NCBI RefSeq assembly: GCF_003073045.1
Contig: NC_037590.1
Coordinates: 22,842,449-22,906,448 of the forward strand
Reading direction: 5' to 3'
Source: Pomacea canaliculata
Taxonomy: Eukaryota > Mollusca > Gastropoda > Architaenioglossa > Ampullariidae
DNA length: 64,000 nt
Shown here: piece after piece, positions 1-64,000 of the stretch
Layout of the letters: the number at the start of each line of letters is the position of its first letter
Position numbering within the stretch: the first letter of the stretch is position 1
The notes under the pieces: generated by a model
Seen by the model: only the letters and a program-made list of their open reading frames with translations
The model's database searches: none
What the model was told of the DNA's origin: nothing
Translations under genes and position numbers: made by a program

Positions 1-143
1 AATATTATGATTCACTTAATTTACATTTGTGGTGCTATGAAAAAAGATTGTAGATTTACTAAAATCTGTGAGTGCCTTGGTGGGCAGTGAGCCGGACGTT
101 CCCCACATCAGTTTTAGGATAACAGCAAAGACCCAGTCATAAG

Positions 144-163
144 ATGATGATGATGATGATGAT
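144..163. repeat. ATG/GAT trinucleotide microsatellite
   Basis: A short run of ATG repeats lies in the intron before the GST-like terminal exon. It is a simple sequence with no coding role. Confidence 0.8.
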
Positions 164-189
164 TGTTTTGTTGCTTCTTGTTGTTGTAG

Positions 190-355
190 GTTTTCAGCAG
201 CTGACTGTATGCTGGGCTTCAACATATGGTGGGCAAATCTAAAAGAAATGAAGGGTGGCATTCTTCTTGAGGGACGTCCAAATATACAGTCCTACTTGGC
301 CCGAATCAGCGCTCGGCCAGCCATGCAGGAGGCAACGAATGCGAAAGGAAAGTGA
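190..355 (+). CDS. Glutathione S-transferase-like protein, terminal exon (partial gene)
   Basis: This is the 3'-terminal coding exon of a gene that begins before the window. It follows an acceptor (TTGTTGTAG) and reads FSAADCMLGF, then a middle segment, then RPNIQSYLARISARPAMQEA and a short basic tail to TGA. The FSAAD helix start followed by 'pN.qaYl.Ri.aRPa.q.a' is the C-terminal all-helical domain signature of cytosolic glutathione S-transferases, closest by eye to the bacterial/fungal-type GSTs also found in invertebrates. The N-terminal thioredoxin-fold domain with the glutathione site lies outside the window, so class and activity cannot be judged. A (GAT)n microsatellite lies just upstream in the intron. 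Confidence 0.7.
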
Positions 356-3025
356 ACAAGTCTTCATTGCACACCTCTCGACGGTCGTCATTTTTATCGT
401 CAACTGTCGAACACAAAGCCTAACATGCTAGGTGTCCTTTCTGGTTTATTAATGACCTGACATACTGAAATTTTATAAGCAGTACTTCCTATTATTTTAT
501 TTGCTTCTGCTGCAGTAAGTGGATTTCTCATCTCGGGAATCAGTTCTTTTTGTACTCTGCTTGATATATTAAAATTACATAAAACACTATGAATTTCTTA
601 TTCTTATTATTTTAATTAAAGCCGGTGTAGACTCGTTTTCAAGATATGTGTCATATAGCTGTTTCTTCCATGCTGTTCAACCAACTGATAGAGCACGTTA
701 TTACTGCGTCGAAACACACTAGGTGCACAAAGATTACCTTCCCTGTAAAAAATACTTCATTCACAGATTTTTCGACCCCTAAAATGTTTAAAATACTGGG
801 AGTTTTCAGGTGTTTGTCGGCGTTTTTAAGACAACCTTCCCTCCAGTGAGCCTATTATGAGTCATAGACCAGGTGCAGAAAAAAATGCAAACTAGTGTAA
901 ATATTTTTATATGTGTCAAGAAACCGTTTTGTTAATGTCATGTTTTCTGTTTTTGGAAATCCAAATCATTAACATTAACTAAGCTTTCTTGACTAGTTAA
1001 TTACAAAATCTCTAACGCATAATGACCTCCGACGCTTCAATGTTTTGTAGGCTCCAGACACCAATAAATTATTTGTTTTGAGACACCCTTGTCAGCTTGC
1101 AACTTCTTTGTACTTAAGGGAGATCTCTTACTTCATTTGTGCACATTTCTACGCGATGGAAACCCCTGACTTTACTATCTTCACTCTGGATTACTAAGAT
1201 TACCACAAACTGGAAACGATTAGAAGTGGTACTTAAGTCGGCTGCACAAAAAAGTCGACAGAAACAGGGGTTAAGGACTGGCTTTTAGCCTTAGGTAAGC
1301 ACTAAAACAAAATTAGTTTCAAAGTTTGATCGTTGCAGGTAAAGATTCCCAAGCAACTACTTCTACCCTATACGCTTTCAGATCGACCTTCTATTTGAGG
1401 TTTAACACAATCTACACAAGCAAATGAAGACAATTAAGTGACAGGTAATTAAGAATGACGGAAAAGCGAACAGATAATTGGCATATCATTACACTATGCG
1501 CAACAAGTTCATACAGTAGCACTAATAGTTTCATAGAAAAAGAAAAATTCTTTCAACTGCTCCAAAACCTAAGAAGAAAATGAATAATCAAAATTGTCCC
1601 TATAGATTCTTTTTATCTCCGTGGTCAGCAAACAGATGTAATCCAACACATTAATATGTAAAAGAATATCACTGTTTTGATATGTCACTAACGAAACACA
1701 GGGCAACACCGTACATTGCACATTAAATAATTTACTTCGCATTAATAGCATATAAGACTAATTGGTTGCATTATGCAATTTCATTCCTAACTGACATGAT
1801 TCAACTAGAACAAATGGAAGTCGGACCAAAACTATAGACATATCATTGACAAGCTTAATTGAGTCTGCTACTGTCTGGGATGAGCAAACTGAATATTGTC
1901 ATAGACCTTGGGGGTAAAGCACGAACGATGGGCAAAGGTGTCATAATTAAGCAACTGCCTTTTGCTGATTACACTCTCTTGTACTCCGCCTTCCACACAG
2001 ACTTGTATGAGCAGGTTACACGTACACTGACATTAAATTGTTGGCTGAAGTAGATTATTGCTTAGCTCCGAGTCCACTGCTCACATCCCCAATGAGCAGC
2101 AAACAAGGCAAATAAGTGTTTTAGATACTAATTATAAATAACTATCCATTGCTGAAAGTATTTACAAGCATTTCATGGACAGCAATGAACTATGTTTGGC
2201 TAGGTAGTTCGATTAATATTATTTACAACATATGTCACCAATACCTGTGAGAACAGCCTCAAACAAGAAAGCGCGTTATAGTGTCATGACCAGTTTCAAA
2301 TTCACTGGCGAGAGTAGATAGCCAGTGGTAAGGTGAGGGCCAGATGAACAACGATGCCCCATTGACAATCTCCAGAAAGAGGATAGCATAAATAAGTGTG
2401 CTACTGGAACCCAAGATGATCGAGGCTATTCGGAATAATAGTAACCTGCATGGAATACAAAACCAATGACTTAGTATGGAGTACAGTCTCTACCCTTATG
2501 GGCCACCAAGAAACCCTTCTTGCAAGGGTGCAAGCCGGTCTGTTTCGGCTCTATGACCCAGCACGATTATCCTTGAGCGTGCCGTGAAGGGAACTGCCAT
2601 ATGGCTTCAAACATAATGGTCATTTTATGCATGCAGGACCTGCGCTCGTCACCACTGAAGACAGGCCTAAGTAGAGAGTATGATCAGCCAATGAGTCTAT
2701 CCAGTTGTTTTTTTCCCCAAGACTAATACCGGAATAACCGTTTGTCGACTGGTACCAGATAAAGGATGAATGAATAAACAAATGTTGCGAGTCGCCATTG
2801 TATCCATAGACGCAAAATTGGACTGCCAAAGATGGAAATAGCTTTAAGTCGTTATCACACCGTCATCTGAAATTTTGTGTAAAATTGTATAACAACATAT
2901 GACGTAAGAAAATCAGGTTTAATTATAATTTAACACTTCTTTAGCTCATAATAGTGTCGAGGTTTTTAAGGCAACCGTATGAAGGCTCCTCGCAATGCAT
3001 TGTGGTTTCTACCTTGGCATTAAGC
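356..3025. other. Intergenic stretch, no gene seen
   Basis: About 2.7 kb of AT-rich sequence between the GST-like gene and NDUFAB1. I see no splice-bounded coding exon. The part at about 2280-2620 is richer in GC and may be an old repeat, but I could not define its ends or family. The last few hundred bases should hold the NDUFAB1 promoter and 5' UTR. Confidence 0.6.
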
Positions 3026-6247
<3,222 letters not shown>

Positions 6248-8554
6248 TAGTCTTTGAAGTTATTGGTGAGTTGTTTTTTTTTAAGTGTTATCATTTCTCA
6301 AATGCTAAAGACACGTTTGTATAGTAGCAATTAGTTTCTTTTATCTTCACTAAACATGCTGTTCTTGCCATTTTATATTGTTGAAACGCATCATTTGTCC
6401 AGAAAGAAAGGTAATGAAAGCCACATTTATGGAAAATTAATAAAACAAGGTAGTTGGCAGAGACATTTTTATGGCAAAGAATTGTTCGTTTTGTTATTTT
6501 GGATTGCTTTTTTATTACTAACCTATCTTTAGTCTATTGAAGTTGTTGCCTGTATATCAGAGCAGTACCTCTTTGTGCTTGCACTGAAAATTTAATTACA
6601 TTATTACTTTATGGCTTTTTATTGTGTTTTTTCTCTGTAACACACGCACAAACACTCTCTCTACAGTGGGATTTTTTTGAGGATGAAAAATTCTACAGCT
6701 AACAAAATGATAAGCATATTTTACAGATATACATAAAAGTAATAATTTTGCCCTTGTTCAGAGCTCCAGCTTGTAAAGAACACAGACGCAACAGTCTTTC
6801 TTCTTGTTGCTTTCCCTCTTAGATCTTCAACATCTGGTGCACCAATATGCGAAGAAGCACAAATAATAGAGAGAAAAAAAACTTGGATAGAAACAGTTCT
6901 GTCCTTAAAGTCTGACAGTTATTCAGCTTACATTGCATTTTTACACAGGTAATACACAAGTGAAATTGATGATTTGTCAGTTTTACTGGAAGTACTTACA
7001 GAAAATACATAGTTAATATTGTGGATTGTGTTTATGTAGCTTGCTTGATGTCATGCTATAAGGGATTAAAAGCAAATGTTTTAATGCTTTTAAAATGAAG
7101 GCTGAATTTCATTTTTGCAGAGCAATGTAGATACCATCTCCTGTAACACTGGCATCATGCTGCTGTGTAAGGAAAAAGAAAGGCCTACATTTTGAGTTCA
7201 CAGCATCTAGAATAGCCAGCCTCATTGTGTGTGACAAGATTGATGAATGCTTGGAAATCTGTGCAAGTGTTAATAAACGACAACTGTCCTAGAATATAGA
7301 CATTTGTTTGTTGTTTATGACTGTTGACTTTATAAGAAAGTTCTTGGTGGAAAATTTTCAATGTTGCACATAAGATTTTGGTAATCATTTTGGGATGAAA
7401 CTATTATGTTAACATTCTAATAACTCTTTTGTGATTCATAAATATTGCGCTTTTTTTTCTTTTGAGAAGTTTGATAACAGGTTTAGCAGAGTTCAAAACA
7501 TTTTGATGTTTTGCTTCAGTTTATAATGCCAAATGAAACATGAAAATTTCATCCTTCCCAAAAGTTCCTTCTGTTAATGGAAATTTGTGTTGAGTGAATG
7601 TAGTGCAGGATTCTAAACAGTATAAACCTGATTCTGCATTTAGCAGTGTCATAAATAACCTTGAAAGCAATATTCTTGCTCATTTACTAATCATTAAATC
7701 TTTTCTTGGGTCATAAGATTTACTTGTTTAAGATATCTGCATGGATGTCTTGTGAATGAACTGCTAGAGGATTTTTGTGTATTTCCTAACAAGAATAATG
7801 CAGAAGCTGAAGTTTCGTAGTGTAACTTTAAAACATTGCCATCCACTGTGCTTAACATTTTCCCCATGTCAACAGACTATATAATAATCAAAGAACCTAT
7901 TGAATGCTGTACCCAGCCAAAAGCTGGTTTGCAACAATATTTACAATGACCAACTTGCACTTTTATGAAAAAGAAAAACATCTATGCACCAACCCATTCA
8001 GTTACAAGCAGTGTTCTCTCCCTTACCCTTCTATCAGTCAACGCCCATGTGCGCTCATGAATCTAGGCATTCGAGATCATGCCCCAGAGAAACCTGCGCT
8101 AAATTTCCTACCTGGAACACAAGACCGACAAATATACGAGAGCTTGATCGCCTCCCCCGTGGGCAACCAAGAATTATTTCTACCAATTATACAACAGCGC
8201 AGCTAGGGTTGTCTGGCAGGGTGGCACGACCCAGCACAAGGCTCTCAATACCATGAGTGTATGTCGGCACCAAGACGGACAGACGAAGAATTAGCTGACA
8301 AACAGTAAAGGGATGTAACCTGTTTTACCCGTAACAGAACTCATGTTTTTTTTACATCCTCAAAAAACATAATGACACCAAAGAGAATTTCGGTGACACT
8401 GTCTTTTGCGCACACCACAATCATTTTTAACAGCACTGGCGTGTACAACAACATGCTATTCTATTCTCCTGATGTAATCAAACCATTAGCGCAAGGGGAA
8501 AAAACTCAATCATTTAGGTTTAAGAACGGAGCCGATGCAGTGATAATGGCATCT
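6248..8554. other. 3' flank of NDUFAB1 and intergenic sequence
   Basis: No coding exon is recognised. The first few hundred bases are probably 3' UTR. The section at about 7980-8300 has higher GC and short open frames in two overlapping readings with no recognisable protein. It may be part of a repeat that I cannot classify. Confidence 0.5.
6439..6444 (+). other. Poly(A) signal candidate for NDUFAB1
   Basis: AATAAA about 190 bp after the NDUFAB1 stop codon, in AT-rich sequence. It is the first canonical hexamer after the stop that I noticed. Confidence 0.45.
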
Positions 8555-8562
8555 TGTTTGAG

Positions 8563-8779
8563 CAGGGCCGCCGAGAGCCAGCCCGGGCCCGGGCCCCGGG
8601 ACAGACGACCTCTCCGGGCCCCTTGTACTTGTAATCGTAAATTATTTTCCCAGTATATAATGCATTGTTTACAATTCGAAAGAAGAAAAAAAAAAATCCA
8701 CTGACCAAGGCCGGGCCCCCATGACAGCCGCGGGCCCGGGTACACCAGACCCCCTTGTCCCCCCCTCTCGTCAGGCCTG
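8563..8779. mobile_element. hAT-like MITE with 8-bp target-site duplication
   Basis: A 217-bp element flanked by a perfect 8-bp direct repeat TGTTTGAG (8555-8562 and 8780-8787), the target duplication length of hAT transposons. It starts CAGGGCCGCCGAGAG and, read from the other strand, CAGGCCTGACGAGAG, an imperfect terminal inverted repeat of the CAGGG type usual for hAT. Both ends carry CCCGGGCCC blocks around an AT-rich centre. It has no coding capacity, so it is a non-autonomous copy. Confidence 0.8.
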
Positions 8780-9194
8780 TGTTTGAGGCCTTTGGACGAG
8801 AACTGTGTCTCAAGGGAAGCACACATCGACAGATTAAAGTTCTGACTACTGCGCTCTGCTGCCAGCGATTGTCACCAATCTTTTCAAAGAATGTACTCCA
8901 ACAACGAGTCTGAAATATCGCAATACTCTGCTCGCCGGAGTTGTCCCAAAAGCTAGAGATAACGAACCCTCTTCCCACTTCTGCACCAACTGCCTGCAAG
9001 GTCGAGGAATGTTGAAGGGAGACAACTCCTGTCACAGCACTATACATGAGACGTGTTGCATAGGCGTAGCGAATCGAGCGAAGCTAGCCAATCTAGCCGG
9101 AAGTGTGAAGAGCGCGCCCCTACAAGCTAGCGAACCTAGACCCCTAGCGTAGCAAAGCTAGCGGCCTTTGGAGGTCCTACGCTTGCTATTCAAA

Positions 9195-10956
9195 ATGGCC
9201 GACATTGTTGTCGCTTTCAAGTTGGCAGATGAGAGTTTCTTTGATGCTCCCGTTAAAAAGGAGTATTGGACCGGATACAAAGTGGTAAGTATCTTTTAAT
9301 GATATGTAATAAAAATACTCTATTATTTATGTGGAAACATATATTTATTTGTTTAGCGGGAGCAATTTTAGACAATGTGTAGTCGGATTGGAGTTTGCCG
9401 AGTACGAGCTTTACGATTAAGGCCGTGTACAAAGTGGTGTCTTTTAACGATTGCTATTTAAAATACCCTATTATCAAGGTTGACAAAATATTCACATGTT
9501 TAGCGAGAGTAATTTTATAACAACTTGTAGCCCAGACAGTATCCTCCAATCTGCAGTCTCCGCGTGTACCGGCCTCTTGTGTGTGTGTGTTTTAATTTTC
9601 TGCTTTCTAGTTCCAAAATTTATTATCTCAAGTTATGAAAAGGCTGAAGGTGGTGATAAAGGTAATTTTTCAGTGTTATAAATGCCATGAAGAGCTGTTA
9701 TAATGTAAGGCTTTAATGATTTTCACAAATAACCCAGCTATGAAAATATTGTGCACATTATTGAACTATCCTTCCAACAGAATAAAATAGTACAACTACT
9801 TATTCTTTGATGTTTAGAATCAAAGCTTTAAGTTTGAATCTGATACTGTTGCATTTACTAAACATATCACTATGTTATTCTGGTTTTTATTTTCCTGTTT
9901 TTATTCCTGATTAATTGATTTCATATTTTAACAGAAATGAATGTGGGAAATCAATGGACCAAGGGGGCAGTACTTCTCCTCATGGACACTTATGCCGAAC
10001 ATAAGGAACAATTTGCAATTCCAACTTGAAAATAGAGGTATGGAAGAGGATTGCTTCGGAAATGGCAGCCTCAGGATGCCACTTTGCTCTAGCAGCACTT
10101 GAGAAAAAAATGGAGCAATATGAAAATATGGTGAGTTCCTACAATATCATTGGCTTTCTGTCTTAGAGTGCAACATTTTTCCATAGATCTGAGAAACAAA
10201 ACATCACAGGTTTTTAAGGTTGTGCAAGTTCTTATTTATTTGTTACCACAATTCATTCATTTAACCTGTAAACAAGACCCCACCAGTATCAACCAAGCTT
10301 TAGTAGAGATTTTTTGGTAGCCGTGTGAAATTAGTCTGGATACATAATGATATGTAAGCATGTTTGGTACTTGTATCCCAACAGGTACAAAGCTATATTA
10401 GATTTCAACAAGAAAACGGGCCAGGGAAGATCACGATGGAATTTCTATTCCAGAATGGCTGAAATCTTGGAAGGAGACCCTTCGTTCATTCCACCACTGA
10501 CATCATCATCACTGGGGAGTGTAAAAGGTGAGTGAACCATTTATAACATAAATAAGCAAGTAAAGCATAATTTTAGTATAGCCATATTTAGTAAAACATT
10601 AGACAGTTCAAGTATTAATTGTTTAATGCTTCTTTTCCTACAGGTATTTGGGGAGGGTAGTGACAAAAGTCTGTTCTGCCACAAAGAGATGAGTCTAGAT
10701 ATGTAAAAAGCTCAGTTAGGAACTTTTTGTATTCATGCACTGTTCCAGCAAGAGCAGTTATCATGGGCATACACGCTAGACATATTTGGGTTTTCCATGC
10801 CCATATATTGGTCATAATTCATTAATATTTATTTTTCAGTAAACACTCTCTCCGAGATCTCCAATACCCAGCAATGTGCGACCCCTACAAAGAAGCAAGG
10901 AATGTCTCAGGAGACTCCTCACCTCTCCCAGTATCGGTTATTAGTACGACCCTACT
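9195..10956 (+). pseudogene. Myb/SANT-like DNA-binding protein of the transposon, decayed
   Basis: Recognisable exons are about 9935-10130, 10384-10530 and 10841-10960. A possible first exon with ATG is 9195-9284, and a doubtful one is 9611-9661. The core reads QWTKGAVLLLMDTYAEHKEQ, then VWKRIASEMAASG, then YKAILDFNKKTGQGRSRW and FYSRMAEILEGDPSFIPP. The three-tryptophan spacing and the 'YK.i.D.nkkTG.gr..w.fy' motif are those of the Myb/SANT-like domain found in Harbinger accessory proteins and host relatives. The frame shifts near 10014-10025, and again in the seven-A run at 10104-10110, where six A would restore the expected KKWSNM motif. The first two exons also do not join in one frame. 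It therefore looks inactive. A sequencing error in the A run could explain one of the two breaks. Confidence 0.65.
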
Positions 10957-11282
10957 GAATAAAGGATATTGTCACTGTCTTGATTTTAGTACTAAATAAA
11001 AAAACTTACACGCCCTTACAAATGTCTTTTTTTTTTTCACTGTGACCGTTAAAAACCAAAAAATCCGGATTTACCTGATAATCATGTACACAATAAAGCA
11101 CACTTGTTTCTACCATGAATTAGTAAAATCAAATGAAAATTTATTATATGATAAACACATTACATGATAATCAAATGAGAAATTGTAACTGGAAAAGTGT
11201 TGCATCAAAGCTAAACACAAAAAGTGACACTCTAGTTCATTTGAAAAGCACAGAACATGACATGCATCTGGTGACAAAGCAA

Positions 11283-11748
11283 ATTATTAAGGATGGTGAC
11301 AGGAATTAAACACACGCACACTCCTCAATTTACACGAATAAAAACAAATCATAGTGGTGATGCAAATGCAAGAGATATGTATAAAAAATTCAAATTATGC
11401 AATGGAAATAATAAAGGTTGCTGGGAGAGAACTGTACACAGTGATGAAAAAATACACAGCCATATGGTGTATGACAATACTTTGCTGCTGCTGTGTCAAC
11501 TTCAGTATGTAGACAACATATAAGCACAACTGCAAAATCACACCAATTATAAATATAAATGCACATATATAATATATGCACATGGTCGACAACTTATTAA
11601 TGATGGTGACACAAAGACATGTAGACCTCAATTTGCATGGGGAAAGAAATTATGGGTGTTGATACAAATGCAAGAGATATTTATGCAAAATATTCAAATT
11701 ATATAATGAAATAATAAATGGTGGAAGAGAAAAGCAGACACTGATGAT
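11283..11748 (+). repeat. Diverged direct repeat inside the transposon
   Basis: Two units, about 11283-11447 and 11597-11748, share blocks such as ATGGTGACA, CCTCAATTT, CAAATGCAAGAGATAT and ATAATAAA in the same order. The offset is about 310 bp. The units are diverged and non-coding. Confidence 0.6.
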
Positions 11749-12455
11749 GGATGCTTTGCTATAGACGTGGTATGGCAAATATAGGTGAATATATTATGGA
11801 GGGTGATTTTGGTGCCAGTAACCACAAGGTGGCAAGCAGCTTTGTTCTATTGTTGAACCACGTTGCTGTGGCAGATGAGGCTCAATCCAAGCCTGGAGAG
11901 CCTGAAAAATTTCACAAAAGATCTCTATGAAAGTTTGTGTTTATTGTGTGTGAGAGCATTATTATAGATATGTGTAGTGGATACATTTATGCATATATAT
12001 ATATCTTGGACGTTCACATTCCTTAAAATTGATTTTGGCATTTTTATTTATATTTCATTAAGTTTATTACATTTTACTTTATTTTATTACGTTAACTTAC
12101 TTCAAAGGCGTCCGGCAACATTCGAAGTAAGATTTGAACTGGTATGTCGAGGATCCTGGAACGATGACTTCGACGAAACCGATCATGTGCGCATTGGAAT
12201 TTTCATTATTGTCCTGATTTACTTTCAGTGGACAGGTGGGCCGCAAGCTCGATATTTATTTGCGACGGTTTGGCTACAGCACGGCGGGGTGTAGCTTGGA
12301 AAACAAAGACTTCACTCAAACCTCGCCTTAAGTCGGCCATCTTGAAACTCTGGCTTCCGGCTACACTGCGTTGCACAGGGACCGCTAGCTTTCGCTAACC
12401 GCTAGATTCGCTAGGCTAGCTTCGCTCGATTCGCTACGTGCTATGCAACACGCCA

Positions 12456-15400
12456 ATGGTGACAGACAAAGCTTTGGTGCCAATGGCAGAAGGAAGTGAA
12501 ATTAAATACGATGTTATTGTCATCGGCGGGGGCATATCTGGTCTGACGACTGCCTTCCATCTCAAGAAAAGAGATCCCAAACTGAGGATAATTGTGCTAG
12601 AAGCGAAAGGTCACTGCCAGAAGCTGCTTTATATTGAAGTTTTACAACTTGACCGTGTATTCTAGTCACGAAATCAACTTTTTAAAGATAATATTTGACA
12701 GACTTCTTGAACTTTAAAAAAAAAACTGATGGTGAATGAAAGTCTCCTCGTCGACTGTGCTGTGACAAAACCTATCGTAAAAATGAACAAGATGCATTGT
12801 CATCTTACTTTGTTTGAAAGAGAATGAAACTTTATTAGAATGTTTCTGCATAAAATTATGATCTCATATGCAGCTATGGAAACATTTAAAAATATTCAGT
12901 CACATCCCCTTTCCAAGAAAAAAAATTAAATGACAGAGTAAACACACGTTTTGCGAGTGATTTTATGGGAGTTTATTACATATATAAATCATTCTTATTG
13001 ACAGAGTGTAACCAACACCGAAGTGTATGAATTTAAGTACAGAGGGTTTTAAATGATTCCTTAAACTAGTAATCAGTATTAGAAATGTGTTTTTTTTAAG
13101 ATCGTGTTGGAGGCCGCACTCAGACCATCTCACTCAAGTCGAAGGATGGAACAGACAAATGGGATATTGGCGGCCAGTGGGTTGGAAGGTGTGAATGAAA
13201 ATTAATTCAGTTTCACATTACTTATTTTTACCAATACTGGTGTCACAAAATTGTGGCATTTAGGAATTGTCTTTTTCCTCTTAATAACTCGTTTAAATTA
13301 GAGCAGCAAGGTAAATTTGTAAAATTCAAACACTAGGAATATATTCATGCGAATTGGAAATAAGATTCTATGTGATAGATTCTATTAAATTTAATGATAG
13401 TCTAGCAGCAAGAGGAAAGCCAGTGCAGTGGGATACTCAAGGTTCTGCAGCTAGGAAAAAGGCAAACATCTCCAGTTATTTTTCTGTTTTGATATGAACA
13501 GCTTTAGTGTTAGAGTTTTGTTGTGTGCAAAGATAAGAATAAGATGTTGTTTGTAGATTGTCTTATTTAATATTTTTGCATTGAATTTTGTTTTCATACA
13601 GCTTCATATTTTTATGTAGCTTAAGTCACCTAACTTCATTATCTTTTTTGCCAATCACTCAAGTGCTGTCTCTCTCTGTCATCAGTTGCGGGTATTTTTT
13701 TTTTTAAGGTGCCAACCTCATATTATGTCACTCCTGCTGGAGCTTGGTCTGGAAACCCACCCTCAGTATACAAAAGGAAAAAAAATCCAGCAGCTTTCTG
13801 GGCCTAATATATCCACATTCAGTGGTGATCTACCTTCTCTGTCAATCTTTGCGCTGATAGACCTCCATCATTTCATCTCAAAGGTTAGCATGATGACCAT
13901 AAAGAAATACATGCCACTCTTTAAATGCTTAATACCAGCAAAAGGTGTTTAAAGGGATCATACTTGGACATTTATTTATATCTTTATGCATGCCACAGAT
14001 TAACCAATGCATGCATTAAGGGTGTTGTTTGCATGAATTTATGTTGGGTTTTAAGGTGGAAAGCTGCAGAAAGCTTGTGAAATCAGATGATCCTTATGCA
14101 TGCCCCTTGGCAGAAGAATGGGACTCTATCTCAGCAGAGCACTTTATTCAAGAAAACTGTTTTACACAAGGTTAGTAGACAAGCAAGCATACATTATGTC
14201 TTGTATGTAGAACTTGAAATTGGTTGGTGTGCATTTCTTTTATTGTGTGCTGAATTTGACGCTATCGTTACATTTTTTAAAAATTTGGGACACTCAATGT
14301 TAAAGCATAGATACATAAAAATGTATATGAAACTACTCTTTACCACCTTTTAATTCCATTACAAACTTTCAAGCAATATGGTTCTCCTTTTAGGAAAGTA
14401 GGAAACTGTAATGTTTGTTGCTGCTTTATCTGTTCTACTGTTATTGTAGGTGCTATTGATGCAGTGAATATTGCCAACAGAACAATATTTGGAACAGAGT
14501 CGTCCCAGCTTTCTTGTCTCTTTTGGTTTGCATACATCAGTGCTGCAGATGGAATTATTAAGCTCTGTGAAGCTAAAGAATTCACAGCACAGGAAAGTAC
14601 AATCAAAGTGAGAAAAGTTGTGATTTTTTTCTCTGTCTGATTCTCACTTTTTTTTTAACATACTGCTTAGTATATCAGTTATTATATTATCCACGTCCAT
14701 TATAGAAGAAGGAAGTTTGAAAAACTAAAACAACTCTCTAAAATATCATAATTCTTATTCTTGTGAATGTGGCATGCATGGGCTCTCTGTTTTTATATTT
14801 CTATATTTTATATAAAATGTAATAATTATGCATGTCTTTCTTATGAGCATATTTTGTGGATGTCTTGTTTTTATTATTTTATGATAACTAGTGTTAATTA
14901 TTGTTAGGAGCTCAAGAATGTATTTATTTTTTGTTAATGAAATAAAGTTAACGGGCTTGTATCTGCTGTGTTATATTTAAAGGGGGGTGCACAGAAGATT
15001 TCTGAACTGCTAGCGGAACGCATTGGCCACAAAAACATACTACTTCAGCAACCTGTAGTCCATATTGAACAGGTATTTCTTCAGTAAAGCATTGCATATT
15101 ATATTGCATTTTAAAGAAAAAGTGTACGTTTGATTATATTAGCACACATTAATCTTGTAAATTACTTAATGTCAGGCAAATATGTGTGGAGTAAATAATA
15201 CACAAAACAAAAATGCAATAGTTTTCTTGCAGGACTAGGAATTAAGCTAGAACTTAATATTATGATATATACATCCATTGCTACTTAGAATGCTTGAGTC
15301 ATTGACAGTTGCATGATTAACAGCAGTAGGATATCCATGGGCTAATCTGCTGGGTTTTACAACTTCAGGGCCAAGAGAAAAAACAATAACTGTCTTTTTT

Positions 15401-18217
15401 ATATAGACTTGCAAGGATGTAAAGGTTACAACAAAGACAGGAGAAACATACATTGCAAAATATGCTGTGTCTGCTATGCCTCCACCCCTTTTAGGTGAGC
15501 CTGAATATGTTCCCCTAACTTATGCTAGATGAGAATTCATAATAATCATGGACAAATGTTTTATAATGTGCCTGTTTTGTTATCTCAGTTCAAATTTTTA
15601 GAGGTAAGGTGTCAAAGACCATTATTTCTTAACTTTGTCTTGGCCAAGAAAAGTCTTGAGAGATTTTTGGGTAAATTGCGATTTGTTTTTTTCTGAAGGA
15701 ATGTCCAAGCATAAAGGACACATACTTAGTATTTTTGAAAAGGTATTTAGCAACAAACCAGGATGGTTGTTTGTGTGTTACAGACTTCATCACCTTCAGC
15801 CCTTCCCTGCCTGAATTTAAAAGAGAAATGTGCAAAAGAATGACACTTGGCAATTACACCAAAATCATCATTACATACCAAGAGGTAGTTGTGTCGCCAT
15901 AGTTACATGATACTTGAGGAAGCTTTTTTAGAAGTATACCTTAGAATTTTATTTGATTATTTTCTTTTTCACATTTTAAAGCTGAAAGAAAGGATGCTTT
16001 TAACATCATAGGATACAGTCTTGAAGTGTATTCACTCCGTAAATTACACCATAATATTTTGAGCTTGTGTGTGCATTGCCAGTATTGGTATCTATATGTA
16101 GCTAACTCACAATTATCTTCTTTGCCGATTCAGATTTTCCATAGTAAAAGTAACTGTCTTGAAGTATGCTGAGAAGATTTTGAAATATGCATGGTTCATG
16201 GACAATTTGAAAAGCAAATTATTTAGCCTGCTGTCAAGTATATTTGCTGAAGATATGTATAGACTTGAAATTTAAAAGTTAGCTGTGGTGAACTGATGTT
16301 TCTGTTGATATGCAGGCATTCTGGCGCAAAGCAGGTTTCTCAGGTGAGGTTATTACAAATGGAGGGATTACTGCTGTGCCTAACTGCTCTTCGGGTCCAC
16401 TTTGTATAATATATGATGCCTCTCTCTACAATAACAGCCCTGCTCTTCTAGGATTCATTGCTGGTGATGTAAAAGTAGAGTGGACTCAGCAATCAGTGAG
16501 TATTAATACAAATATCAGTCTTTAAATATTACTTATGATAGTTGCTGACACTTGGAATTTTGCCTCTACCCCTGTCAAAGCATAATATTCAGTACTACAG
16601 CTGTTGCTTGTTTCTTAAATTCATTGGGGTTCCCCCCCCCCTCTACAAGGCAAAAATATTTTCCTCAAATTAAATTTTTCTAAGTTGAGAGAGATCTTGT
16701 GTAAGCTATTATTTGTTTATCTAAAACTTTCTCATTTTTTAAAATTTCTTTTGTTAATTTTGTTCAAAGCCAGAGACACGAAAAAGAGCAGTTTTAGATC
16801 AAGCTGCAGATTACTTTGGGAAGGAGGTGTACAGTTACATTGACTACTTTGAGAAGGACTGGAACCAGGAACCATATTCACATGGTGCACCAGTCTGCAT
16901 TATGCCTGTTGGCAGCATGCCCGTCTTTTCAAAAGCCATCCGACAACCCTTTGAAAGGTTCCTTTGATAAACATTTGTGGCATATAGTGTTTAAGAGAAT
17001 AATTATGTTAAGATGTGGTGATATACATATATGTTTCTGGAGATATAAATGGAATAGCTGTTATGCAGGGTCTGTTTGATAATGTCTCCTGTAACTTGCA
17101 GTTAGGTGACCATTATGTTCACACCTGTGAAATTTTTTGAGAGCAAATTTTAAAAAAAAATATTTGTAGTTAAAATGAGAAAAACTATGCATAACAATTT
17201 GTTGCTGTTGTTGTAAGAGTCATCTTCACAATAGCTATCACCTTAGATCAGGGCAAAGTTTTCTTTCTGCGGGCTGGTCACAAAATTCTAAGCTATGTAG
17301 TGGGCCAGTAAAATACCAAAAACCCACACCAGGTGACTGCACAACAAATCTAGTGATAATTGAATGGACAACAAATTAGTATATAATGGCATTCACTTAC
17401 TGAATTTATTGTGTAAAGTGAAGCTGTTTGAATTTGCTCATAATAAAACTTTAAAACCAACCTTTCGTTTAAAGGCAGCCGCCCCCAATACTCCCTAATG
17501 ACTCCAGCAGAGTTATCTTTGTTTTTTGCCTGTGTTACAATGTTACAGACTGCTGACTTCTAACACTGCTGTACTTGATAAACTAAATTTCAATCAAATT
17601 ATCCTAGGCTGAATTAAAAAAAGAAAACAATTGCACTTCACATTTTGGCAGACAGGCAGGTCCAAAGACATCCATGGGATGTACTTTTTCCACTCCTGCC
17701 TTAGACTAATAAAACTGCTGTCACCAATATTACCTAATAAGATTCGTCACTTTCACAGCTGCCCTATTCTTATGCATTAGTGCTGTTCTCATGTTCATCA
17801 TCATTGTCAGCATCATAGTTTGACTAACACGCTATAGTTAATGTGTTTACTTTTTATTACAGTGACTAATGCAAGTTTCTTTTTCTGCAAAAACCTCACA
17901 GGTTGCATTTTGCGGGGACAGAAACAGCTACCTCCTGGTGTGGTTACATGAATGGTGCAGTGCAGGCAGGTTTGAGGGCAGCAGCGGAGGTACTGGAGAA
18001 GCTAAGACCAGAGGTATTAATCAGTGAGGACTATGGTGCACTTCAAGGCTCAACTCTTGCCACCAGGCCGGCACAGGGACTCAGTAAACAGCGGTGGCTG
18101 AAGCAGCCACGCAGAAGTTTCATTGGAGCCTCATTCTTGAAGTGGACCATTGGTTTTGGTATCATGGTTGGCATCTTCATGATGGCAAAGAAAACTAAGT
18201 TCTATAGGTCATTTTGA
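12456..18217 (+). CDS. Monoamine oxidase-like flavoprotein A (no covalent-FAD cysteine)
   Basis: Eleven exons: 12456-12609, 13101-13188, 13709-13883, 14056-14170, 14450-14607, 14983-15072, 15407-15494, 15784-15884, 16316-16495, 16770-16957 and 17902-18217. They give 550 aa with every junction in phase. The N terminus [17 protein letters not shown] is the dinucleotide-binding fold, followed by DRVGGR and WDIGGQWVG. The C-terminal [19 protein letters not shown] is the FAD-binding end. A hydrophobic segment at about 524-541 followed by lysines is a tail anchor like that placing MAO in the outer mitochondrial membrane. Lys316 (NYTKII) matches the flavin-site lysine of MAO. Where MAO has covalent cysteine (SGGCY), this protein has HGAP, with Ala423; the nearest cysteine is three residues on. 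FAD is therefore expected to bind without the thioether. The substrate is unknown. The start ATG follows the transposon end directly. Confidence 0.88.
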
Positions 18218-18708
18218 TTTTGATGTTTAAAATACTGACAGGGGCAGTATGATGGTTAAACCATAGACGTCAAACGAAGTGTAGTATGCTTATGGAATAT
18301 TGACTACGTTTCTGTTTTTAAAATAATTTTTAAAAATGCTTCCCTTAGTCTGGTGTAAGCTCTTTTGAGACGGTTTTTCAATTTTTTGATTTTTAACGCC
18401 TTTATTTTACTTATTGAGGACATATTGTAATGGAAGATAATTTGTAGGTGAAGTGAATGCATGCATCATCGTTTTACATTTGTGATCTATTTATTTATGA
18501 TTTATATTTAACTGATTTAATGTTACAAGCAAGCATGTACATTCTATATTTTAAAAATAATTATAAAAATTCCCCTCTTCCTTCCCAAGTCTGATGTAAA
18601 CTCTATTGGGACACTTTATCAGTTTTGCAATTTTTGACCTTTTGATGCTTGTTTTTGTATTATTTTATTGTTGTAAAAAAATTTAATAATTAATCTTTCA
18701 AAACAGAG

Positions 18709-18714
18709 AATAAA
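18709..18714 (+). other. Poly(A) signal candidate for MAO-like A
   Basis: AATAAA about 490 bp after the stop. A second copy lies at 19035-19040. Either could end the transcript. Confidence 0.4.
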
Positions 18715-19356
18715 ATAACACTCTGAATGGATTTTTTAAAAATGCCAAAGTGTTCAGCATAGTTTTTTTTCCCCAATGGTGTTCCACACTATGATTCATG
18801 ACAATAAGTTATTGGTCATTTTTTTTTCTTGTAGAACAAAATTTATAGCTCTTATGTTTGGAGAGATGATCAGGTATAAGGTGGCACATGATTCATATGC
18901 ACTGCAAAAATATAGAATTGGATCAAAATAACAAAAATAAAAGCTGTTGTCTTCTGTTGGAACTAAAATACAAACCATTTTCTCATTGCACAAATGTTTG
19001 CATTTAACATGGAGAACTTGTAATGGACACATTAAATAAAATTACATGCTTTGAGATATAGTTGAAGTGTTTAATCATTTCAATCATCACACTCTCTGGT
19101 ACATGCTTGTCTGAGTTATAGAGGACTATCATCTAAGTCAGTCTCTTTAATCCTTTAGTGCTGACATCCTTCTTGTACTGACATTCCTCCTTCTCTGCTT
19201 TTTTTCCACACTGGGTCTACATTCAAAGCTCTCAAGTCTGGCCTCAGAATTCAACTTTTCACCAATTACTTTCATAACTTACATTAATACTTCCCCATCT
19301 TTATCCATATTTAACCAAGAAGTCATCCATATACTGTTAGCTAGAGTCTAGCTGTT

Positions 19357-19399
19357 TTGAGGCACTATGCTTCTCAAGGAGTACCAAGGTCTAACTACC
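19357..19399 (+). mobile_element. Ultra-short 3' end of a LINE, 43 bp, with target duplication
   Basis: The insert contains ACTATGCTTCTCAAGGAGTA, which matches the 3' terminus of the LINE family seen at 45646-46162, 41726-42128 and 50494-50835. It is flanked by the 10-bp direct repeat TCTAGCTGTT (19347-19356 and 19400-19409), as expected from target-primed reverse transcription that stopped almost at once. Confidence 0.65.
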
Positions 19400-19611
19400 T
19401 CTAGCTGTTGGGTTTATAGCCTCTAGGCCTACATGCACCTCCTTAATATTGTTTATACCTAAGTTTAGCTTTAGGGCTGTTTCAGCCCAGTCGATGGGGA
19501 CGATAAAAATATTTTCCTTTAACCATTTTTGAAAATATTAAATCTGTTATTTTGTGCCACCTGAAGTGTAATTGTGCTGAAACTATTTTCTAATTGGGGT
19601 TGGAAAATAGG

Positions 19612-19816
19612 TGACATTCTCCTATCTAGATACTAAAATAGTATTTGCTACACAAAAAAACTGCAAACAATTGTGAATATATTTTAGTAGTCTCACGAGA
19701 TGCCAGCTATTAAAGAAAGTTGACATTCTTCTAAGATAATACAAAGTATTTGCTACAGAAAATTGCAAACAATATATTTTAGTAGTCTCACAGGATGCCA
19801 GCTATTAAAGAAAGTT
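19612..19816 (+). repeat. Two-unit tandem duplication upstream of MAO-like B
   Basis: Units of about 109 and 96 bp (19612-19720 and 19721-19816) share TGACATTCT, GTATTTGCTACA, GCAAACAA, TTTTAGTAGTCTCAC and GATGCCAGCTATTAAAGAAA in the same order. The second unit ends about 360 bp before the MAO-like B start codon. The high identity suggests a recent local duplication. Confidence 0.8.
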
Positions 19817-20173
19817 TTATCGGTGTCTTTTCGCCCATCATTTGTGCAAATAAACGCAGTCTTAATTACCAAAGACAACAGTTGTTATTTGTTATTGCTA
19901 ATAGGAATAACTACTTCGCAAACTTCCAGATCCTGGGTCTGCAATTTGCGGGTCGCGCGGGTTTTGTTGTGGGTGGGACAGAAACAACTGACAGGGGCGT
20001 TAACTTTGAGTGATGACGTGATACCTTTCACGAGACCTCGCCAAGGTCGTGTCATGACCCCGTACGTGGATGCCTCTGAGCCGAAGGAAAACTTGCACAA
20101 AGAGTGAAAAAAACTGACATCCTTTGATGCTGCTTCGGAGGAAAAAAAAAGCGGGATGGGTGACTGACTGGTT

Positions 20174-23100
20174 ATGGTGACAAAACCAGAAATCATGGAG
20201 ACATACGATTGTGATGTATTGGTGATAGGCGCTGGGTTGTCGGGCCTATCATGCGCTTTGTATCTAACGGAGAAAGACAGAGGCTTGAAGTTGATGGTAT
20301 TGGAAGCAAAAGGTGACCGAACATCTTCATGATTACTGTTTTTTTTTAATTAGCACATGTGGGTGTAAAATAAGCTATCTCAGTTTTTTTCTCCTGTGTC
20401 ATTCCAGATTGAGGTGTGTTTTTGTCTCCCCTTTGGATAGTACATAAAAGCTTTTGGGAGCATCTGTACATTCTGTCATAAATCAACACTGTTGCGTTTG
20501 CATGTGTATGTTTTTGTCAGTGTTTCACACGCAATACATCGAGAGAACATTAAAAGTCATCGTTCAGGTCCAAATACACATTCTTCCCCATTCACCTCTT
20601 TTTTTTCCTTTCACAATATGTTATAGTCTAAAGTCTGCATTGCATCATGATGGTGGTGATACCATGACGATTGATAATAATGAAGTTTGAGTAAATGAAT
20701 TAATCAGCTCTGATATGATTGTATCTAAAGTATATATTTACTGGTAGTTTAAAAATTCTATAGGGCATGTTTAAAATGTGCATATGCTTAATCACATTCT
20801 CCCATGCATACCCCCATCCCTCACCATTCACACAGTTACATGTTCAAACATTTCCAAGTTACCTCCTGCACTGTGTAGTTTATGTAGTAAAATGGTATGA
20901 AGATAATAAAATAGATATATGTTTGTAACATTAATGCTCATGAAGCATGAGATTGAAAGAGCTGTATGAACAGCAAGAAGCATAATGTGGAAATTTGTGA
21001 TTGCTTTAAGTAAATGTGTCACCATCTATTTGTTTATAACACCTTTACAAAGTCTTTTGTAGCACTCTTTGTATGTAATGAAATTCATCATTCATTCAAA
21101 ATTTAAACACTATATGTTCCCAGTTCATGTCCAGTATAGCATTTATTACCTTAAGAAAAATTCTCAACTTACACTAGCTTGCATAGCCTTGACAACAGGA
21201 AAATGTTTACCCTCTAACAGCAAAAACGGAATGAAACTGTTGAAAGATATTCTTTTAAATATGCTACTGCATGGATGCTGACATGTCTCTTTGTTTGCTG
21301 TCTGCTTTACTGATAGCAGTACTGTTTAAGGAACAGAATATCTTGTGGCAAAAGCTGCTTTGAAAGACTGATATAATTGTTTGAGCTGTTATGTTTACAA
21401 CTCTTCATAATAACACTTTTACACTTGCACGCATGTATTGCTAACAGATGTAGTGGTATTTTAAGTTAAATTTTAACTTAAATCATGTTGAGACTGGGTT
21501 GACCTAGAATGCAGCAGGCAGCAGATGTTTTTTTTTCTCTTTATTTTCAGGCATAGATCTTTAGTACTTTGACAGTGGAGTTAAAGTTCCAACTACTAAC
21601 ACTGCTTTGTGAAAGGATATAAACACTAGACTTTTGTTCATAGTTAGTGCACAGCAATGAAGTAATACAAATAACTTATATATATGTACAGATTAATTGA
21701 TATTTTGTAGTTAATATTTATTTAAATGAAAGCTGCTGAATTGTTAGTTGTGTTGTTCTTCCAAGTCCTCATTTAATACAATTTTAACAAAGCAGATGTA
21801 CTTGGAGAAAATCATTCTTTGGTTATTTTTGTTTCCCTGTTTACAGATAGAATTGGAGGACGTATACTTACTCAACAGCTAACAGCTGCTGATGGCACCA
21901 AGGATTTCTGGGACTTGGGAGGAGAATGGGTTGGAAGGTATGTTTACCGACAGTGAGATAATACATGATGGATATAAACTGAATGATTGTACATAGATAT
22001 GTGTATGATAAATTTCATTTTAGAAAATGGAGTAAATCTCACTAAACAAAAGAATAGTGATCAGACTTAATCCCAAAGAAAGTATACCACATTCCTGAAA
22101 TGTTTCATGGCTCTTTACCACCTTCCACAAACCCACAACCAAATCTCCCATTCTCTCCAAGTCAACAATATTACCATTCCTGTTTCTGAATTTGCTAAGA
22201 ACCTGGATATTGTATTCAACAACTCTTTGTCCGTTCATCAATTTTTATCCCATGCTGCTAAGTCACACTATTATCATCTAGCCTTGGTGATTGTATTATC
22301 CATATTTTTCAGCATGTTCAAAGCAATACCCATCTAATTTTCTGTAAGAATAAAGCTGATCACACCACTACTCTCTTTTCTGCACTCCACTGGCCCCCAA
22401 TTTCAAAACACACTAAGTCAATGTTTTTCTCTCAATGACTCTATCCCCATCTACCTGTCCAAGTTTCTCCATATTTACACACTGCCTTGTTCTCTTGCTT
22501 CACTTCTGCCCCTCTCAGGCTTTGCATTCCTCAGATCAAACATCTTACATTTAGTCCACATTCTTTTTTGTCTGTCTCTAGTCCTCTTACCATAAATGAA
22601 TTGCCACTCCATGTTTGCTGGAACCCTGGTTTCTCTTCTTTCAAAGTCTCTGAGCTAACTTTCTCTCCTCCCATAGTGTTTGCTTGTGTGTATGTGTAGG
22701 TAGACATGTAGGTATTCATGATACCTTATTATGAATCCCATCTTCTCTTCCTCCAAAAATAAGTAGTTTTATTCAAATACAAGATATCTTAACCTATAAT
22801 CAATTTATTTTCTTTTATTGACAAATTAGTACCTAATCTACAGGAAGACTCATTAAAAAACAGTAATAGTGTAATAATGTACTGGTCAGCATCAATATCT
22901 GATGTTAGGCTAGTCCTCTTTGCTTTATGCAAGTATTTAAGACAAAAGAGGTATATCCTACTGATGTAGATGTTCTTTATATGCATATGCAGGCCTCAGA
23001 TACACTTACGATACTTGCTGCATAAATTTGAGCTGGATACCTTCAACCCAACAAAACCTACAGGAAGCATTGTAATAAACTCTGCTCCACAACTTCCATG

Positions 23101-26100
23101 GCAGGCACGACTTGACATAGCTCAGTTCACATGGAAGGTAAAGTACATTTTAGGAAATTCTAGTAACCATAAATATCTCTATAGGAATCGGTCCTAGTGA
23201 AAATAAAGTAGAATCATCATGATCTCTTCACTTATCCCCTATCCCAAGAGTGGTAGTTATGGGCCCCTCTACCTTTACAATACCTATACCTTGTCTATGG
23301 ATACACATTCTTGGGATTTCTTTGGGCCAGACTTTCAATGGGAGGAAGGGCACTGCTTGTATTCTGGAGGTCTGTACTAGTTTGTGCATAGATATTTTTG
23401 CTGTATGTCTTTTTCATAGCTACTCTGAAGAATTGATACCCTATTATGTTGCATGTGTGCATGTGAGAGAACAGTTTAGACTGATAAAAAGATTGAAAAG
23501 GTGTGTTGGATAGAGAAAGCAACCATTGTTAACAGAGTTGTAAAAACAATTTACAGAGTGGGAATATTAGGGTGGACTTATTTTAGAACTTCTGATTTTA
23601 GCTTCAACGAATGCGGAAAAGACTAGCATGGATGGATCTGCAAAGTTCTGTTGAGGCTGTCACGTGGGATGGGGTTACGTTTGAGTCATTTTGTAAACAA
23701 AATCTTTGGACACAAGGTATGTATTTTTGCAAAATGTGATATAGTGTACATAGAAAAATAGCTCTTCGTATGCAAATGTGGCATAGTAGAAAGTTTTCAC
23801 CCCAGTTGGTATGATAGTCCTGTGGCACAATGGTTAGCACCTGTTACCAATACAGTTAAGGTTGGCTGTCCTGGGTTCAGCTCTCGTCTTGGGCACATTG
23901 CTCTTTCTCTGCATGTGGCATCTTTTTACAGGCCTGGCTGCCTTGCCATGATCTAGCTTTAGTTGCTGGTTTGGTCTAAAACACCAACCCTAACCCCTAC
24001 ACCGCAGATGGCTGTCCGAGTATATACAAAATTGCCATTCATATTGAGGCACTTTACAATCACAAAGGAGTTGAGGAGTGTGGAAAAGTGTGGCTGCTGT
24101 AGAATGATAATAATAAAAATTAACACAGCTCAATTCCATATCAACATATACATCATCATTTTTGCTTTTTTTCTCATGGTTAGATAGTTGAATGGTGATC
24201 AAGAACCCCTCACAATCATTTGCTTTCTTTGGGAGTTTTTTTTTAAAAAAGGAAGTTAATAGAACCGCATGTAGGAAAAACTTAACTTGGAAGGAGGATA
24301 AGAGTTTATGTGTATGTTGTGTGTGTAAGCTGAAGTGAAGAAGAATAATTTCAAACCTTCTGCTCAGTCAAGTAGGTAAAGTCATTGTTAAAATTTTCAA
24401 ATAATTTTGATGATATGCAAAGACTAAGCTACTCTGTAGAACGTTGTTCAATTATGACCACTAGTTACCTGTTTTCATTTTCATCTTAGTGTGTTTTTTT
24501 CCCACACAGCATCTTTCCTTTGTGTAGCTCATTATGTAAGTCCATAGTTACTGACCCCAGTCAGAAATACAACCAACCAGTAATGCAATCAGTTCTAGCA
24601 GAGTTAAATGTCATTCTACAATGCATAAGATCAATGAATTTTATTGCACTAAATAATTTTTAGGACTAGAGTCAATGCCAGTTGCTGATGGAGAACTGAA
24701 GTAGGTTGTTTTTGTGCACGTTTATACATTAGGATTGGTAATATTTTGAGTCATTTTATGCTTTTCTGCAGTTACTATCCTCTATACATTGCTAATAAAA
24801 GGGGCAGGTCAAGACTATTAAAAGTGCACATTTATTGATTAATAATGAGATTAAAACCAGATTAACCTTTAGCATTAAAACAAACTGATCATCTGCTGTA
24901 AACATAAACCAGCATAAGATGCGGAGTTTATTTCTTATCCAGAAGGATTATGACCTTCATTTGCATGCCACATGATACGCAGATATAAAGTACAAAATCT
25001 ACCATGGTTTCTACCAAAATCTACCATATCAGTGGGGTACAAATTATTTTCTTTCAGATGCCAAAGATCTTATTGAAGCAGCAACACGCTGCATGTTTGG
25101 ACTTGCTACCTCAGAGATGACACTTCTCTACTTCCTCATGTATGTGCAGTCAGCAGGGGGCATTGAGGTCTTCAGCAGGCCTGAGGAGTTCAGTGGCAGA
25201 GAGTGTAGAGTAAAGGCAAGTTGCCATTGTCCCTAATGTTGTTTCACTAGCTTCAATCCAGTTGGCATGCTAAATTCAAACAGATATTTATTTTGGTGGC
25301 TGGTTTGATAATTTTTTTTTTTTTGAGATAAATCCTACCAAGCAGTTTTTATTCAGTGTTTTTCGTTTTCTTTCTGATGTAGTTATTCAATTTTTGTGTC
25401 GTCTACTCTAGCTTCCATAATTAAGGTCTTAATTAAGTGTACTAAAAGTTGTTTCCTCTGGATTTTTTGTCTTCTTCTAGCATGTGTGATTGTCATAAGG
25501 GTACTGTTCTTCAAAGTTATATTGGATGAGAGATGCCAGCTTTCTTATCTGGTTTTTTTGGTTTGTTTTCATATTTCTGTTTAAGTACATGAAACATCTC
25601 CTTAACAGTATCATTATGTACATCATTCAGATACTCGGGACCACATGAAATTTAAACATTTTTAAAAGTCACAAAAAAGAACTAACAGTGATAAAAGAAC
25701 AAATGAAAGCTGTAATAAGTTCAAGCTATGCAGAAATGAACTGTTCTAACCTTGTTCCTTCCTGTCAAGGCATTTTCTCTCTTAAAGAAATTAGATATCT
25801 TCAATGGCTTTTCAAAAATTTTATTTTTTGGACACATAGTTACACCAAAAGCATGTCAATCTTGTATAGTAACAGATTTCCATCATTTTATTTTGGAACT
25901 AGGTGATTATACAAGACACAGATTTCTTTGTTTCCCTCTTCGTAGGTTTTATAATTTCATGAGTTGGTAAAAGTCAATGGGTTTACATTCCTATCATGGT
26001 GGCAAGTTAAGCAAGCTTTGTAATCCTGGTGAGATGATGAATTTAGTGGTGGTGGAAAGAGATGGTGATTTTTGCACCCTTCAGTGTTGAAATCAGTCTC

Positions 26101-29100
26101 TGCAGAATGTGAAATATTCCTGGTTATGTAACAACTCTGCTGTGGATTTTGGAATTTTGGGGGACTTCCATGTCACTCTCACTTATCATTTTCATTAGCT
26201 ATGTGCTGACCCACAATTTATTTGTGTTTCTCTGCAGGTGGATCTGAGTCACTAAAGTCTCATTCTCCAGAATTGTATGCTTCTTTTGGGACTAAACTTA
26301 TTTCTAAGACTTCTAATGCTTCTTTCACGTTAAGCAGCTTGCATGATCTAGACACCTCTTTTTTGCAAAAAGAGAAAGAGATATTTGGAAAATCTATACA
26401 TTCCCATTAACTATCCTCCTGTTTACTAGTTAAAGGACTGAATTCAGAATTGTTCAGGTAAAGATATGACAGTGTTTTGGCTCCTTTGCACACATTGCAC
26501 TTTTGCAAAATAAGGTATGGAGGTGGCAGGTGTATGCAGTGTTCTCTGTCAGTGTATTACATTGACTGTTGATCTGCATGAAACATAATCTTTTTTTGTG
26601 AATTATTTTGGTTCATCATTTTATGTGTTATATCTGTGTAAAACAGTGAAGTCTGCTTAATTATTGATATTGTTTTCTCATGTTATGGTTTTAGGGTGGC
26701 GTCCAGCAACTAGCTACGCACATGGTTCAGAAGATAGGAAAAAAGCATGTTAAACTGAATCAAGTAGTGACACATATTATACAGGTGAGAGTTTTCATTT
26801 GAAATTGAAACCAAGTAATGATATATGCAGGTGGGATAGGCATACTAAAATTATATAAAACACTCAATAGTAAATCAGTGAGGTTGAATTTTGATTTTTA
26901 TTATTCTGAAAAACATAATTTTGTTTCAAAGAAAGAAGTTGAACCAAAAACTGTATGCTTATTCAACTGCTCTTTGCAGATGGATGATCGTGTACGAGTG
27001 GTAACAGCTGGACGCCTCCAGGTGACCTGTCAAAGAGCAGTAATAGCTATCCCTCCACACCATGCAGGTTTGTTTTCATTTGAAGTGCAACCAAAATTTC
27101 TAGATTAACTGTTTAGTCTATTTAACATTATGTAAATCATTTATTAAGAATAACAAGAATTAAAGTTTGTTTATTGGCCAAATGACATTGCACTTGGAAT
27201 ATGACTTGATGATGAAAGAGACAGAAGAAAAGAATAATCAGGCCTATATACATCCGCACATGCTGCCTTTTTTCCGTGCTTGCTCCCTCTTCCACACTCC
27301 CTTTCCATCAGACACACACACACTGCCCATGCTGACGAGACATGACCCACAGGTCACAGAGTCAACCAAAACACAGGCTTTAATGACGCTTGGTCACCCA
27401 TAGGCATTGTACATGACCCTCACAGACTGCATAAAAGGATACATTCTGCTAACATGTTCATGATATGAGCTATGGCAGAGTTGAGGAAGGAGATTGCTTC
27501 AGCAAAGAAACTATATCTCAAACAGGAAGTTCTGGCCTGAACGAGTCTATACCAGATACCAGAGGGCATGAGACAGAACAGGCCTTCGGTGGGTGGGAAG
27601 CATCTGCCACAATCTTTGGTGCCTTGCACAGACTGTGCTGGGCATAGCTTGTGGGGTAATTCACATCCAATACATTGGCTAGCTGCATGCACCACCCGGT
27701 CGAGTAGGACTTTCTGCCATACCAGATAGTGACAGAGAATGTCAGTACACTTTCGATCACCGCTTAGTAAAACTGGACCAGAATGTCCCATCTTGTGCCA
27801 GATTTCTTTAGATGACAGAATGTAAATGCATTACTGGTCCTTTTTGATAGTGGAAACAACATTGACTTCCCAGTTCAGATCAATGGAGATAATGGAATCC
27901 AGAAATATAAAGTGGTTGACCGGCTTGTTGGCCTCACTGTTGAGAGAGGCTCAACAGGACCTTTGTTTCTATGGATATCAACTCTTTGGTTTTAGAAACA
28001 TTGAGCTGCAGACTATGATAGCTGTACCAAGCTACCAGATGATCGACTTCTTGGTGGTACACAGACTCATTGGCAAATTTCACCATCTATAAGCTGAGAC
28101 ACAGTTGTTGGTGAAAAGGCAGAACAGGAATGGAGAGAGGATGTAACCTTGTAATGATCTTGTTAGAGAGGTGATCATTCACTCTTACTCTTTGGGGATG
28201 ATGCTTTAAGGAAATCAAGAAAGTCAATGGAAGCACATTGACCAGGAGAGACTAAACTCTGAGAGCTTTTCAAAGAGTTTCTGCAGAATGATGGTGTTGA
28301 ATGAAGAGCTGTAGGCTACAAAGAGGAGGTGAGCATAGTAGCGAGGGGATTCAAGATGCTAGAGCATACACCTTTCTTGTACTTTCTGTATATCATGAAT
28401 GCATTCATGCACAGAAAAAGCTTTCCATAAATTTATTTAGTTTCATCCATGAGCTAGCTTCATTCTTATTCTTTTTTCAGCTGCTATAAATGTGATGCCA
28501 TCACTACCATCCACTAAACTAGCTTTGCTGAAAAGTGTTCCACTGGCATTTTTAGTGAAGTTTGCAGTTACTTTTGATGAGGTATGCTTTTGTCGTGCAT
28601 CTATGGCAGTGAAATTGTATACACCATTGAAAGGAAGATTTATCTGATTGAGAGATGATAGTTTGCAAAATGAATTTGATCATTTTTTTAAATGGCTAAT
28701 CAGATAAATAAGCCATCTTAAAATTTTCTTTTATTGAATCATCATTTTTACAAGAGTTCTTGGTTGTCTTGATTCTCACAATAGTTTTATGTGTGAGATG
28801 GTGAGGGGTGTGTCTGTGCCTATGCATGCACACATCTCCTTTTATGTTTCATGTTTTAGATCCCATCATTGTTTTGCATATTGAATTTTGTAATTACTGA
28901 TATCTGGTGCAGGCATTTTGGGGATCTGAGAGTGGAGGAACCATGTACTATGGCTTCCAGTCTGTCCTGGAAGATGAAAACCGTGGACCGGTGGGCATTG
29001 TTTATGATGCAACGTCTGCAAGAGGGAATCCTGCACTTGCTGGCTTTATATCATCACCTGAAGGCTTTGAGAATGATGTAGGCATGCCTACATACAACAT

Positions 29101-31133
29101 ACAAATACAACATTTGTTCACATCATTCTGTATATATTAGCGTTACTCTTTTTTGTGAGTAAAACTTGTAATTGCCTAATGAACAAGTGAATCAGTGCAC
29201 AGACTGGATTAACTTCTTCTTGATCCTATTCGCCCTCAGTGGAGCATAGGGCTGCAACCACATCCCGCCATCGGGCCCGGTTCTGGGCGTCCCTTTCCAG
29301 TTGGGAAGACTGGATTAACAATGATTGCTAATGGTCAATACAATGTTGCATGTTTACAGTTGACCATATGTTCATATTACAGCTTCTACAGCCTCTGATG
29401 AATTTGTTAGTACTTTTTGGTCTCTAATGCAGATTTTAAAAGACTTTTCCTGCTTATATTTTAAACCCACTATTTTGTTCACTCCGCCATCCTCTTCGTT
29501 CTTGTTGCAGCCTAGTCGACGTCAGCTGGCTATCCTGGACCTTCTAGAAGATGTTGTTGGATCTGGGGTGCGCAATTATGTTGACTTCTCCCAGCGGGAT
29601 TGGAGCCGTGAACCCTACAATGGCGGCTGTTTTCTCAAGTCTTTGATGCCTGGTACTACAAAATACTTTAACAATGTCTTACGGGAGCCTGTCGACAGGT
29701 TTGTTTGATCTAATCACATGGAGAAGATAGAAGATCTGTGCCGTATGTTATTCTTCAGTTTCCTAAATAAAACTTATGATAATACAGTAATATATCTGAT
29801 AATAGACATTTAAAATGTAATGAAAGGATCAAAATTATATATCTGTATTTAGATACTAAAGTTTACATACAGACTTGTTATACTGTTTGCTTTGGATACT
29901 AAAGAGAATTTTTAACCGGAGTATTGTATATCTATCATCAACATGCCTGCTAGTTGTTTTCTACCCGTTTTCACACCTCATTGTTTTCAAAGACTGATAG
30001 CACATTTTGAATTGACATGTACTAAGTGTAAGGAGTGCTTACAATTATGAGGTCATCATTAGATATTTGTGATTTATTTACCTTGGTGTGTGTAAAATTA
30101 CATAAGATGATTTTAAACATACCTGTCTTGTTTTTAGGCTGCATTTTGCTGGAACAGAAACAGCTACTGTGTGGTGTGGTTTCATGAACGGGGCAATACA
30201 GTCAGGCTTCAGGGCAGCCACAGAAGTGCGTGAATGAAAGCTTTATATTTCTAAAACAAGAAGTGCTCCTAAAACTTTATCAACAATGCCACTTCCATTG
30301 CATACAACAAAACTTAAAACACAATTTGTTTTGCTTAGGTTCTTACGACTAGGAAATATTTCCTAAAGTTCAAGTTTTAGAAATGCATACTAAGTACCTT
30401 TTTATTATGTGACCCATTCAGCGCAACATGATTGTTACGGTAGCCAAGATTGCTACCAGCCCCAGAAAGAATAACCTTTTACGCTGACCCCCTTCATGCA
30501 GGGAGGTGATGCTAAGTTTTTGATGGAAGAATGCAGCTAACACTGGAAGGAAGTTATGTCAAGGTATCAGGTGACCAGGAAAGCAAGGGTACCACCTTAA
30601 GATACAGAACCAGTTATTTTTTGGGGGGCTTGTGTCCATGGGTACCGTAATGATCATGCTGTGTTGACGAGGTCCACTAGCACATAAAGGTACAGTATAC
30701 ATAACTGAAACACGATGTCGTAGCTATCTGAAATATTGTATTCTTTTACTTGCAGAATGAATGTTTTTTCCCTGATATTAAAAAAAAAACCCATTTTTCA
30801 CAATAAGAGATGATGAAAAATGTCATAGTGCAGCAGTTGCAAGGGAATGGATTTTACTCCTGTTGATCTCAACCTTTTTGGTGTTTGCAGGTACTGTATC
30901 ATCTTCGTCCTCATGTGATTGCCTGCCCTGACCCACCACCAGACTGTAGCTTAAGTACAGAAGCCCCTGACTTTCCACCAGAACCAAATGCTCCATTGAA
31001 GTATGTGGGATATATAGCTTTTGGAGCTGGCCTGGCATCTTTGGCATTTTTTCTCTTGACATCAGATAAAGTTCCCAGATCAGGTTTTGCGAAGACTATT
31101 CGACTAGTATTTGATCAATTGAAATCAGATTAA
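20174..31133 (+). CDS. Monoamine oxidase-like flavoprotein B (covalent-FAD cysteine present)
   Basis: Twelve exons: 20174-20312, 21847-21937, 22993-23137, 23602-23716, 25058-25215, 26695-26784, 26980-27067, 28481-28581, 28913-29077, 29511-29698, 30138-30225 and 30891-31133. They give 536 aa, all in phase. [17 protein letters not shown] is the FAD fold, followed by DRIGGR and WDLGGEWVG. Lys302 (FLVKFAV) is the MAO flavin-site lysine. Cys404 in NGGCF matches the cysteine bound to FAD in [22 protein letters not shown] closes the FAD site. A hydrophobic stretch at about 494-513 is a likely tail anchor after a proline-rich linker. The two aromatic-cage tyrosines of MAO are both phenylalanine here (Phe405, Phe442). 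The fifth intron starts GCAAGT, a GC-AG intron. Exon lengths and phases match gene A almost throughout, so the two are tandem duplicates. The substrate is not predictable. Confidence 0.9.
22080..22690 (+). mobile_element. LINE reverse transcriptase C-terminal fragment in intron 2 of MAO-like B
   Basis: A broken reading frame shows LINE-type C-terminal motifs: [20 protein letters not shown] (compare 'vknLGv.lD..Ls'), then LHWPPI, then a stretch aligning with the 'LRs...l.iP..k....g.rSFs..aP.lWN.LPl.lr' end, here [18 protein letters not shown]. Frame changes show it is old. The exact ends were not found. The clade is not assigned, though CR1/L2-like elements have this ending. Confidence 0.65.
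23815..24000 (+). mobile_element. tRNA-derived SINE in intron 4 of MAO-like B
   Basis: TGGCACAATGG (23823-23833) fits the RNA polymerase III A box and GGTTCAGCTCT (23874-23884) the B box, at tRNA-like spacing. The tRNA-related head is followed by a body and a tail reading GCTGGTTTGGTCTAAAACAC. The same body and tail occur, split by a LINE, at 45611-45645 and 46163-46198. No clean target duplication was found. Confidence 0.7.
27170..28335 (-). mobile_element. LINE reverse transcriptase fragment, minus strand, in intron 7 of MAO-like B
   Basis: On the minus strand, positions about 28070-27960 read [20 protein letters not shown] followed by VSKTKELI, matching the RT segment after the catalytic FADD box of L2/Rex-like LINEs; the aspartates themselves are replaced (FANES). 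Further on, [19 protein letters not shown] matches their 'LLPSGRRYRSI..RT.R' terminus. The copy has several stops and is inactive. The 3' end is near 27170; the 5' end is only approximate. Confidence 0.7.
29214..29306 (-). mobile_element. 5'-truncated LINE 3' end with 13-bp target duplication
   Basis: 93 bp containing GGAGCATAGGGCTGCAACCA and the following CGGTTCTGGGCG block, the 3' end of the LINE family also present at 41726-42128 and 50494-50835. It is flanked by a perfect 13-bp repeat AGACTGGATTAAC (29201-29213 and 29307-29319) in intron 9 of MAO-like B. Confidence 0.8.
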
Positions 31134-32526
31134 CAGTGGTAGGAACTTAGGAGCATGTCAGTTTATCCTGTGATTGCTGCAAAATGTACAAGAGCTATTT
31201 TCTAATGATTCAGATACAGCTAAAGCTAATTGAAATCTTTTAAAGTGCAAGGTGTAATCATGAGCGATGAAAATATTTTCTTCACAGGCAGACACTGCAT
31301 CACGCACTGTTTAAAGCATCTTTTTTCTCTCTTAAAAGTTTCTCTCTTCACTTTCATGTAACATTCACTTTCTTTTCTTCCCCCCCCCCTCCTTTTTCTT
31401 GGTCAACCACAAGACCTTCGATTTCTTCCGATTACAGCCTTAGAGGGCAAAGGCAGAACACTAACCAGTTTCAGTGTTATGCAGTCCAGCATATTTCCCC
31501 CAGTTTATCCAGCTGTTGAATGGATTCCTGTGTAGGATAAGGAAACAAGTTTGATGGGGTTAAGTGCCATCCTCAAAAAAGAACTTGCCACAAGACAAGC
31601 TTTTTTCTAACACCTCACCTCCGCTGCTAACACACACACACAAATCGAATGTTACAGAACTACCTATACCTTAATAGAAGTATTATTCCAGCAGCGACAT
31701 TCAAGTTTATTATAATCAAGTTTTGATTGAAACAAGTTTCAGGTGCATTTTTGGGGGGATAAGTTTTATAAAGTTTTAGTAATCATGATTACTATTTTAC
31801 ATGACAAGTTGTTGTAAAATATGCCTCCCAGATGTTAATATTTGTACTTAAATGGCTTTTGCAGGTTCCTGAATATTACATGACAATTACATGATTGACC
31901 CATTCAACCCGATTTTGCTACAAAATCTAAATGTAATGGGTAACTGTTGAAATTGCCATGGTGTTTTTATCAGAATAGTGGTTGATAACTGCTGAAAGAA
32001 ATAAGGGCAGCAAAAATGAGTTGTGCCATCATTTGCCTGCGGTTTTTCTGGATGTGTGCCTCATATACAAATGGTTACATAGTATTTACAAGTCTCTTCT
32101 TTGCCATGTGTTTTTAAATGATGTAACAGCATGTATGTTTATGATATGAATGCTTGAGTGAAATGGATGCAAAATATTTATGCATTTTGAGTGACTTGTA
32201 AGATGTGATGAAGCTGCATTCAGAATCTAGTCTATGATCACCAACAGATCACTGCCTTCTAGTTGGAAGAAAGAAAGCAGCATTTGAATGTTATGATCAG
32301 ATGTAGCAAAGCCATAGAAGCAGAATGTGATGACTCAAAATTCTTTCAAAGTGGACAATAATGTGCAGCTTGTAATTATCAGGTGCTATGCACTTTGTGT
32401 AGTTCTTAAAAGCTCTCTTTCCCTTACCCACCACCTCTGGTGTAATTCTAGCAGATGTAGAGCCCATTAGGTGAGATAAATCTGTGCCCTATTGGAAAGT
32501 GATTCTGGGTTGTGATAGTGCCTATA
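31134..32526. other. 3' flank of MAO-like B, no gene seen
   Basis: AT-rich sequence with a C run near 31381 and a CA repeat near 31630. No coding exon was recognised. It probably includes the MAO-like B 3' UTR, but no AATAAA was found close to the stop. Confidence 0.5.
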
Positions 32527-33025
32527 CAGGTAGTCCTCGGGTTACGGTGGTCTCGAGTTAGGTCGTTTCGTGGTTACGACGCTTTATACCATGCTCATTC
32601 CGACTTGCGAGGTTTAGCATCGTAAGTCGAACTGTGCGTGCGCCTCATTCCACGTGCGGCGGAAGTCATAAGGCAATCTGAGAAGGGGAAACAGCAACAG
32701 AAATTGGCAGGTCATTAGGACTTAGTCGTTCGACTGTCGCTACGATTAGCAAGGATAAAGATCGCATCCTTGAACACGTGACAGGATCTGCTCCTATGAC
32801 AGCGACAGTGATAACAAAGCGTACTGTACTGCACAATATTGTACTGTACTTATGTTTATTGATAATTATGTAGGGTACTGTGTTAGGATAGGCTAAGTGT
32901 TTGCAGAATTGCAGTACTGTACTGTTATTATGGTACAGTACTGTATAACGTATGATCCGACTTACGTCGAAATTCGGTTTACGACGCGTAAGAACGGATC
33001 AACGTTGTAAGTCGAGGACTACCTG
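32527..33025 (+). mobile_element. Tigger/pogo-like MITE with transposase remnant
   Basis: 499 bp between TA dinucleotides (32525-32526 and 33026-33027), the target duplication of Tc1/mariner/pogo transposons. The left end CAGGTAGTCCTCG is mirrored by CGAGGACTACCTG on the right. Positions 32697-32826 translate to TEIGRSLGLSRSTVATISKD, then KDRILEHVTGSAPMTATVIT, the N-terminal helix-turn-helix of Tigger transposases. The catalytic domain is gone, so it is an internally deleted, non-autonomous derivative. GTACTGTAC motifs fill the right half. Confidence 0.85.
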
Positions 33026-35978
33026 TAATTTTTTTTTTTTAAACAAATCTTTAAATTATTTTTTAAAGCCACAATAATTTCAATGGGCATCTGGAACAGA
33101 TATGGCAATTATTACATATTGTAAAGAGAGGCTTTACATTTTTACATCAGATCTTTTATGTGTTGATGACTATTTGAAGCAGCTTATATATATTACTTAA
33201 AGTTTTAAACTTTTATTTTGATATATCCATGACTATACCATAATAGTGACAGGTTTATTTATATAAATATATGTTAACTATTTCTTTAGGATAAAATTGC
33301 ATGTGCAGCTGTATCTCCTGGTTTGATTTGAGGAAATTTTTAGCTGTATGTTGAAAAATCTTTCAGATAATTATGCACTTCAAGCAGTTAAACGATGGCA
33401 AGAAATATTTTCAGTCCATTAGTTTGTTCATATCATCTGAATATGAATATTTACAGAGTGATTTTCAGTGAATGTTAAAATAAATGGATGCCTATGGAAG
33501 AGTCATGTGATAGTCATTTATAGGTCAATGTTCTCTGAAGAACAAAAAGAACCAAATGCCATTTTCACACAGAAAATCACCTATTCTAAACAGTATAAAA
33601 ATGGTGACTGCCTTTACATTAAAAACACATGATAAAGAATCAAAAGACATAATGAAATGGTTAAGACTGCTAATCCAGCTGTAGGCATTTGACATCTGTT
33701 GTGTGGACTGATTTGGGGTAATCAACTTCCATAGATTACACTTCTGTTAAAGGAATAGAAAACATTAACAACTGCTTTAAATCATCACCCATCTGATGCC
33801 AAATTTAATTTTTATTAGTCAAGAAAAGTCAAGGTTTGTGGTATTTCTACATCTAAATTACCCCTTTAGAAAATTTAAAATGATATTGCTACAAGATCTC
33901 CCATGTCTGATTTAACCCCACTCCAATTATTTATTAGGCATCTTTCTAATGCATAGTATTAATGAAGCACTTAAAATATGTAAATTGTTTCCACCTCTCT
34001 AATGCTTACTGCTGTTTCTGCCAGATGCCAGGACAAACATATTTCTATTGATTGATCTAAGAAATTTTTTCCTTTATCAAGCTAGAAATGCCAGTGGGTA
34101 GGGTAGCTTAATCAAGTATATCACAAATATAAATTAATACATCACAGTCTCATAAACATGGAAAAGCAATTTCCATGCCTTCCAAAACAGCCAGGAGTCG
34201 ATATCTTTTGCAGCAAACTCTAGTTAATAGTGGAAGAAAAAGGTCAGCTACAGCTCAGTTCTGCAAAGTCGAGAAAGCCCTTTTTTGGGCATAGATTTCG
34301 CACTTGCAACAACAAAATGAAACCAATTCAGAAAGAATTTCCACCTTAAATGCTTATTAATTGTGTAACACTGCGTTCTTAATGTAACACATCAGCCAAT
34401 TCTTTGACTACAAATTAAGAGTTTTGATCAAGATAAAAGGACCTAAAAGATGTTTAATTTTGCTGAGAAAAAAAGCAAACATAAATGTGAAAGGAGAAAT
34501 AAGTGGAGGATGCTGGTTTGTGAACAATGTCTTGGTTTACAGATAAAAACCGTGATAAAATGTATCTTTGAGCAACTTTCAACCAAAGGATTTCTCCATA
34601 ACATTTCCATGAAACACACACAACAATGAAAGAGCACAGACCACATTTGCCGCAGGAATAGTTTTTGAATACACCAATGGAAAATGAAAATAAGCACCAT
34701 CAATCACTTAACAAGTGACCAGTAGTTAAGACAAACATTTTAACACCAGCACAGTGTTTTGGTACCCCTTCCAAGTAATGTTAATGGTACGCCCAAATCC
34801 CAACACAAGCACAAAGATGGCATGCCACTCAAGCATATCTGCTGATCCTACAAAGCATATGTATGAAGTGCTATTTTGGTTTGTGCTGAGGACAACAGAA
34901 AAAGGTCAGTTAACACAATGTCCACTCCTTATTTTTCACTTCTTTCTAACTCCTTTTAAATATTATAAAAGCAGGACATTTGTAAGAATTTTTAAAAGCT
35001 AAAAATATATGAATATGAAAATGTACACATCAATGTCACATTTTAGACAAGGTCAGATGGCCACAACACATGTATCAAGGATCATGAACGAATCAGCTGT
35101 CCTGTCTAAAACTAGCATGCCAAAAAGGTGCAGCTGAGTTCCACCCACTCCTGCTCCCCAAACACCCAAACATTGATAGAAATCATCCAGCTACTGCAAA
35201 AATAAAATGGACAAACATGGTGATTTCATGCTTGATCTATGCTTGTGAATTTCTGGGTCATTTAAAAAATTTAAATCAGCAGCAGCTGGATGGATCAGTA
35301 GCAAATATCAGCTTAGCTAATGTATTGGAATGAAGTGTCCCACCAACATGCAGATAACAGCCAATATAGAAAAAACTTGAATCTATAGATGTACCAAAGT
35401 ATGATCATTAACTGACATTTACTGAAACAATGCAGTTGAAAGATATACATGCAGGATGGTTATAAACCCCTACTACTCTTTTTTTTACACAAAAAAAAAA
35501 AAAAATCACAAGACTGTGCTTTTAATATCCATCTATCTGCAGCTAAGAAATCCAATAATCCTATATTTCAAAATCAATTCTTAGCAAAAATATTTAAGAG
35601 GGAAAAAAATCTAGATTTTTCAATAGGGCATGAATTTAACATATGATGAAAAAAACCAGTATGTACATTCTTTAAATCTGAATCATTATAACCATGATTT
35701 TTAAAATACATTTTTCTTCTAGCAGTAAATTCTTCTTCTACAGTACAAGTCCTTTATTTGTTCCCTATACACCACTCACAAATATAACTGCTTAGTCTTG
35801 ATCACAGTAAATAACCATATTTAACATTTATCATTAAACAGATCAGTTTTATACTATAGCTAAAAATTAAAACAGCTAATACTGATCAAAATTCTACAGG
35901 CCATCAACAATGATAAATACCATAAGAAATGGACACCAATAACACCAAGTGTTACTATGTAAGCCTACAAACTACTCT
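33026..35978. other. Spacer between MAO-like B and ARL6IP1, probably with ARL6IP1 3' UTR
   Basis: No coding exon is seen on either strand. Part of it is likely the 3' UTR of the minus-strand ARL6IP1 gene. TTTATT at 35753-35758 (AATAAA on the minus strand) is one possible poly(A) signal. Confidence 0.45.
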
Positions 35979-38900
35979 TCAATTTGTTTTCTTTGGGTTT
36001 ACTTGCATGCGTCCAAATAGCAGCTTTTTCACGATAAGCCAATATTTCAGAAGGTACTTTTGAATGATTCCATGTTTACGCAAGCCTGGCACCATCAGTG
36101 CGACGAGAACTGCAAAGAGAAAAACTATTATAGGAACTGTAATTTCATAGTCATTTAAAAAAAAAAACAACACTATCGTCACGGACCTAACAGAAATTCA
36201 AACATCCTCAAAGAGATTAATGATGTACTATAATGACACAAATAAACTGTACTAATCTTTTACGACTGTACAATTTCAGAGATCTGTTGGCAAAAGAGAA
36301 AGGAAACAAATTCAATTGTTCATATATTTTCTTTGTAAAAAATTACAAATAATAATAATACCTCTGTGCAAAAAAACAAAAAACAACACAAAACAAAAAT
36401 AACACCACCTAAATATGAACATAAAAGAAGTATTGAAATGCCTATACCAACCAATAATGAAGGTCAGAAAGAGATTATCAACGATGCATCCAATCCAACC
36501 AAACAGTGCCAGCACACCCATCACCACTAGAAAATACTGGACATAAGAGGTGAACAGTCATAAAATACCTAACTTTATGTATGCTGAATTTAAATAATTT
36601 TAATTATCTTAAAAAGCTGCACACTTTTAGCTGTTTACCAATGCTCTTATTATTAAAGTATATGCCTGACAATAAAATCACAAATATGACTAGTCTTCGA
36701 TGTAAATTGTGGAAAATATTCAAAGCACATGTACTCTTTATAATAATTTGCATGTAAACAAGTTTATATTTATGAATAAAGATGTGGGTTTTTTTGGGGG
36801 GGTTTTTTTTTTTTTACTCCTCGAGGAGCATAGGGCTGCCAACAAATTAAGATAAATATACTTATTTCTCAAATTTAAACCTTCCCTTTGTTGAACGTGT
36901 TACATAGTACACTTAATATCCAAAGACTCACAAAGAAAACTAAGAGTACATTTTTATGAAGGAAATGAAAAAATCCAGCCTAAATCAAATAAAACAGCTA
37001 AGCTTCTAGCACTTTATTCACCCTGGTGCAGTGTGCTAAGGATTTTTTAAAGATTAATTCCATTTACACAATAAAAATATGTTAAAATATCACATACAGT
37101 AACTCAGCTGTTTGTGTATGTCCAGGAACCAATAACATTCACTATTTATATATATCCACCCACAAATTCCTGTTTACACACACACTATGAAGGAACAGGT
37201 TTCATAGTCCTATACTTACCACCTTGGGTTTTTCTGCTTTAAGAGTGGCAAGGCCTTCCACAAAACTACTGAAATGACCTCTCAGGTTTAGGATACGTTG
37301 ACAAATTTCCTCAAACTGACGTTCTTCTGTTACTGTCCTGAGACACAAATGATTTATTTTCACACAATGCAATAGTTTTTATTTTGAGTGTGCACAAGCA
37401 TGGATCTATTATGTCCATTGTTAGTTTCTCAGGCAAAAATTACGTTCTCATTTTTATTAAGTATGACTTGGTTAGTGTCATGATAATTCTCCTACATTCC
37501 TTTGGTAAGCAAACCATAACATGAATCTTACTGCAAGCACGTTTATTTTGGTAAAATGAATTTTAACCAAAAAACTTTAACAAGACTGCTACAAAACAGT
37601 CAAATACATCACTCTACAATGACACATAGTTAAAGTGCCGTTACATGCCTTGATTTGCTGTATGAGACTATGGTAACATACATTCATATGAAACATCAAA
37701 TTCTTCACAATACATTATGAAATAACAGAGCACATAACAAATGTTTCACATTATATTTCAAATTGTAGAGAAAATTGTCGTACAAGTTTAAAAATGAAGA
37801 CACATTCAAATGAAACAGATGCTTAGGTCACAGAAAGAAACTTGCTACTCTCATAACGTAGAATGTGAGATCTGCTAGCTAAAGTCTTGTGCAAATAAAT
37901 ATAAATCCAGTAACATAATACTGGCTTCAAATTATCAAAATAAATCCTGCTGATACAGAGATAACAAAAGTAAAACGCTTAAACAAAATCTGTGTTTTTA
38001 AGTGCACCAATAAAGATTTTTAAAAAGCCTATTCTTTTATGATAAGTACTTAAGTTCTCTGCTCTTACTTACCATGGTCTGCTTCCAAAGAGAGATGGTC
38101 CAATCAGTGGTACTGTGAAGTCCACAGCAGTAATCACTAATCCCATGAGAGCCAATGTTGTGAGCAGTGAAGGCTCAAAATACCACACAAGTCTGAAATA
38201 AATTTCACAAAAGAAGAGAGAAAATATAACCAAAAGTACCTTCTGCGCATCTTTGATCATCTAAACATTTTTTGGCAAGCATGTGTGCGTATATATATAC
38301 ACACACATGTATATACATATGCATGCAGTATAGTCTTTGATTCTGGATATCCATTACATTAAAAAAAGCAGAATAAAGGTGAAGATGCTTTACCTAGTTC
38401 ACTTAAAGTAAAAGACTGTATGTGCATGTTGACCAAACCAACATTATCTCTCAGACTCAAGACTTACGCAAAAATGAAAGTTGTGACACCCACAAGGATG
38501 CCTGGATGGTATGGTTTCTCCCATGTAAGTAAGCCATTGAGGGGCAAAAGAGCCTCGCGCCATCCCTCTAAATCCTTCTTCAGTTCAGAAAGTGGATCAA
38601 CTGGCTCCTAAAAGAAAGACAGCATTTGTGTATTCAAGCGTCCTGGTATACAACTCCATGTTCCACTACCTTCTGCTAAATCTGCACAGGTCCTCTTCCA
38701 TTTTAATGGGATCGTACCCAATACCTCTGTCCACAAATTTATACTTTTGATTTCACAGATTTACTATCTGCAATCTTATGACATTATTGCCTGTGCATCT
38801 TAAGCACTTACTTCTGGGAAACCTAAGACATCGCATTTCTAACTTCTCGACTTTCCTAATTAAAATTCCCCCCCCCCCCATTCATGGTTCTATGCCAAGC

Positions 38901-39191
38901 GAATGCAACATAAACTGAATGATCTGACTGTTCGGTCCTTTGATTTCTAGAATGTTCGTATTCATTATTCATTAAATAATTCAGTACAATCTGCGAAGTT
39001 TATTGTTACATTCACAAGCTACACACGCAGGCAATCACTACATATAGTTTTCTATGGTATTCTATCAAAATTGTTACAATAAATAATACATATATCAAAA
39101 AAGATATTGCACACTAAACATGAGAAATTCTACATGAAACTAATGTACTAAATTATGTTACCGCTACCACTGGGATCTCAGACTCCGCCAT
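35979..39191 (-). CDS. ARL6IP1: ADP-ribosylation factor-like 6-interacting protein 1 (ER-shaping membrane protein)
   Basis: Six exons on the minus strand: 39191-39162, 38607-38468, 38192-38073, 37337-37220, 36536-36452 and 36109-35979. They give 207 aa, against 203 in human. Motifs in order are LEGWREALLPLNGLLTWEKP, a hydrophobic pair around WYFEPSLLTTLALMG, VDFTVPLIGPSLFGSRPW, EERQFEEICQRILNLRG, LKAEKPKVYF, a hydrophobic segment WIGCIVDNLFLTFIIV, and VPGLRKHGIIQKYL. These follow vertebrate ARL6IP1, which inserts membrane hairpins and shapes ER tubules. The last four residues are KKTN, a dilysine ER-retrieval form. The gene is head to head with UBE2S. The final intron acceptor was set at TCCAG (36537-36541), because a nearer TAG would put a stop in frame. 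Confidence 0.93.
36784..36844 (-). mobile_element. Very short LINE 3' end with poly(T) tract
   Basis: CTCGAGGAGCATAGGGCTGC next to a long T run, which is a poly(A) tail on the minus strand. It matches the 3' end of the window's LINE family. Flanks AATAAAGAT (36775-36783) and AATTAAGAT (36845-36853) may be a slightly diverged target duplication. It sits in an ARL6IP1 intron. Confidence 0.55.
38286..38326. repeat. TA/CA mixed dinucleotide repeat
   Basis: Alternating ATAT, ACACAC and GTATAT blocks in an intron of ARL6IP1. It is a low-complexity sequence. Confidence 0.7.
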
Positions 39192-39480
39192 TATTATGCT
39201 TTGTTATGATCTCGCCAAATTACGTCTCTGAAATGCAAACTATAAAATAAGTTTTTATTTATTATTAGCAAAAGACTGAATCATTTAGGTTAAATACCGA
39301 GTGATAAATTAGTTTTTTGGTAAGAAAAAATTAAAATTGTTCTCCTGTTGTCATCGGCTTTTCGATTGGTCGACTTTATAAAAATACCTATCGCTTTTTT
39401 TGCGTTAAAGACTGTGGGGTTGTCGACTTTTCCGAAAATATATCTGTGATTTTTATATACGTATTTCCCGAAACTTCATC
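39192..39480. promoter_or_regulatory. Bidirectional promoter region, ARL6IP1 / UBE2S
   Basis: The 289 bp between the two divergent start codons must contain both 5' UTRs and both core promoters. An inverted CCAAT box (ATTGG, 39365-39369) followed by an AT-rich stretch lies nearer UBE2S. Transcription starts cannot be read from the sequence. Confidence 0.6.
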
Positions 39481-42400
39481 ATGTCAAGTGTAAGTGTTAT
39501 TAAGATTTTTATTATAATAGTATTCTAACAACAAGAAGCCTTTAGTAGTTTAAAATCGCTTTATTCTGGCAGAAAATGTGATAAAAATTCAAAATTGCAC
39601 GGACTGGACTAGCACCCAACGCAAATAAACTTTTATTTTTGAAAATCCGAGGTTGATTTTGTGTTATATGATGATTCAATATAATTATAATTTTTGGCGT
39701 CCGGTTTAAACGTTTCATTACATGACGTGCTAAAATTAATTTTGGATCAATTGTATGCCACCTTTTGTTATGACCGGTTATAAAGCGACTGAAAATCAGT
39801 CTAAAAACAGATGGCTACAGGCTTGTTTATTGATCATAAATACAGGGCTTCCTCGTCTTTCAGTTTTATTAGTGCTAAAATTCTGCTGTCATCGTTGCAT
39901 GATGAAACAGTATGATTCCTTTTACCAGCACACTTTGTTCTAGCTCCATCAACTGCGAAATAGGACTGAAATGCAATCAAGAGTACTAAATCTGCCATTA
40001 TCAGCTCTGAATTATTGATTTGATTCTGCTACCACGACTGGTTTTGAATAGAACTAACTTAGCTAAATTTAAAAAAACATTAATTTTTCTTAGGGGTGTA
40101 TTGACAGAAGTTTTTCAGTTATCTCTTTGTATGTTTTTATTATACAATATTACAGATATCAAACGTTGAAAATCTCCCACCACATGTAATACGTCAAGTG
40201 TCAAAAGAAGTTGCATTGCTGTGTCAAAATCCGCCTGAAGGAATCAAAATAATTACAAATGATGAAGACATCACTGATATTCAAGCATCTATTGAAGGGC
40301 CAGGTACATTTTGCGATTCTGGTTTAAAATTAACAGTTGATGCCACAATTATAATTTTTTTCATTTTTTGAAACAAAGCTAGTGTGATGTTTACATGCTT
40401 TTATTTCATTTCTTCTAAAATGCTTAGATGTAGCATTATTGTGGAATATAAGTGTTATTTCATATCTGTTGTTACTCAGCGGGCACACCATATGCTGGTG
40501 GAATGTTTCGAATGAAACTAGTTTTGGGCAAAAACTTTCCAGCTGAACCACCTAAAGCCTTCTTTCTTACAAAGATCTTTCACCCAAATGTTGCAACGAA
40601 TGGAGAAATTTGTGTCAATACACTCAAGAAAGACTGGAAACCTGAGCTTGGAATTAAGCACATTTTATTGGTATGCAATATCATTTAGTTGTTTGCTTTG
40701 GTTGTTGTAAATCATGTCAGTTATATATGTGCCAAAAGTATGTATATGAATAGATGACAATTTTCTAGTGTTGCATGTTTTTCTGCACTCTGAAAAGTTG
40801 CTTTTTTAATACTTTATTAGAACCAAAAAAATTTTAAAATTAGGCTTTTTTTTTTGCGCAGTATTCTGTGAACATGTTGAGACTTAACAATAGATAATTT
40901 TGAATTCCATGTGGTAAGAGTTCTCAAAAGAGACAGGCTATGTACACATCTAGTAATTGTCAACCCCTGTTTGTGTTGATACAAGTGCCACAAGTACATT
41001 ATAGTAAAAAAAATCTAAAAGCAAGTTATCATGAATTAAAAAAAGGTCTAAATGGGGCCTGACAGATTTTAAGATATTTTTTCACTCGTCGTACTTAGCT
41101 ATTTCATATTATTTTGTTTATAATGTTTATTTTTGGATGTGCTGAATGCATCATGTTTAACTTGATGAAGGTCTGTTTTTCATTTTCTGTTGGCAGACTG
41201 TAAAGTGCCTGTTGATTGTTCCCAATCCAGAGTCTGCACTTAACGAGGAAGCAGGGAAACTTCTGTTGGAGCAATATGAAGATTACTCCATGAGGGCAAA
41301 GATGTTTACAGAGATACATGCCAAACCACTCAGGTTTGGAAAGACTGCATGCTGATTTCATTGTTGTTAGCTGTAGTGTTAATGAAAAAGACCAGGCGAC
41401 AGTATGGTTTAGTATAAGGATGCTAGCACATTGGCCGAAGACCTCCCCATAGGGACCCTACTGGCCAGGAGAAACTTTTAAAGTCAATATATGAAGAAAT
41501 TCATTAGAAGTCAGAGAAAAGCCAAAAGTATGTGCTGAAAATTGATTTTGCTAAATTTTTGGAGCAAAAGACTCCTTACTATTGCATCAAACTACCTGGC
41601 ACTGAAAGTCTGTATAAAAGGGCTTTTATTACATTTACTATTTTCTGTGGTATCTCATAGTGGTGATAAGGAGTGCACCTAAATAGTTTTGTATTTTTTG
41701 ACAAATAGAAGTGTGTTCCGAAATTAGTTAAGTTTATTCCTCGTTGCTCCTTTGAGGAGCATAGGGCCGCAACAACACCTCGCCAGCAGATGCGGTTTTG
41801 GGCAGTCTCCTTCAGTTGGGCCCAGGTGGTTCCAATGTCCTTTGCCTCACTCTCTACTGTTCTTTTCCAAATCTGCTTTGGTCTCCCAACTTTCCTCTTC
41901 CCCTGAGGGCTCCAGTCAAGTGCCTGCTTGGCAATGGTGTCAGCTGGTTTGCGCAGAGTGTGTCCTATCCAGCCCCATTTGCGCTTTTTGATATCTTGGC
42001 TAGTGGCATTCTGGTTGTTCTTTTCCACAGTTAGCTGTTGGAGATCTTTTCAGGCCATCTTATTCCCAGAATATGGCATAGGCATCGGTTGGTAAAGGTC
42101 TGGAGCTTGTGTTGATGGTATTTGTCACTGTGTTCTAAAATATACTTGTGATATCAGTGCATGATCTGGATAAATGAAGTTTATCTTGGAAAAAGTCAAT
42201 ATTTTGTTTTTGTCATAGTGGTATGGACTATGTTTCCAGAGTTTTAAGAAACTTTATGTAGCACTTATGGAATCATGTTTTAAAGACTCACTTTTATTTT
42301 GTGAGTGGTTGGCAGAGATAGCTTTTTACTATTGGATGTGCTGCCAAAGAACTGTTAGCATATTGTTCCACTTCAGATCAGTCCCTTGTTGAGGAGTTCT

Positions 42401-42678
42401 TTATAAAATTTGTTAACATGATAATGGAGAGTCTCACAGATTTGTAATAGTTGTAAGACTTATGGTCTTCCTGATAAATGTCTGATTGTTACTGGTTTTT
42501 AAATCTTTTAAAATTTCAGCATGAAAATGTACCTTTTTAAATTTTCAGGCCAACAGAAGAAAATGCATGCACTTCTAGGGAAGCAGGAGATGGCCCGATG
42601 GCAAAGAAACATGCAGGAGACAAAAAGTTATTGGATAAAAAGAAAAAGGAAAAAAAGAAAGTGTTGAAACGATTGTGA
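39481..42678 (+). CDS. UBE2S: Ubiquitin-conjugating enzyme E2 S
   Basis: Five exons: 39481-39489, 40156-40303, 40480-40670, 41197-41333 and 42549-42678. They give 204 aa. The first exon codes only MSS. The UBC fold carries [34 protein letters not shown], the catalytic loop [13 protein letters not shown] with active Cys97 (human Cys95), and [20 protein letters not shown]. The tail has [12 protein letters not shown], a lysine-rich stretch and the end VLKRL. The final Arg-Leu matches the LR tail by which human UBE2S docks on APC/C. UBE2S extends Lys11-linked ubiquitin chains on mitotic APC/C substrates. The linker between the UBC domain and tail is shorter than in human, which explains the smaller size (human 222 aa). 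Intron 4 contains a LINE fragment. Confidence 0.95.
41726..42128 (-). mobile_element. 5'-truncated LINE in UBE2S intron 4
   Basis: On the minus strand this reads the C terminus of a LINE polyprotein: [20 protein letters not shown], then [20 protein letters not shown], then [20 protein letters not shown] and LCSSKEQRG. Upstream lie [12 protein letters not shown]-type residues. Flanks TGTGTTCCGAAATT (41712-41725) and TGTGTTCTAAAATA (42129-42142) match at 11 of 14 positions, a plausible aged target duplication. It is the longest readable C-terminal copy of this family in the window. Confidence 0.78.
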
Positions 42679-45175
42679 CAGCCATAGAGACTTACGGATT
42701 CTTCCAAATCATCCAAAGTGAATAAAACCTTTTTGTGTGTGCATTGACATTGGCACAGTCAAAAGCTATTCACCTTCATTCTCAATCATGGCAAAATGAG
42801 GGGGGAAAAGTGTGCAAGGTAGATGACACAAGGACTTGGATCACAAGGCCAGTAGAATCCCAGCATTGTAAACTCTACTTGACAGATGTGTGTGGTCAGT
42901 GATGAGTGATGACCTGCGCTATCCCAGACTACCCAAGCACCACCAAACAGCAACAGATCCACTTTTTAAAAAAACTTCTTTGCATCTCTGTATGACTCAT
43001 TTTTACTGCTCCTGACCACCTCTACTTTGCCTTTTGAGTGTTACAGCCTTACATATAAATAACTCAGACAAGCTATTCAGTTATAAAGCTAAAATTATGA
43101 AATAAGCTGCCATCTTACCTTGATGAATTGTATTTTGTGCATTTTATAATTATAGATTTACAGTTTTCTGATCATGTTGCTGTATATATTGACAGTAGTT
43201 TTAATTTGAAACTACTATTATTTATGACTGGGAGTCCTACATGATGATCTGTGTGTGTAAATGGTTATCATTGTGCTATAAAATCATGAAATAAATTAAC
43301 AGTATGAAAATAATTTTTCATACAACTTTTGTTTCTTGTTAATTTAATTCTTCAATTAAGTGGATTTTTTAAAAACTGCACTTAGTGCATCATCCTTAGA
43401 AGTGCAGTTTTGATTATGATGACAAAGGGTTTTTTTTTTTTTTGTGGGGGTGGGGGGGTAGGTTTAGTGGCACTTTGATGAGGTTCGATGCTGCTGCCTG
43501 TCAAATAAAAATGTTATTGACAAATCTCTCCCTTCAACCACAAGCGTTGTTAAAAATTAACTCAAGTGCTAATTTACTTTCAAATAATTAAGGGTGGGCA
43601 GAAGCGATAACATGGTTCATTAATATGTTAATTACCCACATTAGCAAATGACACTGCTTATAAGAATGAGTTCTGTGAACACTGCAGTTTTTAGCTTCTG
43701 ATCTGGTTGGCAGAAGGTTTGACCGAATTGGACTAAAACATTTTTGCTGTAACATATTCAAAAAAAGTATTTTTACCATACTTTAAAATTATGTCAGTCG
43801 TGCATGATCAAATAATAGCTTAATTTGAAAACACCACATCGTGGAATGTTATTGGGCTACTGTAGCGAAATGCTAATTGCATTATGCATGTTTTTTTAAT
43901 TAAAATACTATTTCACTTTTTCCTATTACTGTCCAAACTTCTTATCTTTCCATCACCTGTTCAAAACAAATGTTGGGAGAGTGAGGGTAGGAACAAAAGG
44001 GTAGATAATGGTTGTAATCTGACTGTTCAGGTCATGGGGAGTGAAGTGCTGAGACCTCACTTTTCTCAGGGCTAGCTTTATGAGAGGGCAGTGCCCATCT
44101 CCTCTCCCTCACTGCTTTACCATCCCCAACCCACTAACTAAGCCAGTCTAAGGATTCTGTGACATTCCCAACAGCTGGGTGTATTGGGGGAAGTGTTTTA
44201 TTCTGTTAATTCTTTGCAGTCACACTTGCCCAATTTTAGCCCAAGATGTTGCTAGTACAATCTCCAGGTCTGCATCAGCTGTGGACTAGATTGCATTTTT
44301 AAGAGGATGATCCCAGTGTACAGATAAACCATAGTTTGTCCAAAACAGCTATTATGCTGCAGCATCGAGTTCAGTGAAATAAAAAATCCCTTTCACTCCA
44401 TTTGTGTGTCTTAGATGTGTCATGTCCTTCATTTGTCATGTCCTATTCACCCATTTACATTATCCATCATGCCAAAAAAAAAAATGTTGCTTAAGGACTT
44501 CTGTTTATGAAGTGTGCATTATGGCTGTCTCTTTTAAGGTAAACGTTTGAACAAAGCTTGTTGCACCAGCCGCATCAGAATGCCTGGATAAATAGTAATT
44601 TCTGGGTTTGTAAATACTTTATAATGCTACTGACATTGTCGTGGATTTGAAAATTACATTAAGTGCCAGTTCAGGTCAATTCATATTTTCTAAAAATAAT
44701 TCAGTTTTTTAGAAACAAAAATTATTTAGTTTTCAGTTCCACAAAGTATTCATCATGTTGGTATAGTTGTATATTTATGCTTTTCACAATTGACATTAAC
44801 TGGAATCACAGGGGACATAGTTTTATCGATGACTTAGATATGCATAGTCTAAAAATGTACTGCATGGAAGAACAAGAAACTGTAAAAATTTAATGAGAAG
44901 CATACAGCAAAATTCAAGAACACTTTCTCCATTTTTACTTTTCTTTTATTGAACTTTTTGTTTTCAAGTGAACAATTTTACAATATGTTTTACTAAAACA
45001 CTTAAATGACATTAATTCCACTAGATGTCATCTAGCTCATAATAGACAAGTAATGAAACAGGCTGAGTAACACCCTGTCCTAAACAAAAAAGACCCAAAC
45101 TAATCCAAAGATAAAATGATACAGACCAAATCAAAATATGAAATTAATGTACGTAACTGCAAAACTTTCAAAACA
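42679..45175. other. Tail-to-tail spacer between UBE2S and RNPS1
   Basis: It contains the 3' UTRs of both genes. AATAAA at 42721-42726, 43 bp after the UBE2S stop, is a likely poly(A) signal. TTTATT at 44945-44950 is the minus-strand equivalent for RNPS1, about 230 bp after its stop. A T run followed by a G run lies at about 43431-43458. No coding exon is seen. Confidence 0.55.
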
Positions 45176-48100
45176 TCAACGCGAAGAACTGGAACTTGAA
45201 CGACTGTAACGACGACGCCTTGCTGGGGAACGAGATCGTGTTCTTCGTCGTGGTGGACTGCGTCTGCGTGGTGGTGGTGATGATCTGTTAAATACATAAA
45301 AATTTGGATCACAAATGTTCACACCTATCTTAATTTCTTTAAAATAGGAAGCTAAGAATGCGACTTACCTTCCACCTCTAAAACGAGGTGGTGAATTTCT
45401 CCATCGAGGTGGAGGTCTGCGTGGTGGACTCCGTCTTGGAGGCACCCTTGCTGGTCTTGGCATGTGCACTGCAGCTGCTGTCACCTCTTGACCATCAATT
45501 TGGCCTATGAGCCAAAAATCAAGAAAATTTGTTAAAGGTGAATTTGTGACTGCATCACAAGCTGCTATAATTACAATAAGTGGTGAGATTTGGTCATTCA
45601 CCTAAGTGGTAATGCCTTACCATGATACAGCCTTAGTTGCTGGCTGTCCATCCCCAGCAAAGTCCTGACAAGGGTAATACTAGAGAGATTGAAGAAGGCA
45701 CTAGACAAGAGACTGAGACCAGAACAAGCAGCTTTCACCAGAATAGATCATGCACTGACCACCCTCAGTATCATCATTCTGCTTAAGCTCATAAGCATTA
45801 ATCAGGAGTTGTACGAAGATTTGTCCTGCCAAGTTAAGCCCAACAGTAAATTCACTAAACCTTTTGTAATGAAGATTGGCATAAGACAGGGTTGCATATT
45901 ATCACCAACAATCTTCCTAATGGTCATAGACTGGATCATGGGCAAGACGACCCAAGACAACACAGGTATCCAGTCGACCTTTACCAAACAGCTAGAGGAC
46001 CTGACATTAGTCTCTTATCTCATCGGCAGCAGTATACTTAAACCAAACTGAGCAAGCTAACAGAGGATGGAGAGAAGACGGGCTTAAAGGTCAAAACTGG
46101 GTCTGCTGGTGAGGTGTTGATGCGACTCTATGCTCCTCAAGGAGTAACAAGGAGTAACAAACTGCTGGCTTGGCATAAAACACCAAACACCCCTCACTTC
46201 CATCAATTCATATTCTGAGTGCAGCATCACTTGGCCAATAAATTCTTCTTTTTAATAATTTCTTCAATTTCCAGGTCTACTGACACCATGACATAACTGA
46301 ACAAGCCAAATGCCACAAAAAAAGGATAGATTTTTTTCATACCAAGCAGGGCAAGAACAATAATTATAAAAAAAAGCAACAAAGTTACAAATGTTACTAG
46401 GCCATATAAAAAGGGCAGGAATTTCCAAATATCATTAGTCACAATGTGTACAGAATACATGGAAACAGAACATATAGAATTTAAAAGAAAAAAACAAAAC
46501 ATACCCCCATCCATGTATTTGATAGCCTTTTCAGCATCCTCTGAATTTTCATATTCTATGTAGGCAAACCCCCTGGACATGTTTGGATGAGTACGATCAT
46601 TTGGCATATCAATTAACTTGATGGTTCCGTACATAGAAAATATCTCCTGAATGTGGTCCTTGTTAACATTGCGTGTTAGACGTCCAATGTGGACCTTTGT
46701 GGGCTTGGGAGTTGGGCTTCTCTTCTTTCTTTTGGCAGCTCTGAAATTGAGATTCTTTAATGTTTACCACATCATCTATAGCAGACCTGGCAAGGGCCGG
46801 CCCGCCTCCTGTCTCTGACCAGCCCGCCCTCTAGCTCATCCGCCAGTTTATATACTATATATACAGTATTGGGTAAAACTGAGTTAACTATATTAGTCCG
46901 GCCCTCTAAAACCATCCCAATTTCTCATACGGCCTCTTGGGAAAATTAATTGCCCACCCCTGATCTATAGCCTTGTTCCCCAACAGACTTCAAGATCTCA
47001 AGAATTTAATGAAAGACTAAAATTAGGAATATTTGGTACAGTGGAAAGAAGCAACACAGACCTTTTTCCTTTTACATACTTTTCTTTTAATTTGTTCTCA
47101 TTCTTTTACGTTAACTTTTGAATATTTAGTCACCTTATATCATAATAAGACCACATGACAAGGTTAGGAGACATTGTTCAAGAAGAAAAATATACTTCTA
47201 ATTTCACAGAAACTGACTAACCCTTGTTTCTGACGGTGGTCACGGTCATCACTGGTATCACTGCTTGATGAAGACCGGCTGCTACTAGAGCTTCCAGACC
47301 TAGAGGTGCTGGAGCCACTGCCACTGCTGCTGCTACTTCCAGAAGATGAACGTGAGCGACTACTAGAACCTGACCTGTTAAATGAAAAAAGGTTACGAAA
47401 ACAATAAAGTATGGAAGCAGGAAAATAGGAACTCAATTTTGTTGTCTATATGTTCTCTCAGTGAGCGATACCTGTTCTCCACTTGCTTGCACAAAACTTC
47501 AATAAATTTTCCAGTTGGTCTGCTATCTCCCTGTTTGTAATGTTAGCAGTCAGGAAAACTTGGGTCAAGAGGGTTTGTTGGTCACGCGATTGAGATCAAC
47601 ATGTTTGATTGACGTTGTCTGCCCTTTCTTGCTGTTGTCTTTCTCTTCCTTCCAATCCTCCAGTTTTCTGCTCAGACATGCTCAAAATGCTTTCGCTAGT
47701 GCTGGTTACCTGTTTTCTTTTTTTTTTTATATCATTTATCTTTTTTGGAGCCATTAGTCTTTCGTGCAATCAAATATCTTAAAGAACCGGAGTAACAGAC
47801 ATCACACTGCTCAGCCGCTCTCTACTGAGGTGATTACCATTCGCCATTCAGCTAAACCAATTTCTCTCTCTTGCCCCAGTTTCTTTCTCTTACTAAAATT
47901 TCACTGAAAAATTTTTATCCATGGAATTTTCTTAGACATAATCTATAGATGTTGTAACTCAGATGTGTTGATCCACCAACACAGGCCATGAGAAGTTTTT
48001 CTTTAAGTAAATAAATGCATTTCTTTTCCACCGAGGTACAGACACGTCCTACCTCTGCCAGGACCATCGCGAAAATGTGAATGCAAGAAAGGGATGAATG

Positions 48101-49089
48101 GGTTGAAGAAAGAAATCTTAAATTTAGAAGAAATCATAAATAGCTGCAACTCACGAACTGCTTCCAGATCCACTACTTGATGAGCCTCCCCGTCTCTGCC
48201 TGTCCCTTCCTCTTTCTTTTTCTTCCTTTTTATCTTTCTTTTTTTCTGTACTTTTCTTTCCCTCTGATTCAGCTTGACTTTTTTTCTTTTCTGGGCTTTT
48301 ACTGCGTCTGAAATAAAAGTGATGTAAGAAAATTTGAGCGGGTGTTCCTAAGATGAAAACAACTATAAACATGGCAGCATATTCTGAATAATGATATATA
48401 ATAAGCCCCTTTAACATGTTTAAGACAGGGAAACAGAATGCAGAAAACCCATCCTGGGACTGCCACAAAATGATGGCCACGGTTATATCACAGGTCTAAA
48501 TTCTATATCCGCCTTTTCTGTACAGTTTCGAAAAATGTTTTTATAGATTTTTTATAGATTGGTCCTGTGCAATTTATTTTTTAGTATATATTAAGGGCAT
48601 GCAGATACTGATATATTAAAAATGAAAAACCAACGCATCCTTAATCTGATGCATAATGCAAGTAATAAAAAAGCTGCTTATTTACAAAAAGCGCCAAATG
48701 ACCATTTAAAGTGATAGTTAATAAACATAAATGACGCAAATACTCTCAAATGTTGAGGTTTGTCAGCTGTACCACTTGAATCAGCTGAAAAAAAATAAAA
48801 GGTGGGGGTTGGGAGTCCCGAAGTCGCTTAAGTCATTTATTATTTAAAAAAGATTTACGCGAACACTGTGAAAATCGCGTCAAAATTAAAATTCCAGAAA
48901 GACATAAAAAGTGCAATAACATCTAAGTTTAGAACTATTACAGGATTTTGTCAAAATCAGTTGCGGATCAAAGGGAAACCTTGTTTGAACAGTCTTGTAA
49001 GTATGCGTGTCTAGAAATCAGCCGCTCGCTCTTTCTAATTTTTACATGTGTAAATTTCACATAAATTTGTATACATACGTTGCTGGCAT
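45176..49089 (-). CDS. RNPS1: RNA-binding protein with serine-rich domain 1 (exon-junction-associated)
   Basis: Six exons on the minus strand: 49089-49079, 48307-48155, 47374-47222, 46740-46505, 45504-45369 and 45284-45176. They give 265 aa, against 305 in human. The order is a Lys/Glu-rich N terminus, a serine-rich stretch (about 45-105), then one RRM from about residue 120 with TKVHIGRLTRNVNKDHIQEI and FAYIEYENSEDAEKAIKYMD, then GGQIDGQEVTAAAV, and an Arg/Pro/Ser tail ending SRSSSSSSR. This is the RNPS1 plan. RNPS1 joins the ASAP/PSAP complexes at the exon junction complex and acts in splicing and nonsense-mediated decay in the nucleus. The first exon encodes only MPAT before the intron. 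The gene is divergent from EEF2KMT and convergent with UBE2S. Introns hold a nested LINE/SINE and a hAT MITE. Confidence 0.94.
45611..46198 (+). mobile_element. SINE fragment split by a LINE
   Basis: The pieces 45611-45645 (CCTTACCATGATACAGCC then TTAGTTGCTGGCT) and 46163-46198 (TGCTGGCTTGGCATAAAACA then CCAAAC) together match the 3' part of the SINE at 23815-24000. The LINE lies between them. The 5' part of this SINE copy is missing. Confidence 0.65.
45646..46162 (+). mobile_element. Internally deleted LINE inserted in a SINE, RNPS1 intron 4
   Basis: It begins inside the reverse transcriptase: PSKVLTRVILERLKKALDKR, LRPEQAAFTR, then FVMKIGIRQGCILSPTIFLM and VIDWIM (compare 'vrQGc.lSP.lF...idwim'). 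It then jumps to the 3' end of the family (CTATGCTCCTCAAGGAGTAA) and ends with a doubled GGAGTAACAA. About 1 kb of the usual ORF is absent. The 8-bp repeat TGCTGGCT flanks it (45638-45645 and 46163-46170). It lies opposite to RNPS1 transcription. Confidence 0.75.
46782..46962. mobile_element. hAT-like MITE with 8-bp target duplication in RNPS1 intron 3
   Basis: A 181-bp element between perfect 8-bp repeats ATCTATAG (46774-46781 and 46963-46970). The ends are CAGACCTGGCAA and, on the other strand, CAGGGGTGGGCAA, the latter the classic hAT/Charlie-type terminus. The interior has GGCCGGCCCGCC and CCGGCCCTC motifs typical of such MITEs. It is non-coding and lies 42 bp upstream, in gene orientation, of the RRM exon. 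Confidence 0.85.
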
Positions 49090-49321
49090 CTTCGGCTCTT
49101 TCAAAACTCTTAACGCTGTCTTGATAAGCACAAACACACCAAAAGACCTTTACTATTCTAATAACAGTCGTGTGAATACGAACTAATGTACGTCCGTGGT
49201 GTGAAGCTTCACGCCAAACTACGCTTTCCTATCTAAGTTAGTACAAGAAGACGGATTGGTTGCCTCACACCTTCGCGTACTAACCAACCAATGATAAATG
49301 AGTTCACTAACAGATTAAAAA
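49090..49321. promoter_or_regulatory. Bidirectional promoter region, RNPS1 / EEF2KMT
   Basis: 232 bp separate the divergent start codons. CCAAT boxes occur in both orientations: ATTGG at 49255-49259 and CCAAT at 49288-49292. No TATA box is obvious at a proper distance. This arrangement is common at divergent housekeeping pairs. Confidence 0.65.
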
Positions 49322-52300
49322 ATGGCTGCGTCCTATGTTCCAGATGTGTGCTATAAAGATCAAGTCAATGAGTTGTTGGAACGTCTTAGCATTCAATTCC
49401 TAGAAATGGTTCCTATCCGAAAAATGAAGTGGAAGGTAAAGTATTTTGTGTCTTTTTTTACTTATTTATTTACTACCATATTTGATGGGAAACATTGCAG
49501 ATTTTTGTCTTATTATACTTCAACATCCAACTAACAATCCGAAGTGAGAGAGGGAGAGAAAGTCTTCCATTCAAAAAACGAATAAATATGATTTTTTTCC
49601 AGAATATAAAATAAACTATGAAGTTCTGCTAATAGGATGAAGAAACCGCTGCTTTAGTGGCTACTCCTTTCCTCCAGCAGAAAGTCCTTCAGGCAACAGT
49701 TTTACATCCAATTTGTCAACACCACCCTCCCGCTCTTAGCTACAGCACGAGGTTTATGAAAGAGCTTATTCATAAGGTAACACAAGAGGAGGTGTTCTTG
49801 TTTGGTTTTATTTTAGGGCCAGTAAGAACATTCTGTATGCAATTCTTCATAAAGCATATTTTTAATATTTTCACATTGTTTAAGAACATCCTAACAATAG
49901 GTAGAAAAATGCGAGATACCATCTCTCTTTCACTCTCATATGCACACACACACCCTTTCTCACTTACACTTGCATGTGCAGGCACACACACACACACACA
50001 CACACACACTTTCTCAGAGTTCATTAGTTTAGTCCTTTGTAATGGTTGAGTAGACTTGACAGATACAGCCATCAAGTTTTTCCACAGTATTTGTTTTAGT
50101 GTATACAATGAACACAACAATTTCTAAAACCAGAAGTTATCCACAAACATTATATATTCTTAAATGCATTTTGTTGCCAGAATTGAATTTACTGATACTT
50201 CAGATGTTATATGACAAGTACTTTGGTGCAATGAACAGTCAAAGCTATGTCTGTACAGCTTGAAATGCTGGATGCTGAAATATGTGATGAAGTATATGAA
50301 ACTTATACAGAACTGTTGAGTCAGGCAGAAGATGATGATGATACACTGTGTTACAAGACTTACACTCTGGTAAGTTGAGAAAAATTATACGTCATATGTG
50401 TGTGGCAAAAAAGGAAGAGGGATGAGGAGAAAGCAAGAAATTTAGCTTTGGTTTGATACTTATCTTAAAATATTATGTTTTCAAACAGCATAGTTTTTTC
50501 CCTGTTGCTCTTTTGAGGAGCTTAGGGCCGCAACAACACCTCACCAGCAGACCTAGTTTTGGGCAGTCCCCTCTCAGTTGGGCCCATGTGGTTCCAATGT
50601 CCTTTGCCTCACTTTATACTGTTCTTTTCCAATTCTGCTTTGGTTTCCTAACTCTCCTCTTCCCCTGAGGGTTCCAGTCAAGTGCCTGCTTGGCAATGGT
50701 GTCAGCAGGGTATGTCCTATCCAGTCCCTTTTGTGTTTTTTGATGTCTTGGCTAGTGGCATTCTGGTTGGTTCTTTTCCACAGGCAACTGTTGGAGATCT
50801 TTTCAGGCCATCTTATTCCCAGAATTTGGTTGGTATTTCAAACAGCATAGGCTTATGAAAATAGACAATGTAGTGCATATATACTAATTGGTATAAGTTA
50901 TTGCAGTAACTGTAAGTAATTTTAAGCTGTAATTTTTATTGTGAAAATGGAATGTGAAGTTATTAACATCGGATCTGAAAGAGGAAAATACATGGATATT
51001 TTATTTCACAGCCTACAGGTGGGAAAGTGCACTTGCAAGAGTCTGTTACTCTTGTATCACAGGGAACAACAGGGCTTAGCACATGGCAGGTAAGAAGTAA
51101 ATTATGTGATTTTATTTTGTTTTTGTATGTGTGAATTTTGAAAACATCCTTCTTTTTTTTGCAAACACAAACTAATTTGCATGTGCATTTTTTTTCAAAA
51201 TGTTTCCTCTGGTCATATCTACTTTTAACATTGCTTTTAATATTTATTTGTTTCCTTTTTAACAATTTTTTATAGTTGTCATACATTCTTTCATCTTCAA
51301 CATATGCTAACAAAAGCAAAAATAAAAAATACAAATATATTTTGTGCCTCTTTTTATGGGTGGGTGTAACTTAGTAAGTATTGCTTCCTTCCTTAAAGGC
51401 TGCCCAGCACCTGGCCGAGTGGGTCCTAGAAAATCAAGATGTGTTCACAGATAAGTGAGTATAGAGAGTAGAGTGAAAAATTATTGACCAATAGTGATTC
51501 TGTTTAATCCTTTTCTCCCAGCTTAGTTTTATACTCAAAGTAAATTTTCGGAAAGAATTTGGGTCAGTATTATTCTTATCTTCTGATAATGCTTTAGATC
51601 ACCATTGTCAGAAATGCTAGCTTTATGTATGTGGATGTTGCAAAAATAAGGAATAGTACTACTAACAACAATGTATTACAGACATGCCTGTCCCTTGCAA
51701 TGAAAGCTTGAAGCATAGTACAAAGAGAGGAGAGAAAGGCATGAGAAGATATTATAAAAAAATAAATACATGAAAATTTTTTCAGTGTTCGTGTTAGTGT
51801 ATTGCAAGTGTAACTTTTTTTGGGGGGAAGGGGTTGTCTGTCAGACACTTGTGTTCCCACAAGTGCCTGGACATTAGTGCGTTCTTTTTTACACGAACAG
51901 CTCCACCTCTTTTGTAGGCTTGTATATATTTAATTATTTTAACAAATAAAAATGCACAGTAAATTTTAGAAATAATTCTCTAGTAAACATACATCAGTCA
52001 ATCTTTTCTACTATCCAAGATATTATTATTTATTAATGATCTGTAATTCTAAACATAGTTCTGAGAGAAAGTTCCTTTTCTTGATGTTCAGCTTAAGAAT
52101 AATGAAGTGTAAAGTTTGGCACAACACTGCTTTCACTGTATCAGCTGTCTCTGGGGACTAATGTTTCATAAATCTAATAATATAAATATCTTTCACACTC
52201 ACAACTTATCTTAAATCGTAAAAACAATCATACAAAAAAAAAACAAACATAACTGACATCTCCACGACCTCACAACACAATATGATGCTGTTTCTGAGGA

Positions 52301-55300
52301 CAAGCAACAAGTACTCAATATGTCACCGTCTCAGGGGATGAGTGATTACACTACTCAATATATCAAACGCTGCCTCTTGGGGTCAGACGTTGTCTTCCTG
52401 AGCCATATATACTAGGATACCGATAAACTAAACAATTCACAAAATGAAACAACACAAAAACTCTTCATGGTATCTGCCCGGTTACTCCCAAACACTCACG
52501 GCCCATCTCTCGGCCCTTCACTCCATGGCCCATCTCCCGGCCCTGCAGACTGCGCCTATTGACAGTTACAAACAAGAACAAAATTACTCATCCATATCTA
52601 TTTAAAAGAATACATAAAAAATTCAACATACAAAACCCGAGATGTACAAAAATACGAATATCTCACCTTTCTAGGAAGATGCAGTCTCCACTCCTCCACA
52701 CATAGTGTCTTGGCACTCGCCATGTCTCCTCGGGAAGTGAAGGACTGGCCTGCAACAGTTAATTTGATTGTCTTCCCCCTCTTCTTGTTTCACTATCTAA
52801 AAAAAAACAAACAAACCCGAAAAACCACCGATTAGTCATTCAGCAGGTGTGGTCAGCTACCCTGTGCAGGCTGTTAGCTTTATGTCACCCTCTGTGACAG
52901 TGACTCAGAAACACTTGAGGCTCATCTTTATAGAGATTGGATTTTAAGGGAGTAACACCAAATTTATTATAAACAGCACATAGAAATTGGGAAATGAGAT
53001 AATAAGAGATTTATTGTTTTCTTTTGGTTTTAGGCATGTGATCGAGCTGGGCTGTGGATTGGGTCTGACAGGTATTGTGACATGTCACAGTTGCAATGTC
53101 CGCAGCTACACCTTCACAGATTGTCATCGAGAAGTGCTCTATCTTCTGGCCAAAAATATTGAAGACAATCTTGCTCCTCCTGAAACCTTGCTTCAGCTTT
53201 CAGGATCTGAAACAATCACTCTTAGAGATAAAAAGATGTTGCAGAAAATCAAACATCAGTTAAGTCTTACTACAGAAAGAACAACAGACTCTTCTTGTAT
53301 CGTGTCAGATTATGGATTGGTAGAAGGATTAGAAGATGGAGAAAATATTACTTCATCAGGCATGGCAAGCAGTCTGGAGCTAGAAGAGAGGCAGGAAGGA
53401 GAGGAAAATGAAATTTTGGTTAACGAGGAGAATAGTTTGGCTTTGGGTGGAGCAAAGTTAGAGGTCAACAGTAATTACTGGGAGCTAGATAACAGACAGC
53501 AGACAGCAGTACTGAAGGTAGATCCACGACTTCGGATCAGTAATCTAGACTGGGAGGATCTTGAACAGGACATGATGGAAAATGTTCAAGCAGACGTGGT
53601 GCTGGCTGCAGGTAAGATTACTTTTTAAAATATATTTTCTTAAGGAGAGGTTATGCGTTTTTAATTACTTTCTTTTTAAGGAATTACTGTGTGTTTATAC
53701 ATGTAACTCAGCAGCACTTCTGCAAAAGAAATAGAAAATGCACTGTCCTTGGACTATATAACAAACAAAAAGAATCCCTGTTGCTTTTGCTACAATCCAG
53801 CTACTGGGGTCAGGGTTAGGGTCAGCACCCTAATTGCCTACCCTACATCATTTATCTACATATCAAGATCACTTCATTTTGCCAATAACACTAGTGTTTC
53901 TCATATATATATATCTTAACTTCCAAGAAAACCCTACTTTGCAGACAAAATAGGGAACTTCTGCCTTTCATAGTCAGATGCTGCCATCCTTTTTCAAGAT
54001 CAAACCATTATTCTATTAGTATTATTATTACTATAGGTCCATTTTGAAGTTACGTTGGGCTGTTTAATTTGTAGAACCCAGATATATTTTAAACAGGCAC
54101 AAATAATTTGACCTTAAGTATCTTTCACTTTCAAAACTACTTGTTCAGTGTTAAAAAACTATGTTCATCTTCTTGTATACCATGTGGGATGTTGCCTCTT
54201 CTAGATAAAACTGATGTCATCTTTTTAGCAAGTGTGATGGATTCTTTTATATTATTAATAAGCAAGAAAATGACTACACAAATAGCTGTAATAACTAATA
54301 AAAGTGAAATTTATTAGTGCTTTCCTGCTTTTTTATTTTTGAACAGATGTGGTATATGACACAAGTATTATCCCATACCTGGTGCAGCTGCTAAGGCAAT
54401 TATTGCAACCATCGCCTACCACAGATGTGAACAAGAAAGCTTTTGTGGCCTCCACTGTTCGCAATGAGGACACCAGAGATGCCTTCTTAATTGCACTCAG
54501 TGAGTTTCTTGTTTTGCTGAAATAAATTTGTGTACCAAGTGTAAATGAACTCACTGGATGTATATTTCTCAGGTATTACAAAATTGTATTTATTAATCTG
54601 TAATGCAGTATGTGCCATCCCAGTGTTTTATTGTAGATCTAATCTATAATATGCCTTTTTTTTTTCAAATGTATATCTTATAAAGCAGAGTCTGGTGCTA
54701 CGGCATGTAGTGGATTGATGGGTGGGTGAGTTAGATGCTTGGGTGGGTTGCATGTGTGCACATTATGTATATATGTTAATCTACACTGTTTATTGGATTC
54801 TAAACAAGTTTAGTAGAAGTAGTCTTTTCATCCACAGAAAGGTCATAGGATATTTTGGGGATTTGAAGGCAAAAACATCAACATATTTCCAGTCCATTTT
54901 TATTTTAGTGGTGTCTTATCCCTTTTATAATAACAGTGGCTCTGAAAAAAAAATCTACGATGCAAAGCAAATTTTGAGGACATAATTTCAGAGGCTAAAT
55001 GACATTATGAAATATGCCTTGGCACATGGTCAGGTGTTTATTTTATTTGAAATCTTTAATGGATAATCAACATTAATAACAGCATTTTATCTACTATAAA
55101 TATTATTATAGAATAAAGTATTAACTCACATCAAAGTAAACATACATTAGTAAGTGCAATGTGCTTGAGATATGTGCTTGCAGCTGTGTATCATTTATGT
55201 TTGTCAAAAAAGACACTGTATAGTTGTCATATTACTTAGTATTAAGATTGTAAATGAGAAATGGAAAAATTCAAGAAAGTTAGCTTGCATCCTATGTGCT

Positions 55301-55451
55301 TACAAGAATTGCTAAAAATTAGGTCTTTTTTTTTCTGTTTTGAACAGGCTCTGAGGGTCTCAGTTATGGGGTGGTGGAAGGACCAAAGCAGACTGTGTTC
55401 CATTATGATCGAAATGTTCCTATTGAAATTCTTCAGATAACTTTGCAGTAG
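49322..55451 (+). CDS. EEF2KMT: eEF2-lysine methyltransferase (FAM86 family), with long acidic insert
   Basis: Eight exons: 49322-49435, 49636-49776, 50259-50369, 51012-51089, 51399-51454, 53034-53611, 54347-54499 and 55348-55451. They give 444 aa. The N-terminal FAM86 region has QQKVLQATVLHPICQHHPPA and STRFMKELIHK. Then come LPTGGKVHLQESVTLVSQGT, TGLSTWQAAQHLAEWVLEN and the SAM-binding motif I VIELGCGLGLTG (about 169-180). The post-motif AADVVYD (about 358-364) is the usual seven-beta-strand methyltransferase D-x-x-Y. The human enzyme trimethylates eEF2 Lys525 in the cytosol. The human protein is 330 aa. The extra length here lies mostly in exon 6, an acidic, low-complexity segment at about 215-325 between motif I and the NLDWEDL strand. 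Intron 3 holds a LINE fragment. Confidence 0.92.
49981..50010. repeat. CA dinucleotide microsatellite
   Basis: About 15 CA units in an intron of EEF2KMT, preceded by shorter CA clusters. Confidence 0.85.
50494..50835 (-). mobile_element. 5'-truncated LINE with perfect 15-bp target duplication
   Basis: 342 bp whose minus strand ends with the family's 3' terminus and a short A run. It is about 85-90% identical by eye to the 41726-42128 copy. The 15-bp direct repeat TTTCAAACAGCATAG (50479-50493 and 50836-50850) is perfect, pointing to a recent insertion. The C-terminal LINE frame carries small indels relative to the other copy. It is in EEF2KMT intron 3, opposite to the gene. Confidence 0.88.
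52200..52899. repeat. Repeat-like block in EEF2KMT intron 5, possible LTR remnant
   Basis: This block has higher GC than the surrounding intron, with internal repeats of a CGGCCCATCTC-like motif at about 52500-52540. It ends near 52899, where the minus strand starts TGTCACAGAGGGTGACA, a form seen at some LTR termini. I found neither the other end nor a target duplication, and no protein-coding part. The class is uncertain; it would be an old, broken remnant. Confidence 0.25.
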
Positions 55452-58400
55452 AGCAAATTGTCCATCATTAAATAGGAAACAAGGAAAATATGATGTCTTA
55501 CAAAGCTTTTGCTTCCATACCTACAAACCATGCCCAGGAGTTTCATATGCTGTCACAGCCATGTTTTAATGACATTTTTAAGGAGCATCAGTTTGAGGAG
55601 TTTTGTTTAAAAGGTCACCTTTTTAATGTTCTACTTTTTATGTAAGCAAGTAAATGAAGAACAACGGTTTGGCACCAAAAGGTACTAGGCACTTTGTAAA
55701 GGAATTAACATAAGTTTTCTGTGCTTTTTGATAATGACATTCCAAAATGTAAGCTTGAGTCTGTCTGTAAAATGTCAAGGTAAAAAAAAAAAATCCAGTT
55801 TTACCTCATGTATACTTATGTAAAAGAGCCTTGCACACACAAGCCTTTTTTTGCCCCATTTTGTACAATGATTCCATAAGGGCCTTCATGAATCAGCCCA
55901 AACTTGTGTTTTAGATGTGATTGTAAGTGAATGATTATTTTGCAACCTAAAGTTTTGATTGGCCATGATTCAGAATATGGGTATCAATTGCCTAAACCCA
56001 ACTTAACATTTGAATTGCTTTTCAAGTGCATTACTTTCTGTGAATCTGTCACTGTGCAACTTTGTAGACATTTCTTGTGAGTGGGATTACGTCTGGGCAC
56101 GTACCTCACCCTTTCCTCTTCTTTGAGCCATTGATGATCTAGCCTTCTTTATTTTTATTAGATGATTTATTTGTAGTTACTAGTATGAGAGCAACAAAGG
56201 ATTGATGAATGCAGGAGAGAGAGGAGTAACACCGTGAAAATGCGATGTTTAGCATGGAAGACCGAATCCTTGTTCAAATGAATATGCAATGGCCTCTCTT
56301 GAAGTGGCTAAGATTGTGGATCTGCAGATACATTCAGTATCAGAAGTGAGGGATACTTGAAAGCTTATTCCTACTATTAGGTGATATTATGAGATCTTAA
56401 TGGTAAGAAACAGGCGTATCTGTAGGCAAGCTGTATTTTCTGACTGCTTTAGTTCCACATCACGAGTAAGATGTTTTTAATTTTTAATTTCTTTGCTTTT
56501 GAATTGTTCTGATCAAATTACTTTAATCATGATGTCACACAGAAATTTCTCAAAAGACTGCGCGTTTTACAGCTTTTAAAAATAAAAGATTAATAGTAGT
56601 CACTTTTATAAATTCAGATCTAATGTTGTAACTCATGTCACTGAGCAAATCACCATTTACATCAAGGTTTTAAGCGTATTTATTATCAAACACAATCTGA
56701 AACAGATTTTTGTCAAAGAACAAGAAAACATGCTTGCTGCTTTTATGCTGCTTTTCGTTCAAGAGAAACTAGATCTCTTGTTATGTTACACTGGACAGTT
56801 ATGCCACTTTTGAATGTCTTTATACAAATTAGCTTGTTCTAATGTGTATGTGTGCTGTCACACATAATCTTACATACATGCACTTGCACATGGATGGAAA
56901 CACATTTTCAGTTTCATGGTTATTGTCATTTATTATGTGTGGTGTGGAACTATCACAGCTAAGAACAGTAACTGGATTTGACGGGTATCTGCAAAAGGAA
57001 TATTACCCTGTGATATTTATTTTATTGCTTGATACTGTCTTTTAAAAAAATTGAGTATGATCACAGAGGTGTGTGTTCTTGTGGTTTGTAAGATTTCAGT
57101 GTCAGCTTACCAGATGAAACTTAAAAGAAGACTGTACTAAGAATACTAAATATTGTTTTGCATGTATTGTAGAATTTTGAAATTTCATTGAGAGATAGAG
57201 GTTTTTATTGTACAAGATCGGTCTGATGATTTTTGTATCCAGAAGTGGTAAGATGTGTAAGTGGTAATCTTATGGCACTGGAAGTATGCTTCCCGAGTTT
57301 TTAAGTGATGACTTTCTTCTGTTACTCAGTCTAATGAGTAACATTTGTTTGGACGTATATTGACATTGTTGACTTAAATTATCTTTCACACACACAGAAG
57401 TTTGTTAAGGAATCAGTAGTTCATTCTAGTAGGATCTTTTGTAAAGCTGCTTGGTGCTTTGCTAAAGAACTCGTGCTACAAAAATAGTGTTGTTTTCACA
57501 TTGTTTTAATATTAAGAATAGAAAAGCCTTTTAGATAAACAGAGGTCTTAAATTCTTTTGCATCTGTAGCCATGGGAATTTTCATTCATTCAACTCTTGA
57601 CTGATACCCACTGGTGACTAGTTTAGCTGATTTGCTGGTACTGGTTATTGGAGGGAAAGGAATGCATCGGCTGACAAGGTTTTCTTGAGCAGTAATCCTT
57701 CATGTTTGTCAGTCATTTCTCTCTGAGTCCACTCAGCTCTGACAACCTTACAAGGTACTCTGAGGAGTATTGTGCAAAGTCACATGGCCAAACCAGCTTG
57801 CACTGCTTTACTTTTTCCAGAATATTTAGGTGTTGCAAAAGGGTACTGTGTTCCGTACAAAATTGCTGGTCTCGTAATGATTCAGTTTTCTTAGGCTCTT
57901 GATATCAAATGCCTGAATTATCATCTTCTGTACAGCAGGATGGGAACTATGAGGGATTTGTAGTCTATGCTCCTATGGTGCTGCTTCATCGGGACCATTA
58001 TGGCCTGTACTATTGATGCAGAAAATTGGATCCAGATTCCCAAAGTTTGATTAAGACCCTTTTTACTTAGTGCCACTGGTAGAGATAGTGTTGAAGTTTA
58101 GCTCCACCAAGTTCTGTAAAACAGTTGTGCACAAAGACTATCAAAAAAAAAGGGGGGGGGGCGTTCTAAAGAAAGATTTGTTTTGTAATTGGATCAATTT
58201 CTTTTACAGATGCAAATATTCTGTCTATGTTATATCTATTCTAAGTACCCATGTCCAATACCTCTTACATTTTAGCAAAAATTGGCCACCATATAACTAA
58301 AGTGAACATACTTCCACAAATTATTTAAAGGATCTTCGAACTTTCTACAACCTTCAGCTACCTGGAATGTGTTTCTTCTTCAGAACTTCTGTCATTTACA

Positions 58401-61400
58401 TGTTCACACTTTACACAAGTAATATTTGGCTTTTAAAGAACTTGTCTGATTATTATGCAGTTTTTGAATAATTATGTTCCAACAGTCTAAAGTGTGGAAC
58501 TCTTTTACAATAACATATGTGCCCTGAAATGTTCACTTGAAGATACATCTTGCACATGATGTAATTTGTAGGAATAGTATAAAATCTCAAATCAGCAGAA
58601 AGAAAAATGGACAAAGAGCATATCATCTGTCTACCTTTATTCAGACTGTTTTCGAGCAGTGAACATTTCAAAATGCATCTTTATTACAGCACTTACTTTT
58701 AAGGCTAACTCAGTGTTAATGAAGATGTGCAGTATCAGCAAAAGCAAACAACAAAGCTCAGTCTCTACATCATGCATCAACTTAGTCCATGTGCCTGGAA
58801 GAAAAACTGCAGGGAAATTACCTTAAAAAAATAATTCCCTTTTCCAGAGCACACATGCTCCTTCGATTCATGGTGCCTCACATCAGCAAAAAAATCCAAA
58901 TAAATGGACTGGTGGTCTAAAGAATAAGACTTAAGATGGTGAGCTTTAGAAAATACAGTTGGCAATGTAGGTGCATGTGTTAACACCGTGCAGGCAGAAA
59001 GAGAAGAAAATGTTGAACTGCATAGACATATATTTTTTTCATTGCAAGTGACAGCTATAAAGTCAATACAAATTTATCCCCCTGCATATGCAGGTCAACG
59101 GAAGTGTTGTGATAAAATTCCTCTTAATGACTTAAACTGAAAATCTGCAATTACCTGCATGCCTATACTTGGTAGCCAAACTAAATGTGAAGCCCTTCAG
59201 TTGGGGGTACTGATTTTACCCATATGATTTTAAGGAACTTTAAGCCACAATAAATTTTCTTTTGTAAAACAAAGCAGGCACATTTTCATGTCATATCTGG
59301 AACTAAATAAATGAGGTCCTAGCTTTGTTGGTTGTGCTATAATGAATCTGTTGTTTTATGTGATCATCGAACAAGAAATCATATATCTCGAAAATTCTCA
59401 ACAGCTGTATTGCAACATAAATCCCTGTTATCTTCTGTACACATGTATTAGGAGAATGGGAGTATAGAATCTATTGTGACTGCTTGTTCATGCAGAAATT
59501 AAAAAAATATTGAAGTATTACCCTGTTAATGTAATTTTTATCTGTAAGATGTACATTTTATGACCAACTGAACACCAAACCACGCTATGTGATCACTTGA
59601 GCATGTTTAAATGATGCATGGCTCTTCTGTTTATCTGCACTACATCAGTGCATCCTTAAGAAACAGCCTACCTTACACTTACAGGCAAAAAAAAAGAGGT
59701 AAAGTGGAGTTGAAGGAAAAGTTGGAATGTATACACCCCTCAGCATCAAAAAACCAAAAAACCCTAATAAATTTTAAAGTGATGATGATAAAAAATTCAT
59801 TCCAAATGTCTGGCTGAAATGTCTCAAAAATATAAAATACATAAAAGTCTCAAAAATAAATGACTAGAATGTTCTATTAAAAAAAGTATATATAAATCAA
59901 CAAAGCAAATACTGTCTGGTGGGATTATGAATATATAAATAAGGAGATCTGTTCAACAGACTAATGAACACAGTAAAATTTCTATGACTTGTTACATGTC
60001 TGTTAAGATTTGCAACAAAGGTTAATGACAGCAGCATGCTAGCATAATTTTACATATCAAGTGCAATCATCTTCCTCCTCTTTCACATAGTAACAAGCAA
60101 GTTAATATCTGAAGCAAAATGCTATGTCCATGTTTAAAAATAAAAACAAACCAATGACAGGCGCTATACCTTGTAAACTATCAACATAAGTGAAATACTG
60201 GTGATCCTATAGGCAAAATTACATGCCTTGCAACACGTAAATGATTCATCGACAGCAAAGAGTCAACATTTCTTAACCACATTTGCCATCGTAACAATGC
60301 AAAAATGTGATGATACAACTAAACAAAAGATTATCACATTTAATATTCAAATCAACTAGAAATAAACGATACTGATATTTTAACATCTTTGTGGAGGCCA
60401 CAAAAACAGATGCTATATGAAGACAGCAGATAAACTATATAAACAAATTACACTATTTACAGCATTTATAGATTTACATGACCCCTCAATTTAAATCAAT
60501 TGAAAAGTAAAATTGATGCAAATTAAAACTTATATTGCAGCTATTTAAGCACTCTATGAACACCTGACAATCCCAATCCAAACATATTACAAATTTGCAA
60601 ACAAATGTCTTCATTTGATGACCAAATACTACATAAGACCCTGCTCACTTTAACTTTAAAATTGCACTTTAAAACCAAAGAAGGCTGTCAGCTGCTATTA
60701 TTATGCAATTTATACAGTTCTGAAATAAATAAAACTTTTATTTTGCACTTTAACAACATTATTTCTAAAAACATTGTTAACAACAGGTAGCCATATGAAA
60801 GACTGTGTTGCGGAGAGGGCAGCTGACTAGTAAAAATTTCATAATCCAGTTTAACAATCCTGTGCTTCCAGGATATGACCGCGTCATAATTATACTCTAC
60901 TCATGATTTGTTTAAAATGTTTGTCCACTTACCAACATGCATTTTAAAGAGAACAGATACAATGCTTTACGAGTTCACTGTCATCCAAAGTTTCATCACT
61001 CTCTTCCCCTCCCTGTGCATCAGTCTAACCCCCTTATATGATCTCCAGCATGCATAATTAATCATACACCACATGATCTTTTCTTCTATTTTTTTTCTTA
61101 ACTGAAGTACTAAAATACATCTTCGCCTATATTAAAAACTGCTGGTGAGAAGCATCTGTTGGAAATACAACCATGTGCCATGTGGGGAGGGGGAGAGGGA
61201 AGATAGGAGTACAAGACTTGCTACCTAATAAACATTTGCGTGATCTTTTAATCTATCTTTGTCTAGCTGATCTTTTTCTGCCATCACTCATGAAGCGATG
61301 GCATTCATTTGTCTAGGTCAAGTGCCTCTTTACCCAGACAAAATAAGCAAGCCCATTTGGAACTTCAGAAAGCAAGGTAATAAAGCTAAAACCATGACTT

Positions 61401-64000
61401 GAGATAGTATTAGGACTTGTAAATTTATAAATGCTATGGTCAATAGATTTTAGAGCTCTAACCCCTTTTGGATGGGGAGGGGGATGAATTCGGAAACAGG
61501 CAGAAAGTGTTTGTAGTCCAAAAAACTAACAATGCACAAAGTACTTAATGTGCTGCTGTCTAATAATACAGGTCATCTGTTATTTGCCTTTAAGAACTCA
61601 TTCTTACGTTTCCTTACAAGACAGAGACTGGGTGTGTATTAACGTGAGCAGGAACTTGCACAAGTGAGGTGCACATACAAAGATATGTGTAAACATGCGA
61701 ATATGCAGTATCAACCACCTCACTGCATGTGCTTGTTGGTGCTGTGCAGAATACAGACAAAATGAAGAGTGCAATGTTCTGCTCCACACCAAGATTATAA
61801 ATGGTAAGTGTGACACAGTCATGGTGAGAAGATGGATTATAAGACAGGCAGGCGCTGTGCACTGGAGAATCTGACCAAGACATTATTTAAATATACTACG
61901 TGGAATCTGACAAGGTGCTTGAAAAAGAATTCTTTTTCTCTATGGCCAGTTAAATGTAAAGAAACTGTGAAGCAAAATCAGATCACACCATTGACAGATG
62001 TTGAACCTTGATTTTGTCACCTTTCACACTTAATGTTCAAATGGGAGTTTGCAGCAACAGAAGCTGAATCAACTGATGGGGGTGGGGAGTAGGGTGGGGT
62101 AAAAGAGATCCCTTCTTAACATCAGGTTGAAAGAGAGGAAAAGGGAGAGCAAAAAAGCATTCAAGACACTCGCTGATGCATCCCGATCTGCCATCAACAT
62201 TACTATGTGAGAAAACAAAGTTCACCCGTAAAAATTGATTTCATTGCTGGTCAGGTAACCCTGCAATATGTACATCAAATTCAAATGCATACTGAACAAT
62301 ACAAGAAAGAGAGCTTCTTCCATGTATGAAGAAAGGGAAAAAAAACAAAACAAAACAAAATAAAACCCAACCAACCCAGTGACAGTAGCTGTGTAGCTAG
62401 TCTGAGTAACATGCAACATGCCATTTAAAAAAGATAACACATAAAGCTGATCCCATAAGGAAAGTTGATGCAAAGTCAAAGAACACATTGAATGAACAAT
62501 TGCCTAAACAATTTGTAACCAGCAGTATTGACAAGCTGTAGCAGTGCCAACACTGCACTCTTTGTCACATGAGAATTTTTTTTCAAAATATATTACAGGC
62601 TCTCCAAGCAATTGTAGTTGTACACCTCATGCCAGTCTACTAGATTTATGTACAAATTATCAGTGAACAGGTCTAATATTTACAGAAAGGTTCACAAGAA
62701 CTATGGATAATAGTTCCTGATTGGCATTATTTATGTGGTATTTCAAACACAGTTAAAACAAAGTCATACTGTTTATTGTAGCAGTGCAGGAAGCAAAAAT
62801 GCTTGTGCCAGAACTGAAGTGGACCCCCTTCACTCAATTCTTGAGGGTGACTGAAGGACAGCTGATGATGTGTAGTGTCTCCAAGAAGGAGAGATATGGG
62901 GACCAGGTATATCAGCTGTTGCTTGTCTGCAACTATATGTTATCTTGCAGACAACAAGCACTTTGTGCTATACTACTACACAAACCTACTTGTTCTTCCA
63001 GACCCAAGTAATCTGTCCATCAGCACAAGTGCATCAAAATTTGATACAGTTGGGTTTTTTTTTAAACAGCTCATGGAAAAATTGCTGATTAAACCTACTC
63101 TGCTACTTAAGCAGCATAAGACTGGATAAAATTATCCCAAGATATTTAAAAATGCCAAACAGAAATATCCATCTCTAATCATTTACTGATGGAGAAAGAA
63201 AGCTTTAACACACAGAACGAACTTATGTTGATATTTTTGCCTCAAAATCGCATTTACTACTTCATCGTTGTACATGATAAAACACCTCCACACACTCAAT
63301 GTAACAATGACAAAATAACTTGTCATTATTTTAAATATATGGGAAAGAAGCTACTGAAAACATACAATATGCACAAAAGTCTAAAGTAAAATCTTTCAAA
63401 CGATTTGCTAATGTTTTTTACAGAGAAACTGAAAATACCTTACCAAACAAAAGCAGTTTTTATTATTTAAAATGCTGAAATGTACTTTTTTTTCTTTAGA
63501 TTCAACCATAAGTGGTTTTAATTACTTTGATGCTTTCTTGTCTATGGGTGATCTGAAACCAGTAAAAAATAGTGATAAAGAGTGGGAAAAAATGACAATA
63601 AAAAGGGGAAAAAAATTAGATAAATAAAACTTACTTTCAGGAGGAAAAGATGAACATGGCATGAAATACCAAGAACATAGACCTAATGGACAAAGGACTT
63701 GAGACATTTTCTGTGATCTTCTTACTGTTGTATTATGCATTAAACGAAACTGATGCCAATGTCACAAAATATCTGTCATTTGAAGAATCTTATTGGAGAA
63801 CATTGTCGATGAATTAGTGTGGCAATGAAAATTTTGTAAGCAGACACCCACAGAAAAATGATTTGATCTAAAAGCTCACTCTGCTCACATCATTTTAGCT
63901 AAATGCACTTCACAGTTTGTCATGTACACTTTTAAAAAAATACCTAAACATTTCACTGTAAACAAAAAAGTGCGTATAGAAAGATTGCATACACCATTTT
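55452..64000. other. Gene-poor tail of the window
   Basis: 8.5 kb without a supportable coding exon on either strand. The first about 1.1 kb is likely the EEF2KMT 3' UTR, with AATAAA at 56581-56586. From about 58.7 kb on the sequence could be a long 3' UTR of a minus-strand gene beyond the window, but I have no protein evidence. An A run followed by a G run lies at 58141-58161. Confidence 0.5.
56581..56586 (+). other. Poly(A) signal candidate for EEF2KMT
   Basis: AATAAA about 1.1 kb after the stop codon. Earlier signals may exist, so this is a candidate only. Confidence 0.35.

Follow-up and report, generated by a model that had tools for sequence, protein, structure and literature searches.

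The window, by which we mean the whole 64,000-nucleotide stretch analysed here, belongs to a snail assembly of 440,159,624 bases and carries on its forward strand two real, intact flavin amine oxidase genes, hereafter A and B, which are tandem duplicates of each other. Their models were built from splice sites and homology, with the following coordinates.

12456..18217, + strand: gene A, Pfam Amino_oxidase, 11 coding exons, 550 aa (splice model)
12456-12609, 13101-13188, 13709-13883, 14056-14170, 14450-14607, 14983-15072, + strand: gene A, exons 1-6 (splice model)
15407-15494, 15784-15884, 16316-16495, 16770-16957, 17902-18217, + strand: gene A, exons 7-11 (splice model)
20174..31133, + strand: gene B, Pfam Amino_oxidase, 12 coding exons, 536 aa (splice model)
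20174-20312, 21847-21937, 22993-23137, 23602-23716, 25058-25215, 26695-26784, + strand: gene B, exons 1-6 (splice model)
26980-27067, 28481-28581, 28913-29077, 29511-29698, 30138-30225, 30891-31133, + strand: gene B, exons 7-12 (splice model)
25216..25217, + strand: GC donor of B intron 5, AAG/GCAAGT (splice model)

The introns of both genes are GT-AG throughout, with the GC-AG intron 5 of B as the sole exception. Both products match PF01593 over its full length (profile positions 1-443 of 443), A with 208 bits and B with 183 bits at a cut-off of 19.8. In phmmer comparisons, A scored 270 bits against human MAO-B (1gos) and 212 bits against the cyclohexylamine oxidase (CHAO) chain 4i58, while the scores of B against the MAOs of the PDB range from 195 to 215 bits. 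Sequence identity between the two proteins is 38% across 472 aligned positions, with a dN of 0.68; dS is not estimable, as the synonymous sites are saturated. Each of the ten introns of A has a counterpart in B with identical codon position and phase. The interval first singled out for attention, 16770-29698, is narrower than the two genes: it opens with A exon 10 and closes with B exon 10.

Each protein also has a hydrophobic stretch near its C-terminus.

18122..18178, + strand: possible C-terminal membrane segment of A, residues 520-538, followed by a basic tail (hydropathy only)
31005..31061, + strand: possible C-terminal membrane segment of B, residues 495-513 (hydropathy only)

The Kyte-Doolittle maximum of A is 1.59 in the last 80 residues as against 1.41 elsewhere, and that of B is 1.87 as against 1.82. 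For the tail anchor that A had been said to keep, the C-terminal hydropathy peak only slightly exceeds the internal maximum. Since internal stretches of both proteins are nearly as hydrophobic, a C-terminal anchor in the outer mitochondrial membrane, as in MAO-A/B, is plausible at most.

The flavin-anchor position and the active-site cage

In MAO-A and MAO-B, a thioether cysteine is bound to the 8-alpha carbon of FAD, and this class of enzymes usually anchors its flavin through a cysteine. Around the thioether site, A aligns without gaps to the human MAO-B segment YSGGCYTTYFPPG, which places Ala423 of A at the position of the MAO cysteine, as Cys404 is in B. The codons concerned are as follows.

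16887..16889, + strand: codon GCA, Ala423 of A, at the MAO thioether-Cys position (gene model, alignment)
29628..29630, + strand: codon TGT, Cys404 of B, at the MAO thioether-Cys position (gene model, alignment)
16890..16892, + strand: codon of Pro424 of A, at the MAO-B Tyr398 position (alignment)
29631..29633, + strand: codon TTT, Phe405 of B, at the MAO-B Tyr398 position (alignment)
16896..16898, + strand: codon TGC, Cys426 of A, three residues beyond the site and not aligned with the MAO Cys (alignment)
15861..15863, + strand: codon of Lys316 of A, the flavin-site Lys (gene model, alignment)

The alignment with the MAOs therefore bears out the original prediction that the two copies differ at this position, and the residue numbers that came with it (Cys404, Ala423, Lys316 and Cys426) are all correct. 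The flavin-site lysine, Lys296 in MAO-B, corresponds to Lys316 in A, where it had been said to be retained, and to Lys302 in B, and the column holds a lysine in all 154 aligned rows. The motif reads SHGAP in A and NGGCF in B, and neither has the SGGCY of the animal MAO-A/B. An alternative exon 10 encoding a cysteine, which had been named beforehand as an observation that would count against the difference, did not turn up in the exon-masked 64-kb window, where exon-10 peptides gave chance matches only (best E values 0.98 for A, 0.099 for B, 0.90 for snail MAO1 and 0.42 for human MAO-B). The best matches all fell outside introns 9 and 10 of A; one listed match lay inside them, with an E value of 12.

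With alanine at the site, A is without the MAO-type thioether, and its FAD is likely to be non-covalent. This part of the original prediction stands as far as the missing thioether is concerned, and free FAD would be a reasonable reading of the same residue. Human MAO-A retains activity when its thioether cysteine is replaced, and the putrescine oxidase of Rhodococcus, with Ala394 at the site, holds its FAD non-covalently and has been redesigned with a cysteine there. This enzyme, which differs from snail A in being bacterial, is that of PDB entries 2yg3 to 2yg7, and these entries are among the PDB matches of A. Judged from homologues, a covalent flavin would not be needed for the chemistry of the family. 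According to PMC7576179, polyamine oxidases mostly have serine at the position of the MAO cysteine, sometimes alanine or others, and the plant AtPAO4-like enzymes have a cysteine there and yet no covalent FAD, so that a cysteine at the site is insufficient for covalency. B may carry its flavin covalently at Cys404, or it may not.

Both A and B share with the MAOs the PF01593 fold, the flavin-site lysine and the AGTET flavin motif. A is unlike them in lacking both the thioether cysteine and Tyr398, whereas B has the cysteine but a Phe/Phe pair in the cage. In this respect A resembles the bacterial cyclohexylamine oxidases 4i58 and 6lqc, as well as 8i6i, which is named only amine oxidase: G[AG]PV replaces the GCYT of the MAOs. 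The Ala/Gly-Pro pair typical of CHAO at the Cys-Tyr positions is found in A (Ala423-Pro424) and not in B; the motif region of A matches the GAPVTFMPTG of 6lqc and 8i6i, and 4i58 has Gly-Pro. The FAD of CHAO is non-covalent. A nevertheless differs from the bacterial enzymes: it is a eukaryotic protein whose gene has introns, and it is extended at the C-terminus. The polyamine oxidases of plants, animals and fungi belong to the same superfamily as A and B but to a different subfamily, and the trees described below were made without them.

The likeness to CHAO extends in part to the residues around the substrate.

15855..15857, + strand: codon of Tyr314 of A, equivalent to CHAO Tyr321 of the aromatic cage (alignment)
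16454..16456, + strand: codon of Phe370 of A, equivalent to CHAO Phe368 and MAO-B Phe343 (alignment)
17945..17947, + strand: codon of Tyr461 of A, equivalent to MAO-B Tyr435 and CHAO Tyr459 (alignment)

In the Brevibacterium oxydans CHAO, as described in PMC3608611, the substrate is held between the flavin and the residues Tyr321, Phe368 and Tyr459, and this cage is more open than that of MAO-B. We took 4i58 to be this enzyme because the numbering fits at seven residues, the published numbers exceeding those printed for 4i58 by 17 (checked at 198, 199, 226, 321, 351, 368 and 459). A has all three cage residues of CHAO, as 4i58 does, and the equivalents in B are Leu300, Phe354 and Phe442. The Tyr398/Tyr435 pair of the MAO cage occurs in neither copy, its place being taken by Pro424/Tyr461 in A and by Phe405/Phe442 in B. 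Equating CHAO Tyr321 with MAO-B Tyr326 proved wrong, since CHAO Tyr321 sits two residues before the lysine. A tyrosine at the Tyr314 position is found in only 3 of the 63 other rows that bear the proline (4i58, the Nevskia MAG locus L064 and a row that falls outside the 35-row clade discussed below), and 6lqc and 8i6i have leucine there; A therefore resembles CHAO closely in the motif but less so in the cage. Proline appears to be coupled with a residue other than valine at MAO-B position 294, which is the Tyr314 position of A, in a pattern that comprises too few independent changes for a test of independence.

Relatives of the pair and the history of the site

The prokaryotic sample has two parts. 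The first consists of the best 80 of 535 relatives found with an alignment of A, B and the MAOs, their proteins being extracted by tblastn. The second comprises 64 further loci from phylum searches (5 + 29 + 1 + 29): 5 loci with L064 as the query (6 of 398 genomes matched), 29 from the best 30 (55 of 396 genomes), 1 locus (2 of 297 genomes) and again 29 from the best 30 (65 of 377 genomes). With A itself as the query at E 1e-80, the phylum of L064 gave a match only in the genome of L064 (1 of 398), and none of the bacterial sequences found is above about 40% identity to A. The trait columns were excluded from every tree.

A and B form a clade in all trees, with SH-aLRT support of 99 (87 rows), 100/100 (90 rows), 99 (154 rows) and 100/99 (55 rows). 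They are joined by L064, a Microbacterium sequence (L136) and three CHAO-type PDB chains in the 90-row (97/82), 154-row (84) and 55-row (90/81) trees; this group is not seen in the 87-row tree, which had no CHAO chains. The grouping of the pair with bacterial cyclohexylamine oxidases is moderately supported by these sequence trees. An arrangement that puts A with the bacterial L064, apart from B, was rejected by the AU test (p 0.006, 90 rows).

The original prediction had cast A as the changed member of the pair. However, A keeps 34 of 35 near-invariant columns and B only 29, and the end branch is longer in B than in A in all four trees, so that B appears to be the copy that changed more and A the more conservative one. 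A changed chemistry in A, which had also been proposed, does not follow from the presence of alanine by itself, for homologues differ widely at this position.

A separate question is whether A lost the cysteine or B gained it. At least 22 changes between cysteine and other residues are needed on the 154-row tree, which makes the history of the site hard to read. We give about even chances to an ancestor of the pair with a covalent cysteine that A lost after the duplication. Cysteine is the commonest residue in the sampled relatives, with 90 of the 144 prokaryotic rows (Gly 44, Ala 9, Asp 1), although these counts are not unbiased, because the rows were picked for their similarity to A or L064 and only the best were kept. 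Two-state reconstructions put cysteine at the A/B ancestor at 0.66 in one analysis, at 0.64 with 90 rows and at 0.68 with 154 rows. Moreover, in the enclosing 35-row clade of the 154-row tree (SH-aLRT 95), all 33 other rows have proline at the Tyr398 position, and 20 of the 33 have cysteine followed by this proline. Set against these points, the reconstruction with Cys, Gly and Ala as separate states gives Cys 0.52 and Ala 0.44 with 90 rows, and Cys 0.53 and Ala 0.43 with 154 rows. In addition, the five rows that group with the pair have alanine (4) or glycine (1).

The absence of cysteine from these five rows fits a history in which GAPV is ancestral, as in the CHAO-type relatives, and was kept in A, while B gained Cys404 and Phe405 and perhaps re-evolved the thioether. 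This history has a serious chance, though one short of even. It agrees with B being the divergent copy by both conserved columns and end branch, and with the ancestral proline of the 154-row tree (0.97 at the A/B node). That proline reaches just 0.27 in the 90-row tree, however, so that its basis is the denser sampling; by the 154-row reading, Pro424 would have been kept in A and changed to Phe405 in B. A gain in B also has to contend with the preference of the two-state reconstructions for an ancestral cysteine, with rows bearing cysteine that are as near to the pair by path length, or nearer, in some trees, and with the similarity of the GGC of B to relatives with GGCPV. We lean slightly to cysteine rather than alanine as the state before duplication. 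The loss of the cysteine in A, which had been taken as given, therefore becomes one of two competing histories, with the ancestral cysteine at 0.52-0.68.

The pair and the conventional MAO genes of the snail

Elsewhere in the genome, on the minus strand of contig C14 at about 17.530-17.549 Mb, the snail has two further tandem MAO genes with SGGCY and both cage tyrosines. They are identical to human MAO-B at 234 and 230 of 448 aligned positions, by homology-based models in which the C-terminal exons are only partly modelled and one frame is broken in this assembly. These genes are the other candidates for a MAO role of the neurotransmitter type. The A/B lineage is distinct from them in gene structure. 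None of the ten introns of A coincides exactly with any of the 13 in the model of snail MAO1, although intron 4 of A is two bases off one of them, and 1 of the 11 introns of B does so, the last of B being the last of MAO1. An insertion of eight columns is common to A and B and absent from the MAOs.

These data bear on the possibility that A and B are ordinary animal paralogues of the MAO family, drawn toward the bacterial sequences in the trees by their divergence. We consider this unlikely, although it retains a sizeable minority share of the probability. A clade of A, B and the snail and human MAOs is not rejected by the AU test (p 0.20 with 90 rows and 0.23 with 55 rows), the four MAOs are added by the next larger group of the 90-row tree (98/86), and the best PDB matches of A are MAO-B chains; the shared last intron of B and the near coincidence in A point the same way. 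By contrast, the insertion and the lack of any exact intron coincidence for A speak against an origin within MAO, as does the group with the CHAO chains, which leaves out the MAOs in all three trees that show it. A clade of A, B and MAO is absent from the best 87-, 90- and 154-row trees, the MAOs being placed elsewhere in the last, and is excluded by the seven-row group of the 55-row tree. Furthermore, snail MAO1 shares 51-52% identity with human MAO, whereas A reaches only 34-35% with human and snail MAO. Gene structure and the best trees, weighed against the non-rejecting AU tests, favour an origin separate from MAO and do not prove it.

It is very improbable that A encodes an inactive enzyme or that the gene is misassembled or in decay, given its reading frame, open over 11 exons with GT-AG introns, its invariant lysine and its near-complete set of near-invariant columns (34 of 35), and the early impression that A is not a pseudogene holds. 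We give still less credit to a covalent flavin attached to A through another residue such as Cys426, which is only three residues from the site: placing Cys426 at the thioether position, an alignment that had likewise been named as counter-evidence, costs 13 against human MAO-B, 14 against human MAO-A and 13 against snail MAO1 and gives a score 5 lower against B (global BLOSUM62), and it is thus worse in all four comparisons.

A probably unanchored flavin next to a possible anchoring residue

The reading we prefer, with a probability of about 0.6, is that A and B go back to an old tandem duplication in a lineage whose gene structure differs from that of the snail's conventional MAOs; A would be the conservative copy, with non-covalent FAD and a CHAO-like site, and B the faster-evolving one. 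In A, FAD would most likely be bound without a covalent bond, and an amine would be oxidised through the chemistry usual in the family, beside the invariant Lys316. The active site may be shaped like that of bacterial CHAO, with Ala-Pro for Cys-Tyr and a putative cage of Tyr314, Phe370 and Tyr461, and the enzyme may be held by its C-terminal hydrophobic tail. B, presumably evolving faster, has Cys404 at the thioether site, beside Phe405. A bolder proposal is that animals, or at least this snail, have kept alongside MAO another lineage of amine oxidases, membrane-tailed and with a CHAO-type site and unanchored FAD, in which B re-evolved the cysteine independently of MAO; we regard it as rather improbable.

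In the literature covered (open-licence full text, by titles and the beginnings of abstracts), we recognised no paper on the pair or on mollusc MAO-like proteins. A difference of this single residue is common among the bacterial homologues and would therefore not surprise a specialist in flavoenzymes; what is interesting in the snail is the arrangement, the variation itself being of an ordinary kind. It also illustrates that the 'MAO-like' genes of animals are not all MAOs, the snail having its two conventional MAO genes elsewhere.

To conclude, why MAO has a covalent flavin when its relatives do without one is, to our knowledge, an open question, and a neighbouring pair in one animal that differs at exactly the anchor position provides a clean comparison. 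If B did re-evolve its cysteine in a non-MAO lineage, the pair would serve as a natural experiment on the reason for the covalent flavin of MAOs.

Surroundings of the tandem pair

The monoamine oxidase (MAO)-like genes A and B are accompanied in the window by the following features.

5238-5585: upstream neighbour of A and B, with a phosphopantetheine-attachment domain (Pfam search)
27420-27830, minus strand: open frame inside intron 7 of gene B, with no Pfam match
32525-33027: element of 0.5 kb bounded by inverted ends of 21 bases, which are complementary at 90% and start and finish with TA
41579-42049, minus strand: open frame with no Pfam match
45626-46051: fragment of a reverse transcriptase, matching Pfam RVT_1 at 25.7 bits, under the curated cut-off of 29.6
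46227-46763, minus strand: downstream neighbour, an RRM protein, with Ser-rich frames nearby
52984-53628: downstream neighbour, a lysine methyltransferase-family protein

The upstream neighbour is probably the mitochondrial acyl carrier protein. Judged by eye, the RRM protein with its Ser-rich frames appears RNPS1-like, and the methyltransferase-family protein has a FAM86-like appearance. Within gene B itself, intron 5 opens with a GC donor at 25216 (AAG|GCAAGT).

Possible remnants of mobile elements

The element at 32525-33027 looks like the remnant of a transposon, tentatively of the pogo/Tigger type. The frame at 41579-42049 resembles, on inspection by eye, the tail of a LINE-type retroelement.

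A conventional MAO pair on another contig

The snail assembly carries a second tandem pair, composed of two conventional MAO genes with the SGGCY motif, at about 17.530-17.549 Mb of contig C14 (loci L053, L054 and L055), outside the window. The exon at 17547504-17547594 comprises 91 bases in one of these genes, as against 92 in its neighbour, and the reading frame of that gene is therefore broken in the present assembly, whether through decay of the copy or through an error in sequencing. The two genes share about 76% identity, and their exon sizes are similar to those of vertebrate MAO.
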